Shown: positions 1-64,000 of the stretch, piece by piece | Numbering within the stretch: the stretch's first letter is position 1 | How the letters are laid out: every line of letters begins with the position of its first letter | Assembly (NCBI RefSeq): GCF_018599185.1 | Contig: NZ_JAHFVL010000002.1 | Span: 372,001-436,000, forward strand | Length of the DNA: 64,000 bases | Origin: Rhodanobacter sp. LX-99 | Lineage (GTDB): Bacteria; Pseudomonadota; Gammaproteobacteria; Xanthomonadales; Rhodanobacteraceae | Reading direction: 5' to 3' | Translations under genes and position numbers: made by a program | Notes under the pieces: generated by a model | Databases searched by the model: none | Told to the model about the DNA's origin: nothing | What the model saw: only the letters and a program-made list of their open reading frames with translations

Positions 1-887
1 TGCGCACCGCCGTGACCGGTACGCCAATTCCGCTGGTGGGCAGCGGCAGCCTGGTCGCCACCGCGCTGCCGAACCTCGGCGCGGTCACCCTGGCGTTCGC
101 CTCCGGCGAGTGCGGCAGCGAGAGCTGGGGCGGCATCCCGGCAGCGAACTTTGCCGGCGCGAACATCCAGCCGCTGGTCAATGCGGGGGTGAGCTACGTG
201 ATCTCCACCGGTGGCCAGGCGGGCAGCTTCACCTGCTCGACGCCGGCCGGCATGGCGCAGTTCCTTTCGCGCTATGCGTCGCCGTACATGGTCGGCCTGG
301 ACTTCGACATCGAGGGCGGCCAGACGCAGGCGCAGATCAACAACCTGATCGCCAACGCCGCGTATGCGCACAGCCTGTACCCGAGCCTGCGCTTCTCGTT
401 CACCCTGGCCACGCTGGCGGCGTCGGACGGCAGCTACGGCGGCTTGAACGGCGTCGGCGACATGGTGGTGCGTGCGGTCAAGGCGGCGAACCTGCCGAAC
501 TACACGATCAACCTGATGGTGATGGACTTCGGTTCGGCCAGCCCGGGCGTGTGCGTGGTGTCGAACGGGCAGTGCGACATGGGCCAGTCGGCGATCCAGG
601 CGGCGCTGAACCTGGAGCACACCTACGGCATCCCGGCCAGCCGGATCGAGCTGACCCCGATGATCGGCGTGAACGACGTCAGCAGTGAGGTGTTCACCAT
701 CGCCGACGTCGACACCGTGATCAATTACGCGGTAGGCCAGGGCATGGCCGGCGTGCACTTCTGGTCGCTCGACCGCGACACGCCGTGTTCGGGCGGCGGC
801 GGAACGGCTTCGCCGATCTGCAACTCGGTCGGCGGCACCACGCCGCTGCAATACACGAAGCGCTTCCTGCAGGACCTCGGCAAGTAG
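1..887 (+). CDS. GH18 chitinase-like glycoside hydrolase, 5'-truncated by the window
   Basis: The reading frame is open to the first base, so the true start lies upstream; the GTG at 12 is only the first in-frame start inside the window. The visible ~291 residues form much of a GH18 TIM barrel. The segment around residues 95-102 (V-G-L-D-F-D-I-E-G) matches the family DxDxE catalytic motif, whose Glu is the acid/base, and an M-x-M-D-F strand follows near residue 170. Related bacterial proteins are exported and act on chitin or similar N-acetylglucosamine polymers. Signal peptide and binding modules cannot be judged because the N-terminus is missing. Its 3' end converges on the VOC gene across a GC-rich hairpin. 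Confidence 0.8.
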   Translation, partial: RTAVTGTPIPLVGSGSLVATALPNLGAVTLAFASGECGSESWGGIPAANFAGANIQPLVNAGVSYVISTGGQAGSFTCSTPAGMAQFLSRYASPYMVGLDFDIEGGQTQAQINNLIANAAYAHSLYPSLRFSFTLATLAASDGSYGGLNGVGDMVVRAVKAANLPNYTINLMVMDFGSASPGVCVVSNGQCDMGQSAIQAALNLEHTYGIPASRIELTPMIGVNDVSSEVFTIADVDTVINYAVGQGMAGVHFWSLDRDTPCSGGGGTASPICNSVGGTTPLQYTKRFLQDLGK

Positions 888-903
888 CCGGCACGAACCG
901 GCG

Positions 904-930
904 GGCGGGTCGGCGAACGGCCGGCCCGCC
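904..930. terminator. GC-rich hairpin between convergent genes
   Basis: An 11-bp stem with one mismatch (arms 904-914 and 920-930, 5-nt loop) lies between the stops of the GH18 gene and the convergent VOC gene. No T-run follows on either strand, so terminator function is inferred from position only. Confidence 0.35.
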
Positions 931-936
931 TTCGGC

Positions 937-1299
937 TCAGGCGGTCGCCGATTCGACGAAGGTGACCAGGTTGCCGTCCGGGTCGCATACCGGGGCGAAG
1001 CGCACGTAGTGGGTCGCCAGTTGCGGCGGCGGCGCGTCGATCTGCCGTCCCTGCAGGCCGAGCAGGATCTCGTCGAGGTCGTCCACGATGATGCCCAGCG
1101 ACGCGCCGGCAGGCTGGCCTGCGTCGGCCAGTGCATTCCTGGGCAGCACCTGGATCCGCGTGCACCGGGCGATCTGCCATTCGGCGCAGGAGGCGTTCGG
1201 GCCGTTGTCGGGAACGCGCCCGAACAGGCGGGCGTACCAGGCGCTGGAGGCAGCGAAGTCGCTCACGGCAACCGTGGCGAGAACCTGGCGGGCGTGCAT
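937..1299 (-). CDS. VOC (glyoxalase/bleomycin-resistance fold) protein
   Basis: 120 aa starting at an ATG whose product begins M-H-A-R-Q-V-L-A-T-V-A-V-S-D. It has the family pattern: an opening beta strand followed by 'S-A-W-Y-A-R-L-F-G' and a C-terminal 'C-D-P-D-G-N-L-V-T-F-V-E' strand. The last Glu is often a metal ligand in VOC enzymes. The substrate cannot be predicted, since the family spans isomerases, dioxygenases and drug-binding proteins. The longer in-frame extension upstream is arginine-rich non-coding-like sequence, so the internal ATG is preferred. It is divergent from the yjdM gene. Confidence 0.75.
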   Translation of the reverse strand: MHARQVLATVAVSDFAASSAWYARLFGRVPDNGPNASCAEWQIARCTRIQVLPRNALADAGQPAGASLGIIVDDLDEILLGLQGRQIDAPPPQLATHYVRFAPVCDPDGNLVTFVESATA

Positions 1300-1417
1300 G
1301 GCGAGTCTCCGTGGCGGTGCGTGTAGATTTAACACCACGCCGATGTCGGCCGCGTGAAGGCGCGCGCCGCGCCCGTATAATCGCCGGTCCTCTTGATTGA
1401 ACGACCAGGATCGACCG

Positions 1418-1762
1418 ATGTCCGATATCCCCGCCTGCCCCCTGTGCGCGATGGAAAACACCTACCCGGACGGCGACAACTACGTCTGCGCCGACTGCGG
1501 CCACGAGTGGCCGGTCGCGGCGGGCGCGCATGCGGCCGACGCCGCGCTGGTGGTGCGCGACGTCAACGGCAACGTGCTCAACAGCGGCGACACGGTGACC
1601 GTGATCAAGGATCTGAAGGTGAAGGGCTCGTCGATCCCGCTGAAGCAGGGCACGGTGATCCGCAACATCCGCCTGGTCGACGGCGACGACGAGCACATCG
1701 AAGGCAACTCGGACAAGATCAAGGGACTGGTGCTGAAGGTCTGTTTCCTCAAGAAGGCTTGA
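1418..1762 (+). CDS. yjdM: zinc-ribbon protein YjdM (PhnA family)
   Basis: 114 aa. The N-terminal zinc ribbon is explicit: C-P-L-C near residue 8 and C-A-D-C near residue 27 form two CxxC knuckles. The C-terminal half, beginning 'V-V-R-D-V-N-G-N-V-L', is the conserved PhnA/YjdM SH3-like domain, and the length fits the family. It was once called alkylphosphonate-uptake protein PhnA, but no enzymatic role is established for this branch. The ATG at 1418 is chosen because the zinc ribbon starts immediately after it; an in-frame ATG at 1397 would add seven unlikely residues. Confidence 0.9.
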   Translation: MSDIPACPLCAMENTYPDGDNYVCADCGHEWPVAAGAHAADAALVVRDVNGNVLNSGDTVTVIKDLKVKGSSIPLKQGTVIRNIRLVDGDDEHIEGNSDKIKGLVLKVCFLKKA

Positions 1763-1774
1763 GCCGATGCGGAC

Positions 1775-3265
1775 CTACTGGCGCGCTTCGAGCCGCAGTC
1801 CACGCGGCGTCAGCCAGCGCTCGACGAGCTCGAACAGGCCCTGCACCAGCAGCGCCAGCACGGCGGCCGGGATCGCGCCCTGCAGGATCAGGCCGACGTC
1901 GTCCAGCCGGATGCCGGTGAGGATCGGCTGGCCGTAACCGCCGGCGCCGATCAGCGCGGCCAGCGTGGCGGTGCCCACGTTGATCACCGCGGCGGTCTTG
2001 ATGCCGGCCAGGATCGAGCGCATCGCCAGCGGCAACTCGACCCGACGCAGCCGCACGCCGGGCGGCAGGCCCAGCGCCGCGGCGGATTCGCGCAATTCCG
2101 GCGCGATACCGGCCAGGCCGGCGTGCGTATTGCGCACGATCGGCAGCAGGCTGTACAGGAACAGCGCGGCGATCGCCGGCCAGGTGCCGATGCCGAGCAG
2201 CGGGATCATGAACACGAACATGGCCAGCGACGGCACCGTCTGCAGCACGCCGGTCAGGCCGATCACCCACTGGCCCAGCCGTCGCAGCCGGGCCGCCAGG
2301 ATGCCCAGCGGAATCGCCAGCAGCATGGCCAGCCCCAGCGAGATCGCCACCAGCCTGACGTGTTCGGTGCTGCGCTGGAGCAGGTGCGGCCATAGCCCGC
2401 CGTCGTGGTCGTCCGCATGGATGCCGAGGAAATCGGCGGCCACCACGTTTTCCCTGGTGCCGCGCAGTTTCACCCGCGCGTTCATCGCGCGCATCGCGGC
2501 CTCGTCGATGCTGCCGGTGAGCTTGTGCAGCACGCCGACGAAGGCGGGCGCGCGCTGCTCCAGCGCCAGCCGGTACAGGTAGACCGCCTCGTAGCGCGGA
2601 AAGTAATGGCGGTCGTCGCGCAGCGTGCGCAGGTGGTAGTAGGGGATTTCCGCGTCCGTGCTGTACAGGTCGATCGCATCGACCGCGCCGCTGGCCACCG
2701 CGCGATACGACAGCGTGTGGTCGAGGCCGCTCACCTTCGTCTGCGGCAGGCCGTAGTACTGGCGCAGGCCGGGCCAGCCGTCGCCGCGGTCCATGAACTC
2801 GTTGGAGAAGCCGAAGCGCAGGTCGGGGTGTCGCAGCAGGTCGGAAATATCCTTGATGCCCAGTCGCGCGGCTTCATCGGCGCGCATGCCGATCGCATAG
2901 GTGTCGCTGAAGCCGAGCGAGTCGGTGATGCCGATGCCGAGCGGCTTGAGCCGCGTGCGCAGGGTGGCGATGTCCGCGTTCGCCGGCACGCCTTTCAGCA
3001 GTTCCTGGGTGAGCGTGCCGGTGTACTCGGGATAGGCGTCGATCTCGCCTTCGAGCAGGGCGCGCCACAGGATGCTGGTGCCGCCCAGTTCGCGCCGATG
3101 CACCGAGTCGATGCCGGCCTCGCGCGCACCGGCCAGCGCCAGTTCGCCGAGGATCACCGACTCGGTGAACTGCTTGGAGCCGATGCGCACCGGCGTGTCC
3201 TGTGCCGGCGCGGGCAGCAGGCATGTGCCCAGCAGCAGGATCAGTGCGCTCAGCAGGCGGCGCAT
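1775..3265 (-). CDS. osmoprotectant-type ABC transporter: substrate-binding protein fused to permease
   Basis: 496 aa. Residues 1-21 are a signal peptide (M-R-R-L-L-S-A-L-I-L-L-L-G...). Residues ~25-290 are an OpuAC/QAT-type periplasmic binding domain (R-I-G-S-K-Q-F-T-E-S and P-E-Y-T-G-T-L-T). Residues ~295-490 are a BPD_transp_1 permease with the EAA-type loop E-L-R-E-S-A-A-A-L-G. This family imports quaternary amines such as glycine betaine or choline, and relatives import ergothioneine; the substrate is not assignable here. The order is binding domain first, whereas the EgtUBC-type fusions I know have the permease first. The start ATG overlaps the stop of the upstream ATPase gene by one base (TGATG), indicating translational coupling. 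Confidence 0.88.
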   Translation of the reverse strand: MRRLLSALILLLGTCLLPAPAQDTPVRIGSKQFTESVILGELALAGAREAGIDSVHRRELGGTSILWRALLEGEIDAYPEYTGTLTQELLKGVPANADIATLRTRLKPLGIGITDSLGFSDTYAIGMRADEAARLGIKDISDLLRHPDLRFGFSNEFMDRGDGWPGLRQYYGLPQTKVSGLDHTLSYRAVASGAVDAIDLYSTDAEIPYYHLRTLRDDRHYFPRYEAVYLYRLALEQRAPAFVGVLHKLTGSIDEAAMRAMNARVKLRGTRENVVAADFLGIHADDHDGGLWPHLLQRSTEHVRLVAISLGLAMLLAIPLGILAARLRRLGQWVIGLTGVLQTVPSLAMFVFMIPLLGIGTWPAIAALFLYSLLPIVRNTHAGLAGIAPELRESAAALGLPPGVRLRRVELPLAMRSILAGIKTAAVINVGTATLAALIGAGGYGQPILTGIRLDDVGLILQGAIPAAVLALLVQGLFELVERWLTPRGLRLEARQ

Positions 3266-4032
3266 CACGAGGGCTCCGGCAGGCGTCGCTGCGCCGCGAC
3301 GAAGCGGCTGACGAACGCGTCGGCAGGGCGGTCGCGCAGGTCCCGGAACGTCCCGTCCTGCAGCACGGCGCCTCGGCGCAGCAGCACCAGCCGTTCGGCG
3401 AACCAGGCCGCTTCGGCGAGGTCGTGGGTGACCACGATCACGGTCTTGCCGAGCTGGTCGAAGATCTGCTTCAGCTCGTCCTGCAGTTCGTGCCGCACCA
3501 CCGGATCGAGCGCGCCGAGCGGTTCGTCCAGCAGCAGCGCGTCGGGGTCGGCCATCAGCGCGCGCATCAGCGCCACGCGCTGGCGCTGGCCGCCGGACAG
3601 CTCGGCCGGGTAGCGCTCCAGCACGCCAACCGGCAGATGAGTCAGCGCGGCGAGTTGCTCCGCGCGCTGGCGGATGCGCTCGCGGTTCCAGCCGAGGTGG
3701 CGCGGCAGCAGGGCCAGGTTGCCCAGCGCGGTGAGATGCGGGAACAGGCCGCCCTCCTGGATCACGTAGCCGACGCGCCGGCGCAGCGGCAGCACATCGT
3801 TGCGTTGCAGGGGTTTGCCGTCGACTTCGACGTGGCCATGATCCGGCCACTCCAATCCAAGCAGCAGGCGCAGCACGGTGGACTTGCCCGAGCCGCTGCT
3901 GCCGATCAGCGCCGTGGTGGTGCCGGCGGCGAACGCCAGGCTGACTCGTTCGAGCGCGCGCACCTTGCCGTAGCGCTTGCCGGCCTGTTCCAGCGCAAAG
4001 GCGATGCCGCCGGGGGACTCAGCCGTGGGCAT
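3265..4032 (-). CDS. osmoprotectant-type ABC transporter ATP-binding protein
   Basis: 255 aa with a complete nucleotide-binding domain: Walker A G-S-S-G-S-G-K-S-T near residue 41, signature L-S-G-G-Q-R-Q-R-V-A, Walker B L-L-L-D-E-P-L-G-A-L-D and the switch His in V-V-T-H-D. It resembles OpuCA/YehX/ProV ATPases but is short and lacks the C-terminal CBS pair seen in OpuCA, so osmotic gating through CBS domains is not expected. It is the first gene of a two-gene operon with the fused binding protein/permease, so these two genes could make a complete importer. Confidence 0.9.
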   Translation of the reverse strand: MPTAESPGGIAFALEQAGKRYGKVRALERVSLAFAAGTTTALIGSSGSGKSTVLRLLLGLEWPDHGHVEVDGKPLQRNDVLPLRRRVGYVIQEGGLFPHLTALGNLALLPRHLGWNRERIRQRAEQLAALTHLPVGVLERYPAELSGGQRQRVALMRALMADPDALLLDEPLGALDPVVRHELQDELKQIFDQLGKTVIVVTHDLAEAAWFAERLVLLRRGAVLQDGTFRDLRDRPADAFVSRFVAAQRRLPEPS

Positions 4033-4204
4033 GGCGTGTCATGGCAAGTCGGTCTTCATCTCGATGGCGAGGGACGCGGCGCGGGGGAGCGGTGCATGGC
4101 CGGCGCCGCAGTCGCGAGGTCGTCGTGAGCCTAGCAGCAGAACGGATTCATGCGCCAATGACGATCATGCGGTGACTGGCCGTGGCCGGATGCCTGCCGC
4201 ACCG

Positions 4205-5587
4205 CTATGCTGCCCCGCTCATCAGCACGCGGTTGCCGCCTTGCCGCTTGGCGCCGTACATGGCGTCGTCGGCAAGGCGCAGCAGTTGCTTGTCGTCCTC
4301 GGCGTGATCGGGGTAGATGGCCACGCCGATGCTTGCCGATACCTGCAAGAGACGGCCGGCCAGCTCGAACGGCCGGCCGACGGCGGCACGGATCTTCGCG
4401 GCGACCGCGCCGGCGTGTTCGGGCAGGCTGATGCCGTTGAGCAGCGCCACGAATTCGTCGCCGCCGATGCGGCCGACCGTGTCGGAGTCGCGCACGCACT
4501 GGCTGATGCGCGCGGCCACCTCGCGCAGCAGCAGGTCGCCGACGTCATGGCCATGGTTGTCGTTGACCGGCTTGAACTGGTCCAGGTCGAGGTACAGCAC
4601 GGCCAGCCGCTGGCGGTCGCGCCGGGCCATGGCCAGCGCGGTGTGCAGCCGGTCGTGGAACAGTTCGCGGTTGGGCAGGTCGGTGAGCTGATCGTGCCGG
4701 GCGAGGTATTGCAGGCGGGCCTCGGTCTGCTTGCGCTCGATCGCCGCGGCGATCTGGGTGGAGACGAACTGCAGCAGCGCCTTGTCCTGCTGGCTGTAGC
4801 GCACTTCGCCGGAGTAACTCTGCACCACCAGCGCGCCGATCACGCCCTGCTGTCCGCTGAGCGGCACGCCGAGCCATTCCAGCGAATCCCGGCCGACGAT
4901 CGGGCGCACCCGCGCGGGCAGTTCCACCCGGGTATCCGGCGTCAGCAGCAGCGCCTGCCCGCTGCGGATCACCTCGCTGGTGAGCGTGCCCGAATCCAGG
5001 CTTTGCGTCGGGGGCGGCTGGTCGTACTCGTCGACGAAGTAGGGGAAGCTCAGCTCGTCCTTCTTCGCGTCGTACAAGGCCACGAAGAAATTCTTGGCCG
5101 GCAGCAGCTTGCCGACGATCCGGTGGATGTGCCGGAACAGCGCCAGCAGATCCTCCGCCGAGTGCGCCGCCTCGGAAATGGCGTGCAATGCCACCTGCAT
5201 CAGTTCGGCGCGCTTGAGTTCGGTGACGTCGCGCGCCACGGCGATCCGCACCTGGTCCGCCTCCGACCAGCGCGCCGACCACATGATGTGGATGACCCGG
5301 CCGTCCTTGCGCACGTAGCGGTTCTGGAAGTGCGGCTTGGGGTGGCCGGCCATGATCTCGTTCGCCGCCTGCAGGGTGCGCTCGCGGTCGTCGGGGTGGA
5401 CCAGCTCGATCATCGGCCGGCCGACGACCTCTTCCGGCGTGTAGCCGAAGATGCGTTCGAAGGCGGCGCTGACGAAGACGTAGCGGCCCTGGACGTCCAC
5501 CACGCAGATCGCGTCGAGCAGGAGGTCCATGACGTTGCTGAAGGGGAGGCCGGCGCCCGATTCCAGCGGAGAAGGCGGTTGGTTCAT
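4205..5587 (-). CDS. cytosolic diguanylate cyclase with PAS and GAF sensors
   Basis: 460 aa, no signal peptide or membrane segment. Residues ~18-128 are a PAS domain (A-I-C-V-V-D-V-Q-G-R-Y and the H-P-D-D motif) with its PAC extension. Residues ~140-290 are a GAF domain and ~300-455 a GGDEF domain. The active-site loop is intact (R-I-G-G-D-E-F) and the product-inhibition I-site R-D-S-D lies five residues before it, so c-di-GMP synthesis with feedback control is expected. The signal sensed by PAS/GAF is unknown. It is transcribed alone; ~170 bp separate it from the ABC operon downstream. Confidence 0.92.
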   Translation of the reverse strand: MNQPPSPLESGAGLPFSNVMDLLLDAICVVDVQGRYVFVSAAFERIFGYTPEEVVGRPMIELVHPDDRERTLQAANEIMAGHPKPHFQNRYVRKDGRVIHIMWSARWSEADQVRIAVARDVTELKRAELMQVALHAISEAAHSAEDLLALFRHIHRIVGKLLPAKNFFVALYDAKKDELSFPYFVDEYDQPPPTQSLDSGTLTSEVIRSGQALLLTPDTRVELPARVRPIVGRDSLEWLGVPLSGQQGVIGALVVQSYSGEVRYSQQDKALLQFVSTQIAAAIERKQTEARLQYLARHDQLTDLPNRELFHDRLHTALAMARRDRQRLAVLYLDLDQFKPVNDNHGHDVGDLLLREVAARISQCVRDSDTVGRIGGDEFVALLNGISLPEHAGAVAAKIRAAVGRPFELAGRLLQVSASIGVAIYPDHAEDDKQLLRLADDAMYGAKRQGGNRVLMSGAA

Positions 5588-5749
5588 TCGTACCTGTTCG
5601 AGCGTGTTGCCTGGCGAGGCGGCGATGCTGGCTTCGAAGCCTATCCGGAATTCGCGCGGGAAATGTCTACGCGCGCATCCGGCCCGCTCGCGACGGCCAC
5701 GAAATGCCTGCGCCGGGCCGCCTGAGTGGCCCGGCGCAGGAGCGGGCGC

Positions 5750-6175
5750 TCAGGCGACGGTCAGCGTGACGTCGATGTTGTTGCGTGTGGCGTTGGAGTA
5801 CGGGCACACGACGTGCGCCTTCTGCACCAGCGCTTCAGCGTCGGCGCGGGGCAGGCCGGGGATCGAGACGGTCAGCTCGACCTCGATGCCGAAGCCGGTG
5901 GGGATCTGGCCGATGCCGACCTGGCCGGTCACCTGGGTATCGGCCGGCAGTTGCAGCTTCTGCTGGGCGGCCACGAACTTCATCGCGCCGAGGAAACAGG
6001 CCGAGTAGCCGGCGGCGAACAGCTGCTCCGGATTGGTGCCTTCGCCGCCGGCGCCGCCGAGCTCCTTCGGCGTGGTCAGCTTGACGTCGAGCACGTTGTC
6101 GGACGAGGTGGCGCGGCCGTCGCGGCCGCCGGTGGCCGTGGCCTTGGAGCGATACAGGACTTTTTCGATGGACAT
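5750..6175 (-). CDS. ohr: organic hydroperoxide resistance protein Ohr
   Basis: 141 aa of the OsmC/Ohr fold. Ohr reduces organic hydroperoxides with a reactive Cys pair and lipoylated partners. The reactive Cys lies in '[11 protein letters not shown]' and the resolving Cys in '[13 protein letters not shown]', the arrangement of true Ohr rather than OsmC. The ATG at 6175 (M-S-I-E-K-V-L-Y) is chosen; an upstream in-frame ATG would extend into the operator region. It lies directly downstream of ohrR on the same strand, with its own OhrR-like site in the 95-bp gap. Confidence 0.93.
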
Positions 6176-6233
6176 GGGTGTTTCCTTTTCAGGTGGGTTG
6201 GGTGTCGCAGTTAATGTATTGCTGGCTATTTGA

Positions 6234-6250
6234 TAGCGCACTATTTAATT
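6234..6250. promoter_or_regulatory. OhrR-like operator in front of ohr
   Basis: The 17-base AT-rich motif tagcgcactatttaatt matches the site upstream of ohrR at 16 of 17 positions. It lies 59 bp before the ohr start codon, where a repressor would block the promoter. The assignment rests on the repeated motif and the known OhrR-ohr pairing. Confidence 0.6.
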
Positions 6251-6270
6251 AGGCAAAATGGACGGCCTGG

Positions 6271-6738
6271 TCAGGCGCTGTCGGACAGCTTGCCGCGCAG
6301 CTCCTGCAGTTCCCGTTTCAGGTGCATCAACTGGCCCGGTGTGCACCGGGTGGCGCAGAACACCGATTCCTGCACCTTGCCGGCTTTCGCCTGCAGCGCC
6401 TTGCCGCGCGCGGTCGGCGAGACCACCACGTGGCGTTCGTCGTCGCGCGAGCGCAGCCGCGTCACCAGCCCCGCCGTCTCCAGCCGTTTCAGCAGCGGAG
6501 TGAGCGTGGCCGAGTCGAGGAATAGCCGTTCGCCGATTTCCGACACGCTGAGGCTTTCGTCCTCCCACAGCACCATCATCACCAGGTATTGCGGGTAGGT
6601 GAGGTCCAGCGGCTTGAGCAGCTTGCGATAGACCTTGTTCATCGCCAGCCCGGCCGAGTACAGCGCGAAGCACAGCTGCGCGTCCAGCCGGGGCGTGGAG
6701 TTCGCGGCAAGTGTCGACGGTGTGCGGGGCGTGCTCAT
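6271..6738 (-). CDS. ohrR: MarR-family peroxide-sensing repressor OhrR
   Basis: 155 aa winged-helix regulator, starting at M-S-T-P-R-T-P. OhrR proteins release DNA when a conserved N-terminal Cys is oxidised by organic peroxide. Here Cys23 sits in Q-L-C-F-A-L-Y, the sensing site, and Cys128 lies in V-F-C-A-T-R-C. These positions match the sensing/resolving pair of the two-Cys OhrR of Xanthomonas (C22/C127, recalled), so a disulphide switch is expected. The wing D-D-E-R-H-V-V-V and the T-Y-P-Q-Y helix are typical. An in-frame ATG at 6762 lies in the operator palindrome and is rejected as start. Confidence 0.93.
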
Positions 6739-6753
6739 GGCTGCACAAAATAT

Positions 6754-6780
6754 ATAGCGCACAATTTAATTGCAAGCTAT
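6754..6780. promoter_or_regulatory. OhrR-like operator palindrome in front of ohrR
   Basis: A 27-bp imperfect palindrome with outer arms ATAGC/GCTAT, an inner CAATT-T-AATTG and 10 of 13 positions pairing. It starts 16 bp upstream of the ohrR ATG and shares a 17-base block (6755-6771) with the site before ohr, consistent with autoregulation. Confidence 0.65.
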
Positions 6781-6863
6781 TTTTACTGGATGGCTTCCGG
6801 CACGGGTGAAGTCATGGCCGCTGGCTTAAGCTGGCGCCGCATGCATCGGGCGAGGGACAGGTG

Positions 6864-7622
6864 ATGTGCAGACGGTTTCTGCTGGTCCTGGTCATGGCGT
6901 TGCCGGCCCTGGTGACGGCGAAGACCCCGCCGGCCCAGGTGGCCGTGCTTGCCACGCTGCACCAGTTGCATGCGACCACCCCGGCCTATTCGTTCGAAAC
7001 GCTGGGCCAGGCCATCGAGCGGCTGCGGCCCGATGTGCTCTGCGTCGAACTGCAGCCGGCCGATCTGCAGCAGCGCCCGGCGGAGGCGACCAAGCAGGAA
7101 TACCCCAGGGTCGTCTATCCGCTGATCGACCGCCATCACTATCGCGTGTATGCGATGGAGCCGGCCGAGCCCACCTACAGCGATATCCTCAAACCGTACA
7201 TCCAGGCCGGCCACGATTTCAGCGTAGGAGAGCCGGAACAGGCCGAGGCGTTCTCGCGCTACAGCGACGGCGCCTACATCGGCCTGCAGACGTATTGGAC
7301 GTCGCCGGCGCGGGTCAACGACGCGGTGACCGATTCGGTGCTGCGTGCCAAGCATGAGCTGCAGCAGGCGATGGTCGGCGACGGCGAACGCATCGGCTGG
7401 GAACGCTGGAACCGCCAGTTCCTCGGCGTCATCCTGCAGGCGGCGAAAGAGAACCCGGGCAAGCGCATCGTGGTGATCGTGGGCGCCGAGCATGGCTACT
7501 GGCTGCGCGGGCACCTGGCCCAGGCGGTCGGCGTGCAGTTGCTCGATACGGCAGAGTTGCTGCGGGCACCGGCCGCGAAACCGGTGCAACGCGCCGGCCG
7601 GGCCGACGTGCCGATGACGTAA
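6864..7622 (+). CDS. exported protein with ChaN/TraB/EreA-like fold
   Basis: 252 aa. An N-terminal signal peptide (M-C-R-R-F-L-L-V-L-V-M-A-L-P-A-L-V-T-A-K) suggests export. The mature part begins with a strand (V-A-V-L-A-T-L-H-Q-L-H) followed by 'L-R-P-D-V-L-C-V-E-L-Q-P' and ends with 'V-V-I-V-G-A-E-H-G-Y-W-L-R'. These resemble the first and last strands of the TIKI/ChaN/EreA superfamily of metal-dependent hydrolases and haem-binding proteins. I cannot name an activity. The ATG at 6864 is preferred over the GTG at 6861 by its spacing from the purine-rich stretch gagggacagg. Confidence 0.6.
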   Translation: MCRRFLLVLVMALPALVTAKTPPAQVAVLATLHQLHATTPAYSFETLGQAIERLRPDVLCVELQPADLQQRPAEATKQEYPRVVYPLIDRHHYRVYAMEPAEPTYSDILKPYIQAGHDFSVGEPEQAEAFSRYSDGAYIGLQTYWTSPARVNDAVTDSVLRAKHELQQAMVGDGERIGWERWNRQFLGVILQAAKENPGKRIVVIVGAEHGYWLRGHLAQAVGVQLLDTAELLRAPAAKPVQRAGRADVPMT

Positions 7623-7659
7623 TGGCGATGACCGCTGTAAACCACCATGAGGCCCTTGC

Positions 7660-8154
7660 ATGAACCTTCGGATGACAACCCTTGCGACTCTGGCCGCCGC
7701 CGCACTCGCCGCGCTGGCCGGCGGCAACGTGCAGGCGAAAGACACCCACGGCGCACTCCAGCGTGAAGCGCTCGGCGCAGTGGACGCGCTGTTCGCGGCG
7801 ATGGCGAAACATGACGTGGACGCCTCGCGCCGCTTGATCCTGCCCGGCGCCACCTTCGTGGTGGTATTGCCCGATGGCGCGGTGAAGGTCGAGCCCGACA
7901 CCGCCTACCTGGAGACGCTGGGCAGGCACAAGGAAGCGTTCCGCGAGCGCATCTGGGACGCACAGGTGACCGTGCAGGGCAACCTTGCCCAGGTATGGGC
8001 GCCGTACGATTTCCACCTCGACGGCAAGCTGTCCCACTGCGGCATCGACAGCTTCAGCCTGGTGCGCAACGCCGACGGCTGGCGTATCGCCGGGATCAGC
8101 TACACCGTGCAGAAGACGGGGTGCGCGCCGAGCCGGCCGGGCAACGCGAAGTAG
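7660..8154 (+). CDS. exported NTF2-like (DUF4440/SnoaL-type) protein
   Basis: 164 aa. Residues 1-26 are a signal peptide ending V-Q-A-K. The rest looks like a cone-shaped NTF2-like domain: a helix with 'V-D-A-L-F-A-A-M-A-K-H-D-V-D-A-S-R', a strand 'F-V-V-V-L-P-D', then 'A-Q-V-W-A-P-Y-D-F-H-L-D-G-K' and 'H-C-G-I-D-S-F-S-L-V-R-N-A-D-G-W-R-I'. This pattern is common to DUF4440-type proteins. No substrate or enzymatic activity can be assigned. It lies 37 bp after the previous exported-protein gene and may be cotranscribed with it. Confidence 0.65.
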   Translation: MNLRMTTLATLAAAALAALAGGNVQAKDTHGALQREALGAVDALFAAMAKHDVDASRRLILPGATFVVVLPDGAVKVEPDTAYLETLGRHKEAFRERIWDAQVTVQGNLAQVWAPYDFHLDGKLSHCGIDSFSLVRNADGWRIAGISYTVQKTGCAPSRPGNAK

Positions 8155-8301
8155 CAGGTACCCCATACAGAGCTTCACCCGGCCGGCATTCCTGCCCGTC
8201 GCCTTTGACAAGGCCGGCTTATGGCATTACTTGTGGCCGCTTCTGCAAGAAGCCCGGTGCCGCATCGTGGCGCGCCCCGGCATGGACCGACAAGGCTTTA
8301 C

Positions 8302-9264
8302 ATGCGCCGAGTGACACTGATTGCCTGCGGGGGAACGATCGCCGGCCACGCCGACGAAGCCGGCCGCTTTCGCCCGACGGGCCGTGCCGCCGAACTGCTG
8401 GCGGGGGCGACGTTGCCCGCGAACGTCGAAGTCAGCGCGATCGACGCGCTCACTGTGCCGAGCCGCGCGATGTCGCTGGCCGACGTGCTGCAACTGGTGG
8501 AGCGTGTCGACGCGCTCGCCTCCGGCGCGCAGCCGCCGGACGGCGTGGTGATCAGCCAGGGCACCGACACCCTGGAGGAAACCGCCTATCTGTTCGCGCT
8601 GATGTGCGGCGCGCGGTTGCCGGTGGTGCTGACCGGCGCGATGCGCCCGGGCGTGGTCGCCGGCTCGGACGGCCCGGCCAATCTGGCTGCGGCGATCGCG
8701 GTGGCCGCGCAGGCCGAGGCCGCCGCATTGGGGCCGCTGCTGGTGTTCGGCGACGAGATCCACGCGGCGCGTTGGGTGACCAAGGTGCACACCAGCCGCC
8801 CCGCGGCGTTCGCCAGTCCCGGCGCCGGTCCGGTCGGCGTCGTCGGCGAGGGCCGCGTGCGCCTGTGGGGGGCGCCGGCGGGGCCGATCCTGGGGCGGCC
8901 GCGTGAACTGTCGCATCGGGTCGAGTTGCTGACCATGGCCAGCGGCGACGACGGCAGCCTCGCCGAGGCGGCGGGCCGTTACGCCGACGGCCTGGTGATC
9001 GCCGGCATGGGCGGTGGCCATGTGCCGCCGGCAGCGGCGAAGGTGCTGGGGGCGCTGGCCCGGCGCATGCCGGTGGTGCTCGCCAGCCGCTGCGCGGCCG
9101 GATCGGTGCTGACCTCCACCTATCGCGGCGAGGGGGCGGAGAGCGACCTGATCGCGCAGGGCCTGCTGCCGGTGGGCAACCTGCAACCGCTCAAGGCGCG
9201 CCTGCGCCTGATCGTGGGCCTGAGGCTCGGGCTGGCGCCCGCGGCGATCTTTCCGGTCGATTGA
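8302..9264 (+). CDS. L-asparaginase
   Basis: 320 aa. Asparaginases hydrolyse L-asparagine to aspartate and ammonia with two threonine-centred sites. The first appears as A-C-G-G-T-I-A-G near residue 8, the second as S-Q-G-T-D-T-L-E-E-T-A near residue 77, followed by L-T-G-A-M-R. No signal peptide precedes the first motif when the ATG at 8302 is used, so a cytoplasmic enzyme is predicted. An in-frame ATG at 8221 would add 27 residues of poor composition and is not used. Confidence 0.9.
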   Translation: MRRVTLIACGGTIAGHADEAGRFRPTGRAAELLAGATLPANVEVSAIDALTVPSRAMSLADVLQLVERVDALASGAQPPDGVVISQGTDTLEETAYLFALMCGARLPVVLTGAMRPGVVAGSDGPANLAAAIAVAAQAEAAALGPLLVFGDEIHAARWVTKVHTSRPAAFASPGAGPVGVVGEGRVRLWGAPAGPILGRPRELSHRVELLTMASGDDGSLAEAAGRYADGLVIAGMGGGHVPPAAAKVLGALARRMPVVLASRCAAGSVLTSTYRGEGAESDLIAQGLLPVGNLQPLKARLRLIVGLRLGLAPAAIFPVD

Positions 9265-9306
9265 GCCGCGGGCCTGATCCGCTGATTTCGGCGGTGCGCC
9301 CTGCGC

Positions 9307-9846
9307 TCAATCCAGCGGCGCGATCATCATCAGCTGGTCGACCGGGTAGCCGCGCTGGCGCGAGTGCTCCTTGAGTGTCTGGAACAGTGCGCGGTCCATC
9401 GAGGGACGGCGCGAGAGTATCCACAGGTGCTTGCGCCCGGGGCTGCCGATCACGGCCCATTGGTAGTCGGCGTCCACCTCGATCACCCAGTAGTCGGCCC
9501 ATGCCATCGGCAGCCAGGTCAGCCAGGCGGGCACGAAGCGCACCTCCAGTGCCGCGGGCTGGCTCTCCTTCATCCGCGCCACTCCGTCGACGGACATCCG
9601 GCCCTTGCCGGTGCGGCAGGTGTTGTGGATGTGGACGGTGCCGTCGGGGTTCGGCGTGTAGGTGGCGACGACGGCATCCAGGCACTTGCGCTCGAAGTAC
9701 ATCGGCAGGCGCGCGATCTCATGCCATTGACCGGCGTAGCGATTGATGTCGAGCGACGGCACGGGCTGATTCGGCAAGGTGGCGGCCACCGCCGGCAGGG
9801 CAGCGGCCAGCAGTGCGGCCATCAGCAGCCGGCGGAACATGCGCAT
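9307..9846 (-). CDS. lipocalin (Blc-like), exported
   Basis: 179 aa with signal peptide ([18 protein letters not shown]). The first lipocalin conserved region is clear ([15 protein letters not shown]), then Y-T-P-N-P-D-G-T-V and [10 protein letters not shown]. Bacterial Blc proteins bind fatty acids or lysophospholipids in the envelope. E. coli Blc is a lipoprotein, but here the cleavage region (A-V-A-A-T-L-P) has no lipobox Cys, so a soluble periplasmic form is inferred. It is divergent from the ABC exporter; the ~280-bp gap between them shows no motif I can name. Confidence 0.85.
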
Positions 9847-10128
9847 GGTCTGGCTCCATCGGTTATGCATGGCGCGGAATCGCTGTCATGCCAGGAAGAT
9901 GTCGGGCGGTGGGTGACGTCGATGCCATGGGGGGATGCCGGAGAACGAAAGCTGAGACTGCGTTTATCCTCGATCCCGACCCCGGCGGTCCAGTGGTGCA
10001 GGCATCTTGATGGTGGCGCATCAGTTCGAAGAGGGAAAGTCGCAGAAGAAGTGCAGCGCCGGGCTGGCTGCAGCGGCGCGGATGGGCATACCATCGGCGC
10101 TCCCCGTCGTCATCCCCCAGGAGTTCGC

Positions 10129-11051
<923 letters not shown>

Positions 11052-11055
<4 letters not shown>

Positions 11056-11813
11056 ACATTTACGCGATCCGCGCGATCTACCGCTTCGAGATGGCGCGCA
11101 CCTGGCGCACCCTGCTGCAGAGCATCGTTTCGCCGGTGATCTCCACCTCGCTGTACTTCGTGGTGTTCGGTGCGGCGATCGGCTCGCACATGAACGGGAT
11201 CGACGGGGTCAGCTACGGCGCCTTCATCGTGCCGGGGCTGATCATGCTGTCGCTGCTGACGCAGAGCATCTCCAACGCCTCGTTCGGCATCTACTTCCCG
11301 AAATTCGTGGGCACGATCTACGAGATACTGTCGGCGCCGGTGTCGCCGTTCGAGATCGTCGCCGGCTACGTCGGCGCGGCGGCGAGCAAGTCGATCATCC
11401 TGGGCCTGATCATCCTGGTCACCGCGCGGCTGTTCGTGCCGTTCCAGATCGAACATCCGCTGTGGATGCTGGCGTTCCTGCTGCTTACCGCGGTGACCTT
11501 CAGCCTGTTCGGCTTCATCATCGGCATCTGGGCGGACAACTTCGAGAAGCTGCAGCTGGTGCCGCTGCTGGTGGTGACGCCGCTGACCTTTCTCGGCGGC
11601 AGCTTCTATTCGATCCACATGCTGCCGCTGTTCTGGCAGAAGGTCACCCTGTTCAATCCGGTGGTGTACCTGATCAGCGGCTTCCGCTGGAGCTTCTACG
11701 GCGTCGCCGACGTCGGCGTGGGCGTCAGCGTGGGCATGACCCTGGTGTTTCTCGCGGTCTGTCTGGCCGCGGTGTGGTGGATCTTCCGCAGCGGCTACCG
11801 GTTGAAAGCCTGA
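11052..11813 (+). CDS. ABC-2 type exporter permease (YadH-like)
   Basis: 253 aa with about six hydrophobic segments and the ABC-2 family pattern: an N-terminal cytosolic helix ([13 protein letters not shown]), L-Y-F-V-V-F-G, then F-L-G-G-S-F-Y-S and [12 protein letters not shown]. Its start codon overlaps the ATPase stop by four bases, so the two are translationally coupled and form the transporter together. The exported compound cannot be predicted. Confidence 0.9.
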
Positions 11814-11821
11814 GCGGGTTG

Positions 11822-12319
11822 TCAGGTCAGCGCGGTATGCGCGTGGAACGGCAGCAGTGTGGCACCGGTGCGCGCGACGGCGGGCTCGGCCACGCCGAGC
11901 TTGTCCTTGCTGGCGTCGATCACCACCAGGATGCGGCCGGCCGCGATCTCGTCCTTGAACTTGCGGCTGACCACGTCCGGCACTTCGAAGCCGACCATCT
12001 CGCCGATGCAGGTGCCGAATGCCGCGCCGGCGACGGTCATGGCTGCGGCGCCGGCCAGCGTCACGCCCAGCGGCGGCACGGCGACCGCGATCAGCCCCAG
12101 CAGCAGGCCGGTACCGCCGCCGCAGACGCCGCCGCGTACGGCGGCAGGATAGAAATCGTTGCGCCCCAGCATCAGGTGGTCGGGGATCTTTTCCAGCTCG
12201 ATGTCCTCGCGGGCCACCAGCGAGATGTCGTTGTCGTCGACGCCGGCCGCGCGTGCCGCGGCCATCGCGGCGCGTGCCGCGGCCAGGTCGGGTGTGCTGA
12301 ATACGCATCGGGTTTTCAT
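11822..12319 (-). CDS. small membrane protein with glycine-rich central segment (DUF1269-like)
   Basis: 165 aa. The N-terminus (T-R-C-V-F-S-T-P-D-L-A-A-A-R-A-A) and the 'D-D-N-D-I-S-L-V-A-R' strand resemble general-stress/DUF1269 proteins with a ferredoxin-like start. Residues ~65-110 are a Gly/Ala-rich hydrophobic stretch able to span the membrane twice as a glycine zipper. The end (R-I-L-V-V-I-D-A-S-K-D) returns to a soluble strand. The ATG at 12319 is used, as the upstream in-frame region is not protein-like. Function unknown; converges with the exporter operon. Confidence 0.6.
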   Translation of the reverse strand: MKTRCVFSTPDLAAARAAMAAARAAGVDDNDISLVAREDIELEKIPDHLMLGRNDFYPAAVRGGVCGGGTGLLLGLIAVAVPPLGVTLAGAAAMTVAGAAFGTCIGEMVGFEVPDVVSRKFKDEIAAGRILVVIDASKDKLGVAEPAVARTGATLLPFHAHTALT

Positions 12320-12470
12320 GAGGTCTCCCTCCGTGTTCCGGCGTGGCGTCACTCGCGCGGATGGGGCTCTCCGGAGCTCATGCGTACCACGCGGGTAAAG
12401 CGGACGAGCAGTATCCATCCTTGTCGCAACTGTGTTGTGGGCGCGTGACACGGTTGTTATCAAAAACGGT

Positions 12471-13160
12471 TCAATGGGCCCGCACGGGCATGCCGTTCGC
12501 CATCACGGCGCCGCGCCGGTAGCTGAGCAGGCGGCCACGGAACGGTGCAACGTCGGTCGCGTCGAAGCGGCTGCGCAGTTCGGTGGCGGCAAATCCCTGG
12601 CCGACCAGCGCGCGGGTGAACGGCGCACTGTTGCCGCGGCCCGGATCGGTGATCAGCACTTCGGCGTCGGGCAGGGCGTGGCGCGAGACCATCGCCGCGA
12701 GCAGGTCCGCGTGGCCGCTTTCGTAAAGGATGTCGCTGCCGATGATCAGGTCGAAGCGTCCGAGCGTGACGTCGGGCACTTCCCAGCGCAGGTCGCGATA
12801 GACGATGGCCGCCAGCTGGTTCAGCGTGGCGTTGTGGCACAGGAACGATTCGGCCAGCGGGTGATGGTCGCTGGCGGTAATGTCGGCACGGCGCTGCTGC
12901 AGCACCAGGCTGGACAGGCCCAACCCGCAACCGAGTTCCAGGATGCGCTTGCCGACGATGTCATGGGTGGCCATCGCCTCGGCCAGTGCCCGCCCCGCCG
13001 GCCATACCTGACCGAACAGGCTCCACAGCGCCGACGAGATGCCGATGCGATGGGCCAACTGGTGCGGGTCGGCGAATTGCTGCAGGTCGCTCAGTGCCCG
13101 GATACGGTAGTCGTGGCCGCCAAGGCGGACCACGAGTTCGCGGGTGGAATAGCCCGGCAT
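12471..13160 (-). CDS. class I SAM-dependent methyltransferase (METTL21/Nnt1-like)
   Basis: 229 aa. Motif I of Rossmann methyltransferases is clear (I-L-E-L-G-C-G-L-G-L-S-S near residue 73), followed by the acidic strand-2 residue in I-T-A-S-D and 'F-D-L-I-I-G-S-D-I-L-Y' as post-motif. The last pattern, with D-I-L-Y, is typical of the methyltransf_16 group, which often modifies lysine in proteins. Target unknown. Monocistronic on the minus strand. Confidence 0.8.
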   Translation of the reverse strand: MPGYSTRELVVRLGGHDYRIRALSDLQQFADPHQLAHRIGISSALWSLFGQVWPAGRALAEAMATHDIVGKRILELGCGLGLSSLVLQQRRADITASDHHPLAESFLCHNATLNQLAAIVYRDLRWEVPDVTLGRFDLIIGSDILYESGHADLLAAMVSRHALPDAEVLITDPGRGNSAPFTRALVGQGFAATELRSRFDATDVAPFRGRLLSYRRGAVMANGMPVRAH

Positions 13161-13378
13161 AAGTGCTCCCGTAGGGTATCGTCCCGGCTATCGGCAGGCG
13201 GGATGAAACGTGGATGGGGGCAGCGGCCCTCGCCACGAGGCGCTGGGAGAAGAGGATGCATGGCCAGCTTACCTGCAATGCCGGTAGGGTGTTGCCAGGC
13301 CAGTTCGATCGGGCTGGATGAACGAATCGGGCGTGGGCAAGTCCAACACAGGCATTCGATGGCAGAACGGGAGTGATC

Positions 13379-14224
13379 GTGAGCAGACGAGCATCGGCGG
13401 GTAGCTGGATCGGGGCGGTGGTGGTGGTGCTGGCCATCGTGGCGGCGGGCGTGTACCTGGCACGCAAGGCGATGCATCCAGGCCCATCGCCGACCACCGC
13501 ACCCGTTGCGTCGGCATCGGCTCCCGCGAGCGCCGCCAGTGCACCGATCCAGCACCCGATCGAGCAGGCGCAGACTGGGCCGGCGACGGCTTCGACCAGC
13601 GCGTTGCCGGCACTGGGCGACAGCGACGCCAGCACGATCGCCGCACTCGCCGTGCTGGCCGGCGGCAACGACCTGTCCCCGCTGCTGGTGCGCCAGCAGG
13701 TCATCGCACGCATCGTGGCGACCATCGATGCGCTGCCGCGTCACGACGGGCTGGCTACGTTCACGCTGCCGGCACGCGTGCCGAAGGGTGCGTACATCGT
13801 CGATGAAGCCGATGGCGGCACGGTGGCCGGCGAGCGGAACGTTGCCCGCTACGCGCCGTACATGCAAATTGTCGATGCCATCGATCCGCAGGCGCTGGTG
13901 GCCTGGTACGTGCACGCCTATCCGCTGTTCCAGCAGGCGTATCGGCAACTGGGCTACCCGAAGGGCTATTTCAACGACCGCCTGGTCGTGGCGATCGACG
14001 ACCTGCTGGCCGCGCCGGAACCGGCCCGGCCGCCGACCGTGGTGCGCTCGAAGGCGTTCTACGTCTATACCGATCCCGCGCTGGAATCGCGGTCCACCGG
14101 GCAGAAGCTGCTGTTGCGCGTGGGGCCTGCCAACGAGGCGAAGATCAAGGCCAAGTTGCGCGCGATCCGCACGCAGCTGACCGGGCAGAACCTGCATCCG
14201 GCACCGGCGGGAACGGCCGGGTAG
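13379..14224 (+). CDS. DUF3014 membrane-anchored protein
   Basis: 281 aa. An N-terminal anchor (residues ~10-28) is followed by a Pro/Ala/Ser linker and a DUF3014 domain. That domain has 'F-T-L-P-A-R-V-P-K-G-A-Y', 'R-Y-A-P-Y-M-Q-I-V-D-A-I-D', 'Y-P-L-F-Q-Q-A-Y' and the C-terminal 'K-L-L-L-R-V-G-P-A-N-E'. The family has no assigned role and is common in Xanthomonadales. Two GTG codons compete (13373 and 13379); 13379 has better spacing from the gggag at 13369-13373. The bulk is expected in the periplasm. Confidence 0.8.
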   Translation: MSRRASAGSWIGAVVVVLAIVAAGVYLARKAMHPGPSPTTAPVASASAPASAASAPIQHPIEQAQTGPATASTSALPALGDSDASTIAALAVLAGGNDLSPLLVRQQVIARIVATIDALPRHDGLATFTLPARVPKGAYIVDEADGGTVAGERNVARYAPYMQIVDAIDPQALVAWYVHAYPLFQQAYRQLGYPKGYFNDRLVVAIDDLLAAPEPARPPTVVRSKAFYVYTDPALESRSTGQKLLLRVGPANEAKIKAKLRAIRTQLTGQNLHPAPAGTAG

Positions 14225-14254
14225 ACTCGCGCGCCCGGTTTTCGATTTGCGACG

Positions 14255-14872
14255 ATGGCCATTCGACCCACGCCTCCCGACCAGCCTCGGCTCGACCTGC
14301 TCGGGGCGGCCGGCGCCCGGCCTGCCGAAGTGCACCGATTGTTCTTCGCGTTGCTGCCGGACGCCGCGGCGCGTGCACGGCTGGCGCAGGCGGCGCAGGC
14401 ACTCAAGGCCAGTCATCCTGGCCTGCGCGCGCGCTGGGTGAACCCGGCACGCTATCACGCCACGCTGCATTTTCTGGGCGACCACGCGCTGCTGCGGCAG
14501 GACGTGGTCGACGCGGCCGTGGCTGCCGCGGGCAAGCTGCGCATGGCGCCGTTCGAATGGGTGCTGCACGAGGCGGCCAGCTTCCATGGCCGGCAACCGC
14601 CGTTCATCCTGCGCAGTTCGAGCGTGCCCGAACCGCTGCAGCAGCTGTGGCTGGACCTGCGCCATGCGCTCGTGCTGGCCGGGCAGGGCCGCCATGTCGC
14701 ACGCAGCTTTACGCCTCATGTCACGGTCGCCTACAGCCATGCTGCGTTGCTGGATGTCACGCCGCTCGAACCCGTGGCATGGCGGGTCGAACGCGTTGCG
14801 CTGATCCACAGCGTGGTCGGCCAGCAGGATTATCGGGTGCTGGCGGAGTGGTCGCTGCAGACGGTGGCGTAG
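14255..14872 (+). CDS. thpR: RNA 2',3'-cyclic phosphodiesterase (2'-5' RNA ligase family)
   Basis: 205 aa. The 2H-phosphoesterase superfamily is defined by two H-x-T/S motifs, seen here as H-A-T-L-H-F-L-G (residue ~69) and H-V-T-V-A-Y (residue ~151). ThpR opens 2',3'-cyclic phosphates on RNA ends and ligates tRNA halves in vitro. The N-terminal pattern 'H-R-L-F-F-A-L-L-P-D' is characteristic. About 25 extra N-terminal residues precede the domain. Confidence 0.88.
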   Translation: MAIRPTPPDQPRLDLLGAAGARPAEVHRLFFALLPDAAARARLAQAAQALKASHPGLRARWVNPARYHATLHFLGDHALLRQDVVDAAVAAAGKLRMAPFEWVLHEAASFHGRQPPFILRSSSVPEPLQQLWLDLRHALVLAGQGRHVARSFTPHVTVAYSHAALLDVTPLEPVAWRVERVALIHSVVGQQDYRVLAEWSLQTVA

Positions 14873-14879
14873 AGCACTC

Positions 14880-15335
14880 TCAGGCGTAGGGTGTGCCGTC
14901 CTTGTGCGAATAGTGATCCACGCCTGGCGCCAGGTGCAGGTCGATGTCTGAATAGTGGCAGGCGTCGTCGTCGCAGCGGGTGCCGATGTCGAGATAGACG
15001 GCCGTTTCTTTGCCGCGGTTGATCATGTGGTGGCCATCGGGCACGTTTTTCGGAAATGCCGCACCATCGCCGGCGCGCAGCAATTGCTCGCCGGCTTCGG
15101 TGAGCAGGGTCAATTCGCCGGCCAGCACGTAGACGAATTCCTCCTCGCGACTGTGCCAGTGGCGCTGGCTCGACCATGCGCCCGGCGGCAGATGCACCAG
15201 GTTGACGCCGAAATCGGTCAGGCCGCCGGCATGGCCCAGCGCCTGCCGGATGCGCCCGCTGACGGGTTCCGCGTAAGGTGCCGGGTAGTCCGAACCTGAG
15301 CGTCTTGGGACCTTGTCGACATCGACTTTTGGCAT
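14880..15335 (-). CDS. cupin-domain protein
   Basis: 151 aa single-domain cupin. Metal-binding motif 1 appears as 'R-H-W-H-S-R-E-E-E-F-V-Y-V-L-A-G-E' (two His and a Glu) and motif 2 near 'G-D-G-A-A-F-P-K-N-V-P-D-G-H-H'. It resembles stand-alone cupin_2 proteins often annotated as transcriptional regulators or sugar-related enzymes, but nothing here fixes a substrate. The ATG at 15335 is used because sequence upstream of it is not protein-like. It converges with thpR, 7 bp apart. Confidence 0.8.
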   Translation of the reverse strand: MPKVDVDKVPRRSGSDYPAPYAEPVSGRIRQALGHAGGLTDFGVNLVHLPPGAWSSQRHWHSREEEFVYVLAGELTLLTEAGEQLLRAGDGAAFPKNVPDGHHMINRGKETAVYLDIGTRCDDDACHYSDIDLHLAPGVDHYSHKDGTPYA

Positions 15336-15490
15336 GGCTTGTTCCTCGCGGCGGAGGGAAGGCCGCTTTCGATGAATCATTGTGCACCGGCCAGACCTTG
15401 GTTGCGCTGACCCGGTCGGCGATCGGTTTTTGAACACCGGCCGGGTTACAGTGGCGGTATCGTCGCTGATGTCATGTGGAGGTCGGTGAG

Positions 15491-16882
15491 ATGATGCGTT
15501 GGCTGTGGCTGGTCTGTGCGGCGGTTCTTTGCACGTTGCCGATGCAGGCGGCATTTGCCGTCGAACCCGTGGTTGCCGGCGGCACGGCGAGCCATGGCAT
15601 GGTGGCGCAGATCACGCTGGATGGCCCGATCGGCCCGGCCGCCGCGGAGTATTTCGACGACGCCTCGAAACGCGCGGTGGCCGATGGCGCCGTGGCGATC
15701 GTGCTGCGGCTGGACACGCCCGGCGGGCTGGCCGATTCGATGCGGCAGATCATCACCAGCATGCTGTCCTGCGAGGTGCCGGTGCTGGTGTACGTTGCCC
15801 CAGGCGGTGCGCGGGCGGCTTCGGCCGGAACGTATATCCTGTATGCCGGGCAGATCGCCGCGATGGCGCCGGCAACCCACCTGGGCGCGGCGACGCCGGT
15901 GCAACTGGGTGGCGCCCGGCCGGTGCCGCTGCCCAAGGCCGGCGACCAGCCGGCGGCAGCGGGTTCGGCCGCCAAGGACGAGCCGGTCGCCGGCGACGAT
16001 GCCGAGTCGCACAAGGCCATGAACGATGCGATCGCCTATATCCGCTCGCTGGCGCAGTTGCGCGGGCGCAACGCGCAGTGGGCCGAACAGGCGGTGCGCG
16101 GCGCGGCCACGCTGACCGCCAGTGAGGCCGCGCAACAGCATGTGATCGACTTCGTGGCAGCGGACGTGGCCGACCTGCTGGCCAAGGCGGACGGACGCAA
16201 GGTGCAAGTCGGCGATCGCGACGTCACGCTGCAGCTCAAGGGCGCGCCCGTGCGCGAGTATGCGCCCGGTGCGCGCACGCGCTTCCTGGCGATCGTCACC
16301 AACCCCACCATCGCTTATCTGTTGCTGCTGGCCGGCATGTTCGGCTTGCTGCTGGAAGCCATGCATCCCGGCGCCATGTTGCCGGGCGTCGCCGGTGGCA
16401 TCTGCCTGCTGGTTGGCCTGTACGCGCTGCAATTGCTGCCGGTGAACTACGCCGGGCTGGCCTTGATGGCGCTGGGTGTCGGCTTGCTGGTGGCCGAGGC
16501 GGTCAATCCCAGCGTGGGTGCGTTCGGCGCCGGCGGACTGGTTTCGTTCGTGGTGGGCTCGGTGATGCTGATGAATACCGGGGTACCCGGTTATGGCGTC
16601 AATCTTGGCGTCATCGCCGGTATCGCGATGTGCGCGGCGGGCTTGCTGGCCTTGATTGTGTGGCTGGTGTTCCGTTCGCGCCGCGCCGGGCCGGTCACCG
16701 GCGATGCGGCGATGCAGATGGACACCGGCGAACTGCTGGAGCCGGTGGAAGCCGGCGGCGAGGCCTGGATGATGGTGCGCGGCGAGCGCTGGCGCGTGCG
16801 TTGCGATACCGCATTGCCGGCCGGTGCGCGGGTGCGCGTGGTGTCGCGGCAGGGGTTGCTGTTGCGGGTCGAGCCGGCATGA
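15491..16882 (+). CDS. NfeD-family membrane-bound serine protease (ClpP class)
   Basis: 463 aa with signal peptide ([13 protein letters not shown]). Residues ~35-230 are a ClpP-like protease domain; the nucleophile Ser is expected in '[10 protein letters not shown]' and a catalytic Lys in 'S-H-K-A-M-N-D-A'. Four or five TM helices (residues ~265-400) and a C-terminal OB-fold NfeD domain ('[10 protein letters not shown]') follow. Characterised relatives cleave the C-terminus of the stomatin encoded next door. ATG 15491 is preferred because ggaggt lies 7 bases before it; an in-frame GTG at 15476 lacks this. Forms an operon with the slipin gene. Confidence 0.9.
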
Positions 16883-16919
16883 CCCGGCGCGGCCATTTCA
16901 TGAAAGGCAGGAGATGATC

Positions 16920-17696
16920 ATGTTCGGATTCGTCGGTGTACTGGTAATTCTTGGCGTGCTGCTGCTGTTCTCCGCGGTGAAGATCCTGCCGGAGTACCAG
17001 CGCGGTGTGATCCTGACCCTGGGCCGCTACACCGGGACCAAGGGGCCCGGACTGGTGCTGCTGGTGCCGTTGGTGCAGCGGATGATCCGCGTCGACCTGC
17101 GCGTGACCGTGATGGACGTGCCGCCGCAGGACGTGATCTCGCGCGACAACGTCTCGGTGCGCGTGAATGCGGTGGTCTATTTCCGCGTGGTGGAGCCGGA
17201 CAAATCCGTGCTGCAGGTGGAGAACTTCCTGCAGGCCACCAGCCAGCTCGCGCAGACGCGACTGCGCTCGGTGCTCGGCCAGCACGAGCTGGACGAGATC
17301 CTGTCGCAACGCGATTCGATCAACCACACCTTGCAGACCATCCTCGACGAGGCCACCGATCCGTGGGGCATCAAGGTCGCCAACGTGGAGATCAAGGACG
17401 TCGACCTCAACGAGACCATGGTGCGCGCGATCGCCCGCCAGGCCGAAGCCGAGCGCGAACGCCGCGCCAAGGTGATCCACGCCGACGGCGAGCTGCAGGC
17501 CGCCGAGAAGCTGCGCGACGCCGCCGCGATGCTGTCGCAGCAGCCGCAGGCCTTGCAGCTGCGCTACCTGCAGACGCTGGCCGACATGTCCAACAACGGC
17601 AAGTCCTCGACCATCGTGTTTCCGCTGCCGCTGGACCTGATCCGACCGCTGATGGAGGCGTTTCCGGCAAAGTCCGATCCGGCCTCGAACCGCTGA
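16920..17696 (+). CDS. slipin (stomatin/prohibitin-family membrane protein)
   Basis: 258 aa. One N-terminal hydrophobic hairpin (residues 2-20) is followed by an SPFH/band-7 domain ('[13 protein letters not shown]' and '[13 protein letters not shown]'). A helical segment rich in A/E/R and a C-terminal '[11 protein letters not shown]' complete it. Slipins oligomerise on the membrane and pair with NfeD proteases, as the gene order here (37 bp apart) predicts. ATG 16920 fits the aggag at 16909-16913 better than ATG 16914, which is one base from it. Confidence 0.92.
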
Positions 17697-17761
17697 ACTG
17701 GCGCAGCCGTTCAACGCGGGTGAATAATGCCGCCCATCTCCTGCCAAGACGAGCGATCACC

Positions 17762-18583
17762 ATGGATGCAGCACGTTCACCCGGAAGCCTGGTCTGCGTG
17801 GGCCTGGGCATGACCCTGGGCTCGCACCTCGGTCCGCTGGCGCGCAGCCATATCGAACAGGCGGACGTGGTGTTCGCCGGGCTCTCCGACGGCATCGTCG
17901 AGCTGTGGCTGAACAAGATGCATGCGGACGTGCGCAGCCTGCAGCCGTACTACCGCGAAGGCAAATCGCGCATGCAGACCTACCGCGAGATGGTCGAGGC
18001 CATCCTCACCGAGGTGCGCGCAGGCAAGCGGGTGTGCGGGGTGTTCTACGGCCATCCCGGCGTGTTCGCCTGGGCGCCGCACAAGTCGATCGAGGTAGCC
18101 CGCAGCGAGGGTTACCCCGCGCACATGGAGCCGGGCATTTCCGCCGAGGACTGCCTTTACGCGGACCTCGGCATCGACCCGGGCCGCTACGGCTGCCAGC
18201 ATTTCGAGGCCAGCCAGCTGCTGTTCTACCAGCGCCGGATCGACCCGACCGCCTACCTGGTGCTGTGGCAGGTGGGCCTGGTGGGCGACCAGTCGCTGGC
18301 CCGCTTCTCGACGGGCCCCGCGTACAAGCAGGTGCTGGTCGACGTGCTGGCGCGCGACTACCCGCTCGATCACGAGATCACTATCTACCGCAGCGCCACC
18401 TTGCCGATCCAGCAGGCGCGCGTCGAGCGGGTGAAGCTCGGCGACCTGCCGCAGGCGAAGGTCGAGATGGAGGATACGGTGGTCGTGCCTCCTGCCGGCC
18501 CGCTGCAGCCGAATACGGAAATCCGCGCGCGTCTGGCCGAACTGGACCGGGCGGAGGGTGCGACTCCGGTGGGTATTCTGTGA
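17762..18583 (+). CDS. split-borosin-type peptide backbone N-methyltransferase (SonM-like, tetrapyrrole-methylase fold)
   Basis: 273 aa, a full tetrapyrrole-methylase (class III SAM) domain: 'S-L-V-C-V-G-L-G' at 9-16, 'Y-G-H-P-G-V-F-A-W' at 96-104 and 'M-E-P-G-I-S-A-E-D-C' at 122-131. Tyr64, Arg70 and Tyr74 have the same 6- and 4-residue spacing as the catalytic Tyr66/Arg72/Tyr76 I recall for the borosin enzyme OphMA. The overall sequence resembles SonM of Shewanella, which methylates backbone amides of a separate precursor. There is no fused peptide: the protein stops at residue 273, as in split systems. Four candidate precursor genes follow on the same strand. A corrin/porphyrin methylase is the alternative, but no cobalamin or haem gene is nearby. 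Confidence 0.85.
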   Translation: MDAARSPGSLVCVGLGMTLGSHLGPLARSHIEQADVVFAGLSDGIVELWLNKMHADVRSLQPYYREGKSRMQTYREMVEAILTEVRAGKRVCGVFYGHPGVFAWAPHKSIEVARSEGYPAHMEPGISAEDCLYADLGIDPGRYGCQHFEASQLLFYQRRIDPTAYLVLWQVGLVGDQSLARFSTGPAYKQVLVDVLARDYPLDHEITIYRSATLPIQQARVERVKLGDLPQAKVEMEDTVVVPPAGPLQPNTEIRARLAELDRAEGATPVGIL

Positions 18584-18725
18584 GCAGGTAGACAAGTTGG
18601 TGTTGGCGGCGTCTCTACGATGGTTTGGCGCAGGCTTGTGGTTGCCGGTGGCTCTCGGTGGTTCTTGCCGTCTGGCAGCCGAGCGATCTGCGCAATTCCC
18701 AACCCATCATTACCTGGAGAGCGCC

Positions 18726-18992
18726 ATGTCGAACATCATTGATTTTCTTGAAACCATCGGGCAAAACGCCAGCCTGCGCTATGCTTCGCCGGAGGAAATG
18801 CAGCACGTCCTGGCCGATAGCCAGGTGGGTAGCGAGCTGCAGGAGGCTGTGCTGGCCGGGGATCAACAGCGACTGTCGGAGTTGCTGAGGGCGAAGAATA
18901 CCTGTTGCATGCTGATGCCGGGCCGAGTCAGCTGTCTGCTGATGTCCGGCATGAATGACGAAGATGAGATCCTTGGCGAGCGGTGTGCCTGA
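18726..18992 (+). CDS. borosin-type precursor peptide 1
   Basis: 88 aa, start ATG with ggagag four bases upstream. Residues 1-56 are a helical leader (N-I-I-D-F-L-E-T-I-G-Q-N-A-S-L-R-Y-A-S near the start; 'V-L-A-G-D-Q-Q-R-L-S-E-L-L' near its end), resembling the borosin-binding domain of SonA. The remainder holds two hydrophobic Cys/Met segments, C-C-M-L-M-P-G at 60-66 and V-S-C-L-L-M-S-G at 68-75, then an acidic tail. It lies 142 bp after the methyltransferase gene. That residues in these segments are N-methylated is inference from the family; which ones is not visible. Confidence 0.75.
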   Translation: MSNIIDFLETIGQNASLRYASPEEMQHVLADSQVGSELQEAVLAGDQQRLSELLRAKNTCCMLMPGRVSCLLMSGMNDEDEILGERCA

Positions 18993-19099
18993 GGTATTGA
19001 CGGAGCATTGACCAGTGCCCAGGCTCGTTTGGTCGATGACCAACACGCAGTTGGGTGTTCATTGCAAAGGCAATCGTTTGGCGGATCGCTGATTCAATT

Positions 19100-19127
19100 C
19101 CAGCGCAGGGCCCATGCCTTGCGCTGG
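19100..19127 (+). promoter_or_regulatory. strong hairpin between precursors 1 and 2
   Basis: A 12-bp stem (arms 19100-19111 and 19116-19127, one G-T pair) closes a 4-base loop. No T-run follows at once, so it may be a terminator, processing site or mRNA-stability element separating the two precursors. A hairpin with a related 3' arm (GCCTTGCG) sits in the same place between precursors 3 and 4. Confidence 0.5.
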
Positions 19128-19241
19128 AAGCAACAGAGGAAAGTGGTTTTTGTAAAATGCGCCTGACCGATATTTCGGTTATCGCGACAAGCCGCCGACA
19201 CGACCAGTTGCGGGACGGCCAATTATCAAGGGGGAGGGGAA

Positions 19242-19538
19242 ATGCCGAACGTCATCGATTTTCTTGAGCGAGCGGGGCAGGACGCGCTGTTGAGACGTGC
19301 ATCGCACGTTGAAGTGGAGCTTGCGTTGGCGAATATGCAGGTCGAGCCGGAACTGCGGTCGGCAATTCTCGACCGGGATCCTTCGCGGCTGGAAGCATTG
19401 CTGGGGCGTGTGCCGCTACTGTGCATGCAGTTCCCTGGCAAGGAGGACGAAGAAGAGGAGGACGATACTGAGGAAAGCCCGTCACGGGAAGGCGAGGAGA
19501 TGGTTTTAAAGCCATGTCCCGCAGCGCAGCTTCGGTAG
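19242..19538 (+). CDS. borosin-type precursor peptide 2
   Basis: 98 aa with a strong Shine-Dalgarno (gggggagggg). The leader repeats the family pattern (V-I-D-F-L-E-R-A-G-Q-D-A-L-L-R-R-A-S, then 'P-E-L-R-S-A-I-L-D-R-D-P-S-R-L-E-A-L-L-G'). The candidate core V-P-L-L-C-M-Q-F-P-G-K at 57-67 is followed by a very acidic stretch (E-D-E-E-E-E-D-D). The C-terminal ~20 residues include a further Pro-Cys-Pro. Its 3' end overlaps the start of the longest form of the diguanylate cyclase gene by 25 bases, suggesting coupled expression. Confidence 0.75.
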   Translation: MPNVIDFLERAGQDALLRRASHVEVELALANMQVEPELRSAILDRDPSRLEALLGRVPLLCMQFPGKEDEEEEDDTEESPSREGEEMVLKPCPAAQLR

Positions 19539-21361
19539 TCTGGCCGATGCCTGGATCGGGCAGGTTGCGCATGGCGTTCTTCGCCATTTCGATCCTGCTC
19601 GCTTCCTTGCTGGCAGGCACGCTCTGTGCGGCTGTGTCTGTACCTGTAGACCCTGTGGACCCGGAGCAACTGCTCAGGCGAGCGGATGCCATCAAGACAT
19701 CGAACCATGCGGAGTTCGCGGAACTCCTGAAGCAGCTTGATGGTGATGCGATAAAACTGTCCGCGGAGCAGCAGTGGTACCTGCGTTTTCTCGATGCCTG
19801 GGAAGCCGCCTACAGTGGCGATTACAAGACCGCGACAACGTCGCTGAACGCCATAATGGATCAATCGCCCAGCACCACTCTGCGATTTCGCGCGGGTGCC
19901 ACCTTGGTCAACATGCTCGGCATCGGACATCGCTATGAAGAGGCGTTCGCAAGGCTGAGCCAGCTTCTCGATCAACTGCCGGAGGTTGACGACAAGGAGG
20001 CGCGCTTCCAGGGGTTGGGCGAAGCTGCGCAGTTGTACATTGAAGCGGGTCAGTATGACCTTGCCTTGAATTACGCGAATCAGTTGCTCGCCGAAAACCC
20101 GACCGGAGAATATGCCTGCAAAGGCAGGTATCTGGTGCTCGATGCGCGTTATCGCAGCGGCAAGCTGCAGGATATCGCCCGGCAATTCCAGGAAGGCGTC
20201 GATGTCTGCGTCGAAGTCGGTGGAACCCTTTTCGCCAACGGGATTCGCGCAGACATGGCGAGGTTCGAGATCGAGCAGGGGCGCGCGGCGGCAGCCATCA
20301 GCCTCTTGCAAAAGAACTATGCCGACGTCTTGGGCGCCAAGTACCAGAGTTTGATTTCACAGTTCGACGCACTGCTGGCAATGGCGTACTGGAAAGACGG
20401 CCAGGTTGTTCTGGCGGAGCGATTCGCTCACGACGCGATCAACAGCAGCATCAGGAACGAATACACCGAATCCCTGACCACGGCCTACGAGCTGCTTTAC
20501 CGGATCAAACTGCAGCAACGTGATTTTGCTGCCGCGCTTTCCTGGCACGAGAAGTACATGGCGTCCGACAAGGCCGACTTGAACGACGTCAGTACGAAGG
20601 CGCTGGCGTACCAGGTGGTCAAGCAGCAGGTACAGGCGAAAAAGCTGGAAGTCGAAACGCTGGGCAAGCAGAACCAGATACTGCAGCTGCAACAGGCGCT
20701 GGACAGGAAAGCTTCCGAGACGAGCCGGCTGTATATCGCGTTGCTGCTCAGCGTGCTGGTCTTCATCGCGCTGTGGGCTTACCGGATAAAGCGTTCCCAG
20801 CTGCGCTTCATGCGGTTGGCGCGTCGCGACGGGCTCACGGGCATCTTCAACCGGCAGCATTTCCTCAACGAGGCCGAGTTGCAGTTGCAGTACTGCCGCC
20901 GGGCTTCGCGCGATGCCTGCCTGGTGCTGATCGACCTGGATCATTTCAAGGCCATCAACGACACCCACGGCCATGCCGTGGGTGATCGCGTGCTGCAGCG
21001 TGCCGTGGATGCATGCAAGGCACATCTGCGCTCGACCGACGTCTTCGGCCGCCTCGGCGGCGAGGAGTTCGGCATCCTGTTGCCCGAATGCTCGCTGGAA
21101 CAGGTACTGGCGCGCGCCGATCAGCTCCGTTCGGCGGTCGCCTCGGCGGCGTCCCATGGAGATGAGCTCGACATCCAGATTTCCGCCAGCTTTGGCGTCG
21201 CCTGCTCGATCCGTTCAGGTTATGAGCTGCACTTGCTGCTGGTACATGCCGACGAGGCGCTGTATCGGGCCAAGCGCGAAGGCCGCAACCGGGTCAGGGT
21301 CAGCGACGATGGTGCGGAAGCGTGCCACCGCGCCGAAGTGGCCTCCATCGAAAGGGGCTGA
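19514..21361 (+). CDS. membrane diguanylate cyclase with periplasmic TPR-like sensor (copy 1)
   Basis: 615 aa in the longest form; starts at 19547 or 19571 would give a more usual signal peptide. After the signal peptide, residues ~50-360 form TPR-like helical repeats, then a coiled coil (~365-395), one TM helix (L-Y-I-A-L-L-L-S-V-L-V-F-I-A-L-W) and a GGDEF domain. The active site reads R-L-G-G-E-E-F and an I-site R-S-T-D stands five residues earlier, so c-di-GMP synthesis with product inhibition is expected. It directly follows precursor 2. Copy 2 (22588-24354) has the same architecture and follows precursor 4. What the periplasmic domain senses is unknown. Confidence 0.88.
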   Translation: MSRSAASVVWPMPGSGRLRMAFFAISILLASLLAGTLCAAVSVPVDPVDPEQLLRRADAIKTSNHAEFAELLKQLDGDAIKLSAEQQWYLRFLDAWEAAYSGDYKTATTSLNAIMDQSPSTTLRFRAGATLVNMLGIGHRYEEAFARLSQLLDQLPEVDDKEARFQGLGEAAQLYIEAGQYDLALNYANQLLAENPTGEYACKGRYLVLDARYRSGKLQDIARQFQEGVDVCVEVGGTLFANGIRADMARFEIEQGRAAAAISLLQKNYADVLGAKYQSLISQFDALLAMAYWKDGQVVLAERFAHDAINSSIRNEYTESLTTAYELLYRIKLQQRDFAAALSWHEKYMASDKADLNDVSTKALAYQVVKQQVQAKKLEVETLGKQNQILQLQQALDRKASETSRLYIALLLSVLVFIALWAYRIKRSQLRFMRLARRDGLTGIFNRQHFLNEAELQLQYCRRASRDACLVLIDLDHFKAINDTHGHAVGDRVLQRAVDACKAHLRSTDVFGRLGGEEFGILLPECSLEQVLARADQLRSAVASAASHGDELDIQISASFGVACSIRSGYELHLLLVHADEALYRAKREGRNRVRVSDDGAEACHRAEVASIERG

Positions 21362-21383
21362 TGAGTCCGGGCCGGCCCATGCA

Positions 21384-21670
21384 TCATGGGGAGTCCTTGG
21401 CCGTGGCTTTGGCCGGTGGCATGTCCAGCCTGTCGAAGTTCACGATCGCGTTGAGCACCAGCGGATAGCTGCCGATGGTTTCGCCGCGCCAGATCGGGTT
21501 GCTGGCGAACAGCAGCACGTGACCCTTGCCGTAGCGGGCGTCGACCACGGCGGCGCGTTCGGCCATCTCGTCGCCGCCGTCGAGCAGGCCGGAGATCAAG
21601 AGGTCCCTGGCGTCAACGCAGCGCAGAATCACCCGCGGGCGCTGGAACTCCTTCGCGGTCGGCGCGTGTG
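21384..21670 (-). pseudogene. 3' fragment of an M14 peptidase gene with a 52-codon internal deletion
   Basis: The segment 21415-21645 matches 26256-26486, the 3' end of the intact M14 gene, with 14 differences in ~230 bases by my count (~94%). The translation runs 'P-T-A-K-E-F-Q-R-P-R-V-I-L-R', whereas the intact gene has 52 more residues between two Q-R-P repeats, so a deletion between short direct repeats is visible. No catalytic part remains; the frame continues upstream into unrelated sequence. It lies between the two precursor/cyclase blocks. Confidence 0.85.
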
Positions 21671-21812
21671 CACCGTTGGAATGATGGTGTATTTTCGCTT
21701 CGTTGGGCGAGCCAATGGGGGTAGCGGGGGAAAAGATAAGTCTGACAAGACGAATTGATGCAGCCTTCATCGGGCCGCCAGCTTTCAATCATTCTAGCGA
21801 GGGAGATGGCCG

Positions 21813-21989
21813 GTGTTCGATGTGATCGATTTTCTTGAAAGTGTGGGTCAGGATGCACAGCTGCGTTACGCTTCTTCGGAGAAGGTTGTCGCCACTTTGG
21901 CGGGTCAATCGATAGATTTTAAGTTTCGCGATGACAAAGACGGGAAAGATGATGCCGATAAAGATAACAGCGATAAAAGGGCAGCATAG
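21813..21989 (+). CDS. borosin-type precursor-like peptide 3, core-less
   Basis: 58 aa from a GTG codon with gagggaga ending six bases before it. The first ~34 residues keep the family leader (V-I-D-F-L-E-S-V-G-Q-D-A-Q-L-R-Y-A-S and L-A-G-Q-S-I-D). The second leader helix and the hydrophobic Cys core of its siblings are missing; the sequence jumps to a Lys/Asp tail (D-D-K-D-G-K-D-D-A-D-K-D) like the tail of precursor 4. This looks like an in-frame internal deletion. G+C is ~46% (82 of 177 by count), far below the flanking genes. It may be decaying or may act as a core-free leader. Confidence 0.6.
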   Translation: MFDVIDFLESVGQDAQLRYASSEKVVATLAGQSIDFKFRDDKDGKDDADKDNSDKRAA

Positions 21990-22050
21990 AGGCCCGATGG
22001 GTGACTATTTAACATTCATGCTGTTTCAGGACGTCGTGTTGTGAATCGAT

Positions 22051-22081
22051 GTCGGCGCAAGGGTTCGGCCTTGCGTCCGAC
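22051..22081 (+). promoter_or_regulatory. hairpin between precursors 3 and 4
   Basis: Arms 22051-22062 and 22069-22081 pair over 12 bp with a single bulged T and a 6-base loop. The 3' arm shares GCCTTGCG with the hairpin between precursors 1 and 2, and both lie 80-115 bases before the next precursor start, so they look like equivalent elements. Confidence 0.45.
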
Positions 22082-22160
22082 ATGTCGGAGAGACAGATTT
22101 TCGATGTACTTGCATTGACCATAGGCAGTATCGAAATCACCAACTGTAGGGGGTAGACCA

Positions 22161-22535
22161 ATGACGGGTGTCATCGATTTTCTGGAAAGGATGGGGCAGG
22201 ACGCGCAATTGCGTCATGCATCCCAGGATGAAATGGGGTTTGCGCTGGCCGGCGCAGAGATTGATCCGGAATTGCGGGTGGCGATCCTTGCCAGGGATGA
22301 GCAGGGATTGCAGGCGTTGCTGGGACAGGATCCCTTCTGCTGCCTGATCAGCCCTGCCAAACCAGGCGAGGAACAAGAGGAATGTGATGGTAGCTGCAAA
22401 GAGGGTGAAGAGAAGAAGGACGACAAGGACAAGGACAAGGACAAGGACAAGGACAAGGACAAGGACAAGGACAAGGACAAGGACAAGGACAAGGACAAGG
22501 ACAAGGACAAGGGGAAGAGAAGGGATGGAGATTAA
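22161..22535 (+). CDS. borosin-type precursor peptide 4 with (Asp-Lys)15 tail
   Basis: 124 aa. Leader: V-I-D-F-L-E-R-M-G-Q-D-A-Q-L-R-H-A-S, then 'P-E-L-R-V-A-I-L-A-R-D-E-Q-G-L-Q-A-L-L-G'. Candidate core: D-P-F-C-C-L-I-S-P-A-K-P-G at 57-69, aligned with C-C-M-L-M-P-G and L-L-C-M-Q-F-P-G of precursors 1 and 2. Then comes an acidic spacer with C-D-G-S-C and a tail of 15 Asp-Lys dipeptides (88-117) ending G-K-R-R-D-G-D. The tail is encoded by a perfect hexanucleotide repeat. Followed by cyclase copy 2 after 52 bp. Confidence 0.75.
   Translation: MTGVIDFLERMGQDAQLRHASQDEMGFALAGAEIDPELRVAILARDEQGLQALLGQDPFCCLISPAKPGEEQEECDGSCKEGEEKKDDKDKDKDKDKDKDKDKDKDKDKDKDKDKDKGKRRDGD
22422..22511 (+). repeat. 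(GACAAG)15 microsatellite inside precursor 4
   Basis: Fifteen perfect copies of GACAAG, 90 bases, in frame with the precursor gene. Because the unit is six bases, copy-number changes would alter tail length by Asp-Lys pairs without shifting the frame. Confidence 0.97.
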
Positions 22536-22587
22536 AAGCCAGGTTTCACGACTTGCCGTTCCTGCGCCTGCGACCACTGACTAGCTC

Positions 22588-24354
22588 ATGGACCAGGCGG
22601 GCAGATACAGGTTGGTATTCGCTTGCTGCGTGCTTCTGCTTTTATTTGTAGCGGGCGCGGCTGCTACGACGGCGACCATATCCAACGATCCTGCGCAGTT
22701 GCTGAGACAAGCTGAAAACGTCGAGCCCTCCAATCATGCCGTGTTCAATGAGCTGATGGGGCGACTCGACAAGGTCACGATGACGCTCTCACCGCAACAG
22801 AAGTTGCATCTACGTTACCTTGAGGCTCGGCGGGTCGCCTTTGCGGGCAACTACGCCGCGGCGTTGCCTTTGTTGACAGCGCTTGCCGATCAAGCCGCGG
22901 ATCCCGTTCTAGCATTTCGCGCCAACGCCAACGTGATCGACCTGTTGGTTGCCCAATCCCGCTATGAGGAAGCCTTTGTCAGGCTCAATCCATTGTTGGA
23001 TCAGCTGTCGCAAATAAAGGAAAACGATGTTCGCATCCAAGGTCTCACCGCCACGGCGCAGTTGTACACCGAGGCTGGTCAATACGATGCGTCCATGCGT
23101 TATGCCGATCAACTGATCAAGGAGAGCACTGACGCCCAGAGTGCATGCAGGGGCTGGTTCTTGAAGTCCGATGCGCTGTTTAAAAGTGGCAGCGCACAGT
23201 TGCCCGCCGATCAGCTTCACGATGGCACGGAGGCATGCGGAAAGGCGGGCGATACACTGTTTTCGCTCAGTTTTCAGTATTTGCTGGCGAGTTTCGACCT
23301 GCGGCAGGGGCACACTGAGTCGGCTATTCGCGTGCTGCAAGAGAGCTACCCCAAGGTGCTGCAAGCAGGCTTTCCGCCTCAGGTTTCCCAGTTCGAGGCG
23401 ACCTTGGCTACGGCTTACTGGAAGAGTGGCGATCTTGCCTCGGCGGCGAAATTTGCCAATAGCGCCCTGGTGACGAATGCCAGCAGGCAGTATTCGGAGT
23501 CGACGGCCAACGCCTATCGAGTGCTTTACGAGGTCGACAAGGAACTGGGCGACAGCAGGGGCTCCCTGGCATACCTTGAAAAATACGTAGCTGCCCACGA
23601 TGGCTATCAGAGCCGGCTCAGCGCGAAAGCACTCGCCTATCAGATCGTCGAACAGCAGGTACTGACGAAAAAACTGCAGATCGAGGGGCTGGACAAGAAG
23701 AACAAGATCCTCACCCTTCAGGGAGAGCTGGACCGCAAGGCGGTGGAAACCAGCCGCTTGTACATCGCGTTGCTGGTGCTGGTGCTGGCATCCATTGCGC
23801 TGTGGACATACCGGATCAAGCGTTCGCAATTGCACTTCATGCGGCTGGCGCGGCGCGACGGCCTTACCGGCATCTTCAACCGGCAGCACTTCGTCAACGA
23901 GGCCGAGCGGCTGTTGCGTTATTGCCGCAAATCGGCGCGCGATGTCTGCCTGGTGCTGATCGACCTGGATCACTTCAAGCTGGTCAACGACACCCATGGG
24001 CATGCGGTGGGCGACCGGGTGCTCAGGCGCGCGGTCGATGCCTGCCAGGCGCACCTGCGCTCCACCGACGTGTTCGGCCGTCTCGGCGGGGAGGAGTTCG
24101 GCATGTTGCTGCCCGAGTGCACGCTTGACAACGTGCTGGTGCGGGTCGAGCAGATGCGCGCGGCGATCGCCGCCGTTTCGAGCGCCAAGGATGCGCCCGG
24201 CATCCCGATCTCGGCCAGCTTCGGCGTGGCCAACGCGGCCGACTGCAGTTATGAGTTGCGGCAGCTGATGATCGATGCCGATCGCGCCCTGTATCAGGCC
24301 AAGCACGAGGGGCGCAACCGGGTCAGCCTTTTTGGCGTCGGCACGCGCAGCTGA
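22588..24354 (+). CDS. membrane diguanylate cyclase with periplasmic TPR-like sensor (copy 2)
   Basis: 588 aa. The signal peptide follows M-D-Q-A-G-R-Y-R-L; TPR-like repeats fill residues ~35-340 (Y-T-E-A-G-Q-Y-D-A-S-M-R-Y-A-D-Q-L is one clear unit). A coiled coil, one TM helix (L-Y-I-A-L-L-V-L-V-L-A-S-I-A-L-W) and a GGDEF domain follow. R-L-G-G-E-E-F is intact with an R-S-T-D inhibition site. It is clearly paralogous to copy 1, roughly two-thirds identical in the GGDEF part and less in the sensor. The 5' part of the gene has visibly lower G+C and less biased codons than the cyclase domain, which suggests mixed origins or relaxed selection on the sensor. Confidence 0.9.
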   Translation: MDQAGRYRLVFACCVLLLLFVAGAAATTATISNDPAQLLRQAENVEPSNHAVFNELMGRLDKVTMTLSPQQKLHLRYLEARRVAFAGNYAAALPLLTALADQAADPVLAFRANANVIDLLVAQSRYEEAFVRLNPLLDQLSQIKENDVRIQGLTATAQLYTEAGQYDASMRYADQLIKESTDAQSACRGWFLKSDALFKSGSAQLPADQLHDGTEACGKAGDTLFSLSFQYLLASFDLRQGHTESAIRVLQESYPKVLQAGFPPQVSQFEATLATAYWKSGDLASAAKFANSALVTNASRQYSESTANAYRVLYEVDKELGDSRGSLAYLEKYVAAHDGYQSRLSAKALAYQIVEQQVLTKKLQIEGLDKKNKILTLQGELDRKAVETSRLYIALLVLVLASIALWTYRIKRSQLHFMRLARRDGLTGIFNRQHFVNEAERLLRYCRKSARDVCLVLIDLDHFKLVNDTHGHAVGDRVLRRAVDACQAHLRSTDVFGRLGGEEFGMLLPECTLDNVLVRVEQMRAAIAAVSSAKDAPGIPISASFGVANAADCSYELRQLMIDADRALYQAKHEGRNRVSLFGVGTRS

Positions 24355-24534
24355 GCGTCGTGTGGGCGCATGGTGGCCTGCTGTCCTTGCGATGGCGGCG
24401 ACATCACGGTGCTGGGGGCGCAGCATTCCGTGTTTGTCGCCGCGACCGGCGATCGTGGACGGGGCCTGCCGCATGGACAGCCGGGTAGGGGCGCGTTACA
24501 AAGGTGGTCGATTCCACCGGTGGGGAGCGTTCCG

Positions 24535-26223
24535 ATGCGCATCAGGAGTTCTGTCTTGCTGGCTGCCCTGGGCCTGATCGCGTTTTCGCTGCAGGCGGCA
24601 ACGGGGCCGGAGTTGGAGCGGGCGCCATCGATCAACGCCGCCGATTTCGCGCGCTTCGACAAGGCGCTCAGTTCCGACGCGTTCGGCGGGCGCAAACCCG
24701 GCACGATCGGTGCGCAGCGCACCACCGATTTCCTGGTGGCCGAGTTCAAGCGGATGGGTTTGCAGCCGGGCAACCACGGCTCCTGGTACCAGACCGTGCC
24801 GGCCGATTCCACCTTGCTGCTGAATACCGACGTCACCCTGGACGTCACCGCCCGCGGCAAGCCGCTGAAGCTGGCATACCGCACCGACATGGTGGCGCAG
24901 ACTCTGCAGGCGAAACCCGAGGTCGCGCTGAAGGACTCGCCGGTGGTGTTCCTCGGCTACGGCGCGGATGCGCCTGCCTGGCACTGGAACGACTACCGGG
25001 GTGTCGACGTGAAGGGCAAGACGGTGATCGTGCTGGTCAACGATCCCGGCTTCGCCACCCGCGACCCGAAGCTGTTCAACGGCCGTGCGATGACTTGGTA
25101 CGGCCGCTGGCCGTACAAGTATGCGGAAGCTGCGCTGCAGGGCGCCGCCGCCTGCTTCATCGTGCATACCAGCGACGCCGCGGCCGGCTATCCGTGGAGC
25201 GTGCTGCAGAACGGTTCGGTCGGGCCGCAACTGAGCCTGCCGGGCAGTGTCGACCCATCGCCGCGGTTGCCGGTGGCCGGCTGGCTGACGCGCGACGCGG
25301 CCACCCGGCTGTTCGCCGCCGCCGGCTTCGATTTCGCTGAACTCGAACGGGCCGCAGCGAGGCCGGGCTTCGAGCCGGTGCCGTTGCACGCGACGGCCTC
25401 GATCACCCTGCACAACAAGATCGGCCACATCGAATCGAAGAACGTGGTGGCGATGGTCGAGGGCAGCTACAAGCCCGACGAGGTGGTGGTCTACACCGCG
25501 CACTGGGATCACCTGGGCACCGATCCGACCCGCCAGGGCCATCAGGTCTATGCCGGCGCGATCGACAACGGCACCGGCCTGAGCATGTTGCTGCAGATCG
25601 CCGGCGCGTTCGCGCACCAGGCGCGGCCGCCCGAGCGCAGCGTGCTGTTCTTCATGCCGACGCTGGAGGAATCGGGCCTGCTCGGTTCGCAGTACTACGC
25701 GGCGAAGCCGGTGTTCCCGCTGAACCGCACGGTGGCCGACATCGCCGTCGACGCGTTGCCGGTCATCGGCCCTGCACGCGACATGACGGTGATCGGCAAG
25801 GGCCAGTCCGAGCTGGAGGACATGCTTGCCGGCGTGCTGCGCAAGCAGGGCCGGGTGATCTCGCCGGAGAGCACGCCGGAGAACGGCTTCTACTTCCGCT
25901 CCGATCATTTCAACTTCGCGCGGGCCGGCGTGCCGGCGATGCTGGCCAGCTCCGGCCTCGACCTGCTCGATGGCGGCAGGGCCGCCGGCCAGAAGGCGGC
26001 CGACGACTATACGGCGCACCGCTATCACACGACGAACGACGTGTTCGATCCGCACTGGAACCTGCAAGGCATCCTCGAAGATACCCAGGCGCTGTACGAG
26101 CTGGGCCGGCACCTCAGCCATGCGGGAGTGTGGCCGCAGTGGTACGCCGGCAGCCCGTTCAAGGCCGCGCGCGATGCCATGATGAAGCCGCCGGTGAAGC
26201 CGGCCGCGCCACCGTCGAAATAA
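24535..26223 (+). CDS. exported M28-family zinc aminopeptidase
   Basis: 562 aa with signal peptide (M-R-I-R-S-S-V-L-L-A-A-L-G-L-I). A PA-type insert spans residues ~130-280. The zinc ligands of M28 appear in order: His/Asp in 'T-A-H-W-D-H-L-G', Asp in 'G-A-I-D-N-G-T-G', Glu-Glu in 'L-E-E-S-G-L-L-G-S', and a late His in 'R-S-D-H-F-N-F-A-R'. It should release N-terminal residues from peptides outside the inner membrane. The ATG at 24535 is chosen for the signal peptide; the longer frame upstream is not protein-like. It converges with the M14 gene 19 bp downstream. Confidence 0.92.
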   Translation: MRIRSSVLLAALGLIAFSLQAATGPELERAPSINAADFARFDKALSSDAFGGRKPGTIGAQRTTDFLVAEFKRMGLQPGNHGSWYQTVPADSTLLLNTDVTLDVTARGKPLKLAYRTDMVAQTLQAKPEVALKDSPVVFLGYGADAPAWHWNDYRGVDVKGKTVIVLVNDPGFATRDPKLFNGRAMTWYGRWPYKYAEAALQGAAACFIVHTSDAAAGYPWSVLQNGSVGPQLSLPGSVDPSPRLPVAGWLTRDAATRLFAAAGFDFAELERAAARPGFEPVPLHATASITLHNKIGHIESKNVVAMVEGSYKPDEVVVYTAHWDHLGTDPTRQGHQVYAGAIDNGTGLSMLLQIAGAFAHQARPPERSVLFFMPTLEESGLLGSQYYAAKPVFPLNRTVADIAVDALPVIGPARDMTVIGKGQSELEDMLAGVLRKQGRVISPESTPENGFYFRSDHFNFARAGVPAMLASSGLDLLDGGRAAGQKAADDYTAHRYHTTNDVFDPHWNLQGILEDTQALYELGRHLSHAGVWPQWYAGSPFKAARDAMMKPPVKPAAPPSK

Positions 26224-26242
26224 CGCGGGTTCGTCGTCGGCC

Positions 26243-28990
26243 TTAGGGTTTCGCCGGCGGCGTATCCAGCTTGTCGAAGTTCACGACCGCGTTGAGTACC
26301 AGCGGATAGCTGCCGATGGTTTCGCCGCGCCAGATCGGGTTGCTGGCGAACAGCAGCACATGACCCTTGCCGTAGCGGGCGTCGACCACGGCGGCGCGTT
26401 CGGCCATCTCGTCGCCGCCGTCGAGCAGGCCGGAGATCAAGAGGTTCTTGGCGTCGGCGTAGCGCAGGATCACCCGCGGACGCTGGTCGGCCGGGATCAC
26501 CCACGGGTTGTTGCGCATCTGCTCGATGTTCAGCGGCAGCGGCTGCCATGGCTTGACGTCGGGCAGGGCGGCCGGAGCGATCGAGGCGCGGCCTTCGGGC
26601 GTGTCCGTGTCGTGCGGGCCGCCGCGTCCGGTCGGGCGCTGGAAATCCTTCGCGGTCGGCAGGCCCTTGTCGCCGGTGACCAGGTTGGACACCTTGAACG
26701 ACTGGCCGGCTGCGCTGTACAGCGCCAGTTCGTCGCGGCTGTAACCGGTGGCGATCGGGCCGCTGCGGTCGACGAACTTCGCCTGCAGCACGCTGCCGAC
26801 GACTTTCAGCTTGTCGGTTTTCGTGACGAACACGCCCGGCGCCAGGCCGACATCGATGGCGAACTTCGCCGTGTCCTCGGCGGTGATCAGCAAGCCGCCG
26901 GCCTGCACGAATCGCTTGAGGTTCGCGACGCCGCTCTCTCCCAGTCCGGGGCGGATGTCGTCGGTGGCGTCGATATGGCCCAGGTTCGGCGTCAATGCGG
27001 TGGTCTTCCACGGCAGCGGATTGCCCCACATCGGCAGGCCGTCGATGATCTGCTGGGCGCTGGCGTCGCCGACCGGACCGAACAGGATCACGTCGTACTT
27101 CGCGCGCAGGTCGCCGGCTTTCGCCACGTCCTGGGTGCTGATGTAGTCGTACGGCACCTCCAGCTTGTCCAGCGCCATGCGCCACCAGCCTTCGGTCTGG
27201 GTGCTCAGCCAGGTGTGCATCAGCGCGATGCGCGGCAGCTTCGCCTGCGGCATGTCGACTGCGGCCAGACCTTGCGGCACGGCGATCGGCCCGTCGAGCA
27301 GGCTCATCGGCGCCTTGAGGATCGCGGTGTCGGTCACCCGCACCACCTGCACGTCGAACAGGTCGCCCATCGACCAGCCGGTGTCGTCGTAGGGGTGCTG
27401 CTGCGGGTCCTTCGGCGACCAGTACTGGCGGTCGAGCAGGGTGTCGACGATGCGCGAATACGGCTGGTCCATGCGCACGACGTAGCTGCCGGCGGGGAAG
27501 GTCCGCGTTTTGGCCTTCTTCTTGTCGTCGTCCTGCTTCGGCAGCGTGACCGTGACCGGCGCGCTGGTGCGGCTGATCTCCGCGTGCTGCAGTTGCAGAA
27601 CCCGCAGCAGCTGGGCGCGCGAACCGGGGCGCTTGTCGTCGGCCGGGAACACGTACGCAGCCGGGCCGGCCTGCTGCGGCTTCTCGATCGAGCGCTTGCT
27701 CTTCAGGTAGAAGTTCTTCAGGAACTGCTGGCCGTTGCCGGCGAAGTAGTTGAGCGCGGTGAGCAGGCCGGTCTGCTGGTAGTTGTTGTTGTTGCGCTGC
27801 GACCACTTGACGGTCGGCAGCGGCGGGTTCGGGCGGTACCAGGTGCGCTGGTATTCCTCGGGGTCGAGGATGCGCTGCACGGTGTCGGCGCCGGCGTTGC
27901 CGAAAGTTTCGTACAGGCGGCTGATGCCGTTGTGCATGGCGGCGATGAACATCAGGTAGCCCGGGCTCCAGGTGTCGAAGTCGCCGTGGGTGAACACGCC
28001 GGGCATGCCGAGCCGGGTCATCTGCTGCACGTTGTCCCAGCCCAGCTGTTGCCACTCGCCGGTGAGGATGGGGTCGATCCATGCGTTGTACGGGCCATCG
28101 CCCACGGTGTTGTCGTACAGGAACGGCACCGATTCGTGCAGGTCGTGCAGCACCTGCGCGTGCCAGCCGACGAAGGTGTCGGCCACGTGGCGGGTGAGGT
28201 TCAGCGACATCCCCATCGCGTCGCGGTTGTTGTCGTGCGCCACGTAGTGGCCCCAGTACAGCAGCCGCGGGTAATTCTGGCCCGGATGCGCCAGGTGCCA
28301 GTTGTACAGGTCGGCCATGCGGTCGCGGCCGTCGACCTCGACCACCGGCGTGATCAGGGTGACCACGTGCGAGCGGATCTGCCGGATGTACGGCGCCTCG
28401 TCCACCGCGAGGCGGTAGGCCAGTTCCATCAGCGCGGTGGGCGAGCCGGTCTCGGTGGAGTGGATGGCGCCGGTGATGTAATAGACCGGCGTGGACTGTG
28501 CGATCAGCTGGTCGGCCGTGGCGTCGTCCATGCCGATGCGGCGCGGATCGGCCAGCTTGGCCAGGCGCGCCTTGTTCGCGTCGAGGTCGGCCAGCAGGCT
28601 TTCGTCGGCGATCGCCACCGCGATCATCTCGCGGCCTTCCTCGCTCTTGCCGATGGTGAACACCTTCACCCGCGGGCTGGCCGCGGCCAGTGCGCGGAAG
28701 TAGCGGTGGACGTCGGCCACATGGGGCAGGTAGTCCGGTGCGCCGGCGATGTGGCCGAGCACCTTGTCCGGCGTGGGCACGCTGGCGGAGGCGGGCAGGT
28801 AGTCGGTCAGCGGCGAGTTGAACGAGGGATCGGTGGTGAACTTCAGGATCTGCGCCGTATACGCCTGGTCGACCGGCTGGGCCGGGTCGCGGGCATACGG
28901 CTTCGAGTTGTCGGGTTCGGTCGCCGCAAATACACCGCAAGTGCCTGATGCCAGCAGCACGGCGAGCAAGAGCCGGATGGACGCGCGCAT
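26243..28990 (-). CDS. exported M14-family zinc carboxypeptidase, large form
   Basis: 915 aa. The signal peptide (residues 1-22) ends at G-V-F-A-A. The M14 zinc-binding HxxE is visible in 'G-A-I-H-S-T-E-T-G-S-P' near residue 190, followed by helices typical of the family. The C-terminal ~250 residues form an additional Rossmann-like domain ('L-I-S-G-L-L-D-G-G-D-E-M-A-E-R', 'G-H-V-L-L-F'), which is what was copied into the fragment at 21.4 kb. Expected to trim C-terminal residues from peptides in the periplasm or outside. Last gene of a minus-strand peptidase cluster. Confidence 0.9.
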   Translation of the reverse strand: MRASIRLLLAVLLASGTCGVFAATEPDNSKPYARDPAQPVDQAYTAQILKFTTDPSFNSPLTDYLPASASVPTPDKVLGHIAGAPDYLPHVADVHRYFRALAAASPRVKVFTIGKSEEGREMIAVAIADESLLADLDANKARLAKLADPRRIGMDDATADQLIAQSTPVYYITGAIHSTETGSPTALMELAYRLAVDEAPYIRQIRSHVVTLITPVVEVDGRDRMADLYNWHLAHPGQNYPRLLYWGHYVAHDNNRDAMGMSLNLTRHVADTFVGWHAQVLHDLHESVPFLYDNTVGDGPYNAWIDPILTGEWQQLGWDNVQQMTRLGMPGVFTHGDFDTWSPGYLMFIAAMHNGISRLYETFGNAGADTVQRILDPEEYQRTWYRPNPPLPTVKWSQRNNNNYQQTGLLTALNYFAGNGQQFLKNFYLKSKRSIEKPQQAGPAAYVFPADDKRPGSRAQLLRVLQLQHAEISRTSAPVTVTLPKQDDDKKKAKTRTFPAGSYVVRMDQPYSRIVDTLLDRQYWSPKDPQQHPYDDTGWSMGDLFDVQVVRVTDTAILKAPMSLLDGPIAVPQGLAAVDMPQAKLPRIALMHTWLSTQTEGWWRMALDKLEVPYDYISTQDVAKAGDLRAKYDVILFGPVGDASAQQIIDGLPMWGNPLPWKTTALTPNLGHIDATDDIRPGLGESGVANLKRFVQAGGLLITAEDTAKFAIDVGLAPGVFVTKTDKLKVVGSVLQAKFVDRSGPIATGYSRDELALYSAAGQSFKVSNLVTGDKGLPTAKDFQRPTGRGGPHDTDTPEGRASIAPAALPDVKPWQPLPLNIEQMRNNPWVIPADQRPRVILRYADAKNLLISGLLDGGDEMAERAAVVDARYGKGHVLLFASNPIWRGETIGSYPLVLNAVVNFDKLDTPPAKP

Positions 28991-29192
28991 GATGAGTTTT
29001 CCCCTGGAGCTGCAAGGCAGCTGACCGCTGCACTCTGCCAGAACGGCAGCGGCCGCGTGTAGCCCATCAGTTGGGTAGGGATATCCGAACCGCCATCGTA
29101 CGGCCGCAGCGATCCGGAGCGGTGTACCGCCGCGCGGACGACGGGCCGCGCTCCTGCCGGAATCGGGCGGGAGCGCCCCCCTTGGCGGAGGT

Positions 29193-29860
29193 TCAGTGCA
29201 CGGCTGCGGTATCGCCGGTGCCGGCGGTGCTTGCCGCCGTCACGCCGGGGCCGATGCCGGAACCCACGAACTGCACGAGCTTTGCGTGCAGCGCGGCCCG
29301 GTTGGCTTCGTCGTGGAAGCCGTGCATCTCGTTGGGCTTGTACGGCCATTCGTGCGCGATATTCCGTTTCGCCAGCGCCTGGTGCAGGCTGAGGCCCTGG
29401 ACGGGCGGCACGCGCCTGTCCTCGCCGCCGACCACCAGCATCACGCGCGCCTTGAGCCTGTCGAGCTGGTTGATCGGCGAATGGCTGGCCAGCACGCTCA
29501 TGTCGTCGCCCAGCTGGCGCTTGAGGTAAGCCTCGCCGAAGCTCGATTGCGGGATATCGCCGCGGCGGTACATCAGGGGCAGGTCGTGGACGCCCACGTA
29601 GCCGACTGCGCACTTGTAAAGGCCCGGCTCCTTCACCGCGCCCTCGAGTGCCGCATAGCCGCCGTGGCTGCCGCCGTGGCTGCCGCCGTAGATGCAGATC
29701 CGTTGCGGGCCGGCGATGCCATGGGCGATCGCCCAGCGGGTCGCGTCGGTGACGTCGTCCTGCATCTTGCCGCCCAACTCCTTCCAGCCGGCGCGTTCGT
29801 AGTCGTAGCCATAGCCGCCGGAACCGCGGTAGTTCACCTGCAGCACGGCCGCGGTGTCGG
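29193..29860 (-). pseudogene. remnant of an S9 prolyl-oligopeptidase-family peptidase (catalytic domain only)
   Basis: About 220 residues of an S9 alpha/beta-hydrolase domain: 'V-L-Q-V-N-Y-R-G-S-G-G-Y-G', Ser region, Asp in 'G-G-E-D-R-R-V-P-P' and His in 'M-H-G-F-H-D-E'. The beta-propeller half (~400 residues in the family) is absent, and homology breaks at a perfect 24-bp palindrome. The nucleophile elbow carries a tandem 12-base duplication, giving G-G-S-H-G-G-S-H-G-G instead of one G-G-S-x-G-G. Only a GTG is available as start and no signal peptide remains. I read it as a dead gene, although a short translated domain is not excluded. Confidence 0.75.
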
Positions 29861-29866
29861 AGCGGG

Positions 29867-29890
29867 TCGGAGGCGGCCGGCCGCCTCCGA
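29867..29890. repeat. perfect 24-bp palindrome at the S9 break point
   Basis: 24 bases, 29867-29890, equal to their own reverse complement. The palindrome lies between the stop of the PSMA-like peptidase gene (29910) and the truncated 5' end of the S9 remnant. It could act as a terminator stem without T-run or mark the deletion end. Confidence 0.7.
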
Positions 29891-29909
29891 TCGAGCGTGG
29901 TGTTGTCGG

Positions 29910-32228
29910 CTAGGACCGCTCGTCCAGCAGTGCTGTCAGCTGGTCGAGTTGCGCACGGTAGCGGTCGAGCACCCTGGCGGTGAGCGTGGCGTAGTGGTTG
30001 GCCTCGTTCCATCGACGCGACTCGAGTGCCTCGCGCACGCCGGGCACGGTCTTGACGTCATAGCCGGTGAGCATGCCGGGGGCGTAGATCATGTGCTTGA
30101 ACCACGCACGGCCGGGCAGGCCGGACGGATCAGTGAGGCGCTGCTCCATGCTGCCGATCAAGCGGTCCAGTTGCTGCCGCTGTGCGGCGGCCAGGTCGAA
30201 GCCGGCGGCGGCACGCTTGTCGTAGGCGGCCTGGTAGGCCTTGGCGCTTTGCGCGAGCTGTTTCGCCGCCCGGTCGAGTGGGGCAAGGTCGATCGCCGGC
30301 ATGTCGGAGTCGCGCGCGGGCGGGGCGACCGGCCGGGTCGGGTCGGCATCGAGCGCGAACGCATGGCCGTCCAGCAACTTGTGTTGCTGTTCGGTGGCCT
30401 TGCGGGTGCTGTCCACCAGCTTGTGCAGTTCGCCGACGTAGCGGTCGAGCGTGCGGCTGAAGTCGCCGAAGCGCAGCGGCAGCACGTTGGCGTTGGCCGT
30501 GCGCAGCACGACATGGCCGGCGACCTTGGCCAGCGCCACGCCGTATTCGAAGCTCGGGTCGCCGAAGCGCACGTAATGGTCGAACGAGTCGTAGCGCGAG
30601 TGGTAGATGCCGCCATTGTCGTCCTCGCCGCCGAAGCCGAGATCCAGCGAGGCGATGCCGAGGTGTTCCAGGAACGCGCTGTAGTCGGAGCCCGAGCCGA
30701 GCGCCCCGATCGGCAGGTCGCCGCCGGCCGCGGCCAGCTCGGCGATCGTCTTGACCTCCGGCTTGGCGTTCTTGTTGCTGCCGGCCACCAGCATGTGCGC
30801 GCGCAGGCGTTCGCGCACGCTGACATGGGTTTCCGGGTCGGCCACGCCGGAGGCCACCTGGTTGACCAGGTGCTGCAGCGAGTGGCTGCCGCCGGCGCCG
30901 AGGAAGCCGCGGCCGTTGGTGTCGGAATTGACGTACAGCACGGCCTTCTGCTGCAGCTCGGCGGCGTGCGTCTCGGCCCATTCGGTGGAACCGAGCAGGC
31001 CCGGTTCCTCGCCGTCCCAGCTGGCGTAGACCAGGGTGCGCTGCGGCCGCCAGCCCTGCTTGAGCAGGCCGCCGATGGCCTTGGCCTCGGCCATCAGCGC
31101 GATGTTGCCGGCCAGCGGGTCCCAGGCACCGAACACCCAGCCGTCATGGTGGTTGCCGCGCACGATCCACTGGTCCGGTTCGGTCGAGCCCTTGATCGTG
31201 GCGATCACGTCGTAGACCGGTTGCTGGCCCCAGTCCGATTGCACGGTCAGGTGCACGTTCGCCGTGCTCGGGCCGACGTGGTAGGTCAGCGGCAGTGCGC
31301 CGCGCCAGCCGGCCGGCGCCACCGGGCCGGTCAATGCCTGCAGCAGCGGGGTGGCGTCGGCATAGGAGATCGGCAGCACCGGGATCTTCAGCAGGGTCGT
31401 CGCGTCCTTCAGCGACAGGCGCTTGGCGCCCGCGGTGGAACCCGTGCCGGGGGTCAGCGGATCGCCGGGATAGACCTGCATGTCGGCCACCGAACCGCGC
31501 TGCACGCCCTGCGCCGGACGCCAGCCGCCTTGCGGATAGACGTCGCCCTTGGCGTAGCCGTCGTCGTGCGGGTCGGAATAGATCAGGCAGCCGACCGCGC
31601 CGTGTTCCTGTGCCAGCTTCGGTTTCAGGCCGCGCCAGCCGCCGCCGTAGCGGGTGAGCACGATCTTGCCGCGCACGTCGATGCCGCGCCGTGCCAGCTC
31701 CTTGTAGTCGTCCGGCATGCCGTAGTTGGCGTAGACCAGCGGTGCGCTGACGTCGCCGTCGGCGCCGTAGACGTTGTAGGGCGGCAGGGTGCCGGCGAGG
31801 CTGGAGGTGGCATCGCCGGCGATGGCCGGCTCCTTCAGCACGGCGGTGTAGGGCTTCGGCCCCAGCAGTTCCAGCGCCACCTTTTTCGGCGTGGGGTAGA
31901 GCACGTTGAAGGTCTCGATATGCGCGTCCCAGCCCCATTCGCGAAACTTCGCCAGCATGAATTCGGCATTCGCCCGGTCGTGCGGCGAGCCCACCTGGTT
32001 GGGCTGCGACGACATCTGCTTGAGCCAGCTGCGCAGTTCGGCGGGATCGAGCTGGGCGTCGAAGCGCCGTTCGAGGTCCTGTTGGGCGGTCGCTGCGGCG
32101 GTGCTGAAGCCGAACATGGGGCCGTCATCGGCGTGGCCGGGTGCGTTCGCGGCGGCGACGGCGAAGGTCGCCAGCAGGCAGGTCAGGGTCAGCACGGGCC
32201 GTATCGCGTATCGGGTCATCTGGGTCAT
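29910..32228 (-). CDS. exported M28 peptidase, glutamate carboxypeptidase II (PSMA)-like
   Basis: 772 aa with signal peptide. After a PA-type domain (residues ~115-330), the M28 ligands appear as 'G-N-H-H-D-G-W-V-F-G-A-W-D-P', 'W-D-G-E-E-P-G-L-L-G-S', 'V-N-S-D-T-N-G-R-G' and 'Y-H-S-R-Y-D-S'. The C-terminal ~150 residues match the transferrin-receptor-like dimerisation domain. Family members cleave acidic C-terminal residues from peptides. The start ATG overlaps the stop of the upstream gene by four bases (ATGA), so the two are coupled. Confidence 0.9.
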   Translation of the reverse strand: MTQMTRYAIRPVLTLTCLLATFAVAAANAPGHADDGPMFGFSTAAATAQQDLERRFDAQLDPAELRSWLKQMSSQPNQVGSPHDRANAEFMLAKFREWGWDAHIETFNVLYPTPKKVALELLGPKPYTAVLKEPAIAGDATSSLAGTLPPYNVYGADGDVSAPLVYANYGMPDDYKELARRGIDVRGKIVLTRYGGGWRGLKPKLAQEHGAVGCLIYSDPHDDGYAKGDVYPQGGWRPAQGVQRGSVADMQVYPGDPLTPGTGSTAGAKRLSLKDATTLLKIPVLPISYADATPLLQALTGPVAPAGWRGALPLTYHVGPSTANVHLTVQSDWGQQPVYDVIATIKGSTEPDQWIVRGNHHDGWVFGAWDPLAGNIALMAEAKAIGGLLKQGWRPQRTLVYASWDGEEPGLLGSTEWAETHAAELQQKAVLYVNSDTNGRGFLGAGGSHSLQHLVNQVASGVADPETHVSVRERLRAHMLVAGSNKNAKPEVKTIAELAAAGGDLPIGALGSGSDYSAFLEHLGIASLDLGFGGEDDNGGIYHSRYDSFDHYVRFGDPSFEYGVALAKVAGHVVLRTANANVLPLRFGDFSRTLDRYVGELHKLVDSTRKATEQQHKLLDGHAFALDADPTRPVAPPARDSDMPAIDLAPLDRAAKQLAQSAKAYQAAYDKRAAAGFDLAAAQRQQLDRLIGSMEQRLTDPSGLPGRAWFKHMIYAPGMLTGYDVKTVPGVREALESRRWNEANHYATLTARVLDRYRAQLDQLTALLDERS

Positions 32229-33658
32229 TCCCCTTTGGGTGTGGTGGCGGATTCGGCCGGCTGCGCCGGCTGAGGCGGATCGGCAAGATCGGACGGCCGG
32301 GCCGCATCCCTGTCCCGGATGGTGACGTCCTGGGCGAAGAGCTGGCGCGCATCCGCGTCCGTGCAGGTCAGCTTGTACTTGCCGGGGCGCAGGTAGAGCA
32401 CGCTGCGGGGTTCGATCAGCCCGTTGCTGATGCGGTCGCTGGTGACGGCGTTCAACGGGACCGGGTCGAGTACCAGGCGATCGGCGGGAATCGCGTCGCT
32501 GCCCTCGTCGGCATAACGCGCTTCGACCATGCACGGATAGGTGTGTTTGCATCGTTCGCCACCGACGAAGTACGGCTTGCGGCTGCCACCGAGATCGAGC
32601 CAGGTGGGACGGCCGCGGTTGAGCTGCTGTGGCGGGAAGAACACGCTGACGTCATAGCCGGGACGCAGCGACCATGGCCGGCCCTTCTTGTCCACGAACA
32701 CGATCGGTGCCCTGGGCTGCAGTTTCCCCATCACCGAAGCGTAGTCGGGGTGGTCGTCGCTGGCCGACGGATGGGGATACAGCACGGTCTGCTCCACCGT
32801 GAGCGGGTCGATGCCGCTGAGCTTGTGCAGGTGCTGAGCCATGGTGGAGCCGCCCAGGTAGGCGCCCGATTCCTGGATGTGTGCGTAGCCGGCGTTGACC
32901 ACCAGTCGCGCCTTCGGATCGTTCTTGAATACCTGGCGGTAGATGTTGCGGGCCTGCTCGGCTTCGCGGGCATCGCCGCTGGCATCGGAGAGCGCTTCGT
33001 AGGCGACCACCTTGAAGCCCAGTTTCAGGGCGGTGCGCACCATCTCGGCGTAGATCGGTTCCTCGGTATAGAAACCGCTGTCAGGGACCGGGTAGCCGCG
33101 CGCCTGCAGTCCGGTATCGGTCTGGTATAGCGTCTCGGCGGCGAAGTAGTCGAAACCTTCCGCGCGCAGCTTGCCCAGCAGTTGCACGGTCAGCGTGCGG
33201 GTGAGCGGTACGTTGTGCGCTTCGTTGAAGAACACAGCACGGTAGTGCCTGGCCAGCTCGGGAATCGCTTCCAGCGCCGGCCGGGCGCGGTAGTCGGGGT
33301 TGTCCAGCGGCGAGGCCCGGTCGTCCGGCAGCGCCGGCTGCTTGATCGAGAAGCTGGCTGCGGCGTCCGGATAGTCGCCGATGAAGCTCTGGTACCAGCT
33401 CAGGTACTGGCCGAAAATGATGTGAAAGGCGGGATCCGGGTTGGTGGCGTATGGATAGCGCATCACCTGGTATTGGGCCAGCAGGCTCTTGTGCTTGTTG
33501 GCCTCGCGCATGATCTGCTCGGACTGCTGCGATGCGGCGACCTGTTCCGCCTGCCATTGCGAGGCCGACTGGGAGGCCGACTGCGCATGGCCCGGCGAGC
33601 CGGGCAGGAACAGTCCAAGCGCAAGGCCGAGCACGGGGAAAGGGGTACGGTTTGGCAT
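32225..33658 (-). CDS. exported protein with EreA/ChaN-like domain
   Basis: 477 aa. Signal peptide (residues ~1-25), then a Ser/Gln-rich stretch. The core (residues ~135-300) shows 'A-V-F-F-N-E-A-H-N-V-P-L-T-R' and 'D-Y-F-A-A-E-T-L', resembling the Glu/His strands of erythromycin-esterase/ChaN-fold proteins, and 'A-R-L-V-V-N-A-G-Y-A-H-I-Q-E-S'. The C-terminus looks like an extra beta domain. No activity can be named. It is the first gene of the minus-strand operon with the PSMA-like peptidase and, further on, M14. Confidence 0.6.
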   Translation of the reverse strand: MPNRTPFPVLGLALGLFLPGSPGHAQSASQSASQWQAEQVAASQQSEQIMREANKHKSLLAQYQVMRYPYATNPDPAFHIIFGQYLSWYQSFIGDYPDAAASFSIKQPALPDDRASPLDNPDYRARPALEAIPELARHYRAVFFNEAHNVPLTRTLTVQLLGKLRAEGFDYFAAETLYQTDTGLQARGYPVPDSGFYTEEPIYAEMVRTALKLGFKVVAYEALSDASGDAREAEQARNIYRQVFKNDPKARLVVNAGYAHIQESGAYLGGSTMAQHLHKLSGIDPLTVEQTVLYPHPSASDDHPDYASVMGKLQPRAPIVFVDKKGRPWSLRPGYDVSVFFPPQQLNRGRPTWLDLGGSRKPYFVGGERCKHTYPCMVEARYADEGSDAIPADRLVLDPVPLNAVTSDRISNGLIEPRSVLYLRPGKYKLTCTDADARQLFAQDVTIRDRDAARPSDLADPPQPAQPAESATTPKGE

Positions 33659-33888
33659 CGGGTTCTCCTGATACGGTGTTCGGGAGGTCGTCTGCCTGTT
33701 TTACGGCACGCGCAGGCTGTCGCGTGGCAGCACGCCGGGACGTGTGCAGTTGGGCCAGCCTGGGTGGGCATGGCTGCGTCGAGCATGCAGCATGAACCGT
33801 GGCGGTGCCCCGTGCCAAGCGGCACAGGGCCATCGCCGCGATTCGGGAGCACAATCCGGGAACCCTTGCTCACTTGAGGAGTACGACC

Positions 33889-34662
33889 ATGCGTCCCACT
33901 GTCCTTGCTGTGTTGCTTGCCGTCGCCCTTCCTGCCGTGGCCCTGGCCCAGGCTGCGAATCCGCACGAAGCGGCGATTTCCGCCGCGGTACAGAAAGCGC
34001 TCAATGATCCGGCCCGCCACGCCGATCGTTCCGATGACGCCCGCCGCAAGATCGGCGCGGTGATGATGTTCGCCGAAGTGAAGCCGGGCCAGAAAGTGCT
34101 GGAGCTGGTGCCGGGAAGCGGCTACTGGACGCGCGTGTTCAGCGCCATCGTCGGTCCGCAGGGACACGTCTACACGGTCTGGCCGGGCGAGATGGCGAAG
34201 TACTCCGACAAGAGCCTGGCGCAATGGCAGAAGCTGGCCGCCACGCCGCATTACGCCAACGTCAGCCTGTTGCAGCAGCCGGCGGCGCTGTTGAGCGTGT
34301 CGGAGCCGGTCGACCTGGTGTTCACCGCGCAGAACTACCACGACTACCATGACCCGTTCATGGGCCCGGTGGACATGGCAGGCTTCGACAAGCGGGTCTA
34401 CGACGCGCTCAAGCCGGGCGGCCTGTTCGTGGTGATCGACCACGCGGCCCCGGCCGGCTCCGGCCTCGCCGACACCGATACCTTGCACCGCATCGATCCG
34501 GCCGTGGTGAAGCAGGAAGTGGAAGCGGCCGGTTTCGTGTTCGACGGCGAGAGCGACGCGCTGCGCAACCCGGCCGATGCACACGACCTCAAGGTGTTCG
34601 ACAAGTCGATACGCGGCCACACCGACCAGTTCATCTACCGCTTCCGCAAGCCGGCGAAATAA
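33889..34662 (+). CDS. exported COG4798-type methyltransferase-like protein
   Basis: 257 aa. Unusually for a methyltransferase fold it starts with a signal peptide (M-R-P-T-V-L-A-V-L-L-A-V-A-L-P-A-V-A-L-A). The SAM motif region reads 'K-V-L-E-L-V-P-G-S-G-Y-W-T-R' and post-motifs 'F-T-A-Q-N-Y-H-D-Y-H-D' and 'L-K-P-G-G-L-F-V-V-I-D-H' follow. This set defines the predicted exported methyltransferase group; whether it works outside the cytoplasm, where SAM is lacking, is unresolved. The ATG at 33889 fits the signal peptide. Confidence 0.82.
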   Translation: MRPTVLAVLLAVALPAVALAQAANPHEAAISAAVQKALNDPARHADRSDDARRKIGAVMMFAEVKPGQKVLELVPGSGYWTRVFSAIVGPQGHVYTVWPGEMAKYSDKSLAQWQKLAATPHYANVSLLQQPAALLSVSEPVDLVFTAQNYHDYHDPFMGPVDMAGFDKRVYDALKPGGLFVVIDHAAPAGSGLADTDTLHRIDPAVVKQEVEAAGFVFDGESDALRNPADAHDLKVFDKSIRGHTDQFIYRFRKPAK

Positions 34663-34790
34663 TCGCCCGCATCCTGGCGGGCCGCGCGCATGCGTCGTGC
34701 GGCCCGCTTGAGCTGCGACGGCGGTTGGCGGCACCATCGGCTTATCCATGCAGCCAGACCCGCGTCCGGCTCACGATGCCGAGGAATGCC

Positions 34791-34979
34791 GTGAATCCCG
34801 TTGACCCCGCCGCCTTGTCCGCGCCTGATGCGGACGACCCGCCGCCGGTGCGACCGGCCGAGCCGGATGCCGCCGACTGCTGCGGCGAGGGTTGCGTGCG
34901 TTGCGTGTATGACGTCTACGAGGAAGCGCTTGAGCGTTACGAGGCCGCGCTGGCCGCGTGGCGCGCCCGTCATCCCTGA
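34791..34979 (+). CDS. small 'oxidoreductase-like' Cys-motif protein
   Basis: 62 aa, GTG start preceded by gagga at five bases. The middle 'D-C-C-G-E-G-C-V-R-C-V-Y-D-V-Y-E-E' is the Cys-rich signature of the oxidoreductase-like domain found alone in many proteobacteria and at the N-terminus of eukaryotic proteins. Four Cys could bind metal. Function unknown. An ATG 15 bases upstream is an alternative start without a good ribosome site. Confidence 0.75.
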   Translation: MNPVDPAALSAPDADDPPPVRPAEPDAADCCGEGCVRCVYDVYEEALERYEAALAAWRARHP

Positions 34980-35002
34980 GTTGCGTCCGCCGAGGAGGAA
35001 CC

Positions 35003-35071
35003 ATGAGGATCGCCGTGACCCGTGAAGTCAGTTCCGCCCCCGGTGGCTGCTCGACGCCGGTTTCCAGATGA
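35003..35071 (+). CDS. 22-codon ORF coupled to the GNAT gene
   Basis: ATG at 35003 has one of the strongest Shine-Dalgarno sequences in the window (gaggagg) and runs 22 codons (M-R-I-A-V-T-R-E-V-S-S-A...) to a TGA that overlaps the GNAT start by four bases. It may be a leader peptide driving coupled translation, or the 5' stub of a lost gene; 'A-V-T-R-E-V-S' resembles the start of dimethylargininase-type proteins as I remember them. Confidence 0.3.
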   Translation: MRIAVTREVSSAPGGCSTPVSR

Positions 35072-35580
35072 CAGCCGTCGACGTGGCGGATGCGGGAAGG
35101 AGCCGGGCGACGCGCCCCCGCTATCGTCTCGCCGGCCCGCAGGACGCGGTCGCGATCGGTGTGTTGGCGCGTCGGGTGACGCGGCGCTGGATTCTGCCGG
35201 AGCAGCCAGCGAGTGCGGCACCGCCGCTGTTGCTGGGCATGAGCGCACGGGTGATCCGCAGGAAGATCCAGGCCGGCCAGCGCTTCCACCTGGCGTGGTG
35301 CGACGACGGGCGCCTGGTCGGGGTGGCGGCCATGCGCGAGGATTCCCACCTGTTCCAGTTCTTCGTCACGACCCGCATGCACGGTCACGGTATCGCACGC
35401 CGGCTGTGGCAGCGCGTCATGCGCGATGCCGTGCGCCGCGCCGGTACGCGCCGCTTCACCCTGAATGCCTCGGCGATGGCGGTACCGGTGTACCTGCACT
35501 TCGGCTTTGTGCCCAGCGGGCCGTTGACGGTCAGCAGTACCGGCCTGGTCGTTCAGCCGATGCGCCTCGATCTGCCATGA
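35068..35580 (+). CDS. GNAT-family N-acetyltransferase
   Basis: 170 aa. The GNAT fold is seen in 'R-Y-R-L-A-G-P-Q-D-A' (strand 1), 'G-R-L-V-G-V-A-A-M-R-E-D' (strands 2-3), 'L-F-Q-F-F-V-T-T-R-M-H-G-H-G-I-A-R-R-L-W' (strand 4 and acetyl-CoA loop, normally R/Q-x-x-G-x-G/A) and 'V-Y-L-H-F-G-F-V-P' (motif B). Acceptor unknown. Its start overlaps a 22-codon ORF and its stop overlaps an ATG at 35577, so the small cluster is likely cotranscribed. Confidence 0.85.
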   Translation: MTAVDVADAGRSRATRPRYRLAGPQDAVAIGVLARRVTRRWILPEQPASAAPPLLLGMSARVIRRKIQAGQRFHLAWCDDGRLVGVAAMREDSHLFQFFVTTRMHGHGIARRLWQRVMRDAVRRAGTRRFTLNASAMAVPVYLHFGFVPSGPLTVSSTGLVVQPMRLDLP

Positions 35581-35645
35581 TGAAAACCGCGAAGGGATGC
35601 CTGGCAGGATCCCTGCACTACAACGATCGACGGGGGGATGGGCAC

Positions 35646-36359
35646 ATGGGCGGGAGCGATGAAACCACGGTCACGGGCAAGGTGATCCGCTTCGCCCACC
35701 TGCGCTGGCTGGTGCGGATCATCCGGCACCCTTCGGCGATCCTGCTGCTGGTGCAGCTGATCGGCCTGCTGCTGTATCCGTTCATCGAACACACGCGCCC
35801 GGCGCGGGCGTTGTTCGGCGCGTTCGGTGTGCTGGTGCTGGGCCTGGCGATCTCGATGGTGCGGCGTACGCGCGGGCGTGCCTGGATCAGCGCCTGCATC
35901 GCGCTGCCGGCCGTGCTGTTCAACGTGCTCGATCTGACCATGGACATGCCGGAGCTACGGCCGTGGTGGGCAGCGCTGGAGGCGATCTTCTATTTCTACG
36001 CGGCGGGGTGCCTGATCAGCTACATGCTGGCCGACCGCCGCGCCACCACCGACGAACTGTTTGCCGCTGGCGCCACGTTCACCCTGCTGGTGTGGGCGTT
36101 TACCTATGTATTCGTGCTGTGCCAGACCTTGCAGCCAGGCTGCTTCTCCGCCGCGGTCAACCCGCATGAGGCGCGCAGCTGGACCGAGCTGCTGTTCCTC
36201 AGCTTCGCGCTGCTGTCCAGCACCGGCATCGGCGACGTCATTCCGATCACCGTGCACGCGCGCGCGGTGGCCAGCCTGGAGATGTTCGTGGGGGTGATGT
36301 ACGTCGCGCTGGTGGTGTCGCGGTTGATCGGGCTGACCCTGCTGCGTCGCGGCGAGTAA
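35646..36359 (+). CDS. potassium-channel-like membrane protein
   Basis: 237 aa with about six hydrophobic segments. Before the last helix stands 'L-L-S-S-T-G-I-G-D-V-I-P', which corresponds to the T-x-G-Y-G-D selectivity filter and turret of ion_trans_2 channels, with Ile instead of Tyr. The earlier helices could be a voltage-sensor-like or simple TM bundle, without an obvious Arg ladder. No cytosolic RCK domain follows. Start 35646 has ggggg upstream; an ATG at 35577, overlapping the GNAT stop, would add 23 residues. Confidence 0.75.
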   Translation: MGGSDETTVTGKVIRFAHLRWLVRIIRHPSAILLLVQLIGLLLYPFIEHTRPARALFGAFGVLVLGLAISMVRRTRGRAWISACIALPAVLFNVLDLTMDMPELRPWWAALEAIFYFYAAGCLISYMLADRRATTDELFAAGATFTLLVWAFTYVFVLCQTLQPGCFSAAVNPHEARSWTELLFLSFALLSSTGIGDVIPITVHARAVASLEMFVGVMYVALVVSRLIGLTLLRRGE

Positions 36360-36371
36360 CCGGGGGGACGC

Positions 36372-37409
36372 TTACATGCTTTTCGGCACCGGAAAGCTGC
36401 GCCGGAGATCCTGCTGGCAACGAGCGATCAGCGACGGCGCAAAGATACCGGGCCAGCTTTGGCTGAGGTCCGGGTTGTCGGCGAGCCGTTCGTGCTCGAT
36501 CAGCAGCTGGGCCATCGCCAGCAGGTCGGCCACGGACAGGGCCTTGCCCAACGGCGATGCCGCCGGCGTCGCCGGGATCCGGCATTCCGTCATCGCATCG
36601 AGCACGCGCTGGGGCAGCTCCCAGTGCTGCGCAACCTGCAGCGAAAGCCGCGCGGCGAGTGCGGAACAACTGGCGAGAAAGCCGGATGATGGCGGTTCGG
36701 CATCGCCGGTGAGCTTCAGCCGGTTCAGCAGGCGTACCACGGCGCCACTGCCGGTATGGCAGACGATCCCGGCCAGATAGGCCTCGAACGCATCGCAGCC
36801 GTTGTTCCTGCCGAGCCAGGCGCAGGCGTGGGCGCAACGTTCGGCGTGATGCCACAGGCGTTCGCCGGCGGCGTGGCCGAGCGCGCCCGTATTGGCTTGC
36901 AGGATGGGTTTCATCACGTGCTGGGTAAGGACCCGGCGCAGGCCGTCCTGGCCCAGCAGCACCACCGCCTGCTGCAGGCTGGTGATCGGCTGCGCCGCGC
37001 GGTAGTGCACGCTGCCGGTGACCCGCATGATCTCGCCGACCATCAGGGGATCGCGGCCGATCAGCCGGGCCAGCTCGCCGCCGCCGGCGTTGTCGTTCTT
37101 CAGGGCGCGCAGCAATTGCGGCAACACCGTCGGCAGGCGGGGCAGGCTGCGCATGTCGAAGCGGGTGCTGAGCAGTTCCAGCCGCTTGAGCGTGGCGAGC
37201 TCGAACGCGCTGAGTTCGTCGGCGTCGCTGCCGGGAACACCGAGCACGAAGCGATGGAACCGATCCTCGATTTCCGCCGGCGACAATGGCGGTTGAACGA
37301 CGGACGCCATCGGTGGGGCACGCACGGATGTCAGGGCGGTTGGCTGCGCGCGGTTCGCTGACACCGTTGGCTTCCGGCTGCGAAAAATGCGCCGCCACAT
37401 ATTCCCCAT
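36372..37409 (-). CDS. HDOD-domain protein
   Basis: 345 aa. Residues ~85-290 form an HDOD domain: 'L-P-T-V-L-P-Q-L-L-R-A-L', 'L-I-G-R-D-P-L-M-V-G-E-I-M-R-V', 'I-T-S-L-Q-Q-A-V-V-L-L-G-Q-D-G-L-R-R-V'. HDOD is a catalytically degenerate HD fold used in signalling, often with c-di-GMP networks. No output domain is fused. The N-terminal ~60 residues are basic and disordered-like. Transcribed alone, convergent with the channel gene. Confidence 0.85.
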   Translation of the reverse strand: MGNMWRRIFRSRKPTVSANRAQPTALTSVRAPPMASVVQPPLSPAEIEDRFHRFVLGVPGSDADELSAFELATLKRLELLSTRFDMRSLPRLPTVLPQLLRALKNDNAGGGELARLIGRDPLMVGEIMRVTGSVHYRAAQPITSLQQAVVLLGQDGLRRVLTQHVMKPILQANTGALGHAAGERLWHHAERCAHACAWLGRNNGCDAFEAYLAGIVCHTGSGAVVRLLNRLKLTGDAEPPSSGFLASCSALAARLSLQVAQHWELPQRVLDAMTECRIPATPAASPLGKALSVADLLAMAQLLIEHERLADNPDLSQSWPGIFAPSLIARCQQDLRRSFPVPKSM

Positions 37410-37599
37410 ATTCCGTGCCCCTCGTCCCGGCGCGCCGGCTCCCGGGCGACCCGTCTCGAAATATCGGCGCCGGGAGGGGAAAGTTTAGCGAAGGAGGGGA
37501 GGCGGCCGGTTCCTGTCTGCCGGTGCTGCCGGCCGCATCGCCGGGCAACCGGCCGTGATCCGGGACTGCCTCCGTGCCGTGGTGCGTAAGGAGCTGGGC

Positions 37600-37701
37600 C
37601 TACTTGTTTTTTTTCTTTTCCTGCTTGGCGGCCTTCTTTTCCTTCATGGTCTTGGCCGGCTTCTTCTTCTCGTTCTTCTTCGAGTCCATACCCTTGCTCA
37701 T
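37600..37701 (-). CDS. 33-aa lysine-rich small protein
   Basis: ATG at 37701 with GGAGAA six bases upstream on the minus strand. The product M-S-K-G-M-D-S-K-K-N-E-K-K-K-P continues as nearly half lysine. It contains no hydrophobic residues beyond Met/Ala, so it is soluble and strongly basic, suited to nucleic-acid or ribosome contact. Similar short 'M-S-K-G-x-x-S-K-K' proteins occur in many proteobacteria as hypothetical proteins (from memory). Function unknown. The 190 bp between it and the HDOD gene show nothing else. Confidence 0.7.
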   Translation of the reverse strand: MSKGMDSKKNEKKKPAKTMKEKKAAKQEKKKNK

Positions 37702-37791
37702 GCTGTTCTCCGCGGTGTGGTGGGATGGTTGTGACGCACAGGCAAGTCTAAGCCGTTCCGCCGGCCATGGGGCAAGGCGACCGGCAGCTTA

Positions 37792-38057
37792 GAGCCTGTT
37801 CATCATCTCCAAGTACCCCGCGTTGGGAGCTGTTTGCGCGCAGGCCAAGGAAGAACGAAGGAGTGGACGTCCGTCCACGACCGAGTGATGACGCCGGCAT
37901 GCGGGCAAACAGACCCGGCCCTTCGGGTTGCCATCGAGTGGCCGCCATGCGGTAGCGCGCGGCTTGACCTGGCGGCCAGTCAGGCGCTGCGCCACGCACT
38001 ACCACCTGACGGCCACTCGATGACAACGCGGGGTACTTGGAAATGATGAACAGGCTC
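37792..38057. mobile_element. 266-bp MITE-like element with 34-bp terminal inverted repeats
   Basis: Ends 37792-37825 and 38024-38057 are inverted copies with one mismatch, beginning GAGCCTGTTCATCAT. The element is flanked by TTA on both sides (37789-37791 and 38058-38060), a 3-bp target duplication. Inner inverted segments around gccatcgagtggcc and ggccactcgatg add secondary structure. No transposase is encoded, so a non-autonomous element mobilised in trans is inferred; TNA duplications are typical of one IS5 subgroup. Confidence 0.8.
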
Positions 38058-38062
38058 TTAGG

Positions 38063-38785
38063 TCAGATGCGTTCGTGTGGGGCGAGATAGCGCCATTGTC
38101 CCGGCGGCAGTTTCGCCAGCGGGATGCGACCCACGCGCAGGCATTTCATCGCCAGTACCTTCAGGCCGACCGCGTTGCACATCGGCTCGATCTGGCTCGG
38201 CTGCAAGACCTTGAACGCGAAGCGCAGGCGCTGCTCGCTCTGCCAGCTGACCTTGATCGGCGGCATCGCGTAGTTGTTGAAGCGCAGGCCGTGGTTGAGC
38301 AGGGCCAGTCCGTTCGGGATCAATGCGCCGCTGACCTCGACCACGAACTCCTGCTCGATCCGGTCGATGTCCTCGGTGAGCTTGCGGGTGACGCGCCAGT
38401 CCTGGGTGAAGATCAGCAGGCCGCTGGCCTGGGTCGGCAGCGCCAACGGCGCGGTGAGCCGCTGCATGTGCCGCCGCAACGGGCGCACGCCGGAGCCGTC
38501 GTCGGGCCAGCGCGTCTGCGGAGTGACCAGCGCGCTGGCCGGGTTCGGACCGTTGCCGGCGTCGTAGCCGGCCGGCTTGTGCAACACCAGGGTGGCCGGT
38601 TCGGCGGGCGCCAGTCTGGCCTGCGGGTCGAGTTCGACGTGCTGCGCATCGACCATGAACTGCGGCTCCTCCACCACGATGCCGTCCACCCGCACCCAGC
38701 CGCCCTCGATGTATTGCTCGGCCTCGCGCCGCGAGCACTGGGCCAGCGCGACGACGCGTTTGGCGAGGCGGACGGGTTCGGTCAT
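38063..38785 (-). CDS. S4-domain RsuA/RluF-type pseudouridine-synthase-like protein lacking the catalytic Asp
   Basis: 240 aa. Residues ~5-55 are an S4 RNA-binding domain (V-R-L-A-K-R-V-V-A-L-A-Q-C-S-R-R-E-A-E). The rest follows the RsuA fold: 'L-V-L-H-K-P-A-G-Y-D', 'A-S-G-L-L-I-F-T-Q-D', 'E-Q-E-F-V-V-E-V' and 'C-N-A-V-G-L-K-V-L-A-M-K-C-L-R-V-G'. The usual G-R-L-D-x-x-T/S-x-G-L-L is replaced by 'Q-R-L-T-A-P-L-A-L-P-T-Q-A-S-G-L-L', so the essential Asp is not in place. It may bind rRNA without isomerising it. The ATG at 38785 is used. Confidence 0.8.
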   Translation of the reverse strand: MTEPVRLAKRVVALAQCSRREAEQYIEGGWVRVDGIVVEEPQFMVDAQHVELDPQARLAPAEPATLVLHKPAGYDAGNGPNPASALVTPQTRWPDDGSGVRPLRRHMQRLTAPLALPTQASGLLIFTQDWRVTRKLTEDIDRIEQEFVVEVSGALIPNGLALLNHGLRFNNYAMPPIKVSWQSEQRLRFAFKVLQPSQIEPMCNAVGLKVLAMKCLRVGRIPLAKLPPGQWRYLAPHERI

Positions 38786-38888
38786 CGGGATGCCGTGGGA
38801 CAAGGGTGGGCCATTGTAGGCGCAGGTGCCGGTGGCAATCCGCGCGGCAGCCCCCACATCGTGGCGATCCACTTGGCGAGAGCCCGAC

Positions 38889-39887
<999 letters not shown>

Positions 39888-39971
39888 ACGCCACCGCCGC
39901 GAAAGCCCGGGCAAGGCCGCCGATCGGCCATAATGGGCGTCATCTCACGAAACCCTTAAGTCCCCCCACGC

Positions 39972-40829
39972 ATGAAAACCCCCAAGGGCCTGCAGGACCT
40001 GATCGACGAAGGCGTGATCGATCAGGTGCTGCGACCGCTGAAGAGCGGCAAGGAAGCGTCCGTCTACATCGTGCGTTCGGGCGAGGATGTCCGCTGCGCC
40101 AAGGTCTACAAGGACATGGCGCAACGCAGCTTCCAGGCGCGCGTGCAATACCAGGAAGGCCGCAAGGTGCGCGGCAGCCGGCAGGCGCGCGCGATGGGCA
40201 AGGCCACCAAGTTCGGCCGCAAGGAGGCCGAGGCCGCCTGGAAGAACGCCGAGGTCGACGCGCTATACCAGCTCACCGCCGCCGGCGTGCGCGTGCCGAA
40301 ACCCTACGGCTACTTCAACGGCGTGCTGGTGATGGAGCTGGTCACCGATGCGGACGGCCATTCGGCGCCGCGGCTGGGCGAGGTGGAACTGTCGGCGGAT
40401 ACGGCGCGCGACTACCACCGCTTCCTGATGCAGCAGGTCGCACGCATGCTGTGCGTGGGCCTGATCCACGGCGACCTGTCCGAATACAACGTGCTGGTGG
40501 GGCCGCACGGCCCGGTGATCATCGACCTGCCGCAGGTGGTCAGCGCCTCCGGCAACAACGCGGCGCGCACCATGCTGCGCCGCGACGTGGGCAACATCAC
40601 GATCAGCCTGTCGCGCTTCGCACCGGAGCTGCTGGACACCCATTACGGCGAGGAGATGTGGGCGCTGTACGAACTGGGCGAACTGCACCCGGACAGCGAA
40701 CTCACCGGCCAGTTCGAGTTCGACGAAAGCATCGCCGACGTCGACAGCGTGATGCAGTCGATCATCGACGCGCGGGAAGAGGCGATCATCCGCCAACAAG
40801 GGCGCGAGGCGGCGGCGCAGGAAGATTGA
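39972..40829 (+). CDS. RIO1-like atypical serine kinase
   Basis: 285 aa. RIO kinases are protein kinases lacking the activation loop. Here the nucleotide loop is 'L-K-S-G-K-E-A-S-V-Y', the catalytic loop 'H-G-D-L-S-E-Y-N-V-L' and the metal loop 'I-I-D-L-P-Q', all intact. Bacterial members are uncharacterised or implicated in stress and ribosome biology; the archaeal/eukaryotic homologue acts in small-subunit maturation. The N-terminal winged helix is missing, as usual in bacteria. Monocistronic, followed by a palindromic repeat. Confidence 0.88.
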   Translation: MKTPKGLQDLIDEGVIDQVLRPLKSGKEASVYIVRSGEDVRCAKVYKDMAQRSFQARVQYQEGRKVRGSRQARAMGKATKFGRKEAEAAWKNAEVDALYQLTAAGVRVPKPYGYFNGVLVMELVTDADGHSAPRLGEVELSADTARDYHRFLMQQVARMLCVGLIHGDLSEYNVLVGPHGPVIIDLPQVVSASGNNAARTMLRRDVGNITISLSRFAPELLDTHYGEEMWALYELGELHPDSELTGQFEFDESIADVDSVMQSIIDAREEAIIRQQGREAAAQED

Positions 40830-40849
40830 AGTCTGACGAGGAAGCGTAG

Positions 40850-40866
40850 GGCGGGCAGTGCCCGCC
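40850..40866. repeat. short REP-like hairpin
   Basis: ggcgggc-agt-gcccgcc, a perfect 7-bp stem flanked by gta/tac, sits between the convergent RIO kinase and FKBP genes. Such palindromes recur in Xanthomonadales genomes and can serve as terminators; only this one copy is seen here. Confidence 0.5.
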
Positions 40867-40876
40867 GTACGGAACC

Positions 40877-41311
40877 TCAGGGCGCGCTGACGTCGATCAG
40901 CTCCACGTCGAACACCAGCGAGGCGTTCGGCGGGATGTCGCCGCCGGCGCCGCGGGCGCCGTAGCCGAGGGCGGCGGGAATCAGCAGGGTGCGCTTGCCG
41001 CCCACGCGCATGCCGGCCACGCCCTGGTCCCAGCCGTCGATCACGCTGCCGGCACCGAGCGTGAAGTTGAACGGCGCGCCGTGATCGCGCGAACTGTCGA
41101 ACTTGGCGCCGTGCTTGTCCTTCGCGTTTTCGTCGTAGAGCCAGCCGGTGTAGTGCACCAGCACGTCCATGCCGGCCTTCGCCTCGGCACCGGTGCCGAT
41201 CTTCTGGTCGATCACGGTGAGCTTGTCCACCTGTCCGCTGGCGTGCGCCGGCGGAGGCGTGCTGCAGGCGGCGAGGGCGAAGACGGCGAACAGGGGCAGC
41301 AACCAGCGCAT
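40877..41311 (-). CDS. FKBP-type peptidyl-prolyl isomerase, lipoprotein
   Basis: 144 aa. A lipobox (F-A-L-A-A-C-S) at the end of the signal peptide indicates lipidation. The FKBP domain has '[10 protein letters not shown]', 'K-F-D-S-S-R-D', '[15 protein letters not shown]' and 'I-P-A-A-L-G-Y-G', all active-site residues of the family. It should accelerate proline isomerisation in envelope proteins. The ATG at 41311 is chosen for the signal peptide. Confidence 0.92.
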
Positions 41312-41396
41312 GAGGTGACTCCGTGGGGTGATGTGGCCGAATCGGCGATTATCGGGCAAACCGGGTGCGGCGTCGTGCGCCATGCGCCGGCAAGGT

Positions 41397-42002
41397 TCAC
41401 GCGCGCGGGCCGGCCGCCTCGCGATGCTCGCTGCGCGCGGCCTGCCAGACCTCGCGCGCCGCGTCGGCGTTCATCAGCATGATGCCTGCGCCGACGACCA
41501 TGTCGGGCCACGCGGCATGCGTCATCGCGGTGGCGGCGCCGGCGATGATGATGGCGATGTTCGCGAGTACGTCGTTGCGCGCCGACAGGAAGGCGGCGCG
41601 GGTCAGGCTGCCGCTGTGGTGACGGAACCGCACGAGCAGCATCGCGCAGCTGAAGTTGACGAGCATCGCGCCAAGGCCGGTGGCCGTCAGCGGCAGCGGC
41701 GCCGGCGGTGCAGGCAGTTGGAACTTGCTCCACAACGCCCATAGCGTGGCGAGCGCGGGCACCAGCAGAATGGCGGCCAGCCCCATGCCGACGCGCGCCC
41801 GGGCTTTCAGGCTCCAGCCGAGCGCGATCAGGATGAGCAGGTTGACCGAGGCGTCTTCCAGGAAATCGACGCTGTCGGCAAACAGCGAGACCGAGCCGAT
41901 CGCCAGCGCCACCGCGAACTCGGCGCCGAAATAACCCAGGTTGAGCAGTGCCACGATGCCCACGACACGGCGCAGCGATCTGTCCGCGGCGTTCGCCGAC
42001 AT
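41397..42002 (-). CDS. cation-efflux (CDF)-type transporter, short form
   Basis: 201 aa with five to six TM helices. The CDF metal site in TM2 is recognisable ('[15 protein letters not shown]') and a second one is near 'S-A-R-N-D-V-L-A-N'. The His-rich loop and the C-terminal cytosolic domain that dimerises classical CDF proteins are missing, since the protein ends right after TM6. It may export divalent metals such as Zn or Co, but the substrate is not predictable. Ends six bases before the stop of yaeQ on the same strand and is probably cotranscribed. Confidence 0.8.
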
Positions 42003-42008
42003 GATCGT

Positions 42009-42566
42009 TCAGCCCACGGTTTCGGCGGGCGCCATGCGCCGCAGCGGATCGACGGCGACCGCGTCGGCGTCGTTCATCAGCTGCAGTTGGCCGTCCTGGA
42101 TCAGCGCCTGCAGGCGCATGCCACGCTGCAGCAGCGCGACCAGTTCGGCCACGGTGCGGGCAGGGATGTCGAGCACGGTGAGGTTCTTGTTGCGGCTGAG
42201 TGCCGTGCCGGCCTTGTTCCACCAGATCTCCGCGGCGTTGCCGCCGTAGCTGATCACCACCACCTGGCGCGAGCGGCCGCAGGCCTTGCGGATGCGCGTC
42301 TCGTCGGGCTGGCCGACTTCGATCCACAGTTCGATCTCGTCGGTGTACGCCTTGCGCCACAGCGCCGGCTCGTCCTCGTCGCTGATGCCCTTGCCGAACT
42401 CCAGCCGGTCTTCTGCGTACAGCGCGAACGCGAGCAGGCGCACCATCAGCCGTTCCTCGGTCTCGGACGGATGCCGCGCCAGGGTCAGCGCGTGGGTGGC
42501 GTAGTAATGCCGGTCCATGTCGCTGACCTGCAGTTCGACCTTGTAGATGGTGGAGTTGAGTGCCAT
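42009..42566 (-). CDS. yaeQ: YaeQ-family protein
   Basis: 185 aa, the usual family size. Hallmarks: 'S-T-I-Y-K-V-E-L-Q-V-S-D-M-D-R-H-Y-Y', 'H-P-S-E-T-E-E-R-L-M-V-R-L-L-A-F-A-L' and 'L-W-I-E-V-G-Q-P-D-E'. YaeQ has a PD-(D/E)XK nuclease-like fold; 'I-E-V-G-Q-P' covers part of that core. Its biochemical role is unproven. ATG 42566 is preferred over a start ten codons earlier because the family begins M-A-x-x-x-T-I-Y. Confidence 0.9.
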   Translation of the reverse strand: MALNSTIYKVELQVSDMDRHYYATHALTLARHPSETEERLMVRLLAFALYAEDRLEFGKGISDEDEPALWRKAYTDEIELWIEVGQPDETRIRKACGRSRQVVVISYGGNAAEIWWNKAGTALSRNKNLTVLDIPARTVAELVALLQRGMRLQALIQDGQLQLMNDADAVAVDPLRRMAPAETVG

Positions 42567-42671
42567 GGGCGTGCCTTGAGACAACAAGCCGACCATTCTA
42601 CGCGCAGGTGCCGCGCCGCTGCCCTGGCTGAAGGCGAGCGGCTGTGCCGGACGCCTTACACTGGCTGTGCC

Positions 42672-43559
42672 ATGAACCGATCCGCTTCAGCGTTCAGCCG
42701 CGATCCGCGTGCCAGCACCGTGCACCTGCCGCCGGGTGTCTGGGCCACCGTGCTCGATGGGCTGTGCGCGCAGTTCGGCGCGATCGATCGCATGCAATGG
42801 CTGGACCGCATCGCGCGCGGGCGCGTGCTGGACGGGCAGGGCGCCGCGATCACGCCGCAGACGCCGTATCGCCCCGGCATGCGCATCCACTATTACCGCG
42901 AGGTGGCGGGCGAGCGGCCGATCCCGTTCGTCGAAACCGTGCTGCATGCGGACGCGCACCTGGTGGTGGCGGACAAGCCGCACTTCCTGCCGGTGACCCC
43001 GGCCGGCGGCTTCGTCGAGCAGACCCTGCTGCGTCGGCTGATGCACCGGCTGGGCAATCCCGACCTGGTGCCGTTGCACCGGATCGATCGCGCCACCGCC
43101 GGGCTGGTGCTGTTCTCGGCGAACCCGGCCAGCCGCGCGGCCTACCAGGCACTGTTCCGCGAGCGGCGGATCGACAAGCGCTACGAGGCGCTGGCGCCGC
43201 CGTTGCCATCGCTGGTGTTCCCGCTGTCGAGGCGTTCGCGCATCGTGGCGGGCGAACCGTTCTTCCGCATGCGCGAAGTCGACGGCGAGCCGAACAGCGA
43301 GACGCGGATCGAGCTGATCGGGCGCGGCGAGGGTACGTGGCGCTATGCGTTGTTCCCGGTCAGCGGCCGCAAGCATCAGCTGCGCGTGCACATGGCCGCG
43401 CTGGGCGCGCCGATCGCGGGCGACACGCTGTATCCGGCGTTGGCCGAAAAATCCGCCGACGATTACCGGCACCCCTTGAAGCTGCTGGCGCGCAGCCTGG
43501 CCTTCGTCGATCCGTTGTCCGGCGAGCGGCGGCATTTCGAGAGCCGGCTGGCGCTGTGA
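42672..43559 (+). CDS. RluA-family pseudouridine synthase
   Basis: 295 aa. The catalytic motif is complete: 'L-H-R-I-D-R-A-T-A-G-L-V-L-F-S' with the essential Asp. 'V-A-D-K-P-H-F-L-P-V-T-P' and 'V-S-G-R-K-H-Q-L-R-V-H-M-A-A-L-G' are also standard. The N-terminal ~80 residues resemble an S4-like region ('W-L-D-R-I-A-R-G-R-V-L'). The exact RNA target cannot be read from the sequence. Confidence 0.88.
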   Translation: MNRSASAFSRDPRASTVHLPPGVWATVLDGLCAQFGAIDRMQWLDRIARGRVLDGQGAAITPQTPYRPGMRIHYYREVAGERPIPFVETVLHADAHLVVADKPHFLPVTPAGGFVEQTLLRRLMHRLGNPDLVPLHRIDRATAGLVLFSANPASRAAYQALFRERRIDKRYEALAPPLPSLVFPLSRRSRIVAGEPFFRMREVDGEPNSETRIELIGRGEGTWRYALFPVSGRKHQLRVHMAALGAPIAGDTLYPALAEKSADDYRHPLKLLARSLAFVDPLSGERRHFESRLAL

Positions 43560-43649
43560 CATGACGGCGCCGTTCGGCCGGAGGGATAACCCTCAGCGGC
43601 CATTCCACGCTATCTTCCACCGCAGCATCCATCCGGGGGAGAGCCATTC

Positions 43650-45653
43650 GTGAGTGCAAAACCTTTGTCCAGCGCCACGCCGCGCACCGAGTTGACCGTA
43701 CGCGGCCTGATCATCGGCATCGTGATCACCCTGGTGTTCACCGCGGCGAACGTGTTCTTCGGCCTGAAGGCCGGCCTGACCTTCGCCACCTCGATCCCGG
43801 CGGCGGTGATCTCGATGGCGATCCTGCGCGGGTTCAAGGACTCCACGATGCAGGAGAACAACATCGTGCAGACGGTCGCCTCGTCGGCCGGCACGCTGTC
43901 GGCGATCATCTTCGTGTTGCCCGGCCTGGTGATGATCGGCTGGTGGACCGGCTTTCCGTTCTGGGTGACGTTCGGCATCTGCGCCACCGGCGGCATCCTC
44001 GGCGTGATGTACACGATCCCGCTGCGCCGCGCGCTGGTGACCGATTCCGACCTGCCGTACCCGGAAGGCGTGGCCTGTGCCGAGGTGCTGAAAGTGGGCG
44101 GCGGCGACGACGCGGTCGCGGCGTCGGCCGAGAGCAGCAAGTCGGGCCTGTTCGCCGTCGCCGCCGGCACCATCGTCTCGGCGGTGTTCGCGGTGGTGGT
44201 CGCCACCAAGGTATTCGCCGGCAGCGTGGCGCAGTATTTCCACGTCGGCGACCGCGGCGGGGCCAGCGGTTATGACTTCAGCCTGTCGTTCGCGCTGCTG
44301 GCGGTGGGCCACCTGGTCGGCCTGTGGGTCGGCCTGGCGATGCTGCTCGGCGCGCTGATCGCCTGGGGCTGGGCGGTGCCGCACTACACGATGCTGGCGG
44401 CAGCCACCGGCGCCGCCGCGGACGTGGCGCAGGCGGCCTGGGGCACCAAGGTGCGCTTCATCGGCGCCGGCACGATCGGCGTGGCGGCGATCTGGACGCT
44501 GGCCAAGCTGGTCAAGCCGGTGATCAGCGGGCTTTCCTCGGCGATGGCGTCGTCGCGGGCGCGCAAGGCCGGGCAGGGCGACACGCTGCCGCGCACCGAG
44601 CACGACATGCCGATCGGCATCGTCGGCCTGATCAGCCTGCTCTGCCTGTTGCCGATCGGCTGGCTGCTGGGCGATTTCAGCGTCGTCACCGGGCTGGGTT
44701 CGCACCTGTGGCTGCTGGTGACCGGCGGCCTGATCTTCGTGGTGATCATGGGCTTCCTGGTTTCGGCGGTGTGCGGCTACATGGCTGGCCTGATCGGTTC
44801 GTCCAACAGTCCGCTGTCCGGCGTGGGCATCCTGGTGGTGATCATCGCCGCGTTGCTGCTGCTGGTGGCGGGCGTGAAGTCGGAGCTGTCCGGCGATGCC
44901 GGCAAGGGACTGGTGGCGTTCGCGCTGTTCGCCACCTCGGTGGTGTTCGCGGTGGCGACCATCGCCAACAACAACCTGCAGGACCTGAAGACCGGCCAGC
45001 TGGTCGACGCCACGCCGTGGAAGCAGCAGGTGGCGCTGGTGGTCGGCGTGCTGGTAGGCGCGGCGGTGATCCCGCCGGTGCTGGACCTGCTGAACGAGGC
45101 GTACGGCTTCGCCGGCATGCCCGGGGTCGATCCGGCGCGTGCACTGGCCGCGCCGCAGGCGGGGCTGATCTCGGCGCTGGCGCAGGGCGTGATCCAGGGC
45201 AACATCGACTGGAGCCTGATCATTCTGGGCGGCGCGATCGGCGTGGCGCTGATCGCGCTGGACGCCGTCCTTGGCCGTACCACCAAAGCGGCCGCGCTGC
45301 CGCCGCTGGCGGTGGGCCTGGGCATCTACCTGCCGACCTCGACCACGCTGATGATCGTGGTCGGCGCCGTCGTCGGCTGGTATTTCGACAAGCGCGCCGA
45401 GCGCGGCGCGAAACCCGAGGCGACCAAGCAGCTCGGCGTGCTGCTGGCCTCCGGCATGATCGTGGGCGAAAGCATCATCGGCGTGATCATCGCGGCGATC
45501 GTGGTGTTCTCCGGCAAGGGCGCGCCGCTGGCGCTGGTCGGCGATGGCTTCGGCACGGCGGCGATCTGGATCGGCGGCATCGCCTTCGTCGCGGTCAATG
45601 TGGCGCTGTACCGCTGGGTGGCCCGGCTGGGACGGACATCGGCCGCGGCGTGA
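43650..45653 (+). CDS. OPT-family oligopeptide transporter
   Basis: 667 aa with roughly 14-16 TM segments, GTG start after ggggagag. N-terminal 'L-T-V-R-G-L-I-I-G-I-V-I-T' and 'N-V-F-F-G-L-K-A-G-L-T' are the typical OPT opening, 'S-D-L-P-Y-P-E-G-V-A-C-A-E-V-L' is a family signature, and 'I-G-S-S-N-S-P-L-S-G-V-G-I' a substrate-region motif. Bacterial members import peptides or metal chelates. A link to the exported peptidases of this window is possible but the genes are 10 kb apart. Confidence 0.92.
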   Translation: MSAKPLSSATPRTELTVRGLIIGIVITLVFTAANVFFGLKAGLTFATSIPAAVISMAILRGFKDSTMQENNIVQTVASSAGTLSAIIFVLPGLVMIGWWTGFPFWVTFGICATGGILGVMYTIPLRRALVTDSDLPYPEGVACAEVLKVGGGDDAVAASAESSKSGLFAVAAGTIVSAVFAVVVATKVFAGSVAQYFHVGDRGGASGYDFSLSFALLAVGHLVGLWVGLAMLLGALIAWGWAVPHYTMLAAATGAAADVAQAAWGTKVRFIGAGTIGVAAIWTLAKLVKPVISGLSSAMASSRARKAGQGDTLPRTEHDMPIGIVGLISLLCLLPIGWLLGDFSVVTGLGSHLWLLVTGGLIFVVIMGFLVSAVCGYMAGLIGSSNSPLSGVGILVVIIAALLLLVAGVKSELSGDAGKGLVAFALFATSVVFAVATIANNNLQDLKTGQLVDATPWKQQVALVVGVLVGAAVIPPVLDLLNEAYGFAGMPGVDPARALAAPQAGLISALAQGVIQGNIDWSLIILGGAIGVALIALDAVLGRTTKAAALPPLAVGLGIYLPTSTTLMIVVGAVVGWYFDKRAERGAKPEATKQLGVLLASGMIVGESIIGVIIAAIVVFSGKGAPLALVGDGFGTAAIWIGGIAFVAVNVALYRWVARLGRTSAAA

Positions 45654-45780
45654 GCCGGGTGAGTTGCGCAGGTTTTGCCGGGCGGGAAACCGCCCGCATG
45701 CGGATTTTACATTCACTGGCGCAGCATCCCCGGCACGGTCGGGCGCGTCGCCCGGCCACCACGACCACAAGGAGATTCCC

Positions 45781-46122
45781 ATGCTGGATTGGCTGCAATA
45801 CCGCAAGGAACTGCTGGGCCGGATTGGCGAAGTCGGCAAGCTCAGCCCGGATACGCTGAAGGGGTACCAGACCCTGACCGGTGCCGGCCAGAAGACCGGC
45901 CACCTGGACGCGAAGACCCGCGAGCTGATCTCGCTGGCGGTGGCGGTCACCACCCGCTGCGACGGCTGCATCACGGTGCACGTGGGCGAAGCGCTGAAAC
46001 ACGGGGCGACCCGCGAGGAAATCGCCGAAGCGCTTGGCGTGGCCGTGGCGATGAATGCCGGTGCGGCGCTGGTGTACTCCGCGCGCGCGATGGACGCGGT
46101 AAGCCAGCACAGCGGCGGCTGA
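45781..46122 (+). CDS. AhpD/carboxymuconolactone-decarboxylase-family protein
   Basis: 113 aa. The AhpD-like helix bundle carries 'T-T-R-C-D-G-C-I-T-V-H', a CxxC followed by His, the redox signature of alkylhydroperoxidase-like members. 'T-R-E-L-I-S-L-A-V-A-V' and 'G-A-T-R-E-E-I-A-E-A-L' are typical flanks. A peroxide- or electrophile-related thiol activity is plausible. The ATG at 45781 follows aaggaga; sequence upstream in frame belongs to the intergenic region. Confidence 0.88.
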   Translation: MLDWLQYRKELLGRIGEVGKLSPDTLKGYQTLTGAGQKTGHLDAKTRELISLAVAVTTRCDGCITVHVGEALKHGATREEIAEALGVAVAMNAGAALVYSARAMDAVSQHSGG

Positions 46123-46192
46123 GTCCGCCCGGCGCGGATTCCGCCGACGGCCACGTACAATGCCGCCACTGTTTCAAGGTGGAAGGGATGAC

Positions 46193-47263
46193 GTGACTGC
46201 TGGCGGATTCTTCGCGGCCGCGCCGGATGCGGCGCTGGCGGCCCTGTTCGTGCCGTTCGACTCGGGCGAGTTGCGTCTGCCGGCGGACGGTCGCGCGCTG
46301 TTCCTGCGCGGTCGCGCCGGGATGCGCCTGCGCGAGATGGCGCAGCCCGGCTGGCTGTGCGAGCAGGGTTTCCTGCCGTTTGCCGACGAACTGGGCCGCA
46401 ACGGCCTGCACGTGGGCGAACCGGCGGCCGATGAAAAATTTCCACTGGTGCTGCTGCTGCCGCCGCGCCAGCGCGACGAGGCGCGCGCCCTGTTCGCCCG
46501 CGCGCTGCATTACCTGGCGCCGGGCGGCACGGTGCTGGCCGCGATGCCGAATGCCGAAGGCGCGAAGTCGGGCGAAGCGGACCTGGCGAGGCTGGCCGGC
46601 GCCGTGCAGCACCTGTCCAAGCACAAGTGCCGCGCGTTCTGGAGCACGCCGCAGCCGGCCGACGTCGACCAGGACCTGCTGGCCGAATGGCTGGCGCTGG
46701 ACGCGCCGCGCACGATCGTCGGCGGCTACGTCAGCCGCCCCGGCCTGTTCGCCTGGGACCGCATCGACCGCGCCTCGGCGCTGCTGGCGGAGCACCTGCC
46801 GGCGGACCTGCACGGCCGCGTGGCCGATCTCGGCGCCGGCTACGGTTATCTTTCCGCGCAGGTCATCGCACGTTGCCCGCGGGTCGACGCACTCGACCTG
46901 TACGAGGCCGAAGCGCGCGCGCTGGAGCCGGCGCGGCTCAACCTGGCGCGGGCGCAGCGCGAATGCGGACGCGACGTGGCGGTGGCGGTGCACTGGCACG
47001 ACGTGACCCGCGGCCTGGCGCAGCGCTACGACGCCATCGTCAGCAACCCGCCGTTCCACCAGGGGCGTGCCGACCTGCCCGAACTGGGCCGCGCGTTCAT
47101 CGTCAGCGCGGCCGAGGGGCTGCTGCCGGGTGGCCGGTTGCTCATCGTGGCGAACCGGCATCTGCCGTACGAGGCCGTGCTGGCCTCGCGTTTCCATGAA
47201 GTGCGCACGCTGGCCGTGCGGGAAGGGTTCAAGGTGATCGAGGCGGTCGGGGTGCGCGGATGA
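46193..47263 (+). CDS. rsmC: RsmC-like rRNA guanine-N2 methyltransferase
   Basis: 356 aa from GTG, with ggaaggga upstream. The tandem RsmC architecture is present: an N-terminal degenerate methyltransferase domain (~1-165) and a catalytic domain (~170-356). The latter has motif I 'V-A-D-L-G-A-G-Y-G-Y-L-S' and the N-P-P-F motif in 'S-N-P-P-F-H-Q-G' that marks N2-guanine or N6-adenine methylation. RsmC modifies 16S rRNA G1207; the closest alternative is RlmG. It overlaps the rsuA-like gene by four bases, so two rRNA-modifying enzymes are made together. Confidence 0.85.
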   Translation: MTAGGFFAAAPDAALAALFVPFDSGELRLPADGRALFLRGRAGMRLREMAQPGWLCEQGFLPFADELGRNGLHVGEPAADEKFPLVLLLPPRQRDEARALFARALHYLAPGGTVLAAMPNAEGAKSGEADLARLAGAVQHLSKHKCRAFWSTPQPADVDQDLLAEWLALDAPRTIVGGYVSRPGLFAWDRIDRASALLAEHLPADLHGRVADLGAGYGYLSAQVIARCPRVDALDLYEAEARALEPARLNLARAQRECGRDVAVAVHWHDVTRGLAQRYDAIVSNPPFHQGRADLPELGRAFIVSAAEGLLPGGRLLIVANRHLPYEAVLASRFHEVRTLAVREGFKVIEAVGVRG

Positions 47264-47961
47264 AATTGGTCAAGTTGATCGCGAACCTGGGCTACGGCAG
47301 CCGCAAGGACGTGACCCAGCTGTTCCGCGCCGGCCGCATCACCGACGCCGCGGGCGAGGTGCTGTATGCCGACGACGTGGTGCCGTACGAGACCATCCGC
47401 GTCGACGACGAACCGCTCGATCCGCCGCCGGGGCTGACCCTGATGATGAACAAGCCGCTCGGCGTCACCTGCTCGCGCAAGGATCCGGGCCGCGTGGTGT
47501 ATGACCTGTTGCCGCCGCGCTACAACGTGCGCTCGCCCGCCCTGTCCAGCGTGGGCCGGCTCGACCGCGATACCTCGGGCCTGCTGCTGTTCACCGACGA
47601 CGGCGCGCTGCTGCACCGGATCATCTCGCCCAAGGCGCAGGTGACCAAGGTCTACGAGGCGACCCTGGCGCAGGACCTGCGCGGCGACGAAGGCGAGTTG
47701 TTCGCCAGCGGCAGCCTGCTGCTGGAGTCGGAAACCGAGCCGCTGGCGCCGGCCGCGCTTGAAGTGCTGGGCCCGCGGCATGCCCGGCTCAGCGTCACCG
47801 AGGGCCGCTACCACCAGGTGCGCCGCATGTTCGCCGCTGCCGGCAACCACGTCGAGACGCTGCAGCGGGTTTCGATCGGCGCGCTCGCGCTGGGTGGGTT
47901 GCCGCTGGGCGAATGGCGCGCGCTTGATGCCGGCGAGGTTGCGAAAATCTTCGCGTCGTAG
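47260..47961 (+). CDS. rsuA: 16S rRNA pseudouridine synthase RsuA-like
   Basis: 233 aa. Starts with an S4 domain ('K-L-V-K-L-I-A-N-L-G-Y-G-S-R-K-D-V'). The catalytic stretch is intact: 'S-S-V-G-R-L-D-R-D-T-S-G-L-L-L-F-T-D-D-G'. 'Y-H-Q-V-R-R-M-F-A-A-A-G-N-H-V' is the conserved C-terminal motif. RsuA converts U516 of 16S rRNA to pseudouridine. Translationally coupled to the rsmC-like gene (ATGA). In contrast to the degenerate homologue at 38 kb, all key residues are present. Confidence 0.88.
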   Translation: MKLVKLIANLGYGSRKDVTQLFRAGRITDAAGEVLYADDVVPYETIRVDDEPLDPPPGLTLMMNKPLGVTCSRKDPGRVVYDLLPPRYNVRSPALSSVGRLDRDTSGLLLFTDDGALLHRIISPKAQVTKVYEATLAQDLRGDEGELFASGSLLLESETEPLAPAALEVLGPRHARLSVTEGRYHQVRRMFAAAGNHVETLQRVSIGALALGGLPLGEWRALDAGEVAKIFAS

Positions 47962-48001
47962 GGCGGTGCCAGTCCCTAAGACGCCTCGGTCACGAGCGCA
48001 A

Positions 48002-48334
48002 CTACAGCATGTGCACCGCAGTGGGAATCGTGGCGCCGAACCATTTGTGCCGCTCGTCGCGGCAGCTCGGGCTGCCCATCGCGAACTTGCGGCAGATGGT
48101 GGGGCGGTCTTCGTAGATGGTGCAGCCGGAGGTATTCGGGTTGACCGCGGCGCACCAGCCGTCCTCGCCCTTGGCCAGGGTTTCCATGCCGTATTCGTCG
48201 CGGGCGACCAGCCACGTGGGCACGTGGTCTTCGGGCATCAGGACCACGGTGAGGCGGCAGCACACGGCTTCGCAGGTCGTGCATTGCACGCTGGGGTCGA
48301 CGCTTTCGGCGTAGGGGTCGGGGATATTTTTCAC
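48002..48334 (-). CDS. YkgJ-family Cys-cluster protein
   Basis: 110 aa, GTG start. The family's CxxC...C pattern appears as 'Q-C-T-T-C-E-A-V-C-C-R-L-T', 'G-W-C-A-A-V', 'G-C-T-I-Y-E-D-R-P-T-I-C-R-K-F' and a final Cys in 'S-P-S-C-R'. It likely binds zinc or an Fe-S cluster. 'I-Y-E-D-R-P-x-x-C-R-x-F' is the diagnostic string. Role unknown. Confidence 0.85.
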   Translation of the reverse strand: MKNIPDPYAESVDPSVQCTTCEAVCCRLTVVLMPEDHVPTWLVARDEYGMETLAKGEDGWCAAVNPNTSGCTIYEDRPTICRKFAMGSPSCRDERHKWFGATIPTAVHML

Positions 48335-48392
48335 TCGTCAGTGTGGCAGCTTCACCCGACGCGAATGTGAAGCCCGGGTTGGATTGCCGTGT

Positions 48393-48983
48393 TCAATCCG
48401 TACCGTCGCGCCACAACGCCTGCCAGCCGTCGGTGCCCAGCCGTTGCAGCGTCTTGATGTTGCGCAGGTAGATGCTGTCGGTGTCGCTCATCGTTTCCAT
48501 CGCGCGCTCGATGCTGGATTCGCGCAGCAGGTGCAGTGTGGGATACGGCGAGCGGTTGCTGAGGTTCTCGACGTCGTCCGGCGCGCTGTCGGCGAATTGG
48601 TAGCGGGGATGGAAGCTGGCCACCTGCCACTCGCCTTCCAGCCCCAGCGTCTGCACGGCGGCGTCGGCCACGTCGAGGAAGTCGTTGTAGTCGAGGAAGT
48701 CGCCGAGCACGAACGGGTGGATCAGCAGGCCGGTCTCGCATTCGTCCGGGGTCAGCGCGTTGAGCGACTGCAGTTCGCCGCAGAGGTCGTCGAGCAGCGC
48801 GTCGGTGTCGTGCGCATGGCTCACCCGCAGGCGCAGCTTGCCCTGCACGTGCGGCGCGCGGGCGAACGGGCACAGGTTCAGCCCGATCACCGCGCGTTCC
48901 AGCCAGCGCGTGGTGGCGGCGAGATAGGGCGCGTCCTCGGGCCGCGCGTCGGCGTTGAGGTCGTTGGCGGACATCGGGTTCAT
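48393..48983 (-). CDS. DUF1415-family protein
   Basis: 196 aa. Family hallmarks: 'T-R-W-L-E-R-A-V-I-G-L-N-L-C-P-F-A', 'E-T-G-L-L-I-H-P-F-V-L', 'V-A-S-F-H-P-R-Y-Q-F-A' and 'N-R-S-P-Y-P-T-L-H-L-L-R-E-S-S'. The conserved Cys in N-L-C-P-F and several His suggest an active or metal site, but no activity is known to me. Cytosolic. Confidence 0.88.
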   Translation of the reverse strand: MNPMSANDLNADARPEDAPYLAATTRWLERAVIGLNLCPFARAPHVQGKLRLRVSHAHDTDALLDDLCGELQSLNALTPDECETGLLIHPFVLGDFLDYNDFLDVADAAVQTLGLEGEWQVASFHPRYQFADSAPDDVENLSNRSPYPTLHLLRESSIERAMETMSDTDSIYLRNIKTLQRLGTDGWQALWRDGTD

Positions 48984-49217
48984 GCGGTTTTCGCGAGGGT
49001 GCGGCAGCCGACTATAGCGGCTGGCTGGCGCACCGGCGTGTGCATGCCGTGCCGATGCCTACGGGTTTGCGCCGGGGTGCGCGGGAACGTTCAGGTGCCG
49101 ATACGGGAACCGCCTTCGCAAACCTGATTTAATGGCGACCCTCGACACGGGGAGCTCGCCGCCCCGACCAAGCCCCGCCGGATCGGCGGCGGCCGTGCCC
49201 TTGAACAGGATTCGCTC

Positions 49218-50501
49218 GTGGACGGTTTGACCCCAACGACCGCAGATGCCTTGCACGGCGAGAGCCGCGGGTACTCCGAAGTCGAGGGTGGCATGGTTGC
49301 GTGCGGCGTGCCTGCGCGGCAACAGGCCCCTGCCGAAGCGGGCATGAAAAACGGTTCGGGCAGGCATCCGGCCACGGGCCACGTGACAGTACGTGGCATC
49401 CCTCGGGAGCCGGGCCGCGTGTATCTGATGGCGCCGGCGCGCTGGAAATCCGGGGGCTCATCGGCCGGTCGCCGGTCGACCGCCCCGGCCATTCCGATGC
49501 CGGCGCCTGCGCAGTGGGCCCATTCACGGGCCGCACCCAGCCGGCTTCCCCCGAGCGCACCGCGGCCGGCGCCGGCCGCGGAACGCTGGCTGCTGCCTCC
49601 CACATGGCCGCTGGATGGATGGCACGCGAGCGCAGTCGCCGGTTTGCGCCGGCTCGCCGACGCCCGGATCGTACCGTGGGCGAGGGCGCATCGGCGCAGG
49701 CTTGCGGCAGGGGTTGCGATGGGCGCCCTCGCGGGCGCTGCCCTGGTGTTGCTGCGCATCGGCATGCCGCACCCCGGCGCGGGATCAACGCCGGCCAGGG
49801 CGGTGGTTGCCACATCGGCAAGGCCCGCATCTGCCATGCGTGCACCGTCCTTGCCGGCCAGGCCTGCGCCGGCGTTGGCTCCGGCAAGCGCGCCAACGGT
49901 TTCGTCGGCAGCCCGCTCCGAACCGGCCGAAACCGGCCGCAAGCTGTTGTCCGACGTCAGCACGATGGACCTGATGATGCCGATCGAGGAGCCCGACCTG
50001 GACATCACCTCGCGGCAAAGCCTGTGGTCGCAGATCGGCAAGGCTTCCGGCGTCGATCCGCTGCTGCTGTACAGCGTCGCCCTGGTGGAATCGAAGGCGT
50101 TGTACCCGGATGGCAAGGTCGCGCCCACGCCGTGGCTGTTCCGCGTCGACGATCATCTGGTGCGCGGCGAGCGTCGCGACGTGCAGCTGGCGATGGCAGA
50201 GGCGAGCCAGTTCGGTTCGGCCGTGCAGGATGTCGGCATCATGCAGGTCTACTACCCGATGCACCGCGACGCGGTGCGCGATCCGCTGACCCTGCTGAAT
50301 CCGCGCACCAACATCACCGTGGCCGCGAAAATCCTGCGCGACGGCATGCGCCAGACCTGCGACCGGGTGCTCGGCGTGGGCTACTACCACAGCCACACGC
50401 CGACCCTGGCCAGGGACTACGGCACCGCCGTGCTGACCGTCTACCAGCGGCTGAAGGCGATCCATCGTCCGGCGCGCCGCGGGCAGGCCGTGGCGCGCTA
50501 G
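49218..50501 (+). CDS. SLT-type lytic transglycosylase with long Pro/Ala N-terminus and membrane anchor
   Basis: 427 aa, GTG start with cagga seven bases upstream. Residues 1-165 are low-complexity Pro/Ala/Arg; a TM helix follows (A-A-G-V-A-M-G-A-L-A-G-A-A-L-V-L-L), then a second Pro/Ala linker. The catalytic part (~270-410) has the SLT helix with Glu in 'Y-S-V-A-L-V-E-S-K', 'V-G-I-M-Q-V-Y-Y' and 'N-P-R-T-N-I-T-V-A-A-K-I-L'. It should cleave peptidoglycan in the periplasm. The exact start is uncertain because the N-terminus has no domain to anchor it. Confidence 0.7.
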   Translation: MDGLTPTTADALHGESRGYSEVEGGMVACGVPARQQAPAEAGMKNGSGRHPATGHVTVRGIPREPGRVYLMAPARWKSGGSSAGRRSTAPAIPMPAPAQWAHSRAAPSRLPPSAPRPAPAAERWLLPPTWPLDGWHASAVAGLRRLADARIVPWARAHRRRLAAGVAMGALAGAALVLLRIGMPHPGAGSTPARAVVATSARPASAMRAPSLPARPAPALAPASAPTVSSAARSEPAETGRKLLSDVSTMDLMMPIEEPDLDITSRQSLWSQIGKASGVDPLLLYSVALVESKALYPDGKVAPTPWLFRVDDHLVRGERRDVQLAMAEASQFGSAVQDVGIMQVYYPMHRDAVRDPLTLLNPRTNITVAAKILRDGMRQTCDRVLGVGYYHSHTPTLARDYGTAVLTVYQRLKAIHRPARRGQAVAR

Positions 50502-50593
50502 CCGTCCGGAGCACGCGCGCCGCATTCCGTGGCCCGGCCTTGCATCGCGCCGATGGCGCCCGGATATAGGCTGCAGTCCTGCGAGGCACCCTG

Positions 50594-52153
50594 ATGTTCG
50601 ATCTTCGTTTCGACAATGCGTTCGTGCGCGAACTGCCCGGCGATCCGGAGCAGGGCGCGCGGCTGCGCCAGGTCGACGGCGCGCTGTACTCGCGGGTCGA
50701 CCCCACGCCGGTGGCGGCGCCGCGGCTGCTGGCGCATTCGGCCGAGATGGCGGCGACCCTGGGTTTCAGCGCAGAGGACGTCGCCACGCCCGAGTTTGCC
50801 CAGCTGTTCGGTGGCAACGCCCTGCTCGACGGCATGCAGCCGTATGCGGCGAACTACGGCGGGCACCAGTTCGGCAACTGGGCCGGGCAGCTCGGCGATG
50901 GCCGGGCGATTTCGCTGGGCGAGGTGATCAATGCGACCGGCGAACGCTGGGAGCTGCAGCTGAAGGGCGCCGGGCTGACGCCGTATTCGCGCGGCGCGGA
51001 CGGTCGCGCGGTGCTGCGTTCCTCGGTTCGCGAATTCCTGTGCAGCGAGGCGATGCATCACCTGGGCGTGCCGACCACGCGCGCGCTGAGCCTGGTCGGC
51101 ACCGGCGAGGCGGTGCTGCGCGACATGTTCTACGACGGCCATGCCGCGCCGGAACCGGGCGCGATCGTGTGCCGCGTGGCGCCGTCGTTCATCCGCTTCG
51201 GCAATTTCGAGCTGCCCACCTCGCGCGGCGACATCGCGCTGCTGCGCCGGTTGGTCGAGTTCACCATCCGCCGCGATTTCCCGGAGCTCGGCGGGGAAGG
51301 CGAGGCGCTGTACGCGGCGTGGTTCACCCAGGTGTGCGAGCGCACCGCCACGATGATGGCGCACTGGATGCGCGTGGGTTTCGTGCACGGGGTGATGAAC
51401 ACCGACAACATGTCGATCCTCGGCCTCACCATCGATTACGGTCCGTACGGCTGGGTCGACAACTACGACCCGGACTGGACCCCGAACACCACCGACGCGC
51501 AGCGCCGCCGCTATCGTTTCGGCCAGCAGCCGAACGTGGCGTGGTGGAATCTCAGCTGCCTGGCCGGCGCGCTGGCGCCGCTGTTCGACGGCGTCGAGCC
51601 GCTGGAAGCCGGATTGCAGCATTACGCCGCCGTGTATGCCGCCGCCGACCGCACCAACACCGCCGCCAAGCTGGGCCTGGCCGAATGCCGCGACGACGAC
51701 GTGGCGCTGATGCAGTCGCTGCAGGCGCTGATGCAGCAGGCCGAGATCGACATGACGCTGTGGTTCCGCGCGCTGGCCGAGGTGGACGTGCAGGCGCCCA
51801 CGCTGGCGCCGTTCAGCGAGGCGTTCTACGACGAGGCGAAGCGGCGCGTGGCCGAGCCGGCGCTCGACGGCTGGCTGGCCCGCTACGCGGCGCGGCTGGC
51901 CGACGATCCGCTGTCGCCGGCCCAGCGCCGCGAGCGGATGCGCCTGGCGAACCCGCGCTACGTGCTGCGCAACTACCTGGCGCAGCAGGCGATCGACCGC
52001 GCGGAGCAGGGTGACCCCAGCGGTATCGCCGAGCTGCTCGAGGTGATGCGCCACCCCTACGACGACCAGCCCGGCCGCGAGGCGTTCGCGCAGAAGCGCC
52101 CGGACTGGGCGCGGCACAAGGCCGGTTGCTCGATGCTGTCGTGCAGTTCCTGA
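50594..52153 (+). CDS. selO: protein adenylyltransferase SelO (YdiU)
   Basis: 519 aa, full length. SelO is a pseudokinase that transfers AMP from inverted ATP to Ser/Thr/Tyr of proteins. Visible: '[18 protein letters not shown]', '[20 protein letters not shown]', and the metal-binding '[11 protein letters not shown]'. The C-terminus [10 protein letters not shown] carries the Cys pair equivalent to the redox-sensitive (Sec in eukaryotes) tail. Monocistronic, upstream of tRNA-Arg. Confidence 0.95.
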
Positions 52154-52194
52154 AAACACGAAGACCGGCATGGCCGGCCCTCGCGTTACGGAAC

Positions 52195-52271
<77 letters not shown>

Positions 52272-52315
52272 AGCGGCGGGATTTTCGCATGGATCACGCG
52301 GCGGTGCGATTTTGT

Positions 52316-52430
52316 TGCCCCTCCCCCTGCTTGCAGGGGGAGGCTGGGAGGGGGTTGCGCAGGGTTGCCGGAAATAAAGATCAAAAGCGACCCCACCCCG
52401 ACCCTCCCCTGCGTTGCAGGGGAGGGAGTC
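52316..52430. repeat. inverted pair of REP-like palindromes
   Basis: Two ~38-bp units face each other: ccctccccctgc-ttgc-agggggagg (52316-52355) and the opposite-oriented ccctcccctgcgttgcagggg (52389-52430), separated by ~33 bp. Each is itself a hairpin, giving a BIME-like pair. Along with the tRNA it fills the 357 bp between selO and the aldehyde dehydrogenase gene; nothing else is visible there. Confidence 0.75.
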
Positions 52431-52511
52431 CCTTGCCCGCCCCTGCTAGAATGGGCAATTCCCGCTTTCCCTTCACGGTGCCCACGGGCGCCGCAAGTCC
52501 AGGAGACATCC

Positions 52512-54047
52512 ATGTCCCATGCAATCCTCAATGCGCTTGGCCTCGCTGGCGAGCAGTCCGGCAGCTACCTCGGCCAGGGCGAATGGTCGAAGACCACCGA
52601 CGCCGGCGCGCTGCAGCCGGTGAACCCGGCGACCGGCGAAGTGCTTGGCACCGTGCATGCGTCCAGCGCCGCCGATTACGAAGTGATCGTCCAGCGCGCG
52701 CAGGAAGCGTTCAAGGTGTGGCGCACCACCCCGGCGCCGCGTCGCGGCGAAGCCGTGCGGTTGTGCGGCGAGGCGCTGCGCAGGCACAAGGATGCGCTGG
52801 GTTCGCTGGTCGCGCTGGAGATGGGCAAGATCAAGCCCGAAGGCGACGGCGAAGTGCAGGAGATGATCGACATCGCCGACTTCGCGGTGGGCCAGAGCCG
52901 CATGCTTTACGGCTACACCATGCACTCGGAGCGCCCGGGCCACCGCATGTACGACCAGTACCATCCGCTGGGCCTGGTCGGCATCATCAGCGCGTTCAAC
53001 TTCCCGGTCGCGGTGTGGGCGTGGAACGCCATGCTGGCCGCCATCGCCGGCGACATCTGCATCTGGAAGCCGTCGCCGAAGACCCCGCTGTCGGCGATCG
53101 CCACCATCCGCATTTGTAACGAGGCGCTGAAGGCGGGTGGCTTCCCCGACCTGTTCTTCCTGTTCAACGACGCCGGCAGCGACCTGGCGCAGGCGTTCGT
53201 CGACGACAAGCGCATTCCGTTGATCAGCTTCACCGGCTCGACCAAGGTCGGCCGCATGGTCGGCGAGCGCGTCGCCCAGCGCATGGGCCGCTCGCTGCTC
53301 GAACTGGGCGGCAACAACGCGATCATCGTGGACGAGACGGCCGACCTTGCGCTGGCGATCCCGGGCATCGTGTTCGGCGCGGTCGGCACCGCCGGCCAGC
53401 GCTGCACCACCACCCGTCGCGTGTTCGTGCACGAGTCGATCCACGACAGCGTGGTCGACACCCTGGTCAAGGCGTACAAGCAGGTCGAGGGCAAGATCGG
53501 CGACCCCACCCTGGCCACCACGCTGATGGGTCCGCTGAACAGCCGGGAAGCGGTGCAGGGCTATCTCGCCGCGATCGAGAAGGCCAAGGCGGCCGGCGGC
53601 ACCGTCGCCACCGGCGGCAAGGCGCTCACGGATCGGAAAGGGCACTACGTGCTGCCGACCATCGTCACCGGGCTGAAGAATGCCGACGAGGTGGTGCAGA
53701 CCGAGACGTTCGCGCCGATCCTCTACGTGATGCCGTTCAAGACGCTGGACGAGGCGATCGCGATGCAGAACGACGTGCCGCAGGGCCTGTCCTCGTCGAT
53801 CTTCACCACCAACTTGAAGGCGGCTGAGCAGTTCCTGTCGGCGGCGGGTTCCGACTGCGGCATCGCCAACATCAACATCGGCACGTCCGGTGCGGAGATC
53901 GGCGGCGCGTTCGGCGGCGAGAAGGAAACCGGCGGCGGTCGCGAGTCCGGTTCGGATGCATGGAAGGTGTACATGCGCCGGCAGACCAATACCATCAACT
54001 ACTCGGACGCGTTGCCGCTGGCGCAGGGCATCAAGTTCGACTTCTGA
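52512..54047 (+). CDS. ALDH7-family aldehyde dehydrogenase (piperideine-6-carboxylate/aminoadipate semialdehyde type)
   Basis: 511 aa. The catalytic Cys lies in '[15 protein letters not shown]', and the general-base Glu in '[10 protein letters not shown]'. '[13 protein letters not shown]' and 'W-K-P-S-P-K-T-P-L' are characteristic of ALDH7A1/AmaB/Pcd, which oxidises alpha-aminoadipic semialdehyde in lysine catabolism. No other lysine-catabolism gene is adjacent, so the assignment rests on sequence type. The ATG at 52512 follows caggaga. Confidence 0.9.
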
Positions 54048-54135
54048 TGAACCGGCTGCGGGCGGTTCGCCGCCCGCAGCTGACGACGATGCATGACGGC
54101 GCTGATCCACCACCTCGACATGAGTGAGCGATCCG

Positions 54136-54438
54136 ATGAGCTATCAACCGTCTTACCGTCCGGGCACCGGCACCAGTTCGCTGGCCGTGGTGAGCCTGGT
54201 GTTCGGCATCCTGGCCTGGTGCGTGCTGCCGTTCGTGGGCGCGATCGTGGCGATCATCTGCGGCCACCTGGCGCGCAGCGAGATCCGCCGCAGTCCGCCC
54301 GATGCCCGCATTGAGGGCGACGGCATGGCCGTGGCCGGGCTGGTGCTCGGCTACGTGCAACTGCTGCTGGGCGTGCTGCTGATGTTCGTGGTCATTGCTG
54401 CACTGATCTTCGGTTTCGCCTTCTCGAACTGGCATTGA
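54136..54438 (+). CDS. DUF4190-type small membrane protein
   Basis: 100 aa with two TM helices. 'S-S-L-A-V-V-S-L-V-F-G-I-L-A-W-C-V-L-P' and 'H-L-A-R-S-E-I-R-R' then 'G-D-G-M-A-V-A-G-L-V-L-G-Y' are the classic DUF4190 pattern, a helix pair joined by a basic loop. Function unknown. Its stop overlaps the next start by one base (TGATG), so it is coupled to the SDR gene. Confidence 0.85.
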   Translation: MSYQPSYRPGTGTSSLAVVSLVFGILAWCVLPFVGAIVAIICGHLARSEIRRSPPDARIEGDGMAVAGLVLGYVQLLLGVLLMFVVIAALIFGFAFSNWH

Positions 54439-55202
54439 TGCCGCGCATGCCTTTTGAATTCACCGGGTATCGCATCGTCGTCGCCGGCGGCAGCCGCGGC
54501 ATCGGCCGCAGCATCGCACTGGGCTTCGCCGAAGCTGGCGCGGCCGTGTCGATTTGCGCCCGCGGCGTGGCGGCACTGGAGGAAACCCGCCAGGCGCTCG
54601 CTGCCCACGGCGTGCCGGTGCATGCGCAGAGCTGCGACCTGGCCGACGCCCGCGCCATCGACGCCTATGTGGCGGATGCGGCTGCCGCGCTGGGCGGCAT
54701 CGACGTGCTGGTCAACAACGCCAGCGGCTACGGTTTCGACGACGGCGACGAGGCGTGGAGCGCCGGTTTCAACGTGGACCTGATGGCCGCAGTGCGCGCG
54801 TCGCGCGCGGCCTTGCCGCACCTCAAGGCCTCGCCGCACGGATGCATCCTGCACACCAGCTCGATCGCCGCGTTCCGCCCGCGCGCGAACGGCGCGGCGT
54901 ATGCGGCGGTGAAGGCGGCGCTGAGCCAGTACACCACCTCGCAGGCGCTGGCACTGGCGGAACATCGCATCCGCGTCAACGCGATCGCGCCGGGTTCGAT
55001 CGCGTTTGCCGATGGCCTGTGGGAGCGCCGCAAGCTGGAACAGCCGGAGCTCTACAGCGCCACCCTGGCGAAGATCCCGTTCGGCCGCTTCGGCAAACCG
55101 GAGGAGATCGCCCACGCCGCGTTGTTCCTCGCCTCGCCGTGGGCAGGCTGGATCACCGGCCACACCCTGGTCGTCGACGGCGGACAGATGCTCCATGGCT
55201 GA
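54438..55202 (+). CDS. short-chain dehydrogenase/reductase
   Basis: 254 aa classical SDR: nucleotide motif 'G-G-S-R-G-I-G-R-S' , 'N-N-A-S-G-Y', catalytic Ser in 'H-T-S-S-I-A-A', 'Y-A-A-V-K-A-A-L' with Tyr and Lys, and C-terminal 'I-T-G-H-T-L-V-V-D-G-G'. The Arg after strand 2 (C-A-R-G) suggests NADP preference. Substrate not determinable; the overlaps with DUF4190 upstream and a methyltransferase downstream (8 bases) mark an operon. Confidence 0.9.
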   Translation: MPRMPFEFTGYRIVVAGGSRGIGRSIALGFAEAGAAVSICARGVAALEETRQALAAHGVPVHAQSCDLADARAIDAYVADAAAALGGIDVLVNNASGYGFDDGDEAWSAGFNVDLMAAVRASRAALPHLKASPHGCILHTSSIAAFRPRANGAAYAAVKAALSQYTTSQALALAEHRIRVNAIAPGSIAFADGLWERRKLEQPELYSATLAKIPFGRFGKPEEIAHAALFLASPWAGWITGHTLVVDGGQMLHG

Positions 55203-55977
55203 CGAGAAGAGTGCTTCCCTGCAGTCCACCGCGCGCTTCAGCGACCGCGTGGACGACTACGTGCGCTACCGGCCGGACTATCCGGCAGCGTTGCTGGACT
55301 GGCTGCAGCGCGAGCAGGGCGTGGACAGCGGCTGGCGGGTGGCGGACATAGGCGCCGGTACCGGCATCTCCTCGAAGCTGTTCCTCGACGCCGGCTATCG
55401 GGTGACCGCGGTGGAACCGAATGCGCCGATGCGTGCCGCCGCCGAACGCTGGCTGCAGGCGTACGCGGGCTTCGATGCGGTCGACGGCGGCGCCGACGCC
55501 ACCGGCTTGCCCGACGCCAGCGTGGACCTGGTCGCCGTGGCGCAGGCGTTCCATTGGTTCGACGAGGACGCGGCGCGGCGCGAGTTCGCCCGCATCCTGC
55601 GCCCGCATGGACTGGCGGCGATCTGGTGGAACTCGCGCCGGCTCACCGGCACCCGTTTCCTGGAAGGCTACGAGGCGCTGCTGCTGGCCTATGGCACCGA
55701 CTACACCAGCGTGGCCGAACGCTACGCCGACGACGCGCGCATGCGCGCCTGGTTCGGTACAGGCTTCCGTGGCGCGGCCCGTTTCGAACACGCGCAGCAG
55801 CTGGATTTCGAGGCCTTGCGCGGACGCCTGATGTCGTCTTCGTATGCGCCGAAGGCAGGCCATCCCCGGCACGAACCGATGCTGCGCGCGCTGCGCGAAC
55901 TGTTCGACAGCTGTGCCGAAAACGGCACGGTAAGCTTCGATTACGACACCCGCATCTTTGCGGGCCACCTGGCCTGA
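55195..55977 (+). CDS. class I SAM-dependent methyltransferase
   Basis: 260 aa. N-terminal 'F-S-D-R-V-D-D-Y-V-R-Y-R-P-D-Y-P' is typical of the methyltransf_11 group, followed by motif I 'V-A-D-I-G-A-G-T-G-I-S-S', acidic 'A-V-E-P-N', and 'V-A-V-A-Q-A-F-H-W-F-D' . Small-molecule target likely but unknown. Overlaps the SDR gene by eight bases and precedes pyrD by three, so part of the same transcript. Confidence 0.88.
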   Translation: MADEKSASLQSTARFSDRVDDYVRYRPDYPAALLDWLQREQGVDSGWRVADIGAGTGISSKLFLDAGYRVTAVEPNAPMRAAAERWLQAYAGFDAVDGGADATGLPDASVDLVAVAQAFHWFDEDAARREFARILRPHGLAAIWWNSRRLTGTRFLEGYEALLLAYGTDYTSVAERYADDARMRAWFGTGFRGAARFEHAQQLDFEALRGRLMSSSYAPKAGHPRHEPMLRALRELFDSCAENGTVSFDYDTRIFAGHLA

Positions 55978-55980
55978 TCC

Positions 55981-57018
55981 ATGTACGACATCCTGCGCCC
56001 GCTGCTGTTCAAGCTCGATGCCGAGACCGCGCATCGCGCCACCTTGTATGCGCTGGGCGTGGCCCAGCGCAGCGGTTTTTCGCAGTGGATCGCCAGGCCG
56101 CCGGCGGACCTGCCGACCAAGGTGTTCGGCATCACCTTTCCGAACCCGGTCGGGCTCGCCGCCGGCCTGGACAAGAATGCCGAACACCTGGACGCGCTCG
56201 ACGCGCTGGGTTTCGGCTTCATCGAGGTGGGCACGGTGACGCCGAAGCCGCAACCGGGCAACGACCGGCCGCGCCTGTTCCGGTTGCCGCGGCACGAGGC
56301 GATCATCAACCGCATGGGCTTCAACAACGCCGGCGTCGACGCGCTGGTGCGCAACGTGCAGCAGTCCAGCTACCACGGCGTGCTCGGCATCAACATCGGC
56401 AGGAACAAGGACACGCCGAACGAGAAGGCGGTCAGCGACTACCTGCTCTGCCTGACCCGCGTGTACGAGCTGGCCAGCTACGTCACGGTGAACATCTCCT
56501 CGCCGAATACCCAGGGCCTGCGCGACCTGCAGGAAGAGGCCACGCTGCGCCGCTTCATCTCGGTGCTGCGCGAGGCGCAGGAGCGGCTCGGCTCGCAGCA
56601 TGGCCGACGCAAGCCGATGCTGCTTAAGATCGCGCCGGACCTCGGCGAGGCGGAACTGGACGCGATCGCCGAAGTGCTGCTGCATACCGGCATCGACGGG
56701 GTGATCTGCAGCAACACCACGATCGACCATGCGGCGGTGGCCGACGATCCGCACGGCAACGAAGTCGGCGGGTTGTCCGGCAAGCCGTTGTTCGACCGCT
56801 CCACCGCGGTGCTGAGCGGCATGCATCGGCGCCTGCAGGGCCGCGTTCCGCTGATCGGCGTGGGCGGCATCCTCGATGGCAGCGATGCCGCCGAGAAGAT
56901 GGAGATGGGGGCCTCGCTGGTGCAGCTCTATTCCGGCCTGATCTATCGCGGGCCGCGGCTGGTCGCCGAGTGCGTGAACGAAATCCGCCGCCAGCGCGAG
57001 GACGCCGATGCCGTCTGA
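55981..57018 (+). CDS. pyrD: dihydroorotate dehydrogenase (quinone), class 2
   Basis: 345 aa. Class 2 PyrD oxidises dihydroorotate to orotate at the inner membrane using ubiquinone. The N-terminal helices ([17 protein letters not shown]) that bind the membrane are present. FMN/substrate motifs: '[12 protein letters not shown]', 'N-R-M-G-F-N-N-A-G', 'V-N-I-S-S-P-N-T', 'I-C-S-N-T-T', 'G-V-G-G-I'. Overlaps murB by 11 bases. Confidence 0.96.
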
Positions 57019-58078
57019 ACGTATTCACATGCCTGCAGAGCGCACGGACATGGGCGGTTACACGCTCACCGAAAACGCCTCGCTGGCGACGCGCAACACG
57101 TTGCGCGTCGACGCGCGGGCGAAGCTGTTGGCGGAGATCCGCGACGCCAGCAAGCTGCCCGAGCTGCTCGACTTTCCCGCGCTGCGCAACGCTCGCCTGC
57201 TGGTGCTGGGCGAGGGCAGCAACCTGCTGTTCACCGGCGACTTCGACGGTACCGTGCTGGCCATGGCCACCCGCGGCGTGCAGGTGGAAGGCGACGGCGC
57301 CAGCGCGCGCATCGCGGTGGCCGCCGGCGAACGCTGGGACGACTTCGTGCGCTGGACCCTCGGGCAGGGCTACGCCGGCCTGGAGAATCTCATCCTGATT
57401 CCCGGCACCGTCGGCGCCGCACCGATCCAGAACATCGGCGCCTACGGCTGCGAGGTGGCCGAATTCGTCGAGAGTGTGGAAGCGTGGGATACCCGCGAAC
57501 GCCGCGTGGTGACGCTGGACCGCGCCACCTGCGCCTTCGGTTACCGCGATTCGCTGTTCAAGCACGAACCGGGCCGCTACATCGTCACCGCCGTGCGCTT
57601 CGTGCTGCCGCGCAGCCGTCCGCTGCGCACCGACTACGCAGGCATCGCCGAGGAGCTGGCGCGCATGGGCGTGGACAAACCCGCGCCGTTCCACGTCGCC
57701 GAGGCGGTGGTGCACCTGCGCACGCGCAAGCTGCCCGATCCCGCGGTGATCGGCAATGCCGGCAGCTTCTTCAAGAACCCGATCGTCGATGCGGCGCTGG
57801 CCGACGCGCTGAAGCGCGAATACCCCGCGCTGGCCGCCTGGTCGCAGCCCGATGGCCGCAGCAAGCTGTCCGCCGCGTGGCTGATCGAAGCGGCCGGCTT
57901 CAAGGGCCTGCGCGACGGCGACGCCGGCATCTCCAACCGCCACGCGCTGGTGTTGGTCAACCACGGCAAGGCGACGGGGCCGCAGCTGTGGGCGCTGGCG
58001 CAACGGGTGATGCACGGCGTGCGCGAGAAGTTCGGCGTGCAGCTGGAGCCGGAGCCGGTCGTGGTCGGCGCGCACTGA
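57008..58078 (+). CDS. murB: UDP-N-acetylenolpyruvoylglucosamine reductase (type I MurB)
   Basis: 356 aa. MurB reduces UDP-GlcNAc-enolpyruvate to UDP-MurNAc with FAD/NADPH. Seen: 'L-G-E-G-S-N-L-L-F', '[17 protein letters not shown]', the catalytic Ser in 'N-A-G-S-F-F-K-N-P' and a C-terminal '[11 protein letters not shown]'. Length and the Y-R-D-S-L-F-K motif define type I. Starts within the end of pyrD; the alternative start M-G-G-Y-T-L (57050) is closer to the family N-terminus. Confidence 0.95.
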
Positions 58079-58104
58079 GTTTCTGTTGGCGTGCGCGGTT
58101 TTTT

Positions 58105-58135
58105 TGTAGGAGCGCACTCCGTGCGCGATGCTCTT
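58105..58135. repeat. short REP-like palindrome
   Basis: tgtaggagcgcac-tcc-gtgcgcgatgctctt, with a perfect 6-bp stem (58112-58126). The phrase 'gtaggagcgcac...gtgcgc' is a common intergenic repeat in Xanthomonadales as I recall. It lies in the 172 bp between murB and the convergent exporter gene. Confidence 0.55.
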
Positions 58136-58250
58136 GCTGTGTTCAGAGCGAAGAGCTTTCGTGCGCCGGTGGCGCCCGAGTTACTTAATGACTCGCCCTC
58201 CGAAGGAGGACGAAAGCTGTTGCTTTGGAACAACAAAAGGCAAAGCGAAG

Positions 58251-59495
58251 CTACGCGTGAGCCCGCTTCTCGATATCCGGCAAGAACACCGTGATTAACC
58301 CCATCAACGGCAGGTACGCGCACAGCCGGTAGACGTATTCGATCCCGTGCACGTCGGCCAGTCCGCCGAGCACGGCGGCGCCGATGCCGCCCATGCCGAA
58401 GGCCAGGCCGAAGAACAGCCCCGAGATCATGCCGACGCGGCCGGGCAGCAGTTCCTGCGCGTAGACCAGGATCGCCGAGAACGCCGAGGCCAGCACCAGG
58501 CCGATGATCACCGTCAGCGCGCCAGTCCACATCAGGTTCGCGTGCGGCAGCAGCAGGGTGAACGGCGCCACGCCGAGGATCGACACCCAGATCACCCACT
58601 TGCGCCCGATCCGGTCGCCGACCGGACCGCCGATCAGCGAGCCGGCGGCCACCGCGAACAGGAACACGAACAGGTGCACCTGCGCGCTCTGCACCGACAC
58701 GCCGAATTTGTGGATCAGGTAGAAGGTGTAATAGCTGCTGAGGCTGGCCAGGTAGAAATACTTGGAGAAGATCAGCAGGCCGAGGATCGCCAGCGCGCCG
58801 ATGATCTGCCTGCGCGACAGCGCCATCGCCGCGAGGTGCCGCGCCGCCGACTTGCCGCGGGTGGTGTGGTGATGGCTGTACCAGCGGCCCACTTGCAGCA
58901 GCACCACGATCGCCAGCAGCGCGGCGAGCGAAAACCACGCCACGCTGCCGCGCCCGTGCGGCACGATGACCCACGCGGCCAGCAGCGGTCCCAGCGACGA
59001 GCCGGTGTTGCCGCCGACCTGGAACAGCGACTGCGCCAGGCCGTGCCGTCCGCCGGACGCCATCCGCGCCACCCGCGAGGATTCCGGGTGGAACACCGAC
59101 GAGCCGGTGCCGACCAGCGCGGCGGCGAGCAGCAGCACCGGAAAATTCGGCGCGGTGGCGAGCAGCAGCAGGCCGCCGAGGGTGAAACCCATGCCGACCG
59201 GCAGCGAGTACGGCATCGGCCGGCGGTCGGTGACCGTGCCGACCAGCGGTTGCAGCAGCGAGGCGGTGAGCTGGTAGGTCAGCGTGATCAGGCCGACCTG
59301 CGCAAAGTTGAGCTGGAAGTCGTGTTTCAGGATCGGATAGATCGCCAGGATCAGCGACTGGATCATGTCGTTGAGCATGTGCGCGAAGCTGATCCCGCCG
59401 AGCACCGCGAACTGGGTGCGCTCCGTGGCGGGTGTTCCGGTCGGCGACGGAATGGCGGCGGGGGACAGCGGGGCGCTTTCGACGCGGGTCTGCAT
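58251..59495 (-). CDS. MFS exporter, fosmidomycin-resistance (Fsr) type
   Basis: 414 aa, 12 TM helices. 'F-A-H-M-L-N-D-M-I-Q-S-L-I-L-A-I-Y-P-I-L-K' in TM1 and 'L-T-Y-Q-L-T-A-S-L-L-Q-P-L-V-G' in TM2 are the Fsr signatures, with 'G-S-S-V-F-H-P-E-S-S-R' in TM4 and 'G-G-P-V-G-D-R-I-G-R-K' in the A-like loop of the second half. Fsr pumps fosmidomycin out of E. coli; the natural substrate is unknown. Divergent from ppk1. Confidence 0.9.
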   Translation of the reverse strand: MQTRVESAPLSPAAIPSPTGTPATERTQFAVLGGISFAHMLNDMIQSLILAIYPILKHDFQLNFAQVGLITLTYQLTASLLQPLVGTVTDRRPMPYSLPVGMGFTLGGLLLLATAPNFPVLLLAAALVGTGSSVFHPESSRVARMASGGRHGLAQSLFQVGGNTGSSLGPLLAAWVIVPHGRGSVAWFSLAALLAIVVLLQVGRWYSHHHTTRGKSAARHLAAMALSRRQIIGALAILGLLIFSKYFYLASLSSYYTFYLIHKFGVSVQSAQVHLFVFLFAVAAGSLIGGPVGDRIGRKWVIWVSILGVAPFTLLLPHANLMWTGALTVIIGLVLASAFSAILVYAQELLPGRVGMISGLFFGLAFGMGGIGAAVLGGLADVHGIEYVYRLCAYLPLMGLITVFLPDIEKRAHA

Positions 59496-59739
59496 GGGCG
59501 TTCGATCGACAGGGCGGGTTCGGCGGCAGGACCGATGGGGAGCGCCAACCATAGGGCAAACGACCGTCGGCCTGCATGTGCCGGTCGTTTGGCCGCGGGT
59601 GCAAGTGTCATCCTGCGGTCAGGAAAATACCGCAGGCTGAGTGCGGCCTGACCTGCTGGCGCCGTGCCCGCCCCGCCTTGTCCGTGGCGGGCTACCATGC
59701 GGGAACGCTGTATCCACCCTTGCCGGACCCGGTGTACCG

Positions 59740-61905
59740 ATGAGCAGCCGCCTGATTCGCGAAACCTTGCCGACCGACGCTGCCGCGCCAGCCGCCAACG
59801 ATGCCGCGCCGTCGATGCCAGGGCCGGACCTCACCGACAGCCGGCTGTACATCCACCGCGAGCTGTCGCAGCTGCAGTTCAACATCCGCGTGCTGGACCA
59901 GGCGCTGGACGAGCGCACGCCGCTGCTGGAGCGGCTGAAGTTCCTGCTGATCTTCTCCGCGAACATGGACGAGTTCTTCGAGATCCGGGTGGCCGGCCTG
60001 AAGGGCCAGATCGCGCTGGATCACGAGATGATCGGCCCGGACGGCATCCCGCCCAAGCGTGCGTTGGCCGAGATCAGCGAGATCGCGCACCGGCAGATCG
60101 CACGGCAATACGCGATCCTCAACGAGCGCATCCTGCCGGAACTGGTCACGCACGGCATCCGCATCGTTCGGCGCACGCAGTGGACGCACAAGCAGAAGCT
60201 GTGGGTGCGCCGTTATTTCCGCGAGGAGGTGGCGCCGCTGGTCACCCCGATCGGGCTCGACCCGACCCACCCGTTTCCGCTGCTGGTCAACAAGAGCCTC
60301 AACTTCATCGTGCGGCTGGATGGCGTGGATGCGTTCGGCCGCGACTCCGGCCTGGCGATCGTGCCGGCGCCGCGCGTGCTGCCGCGGCTGATCCGCATGC
60401 CGCTGGAAATCTGCGAGGGCGGCGACAACTACGTGCTGCTGTCCTCGATCATCCATGCCCATGCGGAAGAGCTGTTCCCCGGCATGCAGGTGCTTGGCTG
60501 CTACCAGTTCCGGCTGACCCGCAACGCCGACCTCACGCTCGATCCGGAGGACGTCGAGGACCTGGCGCTGGCGTTGCGCGGCGAACTGTATTCGCGCCGT
60601 TTCGGCGACGCGGTGCGGCTGGAGGTGGCCGACAACTGCCCGAAGGATCTGACCGACCACCTGCTCAGGCAGTTCGGCCTCGCCGAGTCGGAACTATACG
60701 AAGTGAACGGCCCGGTGAACCTGGCGCGGCTGTTCCGCATCGCCAACAACGTGAGCTATCCGCAACTGCAATACCTGCCGTTCACGCCGGTGCTGCCGAA
60801 GGCGCTGCAACATGCCGAGGACCTGTTCGAGGTGATCGGCAAACAGGACGTGCTGTTGCTGCACCCGTACGAGTCGTTCGCGCCGGTGGTCGATCTGCTG
60901 CGCCAGGCGGCGAAGGACCCGCAGGTGCTGGCGATCAAGCAGACGCTGTACCGCACCAACGCGAATTCGGAGATTGTCGACGCGCTGGTCGATGCCGCCC
61001 GCGCCGGCAAGGAAGTGACCGCGGTGGTGGAGCTGCGTGCGCGCTTCGACGAGGAATCCAACCTCACGCTTGCCTCGCGCCTGCAGCAGGCCGGCGCGAT
61101 GGTGATCTACGGTGTGGTCGGCATCAAGACGCACGCCAAGCTGGTGCTGATCCAGCGCCGCGAGGGCAGCGAACTGGTGCGCTACGCCCACCTCGGCACC
61201 GGCAACTACCACACCGGCAACGCTCGCCTGTACACCGACTACAGCCTGCTCACCTCCGACGAGGCATTGTGCGAGGACGTGCACAAGCTGTTCAGCCAGC
61301 TCACCGGCATGGGCAAGGTGCTGCACATGAAGAAGCTGCTGCATGCGCCGTTCACGCTGAAGAAGACCCTGCTGGAACTGATCGCGCAGGAAACCGCGCA
61401 CGCCGCCGCCGGCAAGCCGGCGCAGATCATCCTCAAGGTGAACGCGCTGACCGAGCCGAAGATCATCCGCGCGCTGTACAAGGCCAGCATCGCCGGCGTG
61501 CAGGTGGACCTGATCGTGCGCGGCATCTGCTGCCTGCGCCCCGGCGTGGCAGGCGTCTCCGAAAACATCCGCGTGCGTTCGATCATCGGCCGCTTCCTCG
61601 AACACAGCCGCGCCTACTGGTTCGCCAACGACGGCGAGCCGCAGCTGTACCTGTCCAGCGCCGACCTGATGGAACGCAACCTGGACCGCCGCGTCGAAAC
61701 CGCCTTCCCGATCGAGGGCAAGAAGCTGCAGCACCGCGTGCGCAACACCCTGCAGCGGTACCTCGAGGACAACGTCGGCGCGTCGTTGCTGCAGCCGGAT
61801 GGTGAATATCTTCATCCGGCACCCGCCGATAACGAGGCCGTCCACGATGTGCAGGCCGAGTTGATGGAGAAGCTGTGCGGGGCAGCGGCCGGCAGCGCGC
61901 ACTGA
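59740..61905 (+). CDS. ppk1: polyphosphate kinase 1
   Basis: 721 aa. PPK1 makes polyphosphate from ATP through a phospho-His. The N-terminal 'Y-I-H-R-E-L-S-Q-L-Q-F-N-I-R-V', ATP-site 'L-L-H-P-Y-E-S-F', the phosphorylated His region 'G-I-K-T-H-A-K-L-V-L-I' and the second catalytic His in 'F-L-E-H-S-R-A-Y-W-F' are all visible. The ATG at 59740 is used; about 30 residues upstream in frame are not conserved-like. No ppx gene adjoins it. Confidence 0.95.
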   Translation: MSSRLIRETLPTDAAAPAANDAAPSMPGPDLTDSRLYIHRELSQLQFNIRVLDQALDERTPLLERLKFLLIFSANMDEFFEIRVAGLKGQIALDHEMIGPDGIPPKRALAEISEIAHRQIARQYAILNERILPELVTHGIRIVRRTQWTHKQKLWVRRYFREEVAPLVTPIGLDPTHPFPLLVNKSLNFIVRLDGVDAFGRDSGLAIVPAPRVLPRLIRMPLEICEGGDNYVLLSSIIHAHAEELFPGMQVLGCYQFRLTRNADLTLDPEDVEDLALALRGELYSRRFGDAVRLEVADNCPKDLTDHLLRQFGLAESELYEVNGPVNLARLFRIANNVSYPQLQYLPFTPVLPKALQHAEDLFEVIGKQDVLLLHPYESFAPVVDLLRQAAKDPQVLAIKQTLYRTNANSEIVDALVDAARAGKEVTAVVELRARFDEESNLTLASRLQQAGAMVIYGVVGIKTHAKLVLIQRREGSELVRYAHLGTGNYHTGNARLYTDYSLLTSDEALCEDVHKLFSQLTGMGKVLHMKKLLHAPFTLKKTLLELIAQETAHAAAGKPAQIILKVNALTEPKIIRALYKASIAGVQVDLIVRGICCLRPGVAGVSENIRVRSIIGRFLEHSRAYWFANDGEPQLYLSSADLMERNLDRRVETAFPIEGKKLQHRVRNTLQRYLEDNVGASLLQPDGEYLHPAPADNEAVHDVQAELMEKLCGAAAGSAH

Positions 61906-61934
61906 GGTAATCGCAGGTTTCCTGCGCGCACGAA

Positions 61935-61957
61935 AAAGCCGGCGCAAGGCCGGCTTT
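61935..61957. terminator. bidirectional rho-independent terminator
   Basis: AAAGCCGG-(7 nt)-CCGGCTTT, an 8-bp stem; on the minus strand it is followed by five Ts in all, suiting the tRNA-Ala transcript, and on the plus strand by three Ts, serving ppk1. Confidence 0.75.
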
Positions 61958-61976
61958 CCGTCGATCGTAAAATCCG

Positions 61977-62052
61977 TGGTGGAGCGGATGGGGATCGAAC
62001 CCACGACCTCCACGATGCGAACGTGGCGCTCTCCCAGCTGAGCTACCGCCCC
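61977..62052 (-). tRNA. tRNA-Ala (anticodon CGC)
   Basis: Cloverleaf on the minus strand: acceptor GGGGCGG/CCGCTCC, D-arm GCTC-AGCTGGGA-GAGC, anticodon stem CCACG/CGTGG with loop TTCGCAT (anticodon CGC, codon GCG), T-loop TTCGATC, encoded CCA. Confidence 0.95.
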
Positions 62053-62112
62053 ACGGAAGCAGTGAATGTTAGCAGCGTGCGTGGGGGTTCGCCAAGACCT
62101 GATGTGCCAGGC

Positions 62113-63228
62113 TCAGCCGGGCAGCAGGCTGGCCAGGCGGCCGTGCAGCACGTCGCGGCGCCAGCCTTCGAGGAAGTCGGGCCATTCCGCGGTGACCACG
62201 TATTCCTCCAGCACCTTGCGCGGGCACAGCAGGCCGGGCGGCAGGTCGAGTTCGCCGGCGAGGGTGTCGATCAGCTGTTTCATGTCGCCGAGGGCTTTCT
62301 TCGCCTCGCCTTGCGGATGGCCGGGGATGCGCGCGGTGGCGGCGATTTCCTCGGCGCCGACCGCGGGTGCCAGCAGTTCGAACAGTTCGCTGCGCTGGGC
62401 GGCGCGCAGCGCACGCTGGCCGCGGCTGCGCTGTTCGAGATCGCCGGGGCTGGCCGGCGGCTGTTGCGCCAGGCTCAGCGCCAGGGCGTCGTCGAGCAGC
62501 CAGGGACGCGGCACGTCGAGGCGGCGCGCGCTGCGGTCGCGCCACAGCAGCAGGCGGCGCAGCAGGGCCTGTTGCGCGACCGGCCAGTCGGCGGCGCCAC
62601 GCAGCGCGCGTTGCGGCTGCGGGTCGCCGCCGCGGTGGCTGGCGCGCTGCTTCAGGCGCGCGCAGTCTTCGGCATGCCAGGCGCTGCGGTCGCGCTGCTG
62701 CAGGCGCTCGGCCAGCTGCTCGTGGATGGTTTTCAGGTACACGACATCCAGCGCGGCGTAGCTGCGTTGCGAGTCGGTAAGCGGGCGTTGCAGCCAATCC
62801 GAACGGGTCTCGCCCTTGTCCAGGTCCACCTCGGCCAACTCGGCGACCAGCGCGCGGTAGCTCATGCCCAGGCCCATGCCGGCGAAGGCGGCGGCGATCT
62901 GGGTGTCGAACAGGATGTGCGGACCGTCCGGCAGCAGCGGAGCGAGGGTTTCCAGGTCCTCGCCGGCGCTGTGCATGATGGTCATCGCCGGGCCGGCACC
63001 GAGCAGCGGCTGCAGCGCAGCGCCGATGTCGAACGCGAGCGGATCGATCAGGGCGTAGCGCCCATTCCAGCCCAGCTGCAGCAGCGCCAGTTGCGGATAG
63101 AAGGTATTGCGGCGCATGAACTCGGTATCCAGGCCGACGGCGGCGTCGGCGGGTATCGCGGCCAACCACGCCTGCAGCGCATCGGGGCGGTCGATCCAGT
63201 CGGCGGCAGTGGTTTCGGGTGGTGACAT
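62113..63228 (-). CDS. rnd: ribonuclease D
   Basis: 371 aa. The DEDDy 3'-5' exonuclease residues are present: Asp/Glu in 'V-G-L-D-T-E-F-M-R', Asp in 'H-S-A-G-E-D-L-E', and Tyr/Asp in 'S-Y-A-A-L-D-V-V-Y-L'. One or two HRDC domains follow ('R-A-L-R-G-A-A-D-W-P-V' region and a weaker one). RNase D trims tRNA 3' ends. The ATG at 63228 is chosen since the family starts shortly before the first acidic motif. Confidence 0.93.
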   Translation of the reverse strand: MSPPETTAADWIDRPDALQAWLAAIPADAAVGLDTEFMRRNTFYPQLALLQLGWNGRYALIDPLAFDIGAALQPLLGAGPAMTIMHSAGEDLETLAPLLPDGPHILFDTQIAAAFAGMGLGMSYRALVAELAEVDLDKGETRSDWLQRPLTDSQRSYAALDVVYLKTIHEQLAERLQQRDRSAWHAEDCARLKQRASHRGGDPQPQRALRGAADWPVAQQALLRRLLLWRDRSARRLDVPRPWLLDDALALSLAQQPPASPGDLEQRSRGQRALRAAQRSELFELLAPAVGAEEIAATARIPGHPQGEAKKALGDMKQLIDTLAGELDLPPGLLCPRKVLEEYVVTAEWPDFLEGWRRDVLHGRLASLLPG

Positions 63229-63329
63229 CAGTACTCCTTGGAAAGGCGCGTGGCGCGGATTGCCCTGTCGGCGGTTTGTGCCTATGGTGAGCAGCGCACG
63301 ATAACAGGCCGCACCAAGGACGCCCATCT

Positions 63330-64000
63330 ATGCCGAACAACGCAACCCTGCGCCGTCAGCGCACTCTCGGTGGGGCGCTCGGGGTGATCGTGCTGGGGTT
63401 CGCGCTGACGTATCACTTCTTTCCGCGGCTGTTTCATGTCAACCCGACCCAGGCACCGCGTCGTTCGATGTCGCTGGGGGCCGCCACGCCGGGCAGCGGC
63501 CTGCAGCCGGAGCGGGTGTCGGCGATCGGCGAGCTCAATGCCGGGCCACCGCTGACGCTGGCGCCGACAGCGGTGATTGCCGCGCGCAGCAGCAAGAACG
63601 CGAACCTGCCCGAGCAGTTGAGTGCGGACCCGCCCGAGGTGCAGGCGCTGCTGGAGCGGGCGACCAGGGCGTTGCATGCCGGCCAACTGGTCGGCGACGG
63701 GAACAGCGCCGCCGCGTTGTTCCAGCAGGCGCTGAAGGACAAGCCGGACAGCCGTCGCGCGGCGCAGGGCCTGTTCGACGTGCGCGCGCGGCTGGTGGCG
63801 GAGATCGACCAGGACATCGCGGTGGGCGACGTCGACGCGGCGCAGGACCTGCTCGGCGCGCTGCGCACGCTGCCGAATGCCGAAGCGGAAGTGACCCAGC
63901 TGGAAGCGAGCTTGAAGGTCCTGGAGAAGGTGCGGCCGATGCTGGCGAAGGCCGCCGGCCTGCTGCAGCAGGGCCGGGCCGACCGGCCCGCCGGCGGCAG
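63330..64000 (+). CDS. membrane-anchored TPR-like protein, 3'-truncated by the window
   Basis: At least 223 residues, no stop before the window end. One N-terminal TM helix (T-L-G-G-A-L-G-V-I-V-L-G-F-A-L-T-Y), a Pro-rich linker, then helical pairs such as 'A-T-R-A-L-H-A-G-Q-L-V-G-D-G-N-S-A-A-A-L-F-Q-Q-A-L' and 'I-A-V-G-D-V-D-A-A-Q-D-L-L'. These resemble TPR-like or envelope-assembly scaffolds. The C-terminal domain is outside the window, so no function is proposed. Divergent from rnd. Confidence 0.7.
   Translation, partial: MPNNATLRRQRTLGGALGVIVLGFALTYHFFPRLFHVNPTQAPRRSMSLGAATPGSGLQPERVSAIGELNAGPPLTLAPTAVIAARSSKNANLPEQLSADPPEVQALLERATRALHAGQLVGDGNSAAALFQQALKDKPDSRRAAQGLFDVRARLVAEIDQDIAVGDVDAAQDLLGALRTLPNAEAEVTQLEASLKVLEKVRPMLAKAAGLLQQGRADRPAGG

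Follow-up and report, generated by a model that had tools for sequence, protein, structure and literature searches.

In the split borosin system of Shewanella oneidensis, the methyltransferase SonM and the precursor SonA are separate proteins, SonA carries a borosin-binding leader, and Y58, R67, Y71, and Y93 of SonM serve as catalytic and core-holding residues (PMC8429565). When this system was described, no split borosin had been tied to a final natural product, and the words "ggdef", "diguanylate", and "tetratricopeptide" do not occur in the main text of that description (PMC8429565). In the Shewanella loci that we compared, all of which are from species other than S. oneidensis (e.g., L219 and L226), a diguanylate cyclase with a TPR sensor (TPR-DGC) is encoded directly behind sonA; namely, the gene order is sonM-sonA-DGC. 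A Shewanella borosin product has reportedly been described in a later study, and SO1480, which may be the neighbouring gene in S. oneidensis, gave no match in a literature search.

A GGDEF domain is also named in a borosin-architecture figure (Figure 1 legend of PMC11395268), the types of which come from other papers, and presumably represents a cyclase-methyltransferase fusion like those in Luteimonas, Thermomonas, and Rubrivivax. Unlike that presumed fusion, the Rhodanobacter cyclase stands alone as a protein and has a precursor as its partner. Imani 2022 and Cho 2022 are said to be the source papers of the borosin types. The earlier note on this DNA regarded the layout as undescribed, which holds only in part: the GGDEF borosin architecture is already in print, and the novelty of the cyclase pairing is therefore provisional, while the words "tpr", "c-di-gmp", and "cyclase" do not occur in the main text of PMC11395268.

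The locus of Rhodanobacter sp. LX-99

The window, a stretch of 64,000 nucleotides, comes from the soil bacterium Rhodanobacter sp. LX-99, and its positions 17762-24354 contain the following genes in the places and on the strand first claimed for a methyltransferase, four small ORFs, and two GGDEF proteins:

17762..18583, + strand: borosin alpha-N-methyltransferase, SonM-like, 273 aa (from PDB, Pfam, and catalytic residues)
18726..18992, + strand: precursor A1, 88 aa (leader HMM 1e-27)
19242..19538, + strand: precursor A2, 98 aa (leader HMM 4e-25)
19514..21361, + strand: diguanylate cyclase 1, 615 aa as the longest ORF (GGDEF 5.1e-44, weak TPR matches)
21813..21989, + strand: precursor remnant A3, 58 aa, GTG start (leader HMM 3e-17; DNA alignment with L234)
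22161..22535, + strand: precursor A4, 124 aa (leader HMM 2e-30)
22588..24354, + strand: diguanylate cyclase 2, 588 aa (GGDEF 2.2e-40)

No Rfam family (e.g., the c-di-GMP aptamer) was found at E ≤ 0.1 in 17000-25500, and sigma-70 consensus promoters numbered 0 against 1.6 expected, which is an uninformative count. The locus resembles SonM/SonA (PMC8429565) in its separate methyltransferase and precursors, the borosin-binding leader, and the catalytic residues, but differs in having several precursors, longer acidic tails, and two precursor-cyclase cassettes.

Judged from its sequence, the product of 17762-18583 is a borosin alpha-N-methyltransferase. In the PDB search, the best matches were SonM (E = 1.4e-77) and OphMA (4.8e-46), and 25 of the 26 sequences at E ≤ 0.01 were borosin enzymes, the sole corrin enzyme appearing at 0.0098. 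The residues Tyr64/Arg70/Tyr74, which were checked in the locus, align with Tyr58/Arg67/Tyr71 of SonM, as does Tyr96 with Tyr93. As the earlier note had also stated, furthermore, the 273-aa protein ends without a core and is thus a discrete member of the SonM/OphMA family, as in type IV borosins. That the methylase is instead a tetrapyrrole enzyme with unrelated small ORFs beside it is so improbable as to be negligible. Pfam (TP_methylase, 3.1e-19) and NCBIfam do assign it to the tetrapyrrole methylase superfamily, but all eight NCBIfam models listed score far under their cut-offs (YabN at the top with 39 bits against 525; cobJ with 24.5 against 246), SonM and OphMA lead the PDB matches, and the leader profile finds SonA plus only one noise match at E ≤ 0.1. 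A tetrapyrrole methylase identity was rejected on the Pfam, NCBIfam, and PDB results, and the matches of the methylase are to borosin methyltransferases and not to corrin/uroporphyrinogen methylases.

Upon inspection, A1, A2, and A4 have a hydrophobic core after the leader, and no precursor has a signal peptide. A1 appears to contain two tandem hydrophobic cores (CCMLMPGRV / SCLLMSGMNDEDE), a form recurring in relatives (e.g., L034-L036 and L039-L041), and has no cyclase gene directly 3' of it. The leader of A2 is followed by a core region around VPLLCMQFPG, a core type common to TPR cluster 5, and by an acidic tail, with cyclase 1 directly downstream. A4 has the core region DPFCCLISPAKPGEEQEECDGSC, of a type common to TPR cluster 3, and a (KD)n tail encoded by 15 copies of GACAAG (tandem repeat at 22422-22512), with cyclase 2 directly downstream. 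A3, in contrast, retains only the first 39 leader residues and an acidic tail; in a pairwise DNA alignment with its full-length relative from L234, 123 bp that encode the remaining leader and the core are missing in frame. The four precursor genes with a shared leader that the earlier note described are, therefore, three complete precursors and one remnant with a partial leader, and its proposal that all four peptides are substrates fails for A3, which cannot be one as it stands because it has no core. The peptides of A1, A2, and A4 are probably backbone-methylated, by analogy with SonA.

These separate precursors carry the N-terminal borosin-binding domain of SonA. Because an earlier profile contained Shewanella SonA relatives, its match to SonA was partly circular; the clean test is a profile built without SonA-like rows, which matches SonA at 6.6e-6, and hhalign gave a probability of 97.7 between the leader profile and a SonA-like profile. 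Profiles were used since the single-sequence match of P0005 to SonA (E = 0.1) is unreliable owing to the KD tail. The leader HMM, started from the four leaders of the locus and iterated on the same loci that it then counted, found a precursor adjoining the methyltransferase in 41/41 family loci, so that the shared leader is beyond chance; chance leaders and spurious ORFs were rejected on these results. Eight precursors lie away from a methyltransferase, and their genomes carry one elsewhere; as far as these loci and genomes show, therefore, the precursor family does not occur without such a methylase in most genomes. The split-borosin assignment stands on both the enzyme family and the leader family.

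Association with TPR-containing diguanylate cyclases

Cyclase 1 has an N-terminal signal/anchor, a TPR sensor, a transmembrane helix, and a GGEEF domain with an RxxD I-site; its start could equally be Met20 at 19571. Cyclase 2 has the same architecture, including GGEEF and RxxD, and is 44% identical over the TPR part. With a complete GGDEF domain predicted in each, the two proteins were correctly called diguanylate cyclases, and they should make c-di-GMP. Among 193 distinct cyclases, the GG[DE]EF motif is kept in 192 and the I-site in only 120, and a transmembrane helix precedes the GGDEF domain in 190, 184 of which are positive-inside. From these topology signals, the TPR part is taken as periplasmic, which is its most likely location, and two Cys residues invariant in the TPR part would be fitting for a periplasmic disulfide.

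The Rap/Phr systems (RRNPP) of Bacillota consist of a receptor and an adjacent small peptide gene, and these sets duplicate together; an RRNPP receptor is by definition a cytoplasmic TPR regulator with an HTH or phosphatase output. Our TPR profile finds, along with other TPR proteins, Rap peptide-pheromone receptors (RapJ, 2.5e-8), which score below engineered TPR and GPSM2 proteins in the same search. As in RRNPP, a TPR domain would recognise a small peptide whose gene adjoins its own. Unlike RRNPP, however, the proposed receptor is membrane-bound, its TPR part precedes a positive-inside transmembrane helix and is most likely periplasmic, its output domain is GGDEF with c-di-GMP as the product, and its ligand would be a backbone N-methylated RiPP. 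The resemblance would thus be confined to the proposed mode of action.

Of the 24 GGDEF genes in the genome of strain LX-99, only three encode this TPR sensor, and these three lie at the two borosin loci of the genome; by arithmetic, the chance that a GGDEF gene lies 3 kb or less to either side of a randomly chosen point is about 4%. We then counted the association in three sets of loci: 41 from the family (this locus and L033-L072, the latter 40 hand-picked to spread over genera), 31 from the order (L101-L131, likewise hand-picked), and 80 named loci, Shewanella included, which are the best 80 of at least 569 relatives (569 confirmed among at least 595 stretches matching the pattern) and lean towards cyclase-linked enzymes because the first row of the query has a cyclase neighbour. 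Some genomes seem to be present twice, as a named locus and in another set (e.g., L204 and L112, with identical rows), and the sets must hence not be summed. A TPR-cyclase accompanies the methyltransferase at 40/41 family, 30/31 order, and 72/80 named loci. When a recognised precursor is required as well, the numbers are 40/41, 28/31, and 72/80 at E < 1 and 40/41, 22/31, and 65/80 at E < 1e-4, the named loci again being the best 80 of at least 569. Of the eight named loci scored as lacking the cyclase, five end at a contig edge; in two the contig end truncates the cyclase, and in one the cyclase is broken in two. Only one of seven distant borosin methyltransferases has a TPR-cyclase, one of the other six being on a short contig; the link therefore belongs to the SonM-like branch.

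Methyltransferase and sensor are both present in 28 and both absent in 17 of 45 family genomes. Among the genomes from the remaining families of the order (223 by our own count), 73 have both, 11 only the methyltransferase, 17 only the sensor, and 122 neither; at the cut-offs used, nine of the 17 sensor-only genomes have a sensor E above 1e-10 and five (G267, G285, G317, G337, and G438) below 1e-20. Bias is lowest in the class sample of 369 genomes, where the methyltransferase is present in nine and the sensor in three, all of them among these nine. The interleaved cyclases are hence conserved partners across the order and beyond, not a local oddity.

A precursor lies directly upstream of 165 of 199 TPR-DGC genes, a set that contains the duplicates mentioned above. 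Even among the 13 with no methyltransferase nearby, eight have a precursor, and four intact ones are without a recognised precursor. In 23 loci, moreover (in Luteimonas, Thermomonas, Rubrivivax, and others), the methyltransferase is fused to the cyclase at its cytoplasmic GGDEF end, and the fusions form one clade (9 rows, 100/99).

The peptide might also be an ordinary split-borosin product, such as an antibiotic or a metallophore, that acts on other cells, the cyclase being only a regulator that senses an outside cue, or else the product itself (as feedback or for self-protection), and tunes production or lifestyle; this we consider rather unlikely. Regulators are indeed common in RiPP clusters, and the variable cores and acidic tails resemble diversifying products. 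In a neighbour survey of 72 loci, in which ORFs of at least 120 aa fell into 240 clusters, a GNAT acetyltransferase lies close to the genes at 21 loci, in and outside the family and always on the same strand, and a pepsin-like protease at 5/72 (5/31 order loci), as in multi-step pathways. The cyclase, however, recurs as steadily as the precursor does and is paired with it even away from the methyltransferase. Among the clusters inspected, the GNAT was the one that recurs close to the genes within the family as well as beyond it. Positions were scattered for an ABC-transporter ATPase (6 loci) and for a 2'-5' RNA ligase-like gene (11 loci), and no conserved exporter or maturation protease was seen recurring beside the genes.

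Co-variation of precursor and sensor

Across cassettes, the precursor distance tracks the TPR distance (Spearman 0.83) more than the GGDEF distance (0.66), and so does the leader when equal numbers of similarly conserved columns are compared (0.74 against TPR, 0.62 against GGDEF). In the nearest-cassette test, from which single-copy loci were excluded while being kept in the correlation, agreement was 251/312 for TPR and 192/312 for GGDEF (shuffles: mean 156, maximum 227). Linked genes duplicate together, and part of the co-variation is therefore linkage. Of the two ends of the cyclase gene, the TPR-coding one is the nearer to the precursor gene, and along the TPR part the correlation declines slightly by thirds (0.80, 0.75, and 0.73). 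Sensor type and core type also change together, which is unexpected if the cyclase of an ordinary natural-product cluster senses an unrelated cue but expected if it is a feedback sensor.

The TPR part correlates more with the leader (0.79) than with the core plus tail (0.68), which is the reverse of the simplest expectation for a core acting as the ligand. This would suit a cyclase controlled from inside, where the leader or the methyltransferase-precursor complex contacts it at the membrane, methylation state or SAM supply is reported as c-di-GMP, and the peptide may stay intracellular. The 23 fusions to the cytoplasmic GGDEF end and the lack of a precursor signal peptide point the same way, but the precursor co-varies more with the TPR part, periplasmic by topology, than with the cytoplasmic GGDEF domain, and cassettes exist with no methyltransferase nearby. 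Such control from inside is, in our view, quite improbable.

A possible peptide-to-c-di-GMP signalling system

What is established is the enzyme and leader families, the conserved gene set, the one-clade fusion, the solitary cassettes, and the precursor-sensor co-variation. That numerous related bacteria have the same pairing suggests that the peptides may be signals. We thus propose, with about even confidence for and against, that the product of this type IV split borosin is the ligand of its own membrane receptor and feeds c-di-GMP. As inferred from SonM/SonA, the methyltransferase would bind the folded leader and N-methylate amides in the backbone of the short, hydrophobic core, which would be cut from the leader and reach the periplasm or the outside. 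Since no exporter or protease was seen conserved with the genes, cleavage may be left to a general protease, and the N-methylated peptide may cross passively. The mature core would then bind the TPR sensor in the periplasm, namely that of the cyclase whose gene directly follows the gene of its precursor, and would change c-di-GMP synthesis by the GGEEF domain, and one methyltransferase would serve several precursor-receptor cassettes that duplicate and diverge in step. A1, which has no cyclase directly behind it, is a point against this ligand-receptor model, as are the four intact lone cyclases without a recognised precursor, the 17 sensor-only genomes of the order, the six distant methyltransferases that lack the cyclase, the lower rank of the Rap proteins, and the I-site present in only 120 of 193 cyclases.

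Somewhat more doubtfully, SonM-type split borosins in general could be a widespread form of Gram-negative signalling, in which N-methylated peptides have cognate periplasmic TPR diguanylate cyclase receptors and one methyltransferase acts for several co-evolving pairs. If this is true, a signal that is N-methylated would withstand proteases and pass through membranes, and this would explain why no exporter was seen with the genes. The company of the TPR-cyclase, the fusion, and the matched receptor and peptide types give a direct hypothesis for the purpose of split-borosin peptides, which can be tested soon in Shewanella, where the purified enzyme and precursor have already yielded crystals of their complex. 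The peptides would then be signals setting c-di-GMP, and perhaps biofilm formation and motility, and would represent a class of peptide-to-c-di-GMP signalling with N-methylated ligands.

The methyltransferase and the layout of the locus

The 273-residue methyltransferase of the window was recognized by Pfam only at the superfamily level (TP_methylase, 3.1e-19), and an identity as a corrin or siroheme methylase was rejected, the NCBIfam corrin and siroheme models scoring far under their own cut-offs. When the PDB was searched with this protein (E ≤ 0.01), borosin enzymes accounted for 25 of the 26 matched sequences, including SonM, the type IV split-borosin methyltransferase of Shewanella (1.4e-77), dbOphM (2.5e-51), and OphMA (~5e-46), against 0.0098 for the sole corrin enzyme; the SonM/OphMA-like methylase proposed in an earlier note is hence supported. 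Also, Y64, R70, Y74, and Y96 were aligned to Y58, R67, Y71, and Y93 of SonM, and the catalytic residue numbers that the note had given for the first three were exact. Mutants at these SonM positions lose catalytic rate or, in the case of Y93F, mainly the affinity for SAM (PMC8429565). The methyltransferase is 96% identical to a database cluster named Rhodanobacter soli, and the genome to which the window belongs (G000:C2:372001-436000) is Rhodanobacter-like.

Features of the borosin locus (window positions)
17762-18583, + strand: borosin methyltransferase, 273 aa (ORF, PDB matches)
18726-18992, + strand: precursor A1 (ORF)
19242-19538, + strand: precursor A2 (ORF)
19514-21361, + strand: cyclase 1 (longest ORF, overlapping A2)
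21813-21989, + strand: precursor remnant A3 (ORF without core)
22161-22535, + strand: precursor A4 (ORF)
22588-24354, + strand: cyclase 2 (ORF)

The gene block looks like one methyltransferase with one extra precursor, followed by two cassettes of a precursor and a TPR-DGC (a TPR sensor, a transmembrane helix, and a GGDEF diguanylate cyclase). Several repeats link the two cyclase genes at one common offset, 3029 bp. With Met20 as its start, the cyclase 1 gene lies 32 bp downstream of A2, whereas the longest ORF overlaps A2. While four precursor genes had been claimed, only A1, A2, and A4 are complete; A3 is counted as a remnant, because 123 bp including the core are missing in frame compared with its relative in another borosin locus (L234). 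Judged by sequence, the locus is a genuine split borosin of type IV and has three precursors. NfeD and Band 7 (SPFH) genes precede it (15476-17696), and peptidase genes of the M28 and M14 families come after it (24370-28990); both sets were taken for ordinary neighbours.

Precursors and cyclases

Proteins with the leader adjoined the methyltransferase in all 41 family loci (the window and 40 picked ones), as found with an iterated HMM that took the four leaders of the window as its seed. A profile of window-type precursors, from which SonA-like rows were left out, matched SonA in the PDB at 6.6e-6, with a single match beyond it (0.084), and profile-profile comparison of window-type with SonA-like precursors gave 97.7% over 57 columns. 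On these two results, the leader is the borosin-binding domain of SonA, which PMC8429565 places at SonA residues 1-53. The leader is followed by a short, hydrophobic core, in which Cys, Met, Leu, Phe, and Pro are frequent, and usually then by an acidic tail; A1 seems to have two core copies. The tail of A4 is (KD)n from fifteen GACAAG copies (22422-22512), and since the tails in relatives such as the family locus L041 are shorter and imperfect, its length may vary between strains. In an order-level locus with a cyclase-less methyltransferase (L115 in genome G424, 7902-9233), the upstream precursor has repeated units of the form YFCxVxTPE and is possibly multi-core.

In both window cyclases, a hydrophobic segment at the N terminus precedes a TPR region; next come a transmembrane helix, with RIKR after it, and a GGEEF domain whose I-site is RxxD. 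Among 193 distinct TPR-DGC relatives, GG[DE]EF is kept in 192, the transmembrane helix in 190 (positive-inside in 184 of these), the N-terminal segment in 162, and the I-site in 120; furthermore, C202 and C232 (cyclase 1 numbering) are invariant in alignments of 43 and 28 rows. Given the helix, the positive-inside signal, the N-terminal segment, and the two Cys residues, it is most likely that the TPR part lies in the periplasm and contains a disulfide, and that the GGDEF part is in the cytoplasm. The TPR profile matched the Rap receptors over ~180 residues (RapJ, 2.5e-8; RapF, 4.4e-8), but engineered TPR and GPSM2 proteins matched better, so that the Rap match is only consistent with a peptide-receptor reading.

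Association of the cyclase with the methyltransferase

The window genome has 24 GGDEF genes, three of which carry the TPR sensor, every one at a borosin locus: two in the window and one ~49 kb off at a second locus, whose methyltransferase is 77% identical to that of the window. This second locus (L033, G000:C2:330000-345000) has its own TPR-DGC, and its precursor is of another type, with KPMYAPQISQAPG as the core region. In the 45 family genomes of at least 95% completeness, methyltransferase and sensor occurred together in 28 and neither in the other 17. Outside the family, the order had 73 genomes with both, 11 with the methyltransferase only, 17 with the sensor only, and 122 with neither; nine of the sensor-only matches were weak (E above 1e-10), but five were strong (below 1e-20), so that exclusivity of the link does not hold. 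Among 369 genomes sampled across the class, the methyltransferase was found in 9 and the sensor in 3, all within those 9.

Loci with a full TPR-DGC within 6 kb of, or fused to, the methyltransferase; then those also with a recognised precursor at E<1 and at E<1e-4 (the named set, the best 80 of 569 confirmed relatives, leans to cyclase-linked enzymes)
Family: 40/41; 40/41; 40/41
Order: 30/31; 28/31; 22/31
Distant class-level: 1/7; 1/7; 1/7
Named (best 80 of 569): 72/80; 72/80; 65/80

Carriers among these best 80 of 569 include Luteimonas, Lysobacter, Dyella, Luteibacter, Wenzhouxiangella, Rheinheimera, Alteromonas, Salinimonas, Sedimenticola, and Shewanella; in Shewanella sp. ANA-3 and PS-2, sonM and sonA are followed by a TPR-DGC 6 bp after sonA. 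A single-ORF TPR-TM-GGDEF-methyltransferase fusion was present in 23 named loci (among the best 80 of 569), eight of them in Luteimonas and others in Thermomonas, Pseudoxanthomonas, Rubrivivax, and several metagenome bins, and the nine fused rows included in the tree formed one clade (100/99). The window locus is, by sequence comparison, one example of a conserved module of borosin and TPR-diguanylate cyclase.

Some loci carry further arrangements. A Dokdonella metagenome bin (L183, 4685-10762) has two tandem cassettes of a precursor and a fused TPR-GGDEF-methyltransferase, and in an expanded array (L157, G200:C10:32000-49000) one methyltransferase lies amid five consecutive TPR-DGC genes, and precursors were detected ahead of three of these. 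A GNAT acetyltransferase gene lies near the borosin genes on the same strand in 21/72 loci, 16/31 outside the family (e.g., L102:9515-10147, − strand, with similar genes in 20 other loci); ORF clustering over the 72 loci found none in the window locus. Of the 31 loci outside the family, 5 have a pepsin-like aspartic protease nearby.

Precursor-sensor pairing and a proposed mechanism

A recognised precursor was directly upstream of 165 of the 199 TPR-DGC genes in the loci examined. The 45-genome set has 13 TPR-DGCs that are not near any methyltransferase: eight of these also had a precursor directly upstream, four had none, and one was a broken gene. Because these eight keep the precursor, a precursor and a cyclase together look like the unit, and the methyltransferase could work from another site. 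Over 53 cassettes of the family, precursor distance correlated with TPR distance at 0.83 (Spearman) and with GGDEF distance at 0.66. Where a locus had at least two cassettes (13 loci), the closest precursor went with the closest TPR in 251 of 312 comparisons and with the closest GGDEF in 192, against a mean of 156 and a maximum of 227 in 200 within-locus shuffles. With equal column number and similar mean distance, leader-TPR gave 0.74 and leader-GGDEF 0.62. Clustering by TPR alone, furthermore, sorted the cores into visible types: namely, PQxSQ(T/S)PG, FCCLxxPAKP, (F/Y)CCYIxPGKEDE, a looser xCxxxxPGKEDEEE group, and xxFLAPGEEQ. Part of this co-variation is linkage, the cyclase gene having its TPR-coding end on the precursor side; the correlation falls little along the TPR (0.80, 0.75, 0.73). 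Correlation with the TPR was higher for the leader (0.79) than for core plus tail (0.68), which counts against a simple view of the core as ligand, with the caveat that cores are short and align poorly.

In the literature covered, PMC11395268 alone joined "borosin" and "GGDEF", its Figure 1 legend defining GGDEF as a domain in borosin architectures. The parts covered of PMC8429565 make no mention of the cyclase by domain and enzyme terms, and those of PMC11285071 contain neither "ggdef" nor "diguanylate". Among the papers listed for diguanylate cyclase or c-di-GMP combined with RiPP, precursor peptide, tetratricopeptide, or N-methylation, no title dealt with the pairing of borosin and cyclase, the Imani 2022 and Cho 2022 surveys lying outside the scope. 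Within this literature, the multi-cassette layout of peptides and putative receptors is a variant that appears new, while a separate cyclase has possibly been published already.

The families, the gene set, the fusion, the cassettes, the co-variation, and the topology signals are already observed. We propose that the core would be methylated and the peptide released; the peptide would then reach the periplasm with no exporter dedicated to it, a passage that N-methylation would help, and would bind the TPR part of the cyclase, after which c-di-GMP would change.
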